Part shown: positions 1 through 25,332 of the stretch, in pieces
How positions within the stretch are numbered: position 1 is the first letter of the stretch
Layout: each line of letters starts with the position of its first letter
DNA from: a virus
IMG/VR virus record: IMGVR_UViG_3300021373_002893
Coordinates: 1 to 25,332 of that record
Reading direction: 5' to 3' (one strand)
DNA: 25,332 nucleotides
Notes under the pieces: model-generated
Told to the model about the DNA's origin: nothing
The model's database searches: none
Seen by the model: the letters and a program-made list of their open reading frames with translations, nothing else
Translations under genes and position numbers: made by a program

Positions 1-1338
1 GAAACAATATTTAACTGTGAGTATCCTGCTAACATCAAAACACTTTGGAAACATCAAGGTGGGCGTGGACCTTATATGAGTGCTAAAATGACAATACCTA
101 GTGAACGTGAAGGCGAAAGCGGAACACATGAATTAATTATTGATGATACAGCAGGCATTGTAAAAGCATATGAAGCAGTAACACAGTATTGCGGTTGGCA
201 ACCTATTGAAGCAGGTAAAACAATGGGCTTATCACCATATGGTAAACCTAATGACGGCATACCACAAATTTACACAGACGACGGTGACAATGAATGGGTA
301 TCTGCTAATAGAAATATAATCATTCCAACTTATCCTAATGGTGCAGTTGTAAATGAAAACAGATACGAAACTCTTAAAACAGAACAAAGTGCCTACGAAA
401 ATAGAGAAGATTTAACCAAATTACAAAGCCGTAGAGATATGGCGTATGCAATACAAAAAGAATCTCAAGAACGTGTATTAGAACTTATACTTAAAGCAGT
501 TGAAATGACTGGTAATAAAAATGTTGTATTAAGTGGTGGATACGGTTTAAATTGTGTTGCTAATTATTATTTCTTAGAAACTTTAAACAAACATGACATT
601 AAATTATATGTAGAACCTATATCAAGTGATGCAGGAACATGTATTGGTGCGGCAATGTTACATTACCATCACATGATGCAAGATGATACTCAACGTCCTT
701 ATGCAGATAGTTTGTATTTAGGTCCTGCGTATTGTCATTCAGAAGAAGAAATAAATGCAGTTGTAGAAAAATATGACGCAGAAATAAAAGATGCAGAAAA
801 TAAAGATGTAATAGAATTATTAACAAATAAAAACATTGTTGCTTTATTTCAAGGACGTAGTGAATCAGGACCACGTGCTTTAGGTAATAGAAGTTTATTG
901 TTTGATCCATCTTATGAAGATGGTAAAGACCATGTTAACAAAGTAAAACGTAGAGAATACTTTAGACCATTTGCAGGAAGTATACTGCATGAACATGCAG
1001 ACGAATGGTTTGATATGAAAGGTATGGAACAATCTCCGCATATGATGTATGCAATGGATTGTAAAGAAGGCGTTGCAGAAAAAATTCCAAGCATTATACA
1101 TATTGATGGTACGTGTAGAATACAAACTGTTAAAGAAGAACAAAATCCTAATTATTACAATTTGATAAAAGATTTTTATGACAAAACAGGCTTGCCTATA
1201 TTATTCAATACCAGCTTTAATTTAGGTGGCGAACCACTTGTAGAAACACTAGATGATGCAGTGAGAACATTGTACGATAGCGATATAGAATATCTATATT
1301 TGCCTGAATATAATAAATTAATTTGTGTGAGAAACTAA
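1..1338 (+). CDS. NodU/TobZ-type carbamoyltransferase (5' end outside window)
   Basis: The reading frame is open from base 1, so the N-terminus lies upstream and the ATG at 76 is internal; 445 codons are visible. Seen: MGLSPYGKP at about 223-249, LSGGYGLNCVAN at about 529-564, and GRSESGPRALGNRS at about 853-894 followed by a YFRPFAGSIL stretch. Near the end is LFNTSFNLGGEP. These are the signatures of the Kae1-like domain and the C-terminal domain of NodU/TobZ O-carbamoyltransferases, which use carbamoyl phosphate and ATP to carbamoylate a hydroxyl group on a sugar or natural product. From memory, a phage enzyme of this general type modifies hydroxymethylcytosine in DNA, so the substrate may be a sugar or a base. 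The gene is first in a run of overlapping plus-strand accessory genes, and its stop shares one base with the next start. Confidence 0.9.
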   Translation, partial: ETIFNCEYPANIKTLWKHQGGRGPYMSAKMTIPSEREGESGTHELIIDDTAGIVKAYEAVTQYCGWQPIEAGKTMGLSPYGKPNDGIPQIYTDDGDNEWVSANRNIIIPTYPNGAVVNENRYETLKTEQSAYENREDLTKLQSRRDMAYAIQKESQERVLELILKAVEMTGNKNVVLSGGYGLNCVANYYFLETLNKHDIKLYVEPISSDAGTCIGAAMLHYHHMMQDDTQRPYADSLYLGPAYCHSEEEINAVVEKYDAEIKDAENKDVIELLTNKNIVALFQGRSESGPRALGNRSLLFDPSYEDGKDHVNKVKRREYFRPFAGSILHEHADEWFDMKGMEQSPHMMYAMDCKEGVAEKIPSIIHIDGTCRIQTVKEEQNPNYYNLIKDFYDKTGLPILFNTSFNLGGEPLVETLDDAVRTLYDSDIEYLYLPEYNKLICVRN

Positions 1339-2090
1339 TGACAATCAAAACAAAAATATTGGAGCATATCCAAGGTAACTTCTCCGATACATTTTCTTTA
1401 CAACAAGAATATAGAAGCCATCCTGGTTACAGTAAACTTGAAATAAAAAACTTTTTGCCTTATGATCTTGTACAAGATATGGCTAAAGAACTTGACGACA
1501 TACCTTTAAAAGATTGTAAAAAGTTTACAAGAAAAGGTAGTTGTATGTATGAATACAATAAAGTAGATAATACACCTATTCAAGATGCTGTTGTTAGTGC
1601 ATTGCATGGTGCAACTTTTTTAAAGTGGCTTCAAGAAATTACAGATACTGTAGATTTAATACCAGACCCACACTTAGTAGGTGCAGGATATTGTAAAGCA
1701 TTTACAGGAGATAGTTTAAAAGTTCATACTGATTTTAACTGGAATGAACAAATTAGATTACACAGACGTTTAAGTGTTATAATATATCTCAATCCTAAAT
1801 GGCAAGAAAGTTGGGGCGGCAACTTAGATTTTTATGATACTGATAGAGAAACTGTTGTTAGTCGTGTTGTACCAGATGCAGGTAATTTAGTAGTATGGAG
1901 TTATAATAATCTTGCTTATCATGGATATCCTGAGCCAATGAAACTTCCTACAGGAATGAGTAGAAAAAACTTAAGATTGTTTTACTATGTAAGTAATGCA
2001 AAACACGATGATAAATTTCCTCCACATAGAAGTTTATATTGGTTTGACGATAAAGAAAAGGTTCCATACGATAAGCCATGGGAAAAATAA
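1338..2090 (+). CDS. 2OG-Fe(II) oxygenase, prolyl-4-hydroxylase-like
   Basis: This 250-residue protein starts at ATG 1338, which overlaps the upstream stop by one base; a TTG 15 bases earlier is possible but less likely. The double-stranded beta-helix core is clear: H130-x-D132, a YLNPKWQESWGGNLDFYD stretch typical of the prolyl-4-hydroxylase superfamily, distal H195 and R213 for the 2-oxoglutarate carboxylate. Such enzymes couple decarboxylation of 2-oxoglutarate to hydroxylation of a peptide, sugar or small molecule. Similar genes are frequent in marine myoviruses, mostly with unknown substrate. It sits between a carbamoyltransferase and a second oxygenase-like gene, overlapping the latter by 13 bases, which implies translational coupling. 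A hydroxyl made here could be the acceptor for the carbamoyltransferase; that link is inference. Confidence 0.88.
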   Translation: MTIKTKILEHIQGNFSDTFSLQQEYRSHPGYSKLEIKNFLPYDLVQDMAKELDDIPLKDCKKFTRKGSCMYEYNKVDNTPIQDAVVSALHGATFLKWLQEITDTVDLIPDPHLVGAGYCKAFTGDSLKVHTDFNWNEQIRLHRRLSVIIYLNPKWQESWGGNLDFYDTDRETVVSRVVPDAGNLVVWSYNNLAYHGYPEPMKLPTGMSRKNLRLFYYVSNAKHDDKFPPHRSLYWFDDKEKVPYDKPWEK

Positions 2091-2596
2091 AATTACAAAT
2101 TCCACAATTTGATTATAAGAATCTTACATGGGTGAAAGAAGATAATGTAACCATACTAGATCGTGCTGACGAATTCGAAAAACAAAATTTACAATATATT
2201 AAGGTAGGATACAACAATCTCAATAGTATGTACTATAGGGCATTTGAAGTATCTGAAGATATACACAATTTCTGTAAAACATTATTTCCTAGGTACAGCG
2301 TAGGAGTAATGAAACAACCTCCAGGTCAAACATTACCTAGTCACGAAGATACATTTTTTAAATTTGCTAAAACTAACGATATTGATCCTTATCAATGCTG
2401 TAGAGTCAATATTTTCTTAGAAGATTGGCAAAGTGGACATTATTTTGAAATAAATGAAAAAAGTGTCTTGCATTGGAAGCGTGGTGATGCTATAATAATA
2501 CGTAGAGACCAAATGCATTTAAGTGGAAATATGGGTATGACCACAAAGTACACAATGCAAGTTACTGGAGTATATGATGAATTTACGTGGCGCTAA
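2078..2596 (+). CDS. Small 2OG-Fe(II) oxygenase-like protein
   Basis: This 172-residue protein overlaps its upstream neighbour by 13 bases and its downstream neighbour by 23. It has a probable metal triad: H89-x-D91 (in SHED) and H147 (in QMHLSG), separated by a beta-rich stretch with LEDW at about 114-117 and a KRGDAIIIRRDQ strand before the distal histidine. The order and spacing fit a jelly-roll 2OG/Fe(II) oxygenase such as those of the aspartyl-hydroxylase or phytanoyl-hydroxylase type. The arginine usually found about ten residues after the distal histidine is not clear; K157 is the nearest basic residue. It could instead be a non-oxygenase cupin-fold protein. The substrate is unknown. 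Its place inside the overlapping gene run suggests it acts in the same modification pathway. Confidence 0.65.
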   Translation: MGKIKLQIPQFDYKNLTWVKEDNVTILDRADEFEKQNLQYIKVGYNNLNSMYYRAFEVSEDIHNFCKTLFPRYSVGVMKQPPGQTLPSHEDTFFKFAKTNDIDPYQCCRVNIFLEDWQSGHYFEINEKSVLHWKRGDAIIIRRDQMHLSGNMGMTTKYTMQVTGVYDEFTWR

Positions 2597-3437
2597 ACCT
2601 GTTGTTGATAACTTTTTTAAAGACTACATTAGTAAAATAGATTGTAGTGCAGATCTATATAATGAAAAATTGCCACAAGTATTTACAGACAATTTTTATA
2701 ATTGGATAAGCAGTAGTGAACTTAATACACTACTTGGCTTAGATTGTTTTCCTAGCAAACGTCTTGTGTGCGGCACAGCACAGGCATTTGACCACTTTTA
2801 CCTAAAACATAAGGATAGACGCTTTAGATTCTATAAGGGCGAATTTATGTACCACAGTGCTTGTTTAAAGCATGGTTTTACGTGGGAATACATTGAGGAC
2901 GCAAGACTGCATAATAATGATGCTGTAATTATAAGTGTACCATTTAGTGATGCAGGCACACAATTACCAATGGACAATTTGCTGTATAATTGTTATGGAA
3001 TGGATATTCCTGTGCTATTAGATTTTGCATATTATCCTTGCACAAAAAATATTAATTTAGATTTAGAAAAATTTAGTGCAGTTGAAACAATTACGTTCAG
3101 TATAAGCAAAGCATTTTATGGTGCTGAATTTTTACGTGTAGGTATGCGTTTACAACGTGAAGATAAAGATGACGGTATTGATGTATTCAATTCTGTTGAA
3201 ATGATTAACAGAGTACCGTTAAGTATAGCAAATAATCTTATACAAAACTTTAGCATTGATTACAATTGGCAAAAGTATGGTAAAATATACAGCGAAGTTT
3301 GTGCAGAACATAATTTAGAAGAAACTGATTGTATTATGTTTGGACAAGGCGGCGAAGAATATGCAGAAAACAATAGAGGTGGAAAGTACAATAGGGTAAC
3401 TGTTTCAGACCTTATAGGACAAAAAATAAATGTTTAA
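2574..3437 (+). CDS. Shortened PLP-dependent aminotransferase-like protein (fold type I)
   Basis: The protein has 287 residues, against roughly 380-420 for class I/II aminotransferases. Seen: CGTAQAFDHF at 66-75, resembling the Gly-rich cofactor-phosphate loop; VLLDFAYYP at 147-155, with D150 placed like the pyridine-nitrogen Asp and Y153 following; FSISKAF at 175-181, with K179 placed like the Schiff-base lysine; and R188 soon after, as in aspartate-aminotransferase relatives. The C-terminal small domain looks cut down, and I see no clear match to the substrate-carboxylate arginine. It may be a minimal aminotransferase, a decarboxylase-like enzyme, or a protein that keeps cofactor binding only. 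The start could be ATG 2574 or ATG 2577. It overlaps both neighbours, which are oxygenase-like genes. Confidence 0.6.
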   Translation: MMNLRGAKPVVDNFFKDYISKIDCSADLYNEKLPQVFTDNFYNWISSSELNTLLGLDCFPSKRLVCGTAQAFDHFYLKHKDRRFRFYKGEFMYHSACLKHGFTWEYIEDARLHNNDAVIISVPFSDAGTQLPMDNLLYNCYGMDIPVLLDFAYYPCTKNINLDLEKFSAVETITFSISKAFYGAEFLRVGMRLQREDKDDGIDVFNSVEMINRVPLSIANNLIQNFSIDYNWQKYGKIYSEVCAEHNLEETDCIMFGQGGEEYAENNRGGKYNRVTVSDLIGQKINV

Positions 3438-3987
3438 CAAATTACAAAACTGGCTACCTGTAACATTAGTAAACGAACTAGACAAAATATTTACAGGCGA
3501 CAAAGTATCATGGATATATACACCTAGTACTGTAAATTATCAAGAAGTAAACAAAGTAGATGGTATTGAAGACAGTCATCAGTTTGTACATTTACTTTAC
3601 GATCAAGGACAGCCTGTAAGTCATTTATGGGAAGCAGTAAGACCATTAATACATTTTTTTGAATATCATAAAAAACTTCAAGTGTTCGAACTTGGCAGAA
3701 TAAAAGCAAATATGTTATTTCAAGATACAACAACATCAAACAGTTACAATACACCACATATTGACGTACATGATGATGAATGGACAAGTTTAGTTTATTA
3801 TGTAAACAAAAGCGATGGTCCAACTGTAATGTTTGATAATAAATTAAACCAAATAGATCAAAGTATTTTTGAACAAGGTAATGCAGTATATTTTCCAAGT
3901 AATAAATTACATAGTAGCACTAACCCATTCAATAATTATAGAAGAATAGTAATAAACATAACAATGAAGACAAAGGAGATAAAATGA
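3430..3987 (+). CDS. 2OG-Fe(II) oxygenase
   Basis: This 185-residue protein shows the canonical facial triad and co-substrate arginine: H110-x-D112 in TPHIDVHDDEW, then LVYYVNKSDGPTVMFD, then FPSNKLH with distal H161, and R171 or R172 in the NYRRIVINI strand. This matches the small stand-alone 2OG/Fe(II) oxygenases common in marine T4-like phages. It should hydroxylate, or otherwise oxidise, an unknown substrate while turning 2-oxoglutarate into succinate. Its ATG overlaps the previous stop by eight bases, and its own stop overlaps the amidinotransferase start as ATGA. Inside its 3' end (3974-3978) is an AGGAG that serves as ribosome-binding site for the next gene. Confidence 0.85.
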   Translation: MFNKLQNWLPVTLVNELDKIFTGDKVSWIYTPSTVNYQEVNKVDGIEDSHQFVHLLYDQGQPVSHLWEAVRPLIHFFEYHKKLQVFELGRIKANMLFQDTTTSNSYNTPHIDVHDDEWTSLVYYVNKSDGPTVMFDNKLNQIDQSIFEQGNAVYFPSNKLHSSTNPFNNYRRIVINITMKTKEIK

Positions 3988-5045
3988 CAGTAGTAAGTAG
4001 TCACAACGATTGGGATCCTTTAGAAGAAGTGTTTGTAGGAATTGCAGATCATGCACGTATTCCTACAGTTGATAAATCAACACACTCTTTTGGATTTGCA
4101 GATTGTAAGTATGAACATATTAAAGATTTAGAAGGTCCTAGCCCACAGTGGGTAGTTGACGAAGCAAACGAAGACTTAGATGGCTTTGCAAAAGTATTAA
4201 CAGACTTAGGTGTAAAAGTAAGACGCCCAGAATCAATTGACCACAGTGTTGAATTTGGTTCGCCTGATTGGAAAACTACAGGATGGTATACATACTGTCC
4301 AAGAGACTTGTTATTACCTTTAGATAATTTAATTATTGATTGTCCTGGTGCAATGAGAGCAAGACAGTATGAAACAACAGCATATAGAGATTTCTTATAT
4401 GAAGCAATGGAAGGCGGATCACAATGGATAAGTGCGCCACGTCCAAAACTACTAGATGACATTTATCAACTTGAAGACCTCAGTATTCCAACACTTGTAA
4501 ACAAAGAAATTGTTTTTGATGCACCTAACGTAGTGCGTTTAGGTAATGACTTATTATATCAAGTAAGTAATTCAGGAACACTACTAGGCGGACAATGGCT
4601 AAAAACTATTCTTGAACCTTTAGGATATCGTATCCATTTGGCAGAAAAGTTTTATAGTTATTCCCACTTTGATAGTACGGTTATTCCGTTACGTCCAGGA
4701 CTTGTATTATTTAATGGTGATAGAATTACACCTGATTGGTATCCACCTATTTTTGAATCATGGGATAAAATATTTTTTCCAGGAGATCAGGTACATGATA
4801 TTGGTACTAATTTACCTAATAATGTTTCTCCTTGTAGTAAATATATTGGATTAAACTTTATGAGTGTAAACGAAAAACTTGTTATCTGTGATGAAAATCA
4901 ACACGAATTACGCAAGGTACTTGACCAACACGGTATTGAAAGTATTGGATTGCCAATGCGTCAAGCACGTACACTATCAGGTGGATTTCATTGTGTAACA
5001 CTTGACACAAAGCGTAAGGGAACACGAGAAGACTACTTTGCGTGA
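3984..5045 (+). CDS. Amidinotransferase (glycine / inosamine amidinotransferase family)
   Basis: These 353 residues match the guanidino-group-transferring family that includes glycine amidinotransferase and streptomycin StrB1. The likely catalytic residues are all present: D179 in FDAPNVVRLGND, H228 in SHFDSTVIPLRPG, and the nucleophile C337 in LSGGFHCVTLD. The family moves an amidino group from arginine to an amine through an amidino-cysteine intermediate, with glycine, lysine or an aminocyclitol as acceptor. The sequence does not settle which. The start is firm: ATG 3984 follows AGGAG (3974-3978) by five bases and overlaps the previous stop. With a PLP aminotransferase-like gene two places upstream, one could picture an amine being made and then converted to a guanidino group; that is inference. 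The length is close to the family norm and nothing looks broken. Confidence 0.9.
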   Translation: MTVVSSHNDWDPLEEVFVGIADHARIPTVDKSTHSFGFADCKYEHIKDLEGPSPQWVVDEANEDLDGFAKVLTDLGVKVRRPESIDHSVEFGSPDWKTTGWYTYCPRDLLLPLDNLIIDCPGAMRARQYETTAYRDFLYEAMEGGSQWISAPRPKLLDDIYQLEDLSIPTLVNKEIVFDAPNVVRLGNDLLYQVSNSGTLLGGQWLKTILEPLGYRIHLAEKFYSYSHFDSTVIPLRPGLVLFNGDRITPDWYPPIFESWDKIFFPGDQVHDIGTNLPNNVSPCSKYIGLNFMSVNEKLVICDENQHELRKVLDQHGIESIGLPMRQARTLSGGFHCVTLDTKRKGTREDYFA

Positions 5046-5910
5046 TAACAATAGAGGACATTGGTTACCATTTTTAGAATGGATGATCACAACCAGTTGC
5101 GACTTGGCTTGCCCTGGTTGTGATCGATTTATCGATTATAATCATAACTGGACAGAAAGTTATGAAGATATTGATAAAAATATGTCCTTTTGGTCTAAAC
5201 ATCTAGACCCAGATAATTTTACACTAATAGGTGGCGAACCTTTATTACACCCTTACATATATAAAATAATTAAAAGCACACGCAAGTATTTTGATCATGC
5301 TTGTATAGAAATATACACTAACGGATTATTATTTCCAAAACGTCCTAAACTTATCGAATTACTTTTAGAATTAGGAAATGCAAAAGTCAGTTTAACTTAT
5401 CATAATCAAGATCCAGAAGTACGTGCAAAGATAGACAGAAATATAAAAAAATATATATTTAAGCATTATGGCTTTTATCAAACTGGCAAAAATAAATGGC
5501 AATATAAAGATGTTACATTTGAAACAACTGATCCTACAGAAGGTGGTTGGTATGATTACAGACAAAACTTAAATGGCATCTTAAAACCTTGGAAGGATAA
5601 TAATCCTGCTGAAAGTTATAGTAAATGCATGGCTAATGTTTATCCAATTATATATAAAAACAGATTATACAAGTGTCCTCCAATAAGTATGGTAGAAACA
5701 CACTTAACAAAAAGTTTTCAATTAGGAGATGAGGACTGGGCACCTTATCTCGCATATAAAGGATTAGGCACAGATTTTTTAGAAGAAGAACTAGAAGAGT
5801 TTATAGATAATATACAAAAGCCACACGAAATATGTGGTATGTGTCCTGCTAATCCTGTTCTTAAAAAACAACCAGATGCAATAGTAAAACATAGGTTAGA
5901 AAAGATATGA
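5038..5910 (+). CDS. Radical SAM enzyme with C-terminal auxiliary cysteines
   Basis: The core motif C21-x3-C25-x2-C28 (SCDLACPGC) binds the SAM-cleaving [4Fe-4S] cluster, followed by LIGGEPLLHP, the GGEP SAM-binding element. I place the start at TTG 5038, which overlaps the amidinotransferase stop; this gives 290 residues and keeps the first barrel strand (PFLEWMITT). The ATGs inside that strand would remove it, and a TTG at 5002 would require a long overlap. C197, C213, C266 and C269 (CGMC) near the C-terminus could hold an auxiliary cluster, as in SPASM/twitch proteins that act on peptides or sugars. The reaction is unknown. The stop overlaps the next start as ATGA. Confidence 0.85.
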   Translation: MRDNNRGHWLPFLEWMITTSCDLACPGCDRFIDYNHNWTESYEDIDKNMSFWSKHLDPDNFTLIGGEPLLHPYIYKIIKSTRKYFDHACIEIYTNGLLFPKRPKLIELLLELGNAKVSLTYHNQDPEVRAKIDRNIKKYIFKHYGFYQTGKNKWQYKDVTFETTDPTEGGWYDYRQNLNGILKPWKDNNPAESYSKCMANVYPIIYKNRLYKCPPISMVETHLTKSFQLGDEDWAPYLAYKGLGTDFLEEELEEFIDNIQKPHEICGMCPANPVLKKQPDAIVKHRLEKI

Positions 5911-7094
5911 GAATACCAACAGCATTTTTACAAGGCGGAGCTCGTACTTATGAAACTTTAGTTAACAAATACGAAGGTATATTAGGCTTTGCAGTTGACC
6001 AAGAAAACTATGCAGTGCAACCTAAGATGGTTTTATTTTTTGAATTTGTAGGTAATAATGCTTATATGTTACAGCAAATGCCTTTAATGATAGAACGTTT
6101 TAAAGACAGTGAATTATTCTTAATACTTGATGACAGTTACGAAGGATTAGCTGACAAACAATTTATGACAATGTTTAAAGAAGCACTACAAGGAAGTAAT
6201 TGTATAAAACATTGGAGAATATTATCTAGCAATATGAAAATGCGTGGTATATGTAAAGAAGTATTTGGTAATTCTGATAACTTTCAATACTTCAACATAC
6301 ATTTACATCTTAATGAATACGATAATATTGATATACAAAACTATGATTGGAATATAAACAAGCAACTAAGAGCTAAAAAATTTATGTGCGTAAATAGGCA
6401 GGAAAGATATCATAGACTTCTGACTGTAGATCATTTAATAAAAAATGATGTTGCAAAGCATACGTTTTTAAGTTGTATGCTAGGCGAATATAAATCATTA
6501 ATTACAGATTCAGAAAAAACATGGACTGAAAAAGATAAAGGCTTACGTAAATTTTTAGATCCTGACTTAGATAATATAAATTTGACAGATGAACAGAAAC
6601 AAAGACTGCGTTGTTTGCCTTTAGAGTTAGATGTACACGAAAATCAACATCATGCTATAAAAGTAAATATGCCTAGTTTAGAAACATATTTTCAACAAAG
6701 TTATTTTAGTATTATTACAGAAGGGGATTTTACAAGAGGTGAACAAAGACAAATGTTCACAGAAAAGGTTTTAAAATGTTTCTTATATGGACATCCGTTT
6801 GTACTTATAGGCTTGCCTGGCACACTTAAACTGTTACAAAATTTAGGATTTATTACTTTTGGTTCAGTAATTAATGAAAGTTATGATAATGAGCTAAATG
6901 ATGACAAACGTTTGGAAATGTGTTTAGCTGAGGTAGACAAATTAAATAAATTAAATATGAACGAACTAAGAAATGTTTATAATAACTTAGAACCTATACT
7001 GCATCATAATCATCAGACATATAAAGTTATAAACAGCATGCCGGCACCTAACAAATTAGCAAATGATCTAATTAGTTGGTATTCAAATGATTAA
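5907..7094 (+). CDS. Glycosyltransferase-like protein (exostosin-like C-terminal part)
   Basis: A 395-residue protein, last of the plus-strand accessory run. The N-terminal half has no motif I recognise. From about residue 180 it has FMCVNRQERYHR, then SIITEGDF, FTEKVLKCFLYGHPFVLIG, and FITFGSVINESYD. This series (a basic stretch, then a glutamate-rich 'TEK' element, a 'hPf' element and a 'GF.TF...E.YD' element) recurs in marine-phage proteins that resemble the nucleotide-sugar-binding half of exostosin/GT-B glycosyltransferases. I treat the assignment as family-level resemblance only. If it is correct, the protein would transfer a sugar from an unknown donor. The stop lies in a 23-base tail-to-tail overlap with the minus-strand radical SAM gene, and no terminator hairpin is visible between them. 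Confidence 0.5.
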   Translation: MRIPTAFLQGGARTYETLVNKYEGILGFAVDQENYAVQPKMVLFFEFVGNNAYMLQQMPLMIERFKDSELFLILDDSYEGLADKQFMTMFKEALQGSNCIKHWRILSSNMKMRGICKEVFGNSDNFQYFNIHLHLNEYDNIDIQNYDWNINKQLRAKKFMCVNRQERYHRLLTVDHLIKNDVAKHTFLSCMLGEYKSLITDSEKTWTEKDKGLRKFLDPDLDNINLTDEQKQRLRCLPLELDVHENQHHAIKVNMPSLETYFQQSYFSIITEGDFTRGEQRQMFTEKVLKCFLYGHPFVLIGLPGTLKLLQNLGFITFGSVINESYDNELNDDKRLEMCLAEVDKLNKLNMNELRNVYNNLEPILHHNHQTYKVINSMPAPNKLANDLISWYSND

Positions 7095-8013
7095 TTATAA
7101 AATCTTTTGTAGGTAAGTTTAGTTGTTGTGCGTTTTCTTTGATTAGTTGCTTCTGATCTTTGGGTAAATTCTTTATATCTAAGAATGTAGGATATGTCAA
7201 TACATTAATGTACCAATCTGCTTTGTAATTACGTACATATTTTGTAATATTTTGTATATCTTCATAGTTGTTCAAGTGCATTACTGTATTAAATTCTAAT
7301 TTGTGCTTTTTCTTTACTACATAATCAACAAATTCACAAACTTTACTCCATTTTGTGCCACCTCTAACCTTTTCAGCTACTTGTCCTACACCATCTATAC
7401 TTACAATGAACATTATGCTTTTAAAATTAGCCCAAATGCTTTCTAATTTTTCTGTAGGCATATACATAGCGTTTGTATTGTACACAACATCTACTTTTTT
7501 TGGGTCTTTAACTAATTTTAACAATTCTAAATGTCTATTTGTGCTTAACGGCTCACCTCCTAAGAATAAAACTTTAGTAACTGTATCAGGAACACTCTTA
7601 ATTGTGTCTATAGTCATGTATTCATAGTTTGCTTTACCTGTTTCACGTAACTCTTTAGCTCTCCAACTAGTGCTGAACTCTGAATTACAACCATCACACG
7701 TTAAATTACACAAATTATCAATACCTATTTCTAAATATTCTAATCCTATGCTATCTGCTTTATATTTTTCGTTAAATTCTTGTCTTAAACTTTTATGTTG
7801 TATGCTTTCTTCATAATAACATTTTTCACAACCAGAAATATATTCTCCTGCTGAACTTAATGTACGTAATTCTTCATAAGCATCGCTATGTAAGACTTTA
7901 TCTAGGTCACCGTCGCTTTGTCCTATAGAATGTTTAAATCTACAGCAAGGATATACTCTTCCGCCAGGACGTATATTTGTATGTTTCCAAAATGCACTAC
8001 AAAAAGTTGACAT
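7072..8013 (-). CDS. Twitch-type radical SAM protein with N-terminal cysteine cluster
   Basis: This 313-residue protein has an inverted architecture relative to usual SPASM proteins. Cysteines C5, C23 and C24 (PCCR) and C62/C65 (GCEKC) come first, and the radical SAM core C102-x3-C106-x2-C109 (LCNLTCDGC) follows. FLGGEPL and FIVSIDG motifs of the barrel come later. The N-terminal cysteines probably bind an auxiliary iron-sulfur cluster. Close look-alikes are common in marine cyanophages, where the substrate is unknown. The start is ATG at 8011-8013, inside the last codons of the upstream minus-strand gene (17-base overlap), so the two are probably co-translated. It is unlike the 5038-5910 radical SAM protein in domain order, so it is not a simple duplicate. 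Confidence 0.85.
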   Translation of the reverse strand: MSTFCSAFWKHTNIRPGGRVYPCCRFKHSIGQSDGDLDKVLHSDAYEELRTLSSAGEYISGCEKCYYEESIQHKSLRQEFNEKYKADSIGLEYLEIGIDNLCNLTCDGCNSEFSTSWRAKELRETGKANYEYMTIDTIKSVPDTVTKVLFLGGEPLSTNRHLELLKLVKDPKKVDVVYNTNAMYMPTEKLESIWANFKSIMFIVSIDGVGQVAEKVRGGTKWSKVCEFVDYVVKKKHKLEFNTVMHLNNYEDIQNITKYVRNYKADWYINVLTYPTFLDIKNLPKDQKQLIKENAQQLNLPTKDFIINHLNTN

Positions 8014-8431
8014 AGTCTATTTTATACCTATCAAGTTGATTATATATTTCTTGCAACAATAATTTAAGCTCTTTATCAGCATAGTAAGGTTTAGTGTCTT
8101 CATTTCTATAAGGATCAAAAAAATCTATACAATTTGGGTAAACTTTTTCTACTTTGTTAGAGTTCACATCAACAAGTGTAGGTGTTTTTGTATCAACACA
8201 ATGTTTTAAGGTTGTTCCTAAGCCTGTTACTACAAAATTACTCTTACTTATTGCATATTGTAATTCATCTTCATTATATTTACTGCTTTTTATACTTACT
8301 ACGTTAATTTTTTCTCTAAGTTCTTTGTCTAGAAAATTAATTGTGTCGTGATCAATCAAATCTTTTGCTAAAAGCAAAAAACTAAATTTATTTTTGTTAT
8401 TTTCTTCAAATAGTTGGTCTATATGTTTCAT
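7997..8431 (-). CDS. Hypothetical protein, possible GT-B-like fragment
   Basis: A 144-residue protein that I do not recognise. It is charged and lysine-rich, with a likely beta-strand FSFLLLAKDL near the N-terminus. A segment reading SNFVVTGLGTTLKHCVDTKTP at about 69-89 resembles the loop of GT-B glycosyltransferases where the donor sugar sits (a strand, then a Gly/Thr turn and a helix). This is weak and based on shape. It could be the remnant C-terminal half of a glycosyltransferase or an unrelated alpha/beta protein. It lies in the three-gene minus-strand operon, overlapping its upstream neighbour by four bases and its downstream neighbour by 17, which supports it being a real gene. Confidence 0.55.
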   Translation of the reverse strand: MKHIDQLFEENNKNKFSFLLLAKDLIDHDTINFLDKELREKINVVSIKSSKYNEDELQYAISKSNFVVTGLGTTLKHCVDTKTPTLVDVNSNKVEKVYPNCIDFFDPYRNEDTKPYYADKELKLLLQEIYNQLDRYKIDYVNFL

Positions 8432-9033
8432 TTGTCTACAGAATCTAAAATAAATTCAATGCTTACTCTTTCATGCTCACTAACATTAGTAGTTTGATAG
8501 GATTCTATGTAACTAGGAAAGAAATACATATATCCTTCTTGCATTTGTATCAATTCTTCTGGACAATTATAGTGTGTTCTGTTAAAAGGATCGTAAGTTT
8601 TATCAAACCAATGTGTATCTATAGGTTTTCTAAAATTTATACTTGCATTTTCTGCAGGAGTGTTCAAAAAGTAGATACCAGTAGCAATACTTTTGATTCT
8701 ATTTTTAGGAATAGTGTTTCCGCCTGGAGGAATAATTGTAATCCACATATCTGTTATAGCAATTTGCTTATTACTTTTAATTTTATATCTCTGCATCATT
8801 AAATTTGCATATGTTTGTATTTCAGGGCCCGAAGCAATGCGGTTAAAACTGTGTATGCTTTGTAATCCGTTAGGACTAGTCCAAACACTACTATGGTTAG
8901 ATGTATTGTAATTAACATTACTCTTATACAAGTCGTGAACAACATGCATAAGTTGATCTTTTATCTCATTATGATCCTGTACTAAGATTTTATCTATGTT
9001 ACATTCTATTATAGGGCTACTGTCAATGTGCAT
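8428..9033 (-). CDS. 2OG-Fe(II) oxygenase-fold protein lacking the iron ligands
   Basis: The 201-residue protein has the layout of the putative 2OG-Fe(II) oxygenase family often found in marine phages (TIGR02466-like): DMWITIIPPGG at 95-105, a GIYFLNTP strand at 119-126, QEGYMYFFPSYIESY at 165-179, and an R189-V-S-I-E-F strand. The metal-binding histidines do not appear. Where the family has a His-x-His/Asp element after the Gly-Gly turn, this protein reads NTIPKN at 106-111, and where the distal histidine is expected there is Y179. It may be a non-catalytic relative with a binding or structural role, or it may use other ligands. It is the first gene of the minus-strand operon; ATG 9031-9033 faces the halogenase across a 73-base divergent control region. 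Confidence 0.6.
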   Translation of the reverse strand: MHIDSSPIIECNIDKILVQDHNEIKDQLMHVVHDLYKSNVNYNTSNHSSVWTSPNGLQSIHSFNRIASGPEIQTYANLMMQRYKIKSNKQIAITDMWITIIPPGGNTIPKNRIKSIATGIYFLNTPAENASINFRKPIDTHWFDKTYDPFNRTHYNCPEELIQMQEGYMYFFPSYIESYQTTNVSEHERVSIEFILDSVDK

Positions 9034-9060
9034 ACTGTATTTACGAGATTCAGAGTACAG

Positions 9061-9068
9061 GATTTATA
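9061..9068 (-). promoter_or_regulatory. Possible late promoter for the minus-strand operon (TATAAATC)
   Basis: On the minus strand this reads TATAAATC, seven of eight bases of the T4 late consensus TATAAATA, 28 bases upstream of the ATG at 9031-9033. It lies in the 73-base gap between divergent genes and would serve the oxygenase-like, hypothetical and radical SAM genes. A second A+T element, CGTAAATA at 9038-9045 on the minus strand, lies too close to the start codon to be a normal promoter. No consensus ribosome-binding site precedes the ATG. Confidence 0.35.
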
Positions 9069-9079
9069 GGTCTGGCGTT

Positions 9080-9087
9080 CATAAATA
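9080..9087 (+). promoter_or_regulatory. Late promoter, T4-type (CATAAATA)
   Basis: An exact match to the NATAAATA late-promoter form described for marine T4-like phages. It lies 19 bases upstream of the GTG start of the halogenase and nine bases upstream of its GGAG ribosome-binding site. Transcription from it would give a leader of only a dozen or so bases. It places the halogenase, SGNH and HAD genes under late control, with the virion genes downstream. Confidence 0.6.
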
Positions 9088-9106
9088 TTGTACAACGGAG
9101 AAGATT

Positions 9107-10579
9107 GTGAATTTACCAAAAAGTATATGTGTCGTAGGAGGCGGAACCGCTGGATTTGTTGCCGCACTAATTGTAAAAAAGGCGTACCCTAGCATAGACA
9201 TACAAATTATTGAGTCTAGTAAGATAGGAACTATTGGTGTAGGCGAAGGCAGTACTGAACACTGGAAAGAATTTGTTGACTATATGGGATTTAATAAAGC
9301 AGAGATGCTTGTAAAAAGTGATGCCACCTTCAAAGCAGGTATAATGTTCAAAGATTGGGGTAAAAACGATTACCTACAAACAGTTGAAGGAGCATTTAAT
9401 ATACTTGCACATGACTATCCTGTACTATACGGAAAATTAATTGGAGAAGATAAAGATCCAAAGGATCTTGTAGAGCGAGAAAGCTGGACTGGAGACATAT
9501 ACTGGTCAAATGAAACAGAAGAAATACTTGCAGACTTCCCAGTAGCACAATTTCATTTCAATACTGTCAAACTGAATGAGTACTTGCATGAAAAAGCAAC
9601 AGCATTAGGTATTAAGATTACAGATGATATTATAGAAAATGTTACAACAGATGATAACGGCATAAAAAGTATTAGCAGTAAAGAAAAAACTTATGAAGCA
9701 GACTTTTTTATCGACTGTACAGGGTTCAAACGTTTGTTATTAAATGAACTAGGAGCAGAATGGGAAAGTTATAGTAAATTTTTAAGAATGAAACGTGCTA
9801 TAGTATTTCAAACACCAGACGAAGATGCATATCCTATGTGGACCTTAGCACAGGCAATGAAATATGGCTGGATGTTCAGAATACCTGTATGGGGAAGAAA
9901 AGGTAATGGCTATATTTTTGATAGCGATTATATAGATGCTGATCAAGCACAGCGTGAAGTTGAAGAAATGCTAGGTGAAGGTATAGATGTACGTAAAGAA
10001 ATTAGTTTTGATCCAGGTGCAGTGAAAAATCCGTGGATTAAAAATTGTGTTGCAATAGGATTAAGTGCAAGTTTTGTAGAACCTTTGGAAGCAACAAGCA
10101 TAGGTACTAGCATACAGCAAAGTTTCTTACTTACGGACAGAATCTTAAACTATAATGATGTTACAATACAAAAATATAACAAAGAAATTGGATTAGTACT
10201 TGACGACATAAGAAACTTTATTGCATTACATTATGTTACAGATAGAGACGATAGTGATTTTTGGAAAGACCAGAAAAATATACCACTGCCTCCAGGCCTA
10301 GAAGAAAATTTAAGTCAATGGAAAATGAGATTGCCAACTAACGGTGACTTCGATCAAGGAACAGATTACAAATTATTCCAAAAAATGCATTACATATTAG
10401 TTTTACATGGCTTAGGACTGTTTGACATAGAGCAAATTAAGAAGCAATATGAAATGTTGCCACAGGACCAAAAAAGATTAGCTCAGCAAGTAATAGATGA
10501 CTTAGAATACAGTAGAAAGAATTATAAAACTCTACCACATAAAGAAGTAATACGTTTGGTAAGGTTACTTAATGGGTAG
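9107..10579 (+). CDS. Flavin-dependent (tryptophan-type) halogenase
   Basis: I chose GTG 9107 as start: GGAG at 9097-9100 sits six bases upstream, and the resulting 490-residue protein begins directly before the FAD-binding strand. The in-frame codon at 8996 would run through the neighbour's start and the promoter. Motifs: GGGTAG at 11-16 (dinucleotide-binding), GVGEGS at 44-49, K76 in TFKAGIMF at the position of the catalytic lysine of PrnA/RebH, WMFRIP at 255-260 at the WxWxIP signature, and FVEPLE at 323-328. The family uses FADH2, O2 and chloride or bromide to halogenate aromatic rings. The second tryptophan of the signature is F257, so the substrate need not be tryptophan. A separate flavin reductase is required and is not seen here. 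The stop overlaps the SGNH gene by eight bases. Confidence 0.85.
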   Translation: MNLPKSICVVGGGTAGFVAALIVKKAYPSIDIQIIESSKIGTIGVGEGSTEHWKEFVDYMGFNKAEMLVKSDATFKAGIMFKDWGKNDYLQTVEGAFNILAHDYPVLYGKLIGEDKDPKDLVERESWTGDIYWSNETEEILADFPVAQFHFNTVKLNEYLHEKATALGIKITDDIIENVTTDDNGIKSISSKEKTYEADFFIDCTGFKRLLLNELGAEWESYSKFLRMKRAIVFQTPDEDAYPMWTLAQAMKYGWMFRIPVWGRKGNGYIFDSDYIDADQAQREVEEMLGEGIDVRKEISFDPGAVKNPWIKNCVAIGLSASFVEPLEATSIGTSIQQSFLLTDRILNYNDVTIQKYNKEIGLVLDDIRNFIALHYVTDRDDSDFWKDQKNIPLPPGLEENLSQWKMRLPTNGDFDQGTDYKLFQKMHYILVLHGLGLFDIEQIKKQYEMLPQDQKRLAQQVIDDLEYSRKNYKTLPHKEVIRLVRLLNG

Positions 10580-11447
10580 GTTATTTACTTTTGGTTGCAG
10601 TTTGACACAGTTCTTTTATCCTACCTGGGCCGATTTACTAATTTGGCACTACGGTGATAAATTTTCTAAGTCAGAGAATTGGGGCAAGAGCGGCGCAGGT
10701 AATCAATATATCTTTACACGTATATTTGAAGCAGATAGTATATACAATTTTACAAAAGATGATGTAATTATAGTGCAATGGACAAGTATGTTGCGAGATG
10801 ATAGATGGATTGAAGGTACCGGCTGGCATAATGCAGGAAATTTATATCATGGACAACTAAAACATGAGCCTATGACATTAAATAATTTTGACTATACAGA
10901 TCAATATCAATGGGCTGACCAAGTTTATTGTGTAATGAGAGATTGTGCAATGATAGCCAGCATTGATACGTTTTTAAAGTCAAAAGGTTGCAAATATATC
11001 AAATTTTCGTATGCAGATCACTATAACGATTTGTCAGATAAGGATAGCAATCTTGATTACAGCCAATCATTATCGCCAAAAAGTATAAATGGTATATTAA
11101 ATCAATATAAAGAATATTTAAAAACAGATGCTCCAGCAATAATGGATTGGAACGGTTACAATCCTAAAGATCCTGAAAGTTATGTAAACGGCAGGCCAAT
11201 GACATTAGCAAATATGGGAGATAAAATGGACGAAGCAAGAGCAGAAATGCATCCTTTACCATTTGAATACGCAAAATACTTAGAAGAAAATATTTTACCC
11301 CTGCTAGGTGAAAAAGAACTTAACAAAAAAGCAATTGAATTAGCAGAACATTATCAAACAAAACTAACAGAAAACTATTTGCCAGTCTTAAGTAAACTTG
11401 GCTGGATAGAACTTAACGCAGATAAGATAGGATGGTCAGATGACTAG
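10572..11447 (+). CDS. SGNH/GDSL-hydrolase-like protein
   Basis: The 291-residue protein opens with FTFGCSLTQ (residues 5-13), a GDSL-type block I with S10 as the probable nucleophile. NWGKSGAGNQYI at 36-47 gives the block II glycine. VIIVQWTSMLR at 65-75 takes the place of block III with W70 where many members have Asn, and H227-P in EMHPLPFEYAKYL gives the block V histidine, with an acidic residue just before it. SGNH proteins are usually O-acetyl or carboxyl esterases, and some act as acyltransferases on glycans. The altered block III makes a standard esterase mechanism less certain. It sits between the halogenase and a sugar-phosphate phosphatase, each overlapped by eight bases, which fits a role in surface-sugar chemistry. 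The substrate is unknown. Confidence 0.65.
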   Translation: MGRLFTFGCSLTQFFYPTWADLLIWHYGDKFSKSENWGKSGAGNQYIFTRIFEADSIYNFTKDDVIIVQWTSMLRDDRWIEGTGWHNAGNLYHGQLKHEPMTLNNFDYTDQYQWADQVYCVMRDCAMIASIDTFLKSKGCKYIKFSYADHYNDLSDKDSNLDYSQSLSPKSINGILNQYKEYLKTDAPAIMDWNGYNPKDPESYVNGRPMTLANMGDKMDEARAEMHPLPFEYAKYLEENILPLLGEKELNKKAIELAEHYQTKLTENYLPVLSKLGWIELNADKIGWSDD

Positions 11448-12012
11448 CAACCCACCAGTAATTGGACTAGATAGAGACGGCACAATTAATAAAGATATTG
11501 GAACGTATGTAAAAAACCCACAACAATTTGAACCTATACCCGGAAGTTTAGAAGCAATTAAAATGATTAGAGACAAAGGATATGATGTTGTAATATTAAC
11601 CAATCAAGCAGGCATAATGAAGAAGGAAATGATGCCTGAGGATGTTGATATTGTACACAATTATATGTTAAAATTGCTAGGCCAAATAGGTTGCAATAGT
11701 ATTAACGGATTATATTACAGTACTACTAATTTGAAAGATGATATTTACGCAAAGCCAAATATCGGAATGTTTCGCAGAGCAGAAAAGGAAATTGGAGTAG
11801 ATTGGAAGAACGGATTATACATAGGAGACAAAATATCAGACCTTAAGGCGGCTGTAAAGGCGAAAGCAAAGCCTGTTTTAGTGAAAACTGGGTACGGTAA
11901 CGAAACTCTTGAGAAACTTAACACTTTTGCTAACAAAGATCTGAAAAAACAAACAGAAGTGTACGAAAACCTATTAGAATTCGCAGAGAGCTTAACTGCC
12001 CTTACTGGATAA
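11440..12012 (+). CDS. HAD phosphatase, GmhB-like (heptose bisphosphatase / histidinol-phosphatase type)
   Basis: A 190-residue HAD hydrolase. The four motifs are visible: D11-x-D13 in GLDRDGTIN, T54-N55 in ILTNQAG, K105 in YAKPNIGMF, and D130 with D134 in YIGDKISD. Order, spacing and size match D-glycero-D-manno-heptose-1,7-bisphosphate phosphatase GmhB and its histidinol-phosphatase cousins. The zinc-binding Cys/His loop of classical GmhB is missing: the stretch at 92-105 has no Cys or His. Together with the HldE-like and HldD-like genes at 22556-24527 it could provide the phosphatase step of ADP-heptose synthesis. An alternative is another sugar-phosphate phosphatase. The stop codon is shared with the late-promoter match at 12008-12015. 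Confidence 0.75.
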   Translation: MTSNPPVIGLDRDGTINKDIGTYVKNPQQFEPIPGSLEAIKMIRDKGYDVVILTNQAGIMKKEMMPEDVDIVHNYMLKLLGQIGCNSINGLYYSTTNLKDDIYAKPNIGMFRRAEKEIGVDWKNGLYIGDKISDLKAAVKAKAKPVLVKTGYGNETLEKLNTFANKDLKKQTEVYENLLEFAESLTALTG

Positions 12013-12015
12013 ATA
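12008..12015 (+). promoter_or_regulatory. Late promoter, T4-type (GATAAATA), overlapping a stop codon
   Basis: An exact NATAAATA match at the head of the virion block. Its TAA is the stop codon of the HAD gene (12010-12012). An AGGAG ribosome-binding site follows at 12021-12025, six bases before ATG 12032, so the leader would be very short. The promoter probably drives the structural genes from 12032 on. Confidence 0.65.
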
Positions 12016-12031
12016 CAGTAAGGAGCTCCAT

Positions 12032-12541
12032 ATGAACAAGACAGTATCAAATTTATTCAGCAAGGGTGTAAATGAATCAATACACTTAGCAAATAGAAGC
12101 AATTTCTCCTATAGAGGTAATTGGCTAGGCGTACATTCAAACACTGTAATGGATCAATTCCATGTTGGGCAAATAAGCAGTGCAATTTACCAAATCACAG
12201 TAGAGTTTGATAGCAATGAAAAGGAAATCTTACAATTATCAGTAGTTGCAAGACCAGACAGAGCAAGTTTTAATGTGTATGGACGTTCTTCGCTCTCAAA
12301 CGATTTAATAAACATCAGTGTAGTAGTAGATGAGACAATATGCAAAGTGATTGTGAATCCAGCGGCAAGCATTTATGCAGGGGCGAAGTTAATCTACCAT
12401 GCTACGTATGCAGAAACTATACATCAGTTAGTTGCGCCAAGCGCCGTTGCTGATACCAGTACTGATACAGGAAGCATAAATACATTTGATGAGACTGGTG
12501 GTTCATTTGATAATACAGCAGTAACATTTGATAGGACATAA
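12032..12541 (+). CDS. Probable virion structural protein (tail/baseplate region)
   Basis: A 169-residue protein with a strong ribosome-binding site (AGGAG at 12021-12025) and its own late promoter, first in the virion block. It is beta-rich: TVEFDSNEKEILQLSVVARPD at about 56-76, then FNVYGRSSLSND, then SVVVDETICKVIVNP. It ends in a Thr/Ser/Asp-rich tail with FDETGG and FDNTAVTFD. I recall similar small proteins next to tail-fibre genes in marine cyanomyoviruses, without known function. There is no signal peptide, membrane segment or catalytic motif. Late-type expression and its neighbours support a virion part, perhaps an adaptor for the fibre proteins that follow. Confidence 0.6.
   Translation: MNKTVSNLFSKGVNESIHLANRSNFSYRGNWLGVHSNTVMDQFHVGQISSAIYQITVEFDSNEKEILQLSVVARPDRASFNVYGRSSLSNDLINISVVVDETICKVIVNPAASIYAGAKLIYHATYAETIHQLVAPSAVADTSTDTGSINTFDETGGSFDNTAVTFDRT
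12475..12482 (+). promoter_or_regulatory. Possible internal late promoter (CATAAATA)
   Basis: Another exact NATAAATA match, inside the 3' end of the previous gene and 62 bases upstream of the tail-fibre start at 12545. It would allow separate late transcription of the fibre genes, but in A+T-rich coding DNA such a match can occur by chance. Confidence 0.3.
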
Positions 12542-12544
12542 GAA

Positions 12545-14041
12545 ATGGCAAAAAGCATAATCAATATAGGTACAGCCGCAAACGATGGAACCGGTGATAA
12601 CATCAGAGCAGGCGCTACCAAAATAAACGCAAATACAAACGAAATATACGATTCGCTAGGTGATGGATCAAACTTAAAAGATATAGTTAACTCAAGTTTA
12701 GAGCTTGACGTTCCTCCCGTAGCAGACAAAATTAACAAAATTAGTTTCCTTTGTTCCAGCACAGCAGAAAAAAACGCAATTAACCCTGCTGACTACCATG
12801 GAGCAATATTACACGTACACCAAGAAGGTAACGTTGTAGTTGCACACAGCAACCAATGGAGACAACTACTTTTAGATACAAGCGGTGGAGCAATTCCAAA
12901 CTATACAGATCCGCTATCAGCAGTAGCATACAACGGTGGCATTGACTCTTTAACAGATGTAGATACAACTTCAGTAACGCCATTCACTGGAGCAGTTCTA
13001 AAATGGGATGGAGCAAAATGGGCACCAGGTACTGATGTAACAACAGGTGGAAGTGGAACAGACGCTGATACACTTGACGGACAAGATGGTTCATACTATT
13101 TAAACTGGAACAACTTTAGTAACAAGCCAACTATACCAACTGCACTTACAGATTTAAGTATTGTAGACGGAAGTGCTGATCAAGTTTTGAAAACAGATGG
13201 TAACGGTAATTTTAGTTTTACTACTGTTAGTGCAGGCGGCACACAAAATTTATTTGAAACAGTAAACGGTGACAACGGTACTACAACTGCTAATAGTGCA
13301 ACTGATGCATTAACTATTGCAGGTGGTACAAATATTTCAACAACTGTTGTTGGTGACACAGTAACAATTAACTATGCAGGTGACGCACTATCAGGTGAAG
13401 CAAACCAAAATGCATTTAGTTTTGTACAAGGTGACAGCGGTATTGCAGAAGCTGATACTACAACAGATACGCTTACAGTTCAAGGTGGTACAGACATAAC
13501 AACATCTGTTACTGGAGACACAATTACTATTGCATATTCCGGAACAGCACCTACACTTGCAAGTCTAAGTGACACAACTATTAGTTCACCAAATGCAGGT
13601 GCAATGGCACACTTTGATGGTTCATCAAATTTAATTGATAACAATAATATTAACATTGACCAAGTAGCGTTTCCTGCTATAACTAGATTAACAGTTACAG
13701 CGGCAGGCTCTTCAGGTTACTTATTTGATCAATATGGTTCAAGTCAAGACCCAAGCATTTATGCAATAAGTGGAACTACTATTGCTTTTGATTTAAATGA
13801 TTCCTCATTAGGAAACCATCCATTCCAAATTGAGACGAGTGGTGGACTTGCTTATAATGAAGGACTTGTACACGTTGACTCAAGTGGTAATATAAGTACA
13901 GGAAGTTCAGCACAAGGTAAGACAGATGGTACACTTTACTGGAAGATACCAGCAAGCACTTACGGCACTTATGCTTATCAATGTACTGTACACAGTTCAA
14001 TGAGAGGTAATATTGTTGTTAAAGACATAAGCAGTATTTAA
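12545..14041 (+). CDS. Tail-fibre protein with a C-terminal cupredoxin-like domain
   Basis: A 498-residue fibre protein; AGGA at 12533-12536 precedes the ATG. The N-terminus INIGTAANDGTGDNIRAG at about 6-23 is a classic phage fibre attachment motif. ADTLDGQDGSYYLNWNNF at about 174-191 is another fibre motif. Two copies of a 40-45-residue beta repeat begin at residues 237 and 293, each ending in a 'GDT(V/I)TI.Y' strand. From about 382 to 493 the fold changes to a cupredoxin-like domain with a full set of type-1 copper ligands: H425 (NHPFQI), C480, H483 and M486 (CTVHSSM), as in amicyanin and plastocyanin. Metal binding is predicted, not shown. Such a domain at the fibre tip could stabilise it or contact the host. 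Confidence 0.8.
   Translation: MAKSIINIGTAANDGTGDNIRAGATKINANTNEIYDSLGDGSNLKDIVNSSLELDVPPVADKINKISFLCSSTAEKNAINPADYHGAILHVHQEGNVVVAHSNQWRQLLLDTSGGAIPNYTDPLSAVAYNGGIDSLTDVDTTSVTPFTGAVLKWDGAKWAPGTDVTTGGSGTDADTLDGQDGSYYLNWNNFSNKPTIPTALTDLSIVDGSADQVLKTDGNGNFSFTTVSAGGTQNLFETVNGDNGTTTANSATDALTIAGGTNISTTVVGDTVTINYAGDALSGEANQNAFSFVQGDSGIAEADTTTDTLTVQGGTDITTSVTGDTITIAYSGTAPTLASLSDTTISSPNAGAMAHFDGSSNLIDNNNINIDQVAFPAITRLTVTAAGSSGYLFDQYGSSQDPSIYAISGTTIAFDLNDSSLGNHPFQIETSGGLAYNEGLVHVDSSGNISTGSSAQGKTDGTLYWKIPASTYGTYAYQCTVHSSMRGNIVVKDISSI
13253..13546 (+). repeat. Two-copy beta repeat inside the tail-fibre protein
   Basis: Two related stretches of about 43 codons start at 13253 and 13421, a 168-base period. 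Both run from a 'V.GD.G' element through 'TD.LT(I/V).GGT.I(S/T)T' to 'GDT(V/I)TI.Y.G'. Protein similarity is plain, while the DNA has diverged, which points to an old internal duplication typical of fibre shafts. Confidence 0.7.
13688..14023 (+). other. Cupredoxin-like domain with predicted type-1 copper site
   Basis: These are residues about 382-493 of the fibre protein. The domain opens with strands around YLFDQYG and GTTIAFDLND, then NHPFQI supplies H425. A long loop follows, then YWKIPA and YAYQC with C480, H483 and M486 before a final RGNIVV strand. The C-x2-H-x2-M loop has the short spacing of amicyanin. Domains of this HPF...YQC..H kind occur in other marine phage proteins as far as I recall. 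Confidence 0.7.
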
Positions 14042-14050
14042 GGATAGACA

Positions 14051-14608
14051 ATGGTCGCAGTAGTTAATTCAAAAAAGTTTAAGTCAGAACAAGGTTTTGA
14101 AAGTCCTAAGTTTTCCGTTGACACCAACGGTAAATTGGTTGGAGAAATTCTTGACATTAAACAAATCCTACTGAATGGTGTTCCTTTTGTTGGAACAGTT
14201 GACGACGGAGAAGAAGAAGGCGGCGGTGGCGGCGAAACTACTAATCCTTTTGAAAATATTGCAGACCTATCTGTAAACACAACCTTTAATGTTACACAAA
14301 GTAGTGTATCAAATTTAAGAGTTGCTAACGGTATAGTTACTGTAGCAAGTACAAATACTGGATCTATAGATAATATGGATATCGGCCAGACTACACCAGG
14401 ACAAGCAAAGTTTTATGAACTTGATATTGTCCCGGCAGGCGATAGTACTGCGGCAGTATTAAATGCAGACGGTGCAACAGTAAATGGTTCACTTACTTTT
14501 AATAGTGTACCAACATCTGCTCAAGCACCAACAATTAACAACCACGTAACTACAAAAGGTTACGTTGATAGTCAGGCTATAGCTTTATCAATAGCACTTG
14601 GAGTATAA
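14051..14608 (+). CDS. Short tail-fibre / baseplate-associated protein
   Basis: A 185-residue protein with AGGA at 14041-14044 before its ATG. The N-terminal half has KFKSEQGFESPKFSVDTNGK, a lead-in often seen in marine-phage fibre proteins. An acidic and glycine-rich linker follows at about 52-61 (DGEEEGGGGG), a probable flexible hinge. The C-terminal part has GQTTPGQAKFYEL and ends in KGYVDSQAIALSIALGV, again a recurrent fibre motif. No enzymatic motif is visible. Its place between a fibre protein and the giant tail protein, nine bases after one and six before the other, supports a role in the same appendage, perhaps a connector. Confidence 0.65.
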   Translation: MVAVVNSKKFKSEQGFESPKFSVDTNGKLVGEILDIKQILLNGVPFVGTVDDGEEEGGGGGETTNPFENIADLSVNTTFNVTQSSVSNLRVANGIVTVASTNTGSIDNMDIGQTTPGQAKFYELDIVPAGDSTAAVLNADGATVNGSLTFNSVPTSAQAPTINNHVTTKGYVDSQAIALSIALGV

Positions 14609-14614
14609 AAAAGA

Positions 14615-17600
14615 ATGGCAAAGAAAAAGATAGAAAATTATGTGTTTAGACCAGGATTGGGTTTAGATGACAATGCATATCCAAATGCTTGGAGTTTAAT
14701 CAACCAAAACTACAATTTTATAAAAAAGGAAGTTGCGGCATGGATACAAGCTCAAGTAAATAACGGCAACACAGATTTTTTATTCAATAGAGCAAAATGT
14801 ATTAGAGACTTAGGATACATTACAGACGCTACACAATACGATATGGCGTTTGGCACAAACTATAATGCAGTGTTCCAAGGAACAATGGAGCAGTATTCTA
14901 TTGATATCAGCAACACTGTTGTCAATACTCTAGTAAATGCTAAAGCAAGATTCGCAGATCTTAGTGGCGTCAAAGCTGATGCAACAGCAGTAGCAAGATT
15001 AAATGCGGCATGGGACGAAGTAATCGACATAGCACAGAATGGTTATTTAAGTGCTGACACAGTTACTTGGGCAGAACCAAGTAGTGTTAATGCAGATAAC
15101 GCCGCGGCAAAAGATCAATTAAATGCTAACCTAAATTTTATTGTTAATGATGTAAGTGCTTATGTAAATGTAAATTATCCTACACTAGGTTACGATCAAG
15201 ATTTATTTGAAAACGATATCAAAATTTTAACAATGGCGGCTACATACGACATACTGTATGGCGGTAACGCGGCAAGTTGGGACGCGGCAAAAGGTATGGT
15301 AACATATAGTGAAATTGGTAAAGAAGAATACCAAACAGCTATGCTTGCGGCAGTTGCACATTTCAAAACAATTGGTTTAGCAGTTATTCAAGGAACAACA
15401 GTTACAGCACAAACAGGTAACAACGTTTCTCAAAACACTTCAGGTGGAGCGGCAATAGGTGATATAAACAATATTAATTGGAATGCTTTAATTGATTACA
15501 CAACAAATGAAATTACTACAGCAGGTTCAATTGATTTAGTTACAAGAACAGCACCTAGTATTGGTTGGGTAAGTGCAAGTTTAACAACTGCTTACAATGC
15601 TATTGACTCAAACCAAACTACTATAATTGCAGATGTTACTCCAGAAGCGGCTTATTCTTACAACCAAGAAAAGTGTGAACGTGATACAGGATTTAATTTA
15701 ACAGCATGGTTACATGACTTACGCTATAATGGTAATGAAGAAACATACAGAATTGCAAGCACATACTGGGAAGGTAGCGTAGCTCAAGTTGATGGCGACA
15801 GACTTCCAGAAATACGTGCAAAAGAATTTACAAGAGATTTAATCAACAATAATATTTTAACAAATACTGCACAAAGCACACCTTATCAAACAGAAATAGC
15901 TCAAGTTGTTGACACAAGTAAAACAGCTGAGGGTGCAGGTGCTACAAGAATTAGCACACTATCAGGAATAGTTATTAGTACAATCCAAACAGGACTAAGT
16001 GCATTACCTACATTAGAAAATAAAGGATTAGGTCATGTAAGATTTGAAGGCAATTATGATCTAAGTGATATACTTTTAATTACAAACAGTACACGTAATG
16101 AAATAGTTTATAATTTTAGTGATCCGGCTAGAGGCGGTACTCTTGCACTTAAGACAGATGATATTCCAAGAGACAGTAGTGGTTATACATTAAAATATGA
16201 CTTTACATCTGCTAACAGAGACGCAGATGACGACTTTAAAAAATATTTACAAATGACCGATGGTGTTGTTACACTTAACTTCAAATTTAACACTTCAGCA
16301 CATGAAGAAACAGATGATGTACAAATTTATGTAGAAACACCAGAGATAAGAACTAGACCATATGACTTTGGTACAGACGCTATCGAACGTATGCGTATGG
16401 CTCCACCATTAAGTATGCTTGACGCTGACTTTGAGTATGGACTACAGCCTACGAAGTGGTCAGCAATAGGAACACAAAGAGGTTATCCTTCAATATATGA
16501 GATACCAGGTACAGATACAGAAGTTGCAACAGTGGCGACAGATGCTTCATCAGGTACACAAGGAATTGGTGCTTCATTAATTACTGTAACAACTCAAGGC
16601 TCACATGGATTTATTCCTGGCACGCCAATTACAATTAAAGCATTAGAAGATAGTGTTACTGGTGCAAGTAGAGCTGAAGGTAGTTTTGTAATTACAACTG
16701 TTCCTACTAACAATACATTTACATATTACGCTAAAGCAAAAGTTGGTACAGTTGATGGACAAATATTGTCAACTACATACACACAATTACGTAAAGGTGA
16801 TTTTTACACAGGTGCGGCAGTTGGACTACCAGATGTTACTGTTGTAAGTAACGGTACTGCTGGTAACATGACATTATCATTAGCGGCACAAACAGGTGAA
16901 AACAGATTAGCATTTACAGGAGATGTTCCAGAAGTTGGTGCTCCGGTTGTTTACACAGATATTCCAACAGGTGCACAGATTACTGGTGTATCGAGTACAC
17001 CTACTGGTAACGCATTAGTGCCAGTGACTACTGCTAATATTGGCATAGGTGACACAACTTTTGACGTTGCAGACACAACAGGAATTGTTGTTGGACTAGC
17101 GGCAGATAATGGTACAGGCGATGGTATTTTCGTAACAGATGTTACAGGACAAACAGTTACAATGAGTGGCGAGTTTACAGCGGCACTTACACAAAGTCAG
17201 CAAACATACACAGCAGTAAGCGGTACAACTACATCTGCGGCAGGTATTAATGCTGAATTTACGGTTAGTAAAGCATCAACAACTTATTCAGTAGACACTA
17301 TATCACAAGCAGGTAGTGGATACGCTGTAGGTGATCAAATACTTGTAGCAGGTAATTTAGTAGGAGGTACTACTACAGCAAATGATGCAACTATTACAGT
17401 TTCAACAGTAGATGGTAGCGGCGGTATTACAGGAGTAACTATTGCAGGTACTGCTCTAGATGGTGCTATAACATATAATAATCCTACAACTACATATCAA
17501 AACGACGGTGGTAGCACACTTCCGCAAATAGATATTACATATTCAGATGGTGCATATGATGGCGTAACTTTAACAAGTCCAAATAACAGTACAGGATACA

Positions 17601-20600
17601 AAGTTGGCGATAGAATTAGAATTTTAGGTAGCCAAGTATTGCCAGGTACAGGACAAGACGGTAATCAAAGTGCAGGCGGAAACGACTTTATATTTAAAGT
17701 AACAAGTGTAGACGGCACAGGAAATATTACAGGTACAAGTGTTGATACAGCTGACTGGTCAATTGGTGTACCGCCAGCAGATGACAGAACATACAACTTT
17801 AACAGCAGTGAATTAAGTTACACTGGTGGTTCAGGTTCAGGCTTTGAATTTAGTGTTACTGCATCAAGCGGTAACTACTCTGTCAACATAGCGGCGGCTG
17901 GTACAGGTTATACAACAGCAGACACAATCACTTGTTCAGGTGCTGATATGGGCGGTACTGCTCCGACAAACAACTTAGTTTTAAGAATTAACGATGTAGG
18001 CGCAAGTGGTGAAGTAATAGGATTTAGATTAGAAGGTCCTGACGTATCTTCAACTGCTACAGCGGCTGACAGTGGTTCGTTTGTAGGTAAGAGCGGTAGT
18101 GACTTAGTAGGTTCTGGTGCTACATTTAACATACAAAATGATGGCGCGGCATACACAGTAGCGGCGATTGCAACTGCTGGTACAGATTATCACTTAGGAC
18201 AAGAATTTTTAATTGAAGGAAGCCAATTAGGAGGATCTACTCCAGCAAATGATTTAACACTAACTGTAACTACAGTTGGCAACTTAGGTGAAGTACAAGC
18301 AGTAAGTGTGTCAGGTACACCAAGCACATTAGCAAGTGTGTTTACTGGCATAGCAGGTACAAACGTTGCAAATAATGGTGCAGGTGCATCATTGAATGTA
18401 ACAAGAAGCGGATCAAGTTATTCAACTGTAACTATAGACACAGGCGGAACAAATTATAGAGTAGGTAACAAAATTACTATACTAGGTACTGCATTAGGTG
18501 GAGCAACACCAGCAAATGATGCTGTTGTTACTGTAACAGGTGCAAGCACAGGTGCAATTACTACTGCAACTGTAACTGGTACAAGTATTGCAGGTGATAG
18601 TTTATCACTGGTTAACTCCGTTACTATGTCTGAATTTACAACTGCTCCTATTACAGCAGGAGAAATAGTTCCTTTTGAAGCGTTAGCAACATTAGAAGCA
18701 ACTTTCCCTAACCCACACGGAATTGTACCAGGTGCAACATTTATTACAACAGTAAGTTCAGATGATGGAGATGTAGGCGGTTCAAACAATCATGCTTTAG
18801 CATCAGGTGCGTTTATTGCTACGCAAGTTCCTACAAAAAATACATTAAGATTTCCAGCAAGAGCTCCAGGAGCAATTACTACAACAGGTAACGATAGTAT
18901 ACTTGCAAACATTTACTTACGTCCAGATTCATTCTTTATACATAGACCATACGATGGCGGTGTTCAGTTAGGAACAGGCGGTCCACAACACGGATCACAA
19001 GCAATACGTCAAAGTAAAAAGTATATTAGATATCAGTCAGGTAAAGGTATCATGTATACAACGGGTGCGTTATTTGCTCCAAGTTATGATATAGCAAGTG
19101 CAACTTCAAATGGTACTGAAGTAGGTAGTACAATTACTGTTACTTGTGATGACAATGATCACGGTATGCAAGTTGGCGGTAAAGTAAGATTAATTGGTGT
19201 TGAAACAGAAGGCTACAACGGTAACTATACTGTTACACAGGTAGTAAATGAAAGAACATTCCAAGTATTAGGTACTAGACGTTTAGGAAGTATTACTGCA
19301 ACATTAGGTTTTGCGGCACAGGTTGCTGTAACAGGATGGCATGGTGCAACTGTACGTTCGGGTATCTTTGATGACCAAAACGGAATTTATTGGGAGTACG
19401 ATGGCTCTAATATTACAGTAGCACAGCGTACAAGTACAAAACAGATTGCAGGTACTATTGCAGTAAGCCCAGACAGTAATTTAGTTACTGGTAATGGTAC
19501 AAAGTTTAGAGATCAATTAAAAGCAGGTGATAGAATTGTTATAAGAGGAATGACACACGTTGTTTCACATGTAACATCACAAACATCTATGTCAGTCACA
19601 CCAGACTATAGAGGTGTAAATGAAGTTTATGCCGCAAAAGTATGTTTGGTTACAGACAAAAAAGTTAAACAAGATGAATTCAACTTAGATAGATTAGACG
19701 GTACAGGACCAAGTGGATATAACATTGATATTGCATACATGCAGATGATTGGTATACAGTACAGTTGGTATGGTGCTGGTTTTATTGATTGGATGCTACG
19801 TGGTAGTGACGGTAACTTTGTGTTTGCACATAGAATGCGTAACTCAAACGTTAACACAGAAGCATTTATGAGATCAGGTAACTTGCCTGTACGTTATGAA
19901 GTAACTAACGAAGGACCAGGTGCAAAACTTTCTGCAAACATGTCAGATAATACTGCGTTTGTTCCATTAGATGATGCACGTTTCTTTCCAACAAGCGGAA
20001 CAGTTTATATTGACAACGAGCTAATAGCATTTAGTAGTGTTGATTATGCAAATAATAGACTAACAGGATTAACAAGAGCAGTAAGTATGTTTAACTTCCA
20101 AGCTGGTGCTCAAAGACAGTACACAGCAGGTCCTGCAACAACACATGATGTAAAAACAGGTGTAGTACTTGTAAGTAATACTATAACACCACTTATATCA
20201 CACTGGGGTTCAGCGTTTATTACAGATGGTAATTTTGATGAAGATAGAGGTTACATTTTCTCTTACACAGAAACAGGACTTAATATTAGTACAACAAGAC
20301 AAACAGCATTCTTGCTACGTCTAGCACCTAGTGTTAGTAATGCTATTGTTGGAGACTTAGGTGATAGAGAACTACTAAACAGAGCTCAGTTGCTTATGCA
20401 GTCTATGGAGATTACATCAGACGGTGAAGATGGCAGTGCAAATAAAATTTTAGGTGGTATAGTTGTTGAAGGTATTCTAAATCCACAAAACTATCCATTG
20501 AATCCAGCAGACGTTGGTTGGCAGGGATTGTCAGGACTAGCACAAGGTGGACAGCCTAGTTTTGCTCAAGTTGCTTCAGGTGGTTCTGTTGTATGGAACA

Positions 20601-21382
20601 GTGGTGACACAAGTACAACTGCTACAGCAACAATTATTCCAAGAACACAAGTAAACGCACAGATGAACACATTCCAGGCTAATAGACGTAGAAACTATGC
20701 GTACTTCTATCCTAGCTTCTTAGATAAAAACTTAGAAGTTGGTAGTGAAGTTGACGATTCAAAATTCTCAAGCGGAACTACAATTACACAGATTACAAAC
20801 TACAACAGTTATGTATTTGTAAGATTTAGTTCTACTTCTACAAGTAACTTAGCAGATAACCAAAACGTAACATTTGCTTTTGGTGGCGACAGTGAAAACA
20901 GAAACTTTGCATTGTTTACACAAGCAAGTTGGGAAGCGGCAGGAGCAAAAGCAGGTACAGAGCTAGATACTCCACCAACTGACCAAGGCGATATTTCATT
21001 CCCTTCAGGTACATATGTATCAGCAGTTGAAGGACCACTAACATTTGGTGATCCAGATGTTCCAGGCGAATTTGTAATTTACTATAAAGTATCATTCAAT
21101 AATGCGGCAACAGGTACTGTACAACCAGGAGATGCTTTTAACTTTATCTTTAGACAACCTCCGTATGCACAGCCAGGTGAAACAGTATTTTCATTTATTG
21201 CTACACCGGGTGAACGTTCAAATCTAGATTTGGCAACATTGAAAGAACTTACAAATACTACACTAGGTGGTAGAGGTACTTTCCCTAATGGACCAGATGT
21301 CCTAGCAGTAAACGTTTATAAAACGTCAGGTGCGGCAGTTAACGCTAATATTATTATTAAGTGGGGTGAAGCTCAGGCATAA
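14615..21382 (+). CDS. Giant virion protein (2255 residues), probable long tail fibre or baseplate-attached adhesin
   Basis: The largest gene here. The N-terminal 400 residues are helical and carry related 'C.RD.G(Y/F)...A...D...GTN' modules at about residues 63-90 and 352-377, with a weaker third near 199-228. Such modules are a feature of very large tail proteins in marine T4-like phages. Residues about 880-1326 hold five degenerate repeats ('Y.V......G..Y..GD.I.I.G...GG.TPANDL...V'). The rest is Thr/Ser/Gly-rich beta structure with no catalytic motif. The C-terminus, LGGRGTFPNGPDVLAVNVYK followed by a WGEAQA end, looks like the tip region of cyanophage fibre proteins. There is no frameshift or stop in 6.8 kb. 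It probably reaches from the baseplate to the host receptor. Confidence 0.8.
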   Translation: MAKKKIENYVFRPGLGLDDNAYPNAWSLINQNYNFIKKEVAAWIQAQVNNGNTDFLFNRAKCIRDLGYITDATQYDMAFGTNYNAVFQGTMEQYSIDISNTVVNTLVNAKARFADLSGVKADATAVARLNAAWDEVIDIAQNGYLSADTVTWAEPSSVNADNAAAKDQLNANLNFIVNDVSAYVNVNYPTLGYDQDLFENDIKILTMAATYDILYGGNAASWDAAKGMVTYSEIGKEEYQTAMLAAVAHFKTIGLAVIQGTTVTAQTGNNVSQNTSGGAAIGDINNINWNALIDYTTNEITTAGSIDLVTRTAPSIGWVSASLTTAYNAIDSNQTTIIADVTPEAAYSYNQEKCERDTGFNLTAWLHDLRYNGNEETYRIASTYWEGSVAQVDGDRLPEIRAKEFTRDLINNNILTNTAQSTPYQTEIAQVVDTSKTAEGAGATRISTLSGIVISTIQTGLSALPTLENKGLGHVRFEGNYDLSDILLITNSTRNEIVYNFSDPARGGTLALKTDDIPRDSSGYTLKYDFTSANRDADDDFKKYLQMTDGVVTLNFKFNTSAHEETDDVQIYVETPEIRTRPYDFGTDAIERMRMAPPLSMLDADFEYGLQPTKWSAIGTQRGYPSIYEIPGTDTEVATVATDASSGTQGIGASLITVTTQGSHGFIPGTPITIKALEDSVTGASRAEGSFVITTVPTNNTFTYYAKAKVGTVDGQILSTTYTQLRKGDFYTGAAVGLPDVTVVSNGTAGNMTLSLAAQTGENRLAFTGDVPEVGAPVVYTDIPTGAQITGVSSTPTGNALVPVTTANIGIGDTTFDVADTTGIVVGLAADNGTGDGIFVTDVTGQTVTMSGEFTAALTQSQQTYTAVSGTTTSAAGINAEFTVSKASTTYSVDTISQAGSGYAVGDQILVAGNLVGGTTTANDATITVSTVDGSGGITGVTIAGTALDGAITYNNPTTTYQNDGGSTLPQIDITYSDGAYDGVTLTSPNNSTGYKVGDRIRILGSQVLPGTGQDGNQSAGGNDFIFKVTSVDGTGNITGTSVDTADWSIGVPPADDRTYNFNSSELSYTGGSGSGFEFSVTASSGNYSVNIAAAGTGYTTADTITCSGADMGGTAPTNNLVLRINDVGASGEVIGFRLEGPDVSSTATAADSGSFVGKSGSDLVGSGATFNIQNDGAAYTVAAIATAGTDYHLGQEFLIEGSQLGGSTPANDLTLTVTTVGNLGEVQAVSVSGTPSTLASVFTGIAGTNVANNGAGASLNVTRSGSSYSTVTIDTGGTNYRVGNKITILGTALGGATPANDAVVTVTGASTGAITTATVTGTSIAGDSLSLVNSVTMSEFTTAPITAGEIVPFEALATLEATFPNPHGIVPGATFITTVSSDDGDVGGSNNHALASGAFIATQVPTKNTLRFPARAPGAITTTGNDSILANIYLRPDSFFIHRPYDGGVQLGTGGPQHGSQAIRQSKKYIRYQSGKGIMYTTGALFAPSYDIASATSNGTEVGSTITVTCDDNDHGMQVGGKVRLIGVETEGYNGNYTVTQVVNERTFQVLGTRRLGSITATLGFAAQVAVTGWHGATVRSGIFDDQNGIYWEYDGSNITVAQRTSTKQIAGTIAVSPDSNLVTGNGTKFRDQLKAGDRIVIRGMTHVVSHVTSQTSMSVTPDYRGVNEVYAAKVCLVTDKKVKQDEFNLDRLDGTGPSGYNIDIAYMQMIGIQYSWYGAGFIDWMLRGSDGNFVFAHRMRNSNVNTEAFMRSGNLPVRYEVTNEGPGAKLSANMSDNTAFVPLDDARFFPTSGTVYIDNELIAFSSVDYANNRLTGLTRAVSMFNFQAGAQRQYTAGPATTHDVKTGVVLVSNTITPLISHWGSAFITDGNFDEDRGYIFSYTETGLNISTTRQTAFLLRLAPSVSNAIVGDLGDRELLNRAQLLMQSMEITSDGEDGSANKILGGIVVEGILNPQNYPLNPADVGWQGLSGLAQGGQPSFAQVASGGSVVWNSGDTSTTATATIIPRTQVNAQMNTFQANRRRNYAYFYPSFLDKNLEVGSEVDDSKFSSGTTITQITNYNSYVFVRFSSTSTSNLADNQNVTFAFGGDSENRNFALFTQASWEAAGAKAGTELDTPPTDQGDISFPSGTYVSAVEGPLTFGDPDVPGEFVIYYKVSFNNAATGTVQPGDAFNFIFRQPPYAQPGETVFSFIATPGERSNLDLATLKELTNTTLGGRGTFPNGPDVLAVNVYKTSGAAVNANIIIKWGEAQA
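17255..18590 (+). repeat. Five tandem degenerate domain repeats in the giant tail protein
   Basis: Repeats start near 17255, 17525, 17840, 18117 and 18378, corresponding to residues about 881, 971, 1076, 1168 and 1255. Each has a Ser/Gly-Tyr strand, a 'G(T/S).Y..G(D/N)' turn, an 'I.G...GG..PANDL' element (longer and altered in the second copy) and a closing 'G.I..V...G' strand. Spacing varies from about 87 to 105 residues. The third and fourth copies keep the Gly-Gly-x-x-Pro element best. Confidence 0.7.
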
Positions 21383-21393
21383 GGTTGTGTTTA

Positions 21394-21726
21394 ATGTCTT
21401 CTCTTTACAAATCTATTCAAAGACTCAGAAATACTTGGTATAAGACTACTGTTTATAAAGAAAGATATGCACAGTATGGTCATACTTGGTCTAAGTATCA
21501 CCAATTATATCTTGACGACAAAACATATAAATATGTTAAGTCATTGATTTTAAAAGAAAAAATACTAGAAAAATCTATAAAAGAAAACCAAGATCATTTA
21601 CAATTACAAGTAAACGATTTTTTAAATACTAATCCTCAGATGTTTGATTTTGGGGGTCTTGTTTGGGCAATGTTTGACTATCTTCAACAGTTTGACCATC
21701 TTCAACAGTCTGACTATCACCTCTAA
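21394..21726 (+). CDS. Small protein of unknown function
   Basis: I start this 110-residue protein at ATG 21394, nine bases after an AAGG (21381-21384); a TTG at 21385 is also in frame. It is rich in Lys, Tyr and Gln, with a probable long helix KYVKSLILKEKILEKSIKEN. The C-terminus reads FDYLQQFDHLQQSDYHL, a six-residue repeat encoded by an 18-base DNA repeat. The final 98 bases overlap the minus-strand cupin gene tail to tail. No family is recognised. The good ribosome-binding site and the position directly after the giant tail gene suggest it is real, perhaps a chaperone or a small virion part; that role is a guess. Confidence 0.5.
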   Translation: MSSLYKSIQRLRNTWYKTTVYKERYAQYGHTWSKYHQLYLDDKTYKYVKSLILKEKILEKSIKENQDHLQLQVNDFLNTNPQMFDFGGLVWAMFDYLQQFDHLQQSDYHL

Positions 21727-22069
21727 CAATTCTATAATTGTCTTCTACACTGTCAGCAGTGCTTACTTCTGTAACACTACTACCTGCTTCCATTGCGATT
21801 AATTGATGTGGCTGTAATGGAGGATTATGCCATGTATCGCCTTCTTTTAGTTCTTTCTCATGAAGTGTAGCATCTTTTGTATCAATCCATTTAAGTAAAA
21901 AACGTCCGTTATTTACAAACCATGTTTCGTCTTTTTCTTTGTGAAAGTGTAGGCTAAATTTACTTCCTACTTTTTCAAAAACCATTATTTTGCCACAGTA
22001 CTTGTCGTTAGTTGCCCAAATTAATTCAAAGCCCCAACCTTTATCGATTTTACCTTTTAATTGTGTCAT
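21629..22069 (-). CDS. Cupin, mannose-6-phosphate-isomerase-like
   Basis: The 146-residue protein begins like the cupin half of type II phosphomannose isomerases: GKIDKGWGFELIWATNDKY, then SLHFHKEKDETWFV. The metal ligands H41, H43, E48 and H88 (QPHQL) are all present. Such stand-alone cupins bind a divalent metal and commonly act on, or sense, sugar phosphates; some are isomerases or epimerases. After residue about 115 the protein turns into a hydrophilic tail with DSQTVEDGQTVEDSQT, a six-residue repeat encoded by the 18-base DNA repeat that it shares, on the other strand, with the small upstream gene. It is last in the minus-strand sugar operon and overlaps the oxygenase gene by four bases (ATGA). 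Confidence 0.75.
   Translation of the reverse strand: MTQLKGKIDKGWGFELIWATNDKYCGKIMVFEKVGSKFSLHFHKEKDETWFVNNGRFLLKWIDTKDATLHEKELKEGDTWHNPPLQPHQLIAMEAGSSVTEVSTADSVEDNYRIVRGDSQTVEDGQTVEDSQTLPKQDPQNQTSED
21673..21720. repeat. 18-bp tandem repeat, about 2.7 copies, coding on both strands
   Basis: Two near-identical 18-base units (21673-21690 and 21691-21708, one base different) are followed by a partial third. It lies in the tail-to-tail overlap of two genes. Because 18 is a multiple of three, it gives six-residue repeats in both: FDYLQQ/FDHLQQ on the plus strand and DGQTVE/DSQTVE on the minus strand. Confidence 0.8.
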
Positions 22070-22572
22070 TGTTCTTTCCTAAAAAATAATGAGATACTAA
22101 ATCTCCATTTGTTAACTATTGGTGCTCTAATACTATGTGGTATTTCACCATCAAACCAAATAGCTCTATTAGGTTTAGGTGTACAAGCAAATTCAATTTC
22201 TTTTCCGTTTTCTTTGTCAAAAAATAGGGTCTCTCCTCCCCATTCTTGATTCCATGTTTCGTTAAGATATAATAAAAATACATTTGTATCTTTATGTGTA
22301 TGACTGTAATGCACACTGCCTATATTGTCACAATTAACTATTGCAAAGTCAAAAAGTGTCGGCTTTATAAATTTTTTATATCTGTCATGTGTTAAGTGTT
22401 GTAGTATTTTAAGTTCGTTTAATGCTTCTAAATCTAGTCTACTATGTAGATAAACTTCATCAGTAGTACGTCTATCACGCCATCCAAATTTAAATGGTGT
22501 CTGCTCCATGACAGCAACCTGAGCATGTTCAAAACTATTGAAATCTAATACATTATCAAACACTTGTATCAT
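22066..22572 (-). CDS. 2OG-Fe(II) oxygenase, prolyl-hydroxylase-like
   Basis: The 168-residue protein has H93-x-D95 within SHTHKDTNVFLLYLNETW, then WGGETLFF, distal H146 in IPHSIRAP and R157 in KWRFSISLFF. This is a complete iron triad with the 2-oxoglutarate arginine, in the small size class common in marine phages. The WGGETLFF element is characteristic of the prolyl-4-hydroxylase-like group that includes the oxygenase at 1338-2090, but the two are clearly different genes. It lies between the HldD-like epimerase (17-base overlap) and the cupin (four-base overlap), which suggests it oxidises a sugar or nucleotide-sugar intermediate; that is inference. Confidence 0.85.
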   Translation of the reverse strand: MIQVFDNVLDFNSFEHAQVAVMEQTPFKFGWRDRRTTDEVYLHSRLDLEALNELKILQHLTHDRYKKFIKPTLFDFAIVNCDNIGSVHYSHTHKDTNVFLLYLNETWNQEWGGETLFFDKENGKEIEFACTPKPNRAIWFDGEIPHSIRAPIVNKWRFSISLFFRKEQ

Positions 22573-23389
22573 TTAAATATTCCTCTACTGACCAAAACTT
22601 AGGTAATTCTATATGCTCTTTTATTTTTGTCATATCAGCTTCTGTAAACACTTGGTATTGTGGACGTAGTGTTATTGGCATAGGTTCGTGTATAACTCTT
22701 GCGTTATATTTTTTAGCAACAACTTGTGCAGTATCTTCAAGATTAACTGCTTTACCTGTACCACAATTAAATATTCCACTTACATCTTTTTCCATCATTG
22801 CTTCGTGTATTTTACAAACATCATATACACAAATTAAATCTCTATTGAAACAATCACTATCTTCAAACACTATAATACATCCATTACGTGTTGCTTGATC
22901 CTGCCATTTACTAATCATACTCATTTGATGTTGTTTATGTCCTTCACCCGGACCATATACATTTGTGTATCTAAATCCTTGAATTATTGTTTGAAAATTT
23001 TCTACTCCAACATCTCTAATACTTTTATCAATTAAATATTTGCTCCAAGCATAAGGTGTTTGAGGCAGGCATTTTGAGTCTTCTCTAAAGCCGTCCATAC
23101 CAGGACCATAAACTGCACTACTACTTGCATATTGTAAATTTACACCATATTGATCGCAAACTTGTATTAATCTACTTGTAAATTCAAAATTTTGTGCCCA
23201 AACTTTGTCTACATCTTTTTCTGTTGTATCACTTATAGCACCTAGATGAATTACCCAATCATATCTAGTTACATCAGGTATTATATTAGGTACCCAATCA
23301 AAACCGTCAACTTTATGTCCTTTACCTAAAAAATAATGGACTATATTTTGTCCTATAAATCCTCTATGACCCGTTACTAGTATCTTCAT
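22556..23389 (-). CDS. hldD: HldD-like ADP-glyceromanno-heptose 6-epimerase (extended SDR)
   Basis: The 277-residue protein has the nucleotide-binding motif G7-x2-G10-x2-G13 (TGHRGFIGQN), then HLGAISDTTEKD at 48-59, YASSSAVYGP at 87-96, the catalytic Y113-x3-K117 pair in YAWSK, and GFRYTNVYGPGEGHK at 138-152. FEDSDCFNRDLICVYDV and FNCGTGKAVNLED complete the series. This order and wording, notably the SDTTE element and the EGHK substrate loop, follow bacterial HldD (about 310 residues) more closely than UDP-glucose epimerases. HldD inverts C6 of ADP-D-glycero-D-manno-heptose to the L-glycero form using bound NADP. It overlaps the HldE-like gene by 26 bases, strengthening the assignment. An epimerase acting on a related sugar nucleotide is still possible. 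Confidence 0.8.
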   Translation of the reverse strand: MKILVTGHRGFIGQNIVHYFLGKGHKVDGFDWVPNIIPDVTRYDWVIHLGAISDTTEKDVDKVWAQNFEFTSRLIQVCDQYGVNLQYASSSAVYGPGMDGFREDSKCLPQTPYAWSKYLIDKSIRDVGVENFQTIIQGFRYTNVYGPGEGHKQHQMSMISKWQDQATRNGCIIVFEDSDCFNRDLICVYDVCKIHEAMMEKDVSGIFNCGTGKAVNLEDTAQVVAKKYNARVIHEPMPITLRPQYQVFTEADMTKIKEHIELPKFWSVEEYLNDTSV

Positions 23390-24527
23390 TTATTCTTCCA
23401 ATTGTATAACTTGAACTGTAGCCTTCTACAGTAGGAAACAGTCTTACTTCTGCTAAGTCATGTCCTACAACTTCTTCTACAGTATAATCACCGCCTTTTA
23501 CTATGTACTTAGGCTTGATTTGTTTTATTATATTATACGGTGTTTCTTCATCAAATACAACCACTTTTTTGATAAAAGGCAAAGAAAACAGTGTTTCATA
23601 TCTTGTTTTCTCATCATTGTATGGTCTAGTTGCACCTTTTAATTTTTTTACACTTTTATCACTGTTCAGTCCTACAACAAGTTCATGTCCTAAAGATGAT
23701 GCATACTTTAATAGCTCAATATGTCCTTTGTGTATTATATCAAAACAGCCATTTGTAAACACTATTGTATGTTCAACATCTTGTTTTGTTAAAATGTAAG
23801 TACCACTATGCTTTACACTTTCAGTTGATCCTTTGACAGCAACTTTTAAGCAAGTTTCATAATCATAACCTTGTGTTAGTGCATATACAAAGCCTGCTAG
23901 GAAACAATCTCCTGCACCTGTAACATCTGAAACTTCAACATTATCTACTTCTACTTCATAGTTTTTACCATCAATATTAGCAATTACTTCTTCGCCTGCA
24001 TTAGTAGTAATAATGTTACCTTGCCATTCATCAAAACCTAAATCATGAAATTCATTGTAGTTAGGTTTCACTAGCCAAGCGTTCTCATAGAACCAAGCAT
24101 TTTCTTTTGGATCAACAATTACTTTGCAATTATACTTGTTAATATGTTTAATAATGTCTTTTGCTTCATCTAATACGCCTTTGTTATAATCACTTAACAC
24201 AACATAATCATATTGAGAAAAATCTGTTTGTTGGACTTGTTTTAGTACATCCATTCCATTTGCTGGCTTGTCGTCGTCTATACGTGTAATGTAATGTCCA
24301 TCACACATTATTCTTGTTTTGACACTAACTTGTCCTTCAGTTTCGAACATAGTTACATCTACACCTAAACTTTTTAGATTTTCATAAACAAGTCCTGCAC
24401 CGCCTTTTGTTTCTTTTTCTTCTATATAAGTTATTACAGGAACAGGTGCTTCTGGACTTATCCGACTTGAAGTGCCGTAAATATATTTGTCGATGATGAC
24501 ATCACCGATTACTAAAACTTTATTCAT
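23364..24527 (-). CDS. hldE: HldE-like bifunctional heptose-7-phosphate kinase / heptose-1-phosphate adenylyltransferase
   Basis: Both domains are present in order. Residues 1-about 250 form a PfkB/ribokinase-type kinase: SRISPEAPVPV at 21-31, GGAGLVYENL, and DVTGAGDCF at 201-209 with catalytic D207. Residues about 254-380 form a nucleotidyltransferase: TNGCFDIIHKGH with H266-x2-H269, GLNSDKSVKKLKG, and IVKGGDYTVEEV. The protein is 387 residues against about 477 in E. coli, the kinase half being some 65 residues shorter. The enzyme phosphorylates heptose 7-phosphate at C1 and, after a phosphatase step, joins heptose 1-phosphate to AMP. It starts in an eight-base overlap with the NUDIX gene. 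Confidence 0.88.
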   Translation of the reverse strand: MNKVLVIGDVIIDKYIYGTSSRISPEAPVPVITYIEEKETKGGAGLVYENLKSLGVDVTMFETEGQVSVKTRIMCDGHYITRIDDDKPANGMDVLKQVQQTDFSQYDYVVLSDYNKGVLDEAKDIIKHINKYNCKVIVDPKENAWFYENAWLVKPNYNEFHDLGFDEWQGNIITTNAGEEVIANIDGKNYEVEVDNVEVSDVTGAGDCFLAGFVYALTQGYDYETCLKVAVKGSTESVKHSGTYILTKQDVEHTIVFTNGCFDIIHKGHIELLKYASSLGHELVVGLNSDKSVKKLKGATRPYNDEKTRYETLFSLPFIKKVVVFDEETPYNIIKQIKPKYIVKGGDYTVEEVVGHDLAEVRLFPTVEGYSSSYTIGRINEDTSNGS

Positions 24528-24963
24528 CTTTTTCTAATATCTGTATTAAGTCAAAAACTGTTTGTAATTTTGTAATATTTTGTTTACTTTGTAGAGTATT
24601 ACGTAAACCTAAGTGTAAAGGCTTTGGCCACTTACCAAAACTTACCCAAGCGTATCCATCATGCTCATCATTAAGTGTTGGAATGAATTCTTTCTTTACT
24701 ACGCAAAGGTATGTGTGAAAATTGAATCTTTCATCATTAGAAACAAAAGTTTCTAAAGGTATTGATTTGATAATTTCTGGATCAAAACCAAGTTCTTCGT
24801 TTATTTCACGTTGAAGTGTCTTCCAAGGTGTCTCAGCTGTTTTACCCTTGCCACCTACAAGGCCCCAAACGTTATTTTGTTTTGTTTTTGTTCTGTGGAG
24901 CATCAAGAAACGTTTTGTTTCTAATGAATATAATAGGGCTCCACTGCATGATATATCCGGCAT
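24520..24963 (-). CDS. NUDIX hydrolase
   Basis: The 147-residue protein carries a complete Nudix box at 38-60: G38-x5-E44-x7-R52-E53-I-x-E56-E57-x-G59-F60. The preceding strands NVWGLVGGKG fit the fold. Nudix enzymes split nucleoside diphosphates linked to another group, with Mg2+ held by the box glutamates. The length and an upstream LMLHRTKTKQN strand resemble MutT/GDP-mannose-type members, but substrate choice cannot be read from the box. In this operon it may remove sugar nucleotides or ADP-heptose by-products, or act as a general nucleotide-pool enzyme as in other T4-like phages. It overlaps the HldE gene by eight bases and begins 13 bases after the virion-like gene. Confidence 0.9.
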   Translation of the reverse strand: MPDISCSGALLYSLETKRFLMLHRTKTKQNNVWGLVGGKGKTAETPWKTLQREINEELGFDPEIIKSIPLETFVSNDERFNFHTYLCVVKKEFIPTLNDEHDGYAWVSFGKWPKPLHLGLRNTLQSKQNITKLQTVFDLIQILEKDE

Positions 24964-24976
24964 GCAAGTACTTATT

Positions 24977-25332
24977 TTACAGTACTATACGCCAGCTTCC
25001 GTTTTGGTATTCGCCTTCGAAGCTCAATACCCATTCAGCATCTACATATTTGTACTGTACACCTGTGTTTAAATTAGTTGTATATACAATATTGTCTGTA
25101 GCATTTGCACTAGCATCAAATATGATTTCCCATGCAGTACCTGTCCATTCAATAATATCATTAGCACCAGCTATAAAATCAGTGCCGTTTGCGTTTTTCC
25201 AAGCATTTGGACCTATTGATAAACCTAAGTTTGTTTGATTTTGGTTACCTATATCATCAAGTATTAATAGACGTATACCCACTGCTTTATCTTGTGTAGG
25301 ATTAAATTTTTGTGGATCAATAATAAAATCTA
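24977..25332 (-). CDS. C-terminal part of a probable virion structural protein (5' end outside window)
   Basis: The frame is open to the window edge, so only the last 117 codons are visible; a GTG near 25282 is internal to a longer frame. Seen: ILDDIGNQ, LGLSIGPNAWKNANG, IIEWTGTAWEIIFDAS, VQYKYVDAEWVLSFEGEY, and a WRIVL end. The 'W.G..W...FD' and 'Y..V...W..S.EG.Y..G.WR' beta hairpins are reminiscent of structural proteins in marine T4-like phages, but I cannot name the family with confidence. It has no enzymatic motif. Its stop lies 13 bases before the NUDIX start, so the sugar operon may be read through from this gene. If it is a virion gene, the sugar genes sit between two structural blocks on opposite strands. 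Confidence 0.5.
   Translation of the reverse strand, partial: DFIIDPQKFNPTQDKAVGIRLLILDDIGNQNQTNLGLSIGPNAWKNANGTDFIAGANDIIEWTGTAWEIIFDASANATDNIVYTTNLNTGVQYKYVDAEWVLSFEGEYQNGSWRIVL

What the first reader, a model, noticed from the sequence alone, without database searches (positions are those of the whole stretch)
1..9033. Overlapping carbamoyl/amidino/PLP/oxygenase/radical-SAM gene set: a candidate undescribed modification pathway
Eleven accessory genes in 9 kb, almost all overlapping, combine a carbamoyltransferase, an amidinotransferase, a PLP aminotransferase-like protein, two radical SAM enzymes, four oxygenase-fold proteins and a glycosyltransferase-like protein. Seen: the motifs and overlaps. 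Known: the same enzyme classes build carbamoylated or guanidino natural products and sugars (streptomycin-type chemistry, for example), and a phage carbamoyltransferase can act on hydroxymethylcytosine in DNA. Inferred: one pathway that places carbamoyl and guanidino groups on a sugar or base. I see no scaffold-making enzyme, so the starting material must come from the host or from outside the window.
Basis: partly seen in the sequence, partly recalled or inferred. Interest (0 to 1): 0.78.

Follow-up and report, generated by a model that had tools for sequence, protein, structure and literature searches.

The report
Phage guanidino-sugar gene cassette (inferred)
A marine virus of bacteria carries a tightly packed set of enzyme genes whose conserved core looks built to turn a sugar into an arginine-like, positively charged sugar, probably to decorate the virus or its host's surface; the core recurs in many uncultured viruses and, in a second version, in one cultured virus where it could be tested.

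Summary
The gene set is real: eleven genes, all ten junctions overlapping by 1-23 nt. It is not one eleven-gene pathway. A smaller core persists across viral contigs: a StrB-type amidinotransferase (AT, g6), a small 2OG-Fe(II) oxygenase (g3) and an aminotransferase. Of 51 AT representatives (90% identity), 24 have the window's class-I-like PLP enzyme, 25 a ~195-aa DegT-type aminotransferase instead, none both, two neither; a g3-type oxygenase lies in the fetched DNA of 45. The two types fall in two AT clades. Five of five bacterial contigs with the PLP gene have the oxygenase beside it and no AT nearby. I infer oxidation, then amination, then amidination of a sugar-like substrate. The carbamoyltransferase is common in cyanophages without AT; it belongs to a known fibre/heptose island that the cassette extends. 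Scaffold candidates (GmhB-, HldE- and HldD-like) do exist in the window, outside the stated range. A DNA-base target is unlikely: thymidylate-synthase homologue in 1 of 14 large records. AT is under strong purifying selection. Substrate, reaction order and target are inferred. Cultured phage S-SCSM2R carries the second version.

The parts
1..1338 (+). g1, Nol/NodU-like O-carbamoyltransferase, 5' end cut by the window edge (optional island gene, not core)
   Evidence: PF16861 2.5e-60, phrog_1601 3.3e-136; full-length relative L003 4555-6354; common in cyanophages
1338..2090 (+). g2, 2OG-Fe(II) oxygenase (companion in most marine relatives)
   Evidence: PF13640 1.8e-15; in 18 of 30 close AT loci; a g2 relative, and no g3, lies near PLP in L198 and L209
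2078..2596 (+). g3, small 2OG-Fe(II) oxygenase (CORE; proposed oxidation step)
   Evidence: invariant H89-x-D91...H147 in 21 sequences; model pLDDT 93.4, 2OG dioxygenase fold; in the fetched DNA of 45 of 51 AT representatives
2577..3437 (+). g4, compact class-I-like PLP aminotransferase (CORE; proposed amination step)
   Evidence: invariant G66, D149, S175, S177, K178, R187, R273 in 17 sequences; model pLDDT 89.2, HisC/CobD-type fold
3430..3987 (+). g5, 2OG-Fe(II) oxygenase, optional insert between g4 and g6
   Evidence: PF13640 1.4e-4, below cut-off; phrog_274 3.5e-31; in 2 of 30 close AT loci
3984..5045 (+). g6, StrB-type L-arginine amidinotransferase (CORE; proposed guanidino-forming step)
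   Evidence: best PDB match 1bwd, 302.5 bits; H228 and C337 invariant, position 179 D in 13 and E in 3 of 16; highest protein conservation of the five genes compared
5041..5910 (+). g7, radical SAM enzyme (companion; start TTG 5041, or 5002)
   Evidence: PF04055 8.6e-11; 18 of 30 close AT loci
5907..7094 (+). g8, unassigned protein, 'glycosyltransferase-like' only by eye
   Evidence: no Pfam match up to E 10; relatives in 17 of 30 AT loci
7072..8013 (-). g9, twitch-domain radical SAM protein
   Evidence: NF033640 1.2e-64
7997..8431 (-). g10, unassigned
   Evidence: no family match above noise
8428..9033 (-). g11, 2OG-Fe(II) oxygenase
   Evidence: PF13759 6.9e-10
11440..12012 (+). GmhB-like HAD phosphatase (heptose route; candidate scaffold supply, outside the given range)
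   Evidence: NF006506 1.4e-38, below curated cut-off
22556..23389 (-). ADP-heptose 6-epimerase-like (HldD-like)
   Evidence: TIGR02197 3.8e-64, below curated cut-off
23364..24527 (-). HldE-like heptose kinase/adenylyltransferase
   Evidence: NF008454 5.6e-77, below curated cut-off

Best explanation
The cassette is an extended version of the fibre/heptose decoration island of T4-like marine phages. Its conserved core is a three-enzyme route: g3 (2OG oxygenase) oxidises a sugar-like substrate to a carbonyl; g4 (class-I-like aminotransferase, or a mini DegT enzyme in a second phage clade) turns the carbonyl into an amine; g6 (StrB-type amidinotransferase) moves the amidino group of host arginine onto that amine, giving a guanidino sugar. 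g2, the radical SAM proteins and the carbamoyltransferase are optional tailoring enzymes. The product most likely ends on a glycan of the tail fibres or of the infected cell's surface. Shown: gene content, folds, conserved catalytic-type residues, the persistent linkage, the two alternative aminotransferases and purifying selection. Inferred: reaction order, sugar scaffold, final target.
For: Core linkage: 51 AT representatives, aminotransferase in 49 (24 PLP, 25 DegT-type, 0 both), g3 in 45, both in 44 (3 of the 51 entered through a PLP query). The two without are L068, with 1,028 bases upstream, and L285. Gene order varies while the set persists: PLP overlaps AT, or lies about 1, 2.6 or 3.9 kb away. 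Two AT clades each keep their own aminotransferase. The second type belongs to the DegT/DnrJ/EryC1/StrS family (PF01041 1.8e-17 and 6.8e-16), whose known members act mostly on sugars and cyclitols (recalled), and the lysine of its S-F-Q-x-x-K stretch is kept in at least 90% of 25. Both AT clades are nearest StrB1. PLP with g3 beside it and no AT nearby in 5 of 5 bacterial contigs; by eye four of these have glycan or nucleotide-sugar genes nearby, one gene of which was tested (glycosyltransferase 2, PF00535 9.4e-25). Setting: the same slot as carbamoyltransferase+heptose islands of S-CAM1, S-CAM3 and S-SSM7, beside fibre genes. GT25-type relatives in 23 of 25 DegT-clade representatives (the one reference tested in Pfam was weak, E 0.0066). 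Window has GmhB/HldE/HldD-like genes. AT protein identity 89-92% at 53-60% four-fold-site identity against L009, L019, L031 and L036.
Against: No substrate or product is known for any of these proteins. The PLP enzyme keeps the C-terminal Arg that in class-I enzymes binds an alpha-carboxylate (role recalled), and the VIA list is headed by RohP and Plu4 with MppP at rank 10 (O2/PLP enzymes that act on arginine or similar; 50 rows span only Z 20.7-21.9), which fits an amino-acid substrate as well. The g3 fold matches are family-level only (TM about 0.5). The two aminotransferase types reflect essentially one split in the AT tree, not many independent swaps. Four of 20 PLP representatives without AT have no g3 or g2 within 2.5 kb (L194, L200, L203, L204); L204's neighbours do not look glycan-related by eye, nor do L125's. 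Fibre relatives were found in the fetched DNA of only 14 of 51 representatives. The heptose-family matches are below curated cut-offs and no isomerase (GmhA) was identified among the window proteins scanned; in 14 large AT records the epimerase model matches 10, none above its cut-off, and it also rings in 14 of 14 control genomes, so it is weak evidence. g8 and g10 are unassigned.
Confidence: 0.5

Rival explanations
1. Hypervariable surface/fibre island without a single pathway: the enzymes act separately on several glycans or proteins, and overlap only reflects compact phage genomes.
For: Most of the eleven genes are variable between relatives; carbamoyltransferase, halogenase and heptose genes occur in cyanophage islands without AT. 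Sullivan et al. 2010 say that such LPS clusters may be functional or 'stuffer DNA' (PMC3037559, passages).
Against: AT, g3 and an aminotransferase occur together in 44 of 51 representatives in changing gene orders; strong purifying selection on AT.
Confidence: 0.2
2. Amino-acid route: g3 hydroxylates and g4 transaminates or cyclises an amino acid (capreomycidine/enduracididine-like logic), and g6 makes a guanidino amino acid used on a peptide or glycan.
For: Class-I fold with an invariant C-terminal Arg (R273); RohP and Plu4 head the VIA list, MppP is at rank 10, and GntC is at rank 40 of the Foldseek list.
Against: VIA scores hardly differ over 50 entries; the DegT-type enzyme in the other AT clade points to sugar or cyclitol substrates; both AT clades are nearest to a cyclitol-phosphate amidinotransferase; several neighbours are nucleotide-sugar or glycosyltransferase genes (by eye; 79, 96 by Pfam).
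Confidence: 0.14
3. Protein tailoring: oxygenases, radical SAM enzymes and AT modify side chains of the neighbouring Gly/Cys-rich tail-fibre adhesins directly.
For: In relatives the cassette follows tandem Gly/Cys-rich fibre-like genes and a tail-chaperone-like gene; g9 is a twitch-domain radical SAM; an oxygenase and GT25-type genes lie near fibre-like genes in the other clade.
Against: 37 of 51 AT representatives show no fibre relative in the fetched DNA; bacterial oxygenase+PLP pairs are mostly among glycan genes by eye.
Confidence: 0.1
4. Virion DNA modification: carbamoyl or guanidino groups are placed on a hydroxymethylated base.
For: A phage carbamoyltransferase makes 5-carbamoyloxymethylcytosine (PMC8670742, passages). 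Two cyanophage records (S-RIM44, Sf-CH3) show a thymidylate synthase annotation under their carbamoyltransferase match.
Against: The known system pairs with a thymidylate-synthase homologue, and in unmodified contigs carbamoyltransferase sits near unrelated genes such as glycosyltransferases. A PF00303 homologue was found in 1 of 14 large AT records, which may be fragments, and in none of the 20 window proteins scanned.
Confidence: 0.06

Closest known systems
Streptomycin-type guanidino-cyclitol biosynthesis (StrB1 with a DegT-family aminotransferase; pathway recalled)
   Same: StrB-type amidinotransferase is the nearest solved relative of both phage AT clades; one clade also uses a DegT-family aminotransferase
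   Different: No cyclitol-making or phosphorylating gene was identified; the window uses a class-I-like PLP enzyme; a 2OG oxygenase is proposed in the oxidising place; setting is a phage fibre/glycan island
Cyanophage LPS/heptose islands (S-CAM1, S-CAM3, S-SSM7; Sullivan et al. 2010, passages seen)
   Same: Same slot: fibre-like proteins, a conserved ~350-aa protein, carbamoyltransferase, HldE-type and epimerase genes in all three; the window's 2255-aa structural protein has relatives there in S-CAM1 and S-CAM3
   Different: No g3, g4 or g6 relative in the 15-19 kb examined of each; the window's group inserts the amidino cassette there
Synechococcus phage S-SCSM2R gene cluster (GenBank PQ898602)
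   Same: 2OG oxygenase (g3 family), aminotransferase, radical SAM, amidinotransferase and glycosyltransferases in one overlapping run
   Different: Uses the mini DegT aminotransferase and the other AT clade (39.6% identity to the window's AT)
Campylobacter phage CP220/CPt10 radical-SAM + amidinotransferase module (PMC2853527, passages seen)
   Same: Phage amidinotransferase next to radical SAM genes in an exchangeable block with genes annotated as nucleotide-diphospho-sugar-transferase fold
   Different: AT 27% identical; no g3- or g4-type gene detected in 25 kb of CP220
LipL/LipO-type oxygenase then aminotransferase step in nucleoside antibiotics (recalled, not tested)
   Same: 2OG oxygenase makes a carbonyl that an aminotransferase converts to an amine
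   Different: Only a mechanistic parallel; no sequence comparison was made

Membership tests
Streptomycin-type guanidino-cyclitol pathway | StrB-type amidinotransferase | tested here: met
   StrB1 302.5 bits against 188.8 for the next PDB entry; profile 403 against 268. Similarity, not activity
Streptomycin-type guanidino-cyclitol pathway | DegT-family (StsC-type) aminotransferase | tested here: not met
   Window g4 has no Pfam family at E 0.1 and a class-I-like fold; the DegT type was found in the other phage clade only
Streptomycin-type guanidino-cyclitol pathway | cyclitol dehydrogenase and kinase | tested here: inconclusive
   None named among the 20 window proteins scanned with Pfam, but the window is a fragment
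Cyanophage fibre/heptose (LPS) island | carbamoyltransferase plus HldE/HldD-type genes next to fibre and structural genes | tested here: met
   Homologous genes in S-CAM1, S-CAM3 and S-SSM7; the part upstream of the window is inferred from relatives such as L001, L003, L004, L043 and L063
5hmC carbamoyltransferase DNA-modification system | thymidylate-synthase/dCMP hydroxymethylase partner | tested here: not met
   PF00303 in 1 of 14 large AT-carrying records; records may be fragments
5hmC carbamoyltransferase DNA-modification system | residues W408, G421, R423 (TobZ numbering) that mark the modifying branch | not tested
   Residues named in the paper; no alignment to TobZ was made
Creatine route (AGAT then GAMT) | AT closest to L-arginine:glycine amidinotransferase | tested here: not met
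   AGAT entries score 175-180 bits against 302.5 for StrB1
Class-I (fold-type I) PLP aminotransferase | PLP-binding Asp, Schiff-base Lys, phosphate Arg and C-terminal carboxylate Arg | tested here: met
   D149, K178, R187 and R273 invariant in 17 sequences; roles recalled from aspartate aminotransferase
2OG-Fe(II) oxygenase (g3) | H-x-D...H iron triad on a double-stranded beta-helix | tested here: met
   H89, D91 and H147 invariant in 21 sequences; Foldseek top match AsqJ, E 1.2e-6, TM about 0.5
Campylobacter phage radical-SAM/AT module | five radical SAM genes with AT | tested here: not met
   Two radical SAM genes among the scanned window proteins; g3 and g4 types not detected in the CP220 stretch

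The most novel reading that the evidence does not exclude
Two separate lineages of aquatic phages independently assembled the same chemistry, oxygenase then miniature aminotransferase (one class-I-like of about 287 aa, one DegT-type of about 195 aa) then StrB-type amidinotransferase, to put arginine-like guanidino sugars on their tail fibres or on the infected cell's surface, so that phage glycans carry positive charge.
Probability: 0.27. Interest if true: 0.78.

Novelty: new variant of a known kind. Interest (0 to 1): 0.58.

Why it matters
If right, it gives a concrete chemical prediction (guanidino and amino sugars) for the glycan islands of marine T4-like phages, whose function has been an open question in print. 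It offers another reading for viral genes annotated as glycine amidinotransferase, and supplies very small aminotransferases to study. A cultured cyanophage with the second version (S-SCSM2R on Synechococcus WH7803) makes it directly testable.

Tried and rejected
One eleven-gene pathway: rejected because most genes are variable. Carbamoyltransferase as a core partner: rejected as diagnostic. It is in 11 of 14 large AT records, in 5 of them within 3 kb of AT and in 6 more than 23 kb away. It is also in 117 cyanophage records of 141 matched (many are near-identical isolates or duplicate entries, and only 51 of the 141 match over 80% or more of the query), while AT is in one cyanophage record. 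Recent spread of the AT gene alone as the reason for its high identity: rejected; four-fold sites are as diverged as in its neighbours. Creatine synthesis: rejected for this AT. Saxitoxin-like pathway: the enzyme classes overlap, but StrB1 is clearly nearer than SxtG and no polyketide-type family was seen among the 20 window proteins scanned with Pfam; noted only as a parallel.

Led nowhere: the ~350-aa protein before the carbamoyltransferase (A5) looks glycosyltransferase-like to the eye but has no Pfam match above noise and no meaningful PDB match. g8 and g10 stayed unassigned. PLP in Pelagibacterales: 297 genomes searched, 4 matched, one of them full length. Three of the five bacterial genomes with PLP+g3 hold an AT-family gene elsewhere, not in the fetched neighbourhood. 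Paper searches: 'phage, amidinotransferase' 37 papers, 25 listed; with carbamoyltransferase and aminotransferase 3; 'cyanophage, amidinotransferase' 1; 'phage, inosamine' 5; a five-term fibre/radical SAM search 0; fibre/heptose/carbamoyltransferase 80, 12 listed; guanidino sugar terms 2. None of the listings or passages that I saw describes this trio. Only open-licence PMC papers are held.

Rows dropped before counts: one search used loci with an AT of at least 340 aa (30 representatives at 97%) and matches covering over 40% of a query; one search used ATs of at least 290 aa (173 loci, 51 representatives at 90%; L169, L208 and L211 entered by a PLP query) and counted a partner anywhere in the fetched DNA; one search left out those three and two loci with under 2.5 kb upstream (46 used); one search used PLP of at least 215 aa with E below 1e-20 (173 loci, 67 representatives). 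In one search two of the g2 references came from loci being counted; one search repeated the test with the window's g2 alone and confirmed both (L198 1.7e-92, L209 8.5e-33). Scans kept only the best 80 loci of 425 and of 330, and close copies dominate.

Full report
What is there. Positions 1-9033 hold eleven genes in two runs (eight on +, three on -), every junction overlapping by 1-23 nt. The window is a 25.3-kb virus record. Its tail genes and a 2255-aa structural protein place it near T4-like cyanophages: 118 phage records match that protein; the best place is in a marine single-cell virus record and the best named isolate is S-CAM3 (42% identity over 68%). The host is not known.

Identity of the parts. 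g1 is a Nol/NodU-like carbamoyltransferase cut by the window edge. g2, g5 and g11 are 2OG-Fe(II) oxygenases by Pfam, g5 below the curated cut-off. g3 has no Pfam match, but H89-x-D91...H147 is invariant over 21 relatives and the model (pLDDT 93.4) matches 2OG dioxygenases at family level (TM about 0.5). g4 also has no Pfam match; D149, K178, R187 and R273 are invariant over 17 relatives, and the model (pLDDT 89.2) is a compact class-I aminotransferase fold. Foldseek puts HisC first; VIA puts RohP and Plu4 first and MppP tenth, but its 50 rows span only Z 20.7-21.9. g6 is an amidinotransferase nearest to StrB1 (302.5 bits; next HsvA 188.8, SxtG 185.8, AGAT 175-180). In 16 relatives H228 and C337 are invariant, and position 179 is Asp in 13 and Glu in 3 (catalytic roles recalled). 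g7 and g9 are radical SAM proteins. g8 and g10 are unassigned.

What is conserved. Relatives of g6 were found at 76 IMG/VR loci and of g4 at 49. At 97% AT identity there are 30 representatives: PLP in 28, g3 in 28, g2 and g7 in 18 each, carbamoyltransferase in 5, g5 in 2. The two without PLP in that test, L066 and L068, have 233 and 1,046 bases upstream of the match. A 343-kb freshwater phage record (L055) has g3, g4 and g6 together among genes that look unrelated by eye. So the core is g3+g4+g6, and the rest is variable.

A second version. The AT of the cultured cyanophage S-SCSM2R (39.6% identical) and its relatives mostly sit with a g3-family oxygenase too, but with a ~195-aa DegT-type aminotransferase instead of g4 (PF01041 1.8e-17 and 6.8e-16). 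Of 51 AT representatives at 90% identity, 24 have PLP, 25 DegT-type, none both, two neither; in the fetched DNA g3 is in 45, carbamoyltransferase in 10, GT25-type relatives in 24 (23 with DegT-type), fibre relatives in 14. In a tree of 54 ATs the two types fall in two AT clades. One PLP row (L211, 27% of columns filled, very long branch) falls in the DegT clade and its place is unsure. This is therefore essentially one split, with each clade retaining its own aminotransferase. The mini DegT proteins keep the lysine of S-F-Q-x-x-K in at least 90% of 25. I read this as the same job done by two aminotransferases. Radical SAM relatives lie within 2.5 kb of AT in 21 of 51.

Without the amidinotransferase. 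Of 67 PLP representatives, 20 have no AT in the fetched DNA, and 16 of these have g3 or g2 within 2.5 kb; among the 47 with AT, 37 do (the g2 cases were confirmed with the window's g2 alone). The five bacterial contigs with PLP (SAR11 and other groups) all have g3 beside it, overlapping or at most 74 nt away. By eye, four of them have glycan or nucleotide-sugar genes nearby (L124, L126, L127, L128; one tested); L125 does not obviously, and L128 may itself be a phage contig. No AT was found in these stretches, though three of the five genomes have an AT-family gene elsewhere. This suggests that oxygenase+aminotransferase is the basic unit and amidination an added step.

Constraint. Against L009, L019, L031 and L036 the AT is 89-92% identical in protein while its four-fold sites are 53-60% identical; its four compared neighbours are 54-69% identical in protein with four-fold sites at 36-62%. 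The AT is held by purifying selection, not recently spread, so it is not decaying filler.

Setting. In relatives with sequence upstream, the cassette follows tandem Gly/Cys-rich fibre-like proteins, a tail-chaperone-like protein (PF16778, just under cut-off), a conserved ~350-aa protein and the carbamoyltransferase. Relatives of the fibre-like protein, the ~350-aa protein, the carbamoyltransferase, HldE and the epimerase stand in the same region of S-CAM1, S-CAM3 and S-SSM7, the structural protein also in S-CAM1 and S-CAM3; no g3, g4 or g6 relative was found there. The window itself has GmhB-, HldD- and HldE-like genes, all below the NCBIfam cut-offs of those models. Hence a scaffold route is at hand, contrary to the finding, although no GmhA was identified and the epimerase signal in other large records is unspecific.

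Carbamoyltransferase. It matches 141 phage records, 117 of them named as cyanophages (many near-duplicates), while AT matches 15 records, one a cyanophage. It is in 11 of 14 large AT records, within 3 kb of AT in 5 and over 23 kb away in 6. I take it as a gene of the island in general, not of the amidino core. A thymidylate-synthase homologue, the mark of the known 5hmC carbamoyltransferase system, is in 1 of 14 large AT records, so a DNA target is unlikely.

How it probably works (inference). g3 makes a carbonyl on a sugar-like substrate, g4 or the mini DegT enzyme makes the amine, g6 makes the guanidine from arginine; carbamoylation, further oxidation and radical chemistry are optional; glycosyltransferases attach the product to fibres or cell surface. 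The order rests on enzyme logic, on the StrB and DegT relationships and on recalled precedents (StrB/StsC, LipL/LipO). An amino-acid substrate for g4 remains possible.

In print. Campylobacter phages CP220 and CPt10 carry AT with several radical SAM genes in an exchangeable block (PMC2853527, passages); no g3 or g4 type was detected in the 25 kb of CP220 examined. Sullivan et al. 2010 (PMC3037559, passages) describe the LPS clusters and leave open whether they function. An ocean-wide survey of viral metabolic genes excluded contigs with lipopolysaccharide islands and discussed a creatine gene (PMC11360552, passages). A lake single-cell study lists glycine amidinotransferase in a table (PMC8226683, passages). 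In the listings, and the passages I read, no paper describes the oxygenase-aminotransferase-amidinotransferase set.

Verdict. A real, conserved and untested phage module inside a known kind of island: a new variant of a known kind.

Noticed in passing
window 3430-3987 and 22066-22572: Both proteins match phrog_274, labelled 'DNA endonuclease V', yet carry a 2OG-Fe(II) oxygenase domain by Pfam; a 184-aa S-SSM7 gene annotated denV lies where g5 matches. The label looks wrong.
   Followed up: partly
window 11440-12012: A GmhB-like HAD phosphatase matches phrog_1238, labelled 'phosphoheptose isomerase'; the phage family label may be wrong.
   Followed up: no
window 9041-10579: Tryptophan-halogenase-like gene (PF04820 5.9e-92) directly beside the cassette; a halogenase also sits in the S-SSM7 island.
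   Followed up: no
L003 53-2117: Tandem Cys- and Gly-rich fibre-like proteins just before the cassette; relatives in the same region of S-SSM7, S-CAM1 and S-CAM3.
   Followed up: partly
L222-L301: A ~195-aa DegT-type aminotransferase, about half the usual length, conserved across many phage loci, with the PLP-type lysine kept.
   Followed up: partly
L124-L128: SAR11 and other bacterial contigs carry the PLP+2OG pair, by eye mostly among surface-glycan genes.
   Followed up: partly
L003 2956-4011: A ~350-aa protein shortly before the carbamoyltransferase is highly conserved in 8 aligned relatives (invariant GGAGR, CEGG, GCDS motifs) but matches no family.
   Followed up: partly
window 7997-8431 and 5907-7094: Two proteins without any family match; g8 relatives occur in 17 of 30 AT loci.
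   Followed up: no
S-RIM44 (KX349294) 193936-195524 and Sf-CH3 (PV340851) 196794-198397: Two cyanophage records show a thymidylate synthase annotation under the carbamoyltransferase match, possible candidates for the 5hmC-type DNA modification.
   Followed up: no
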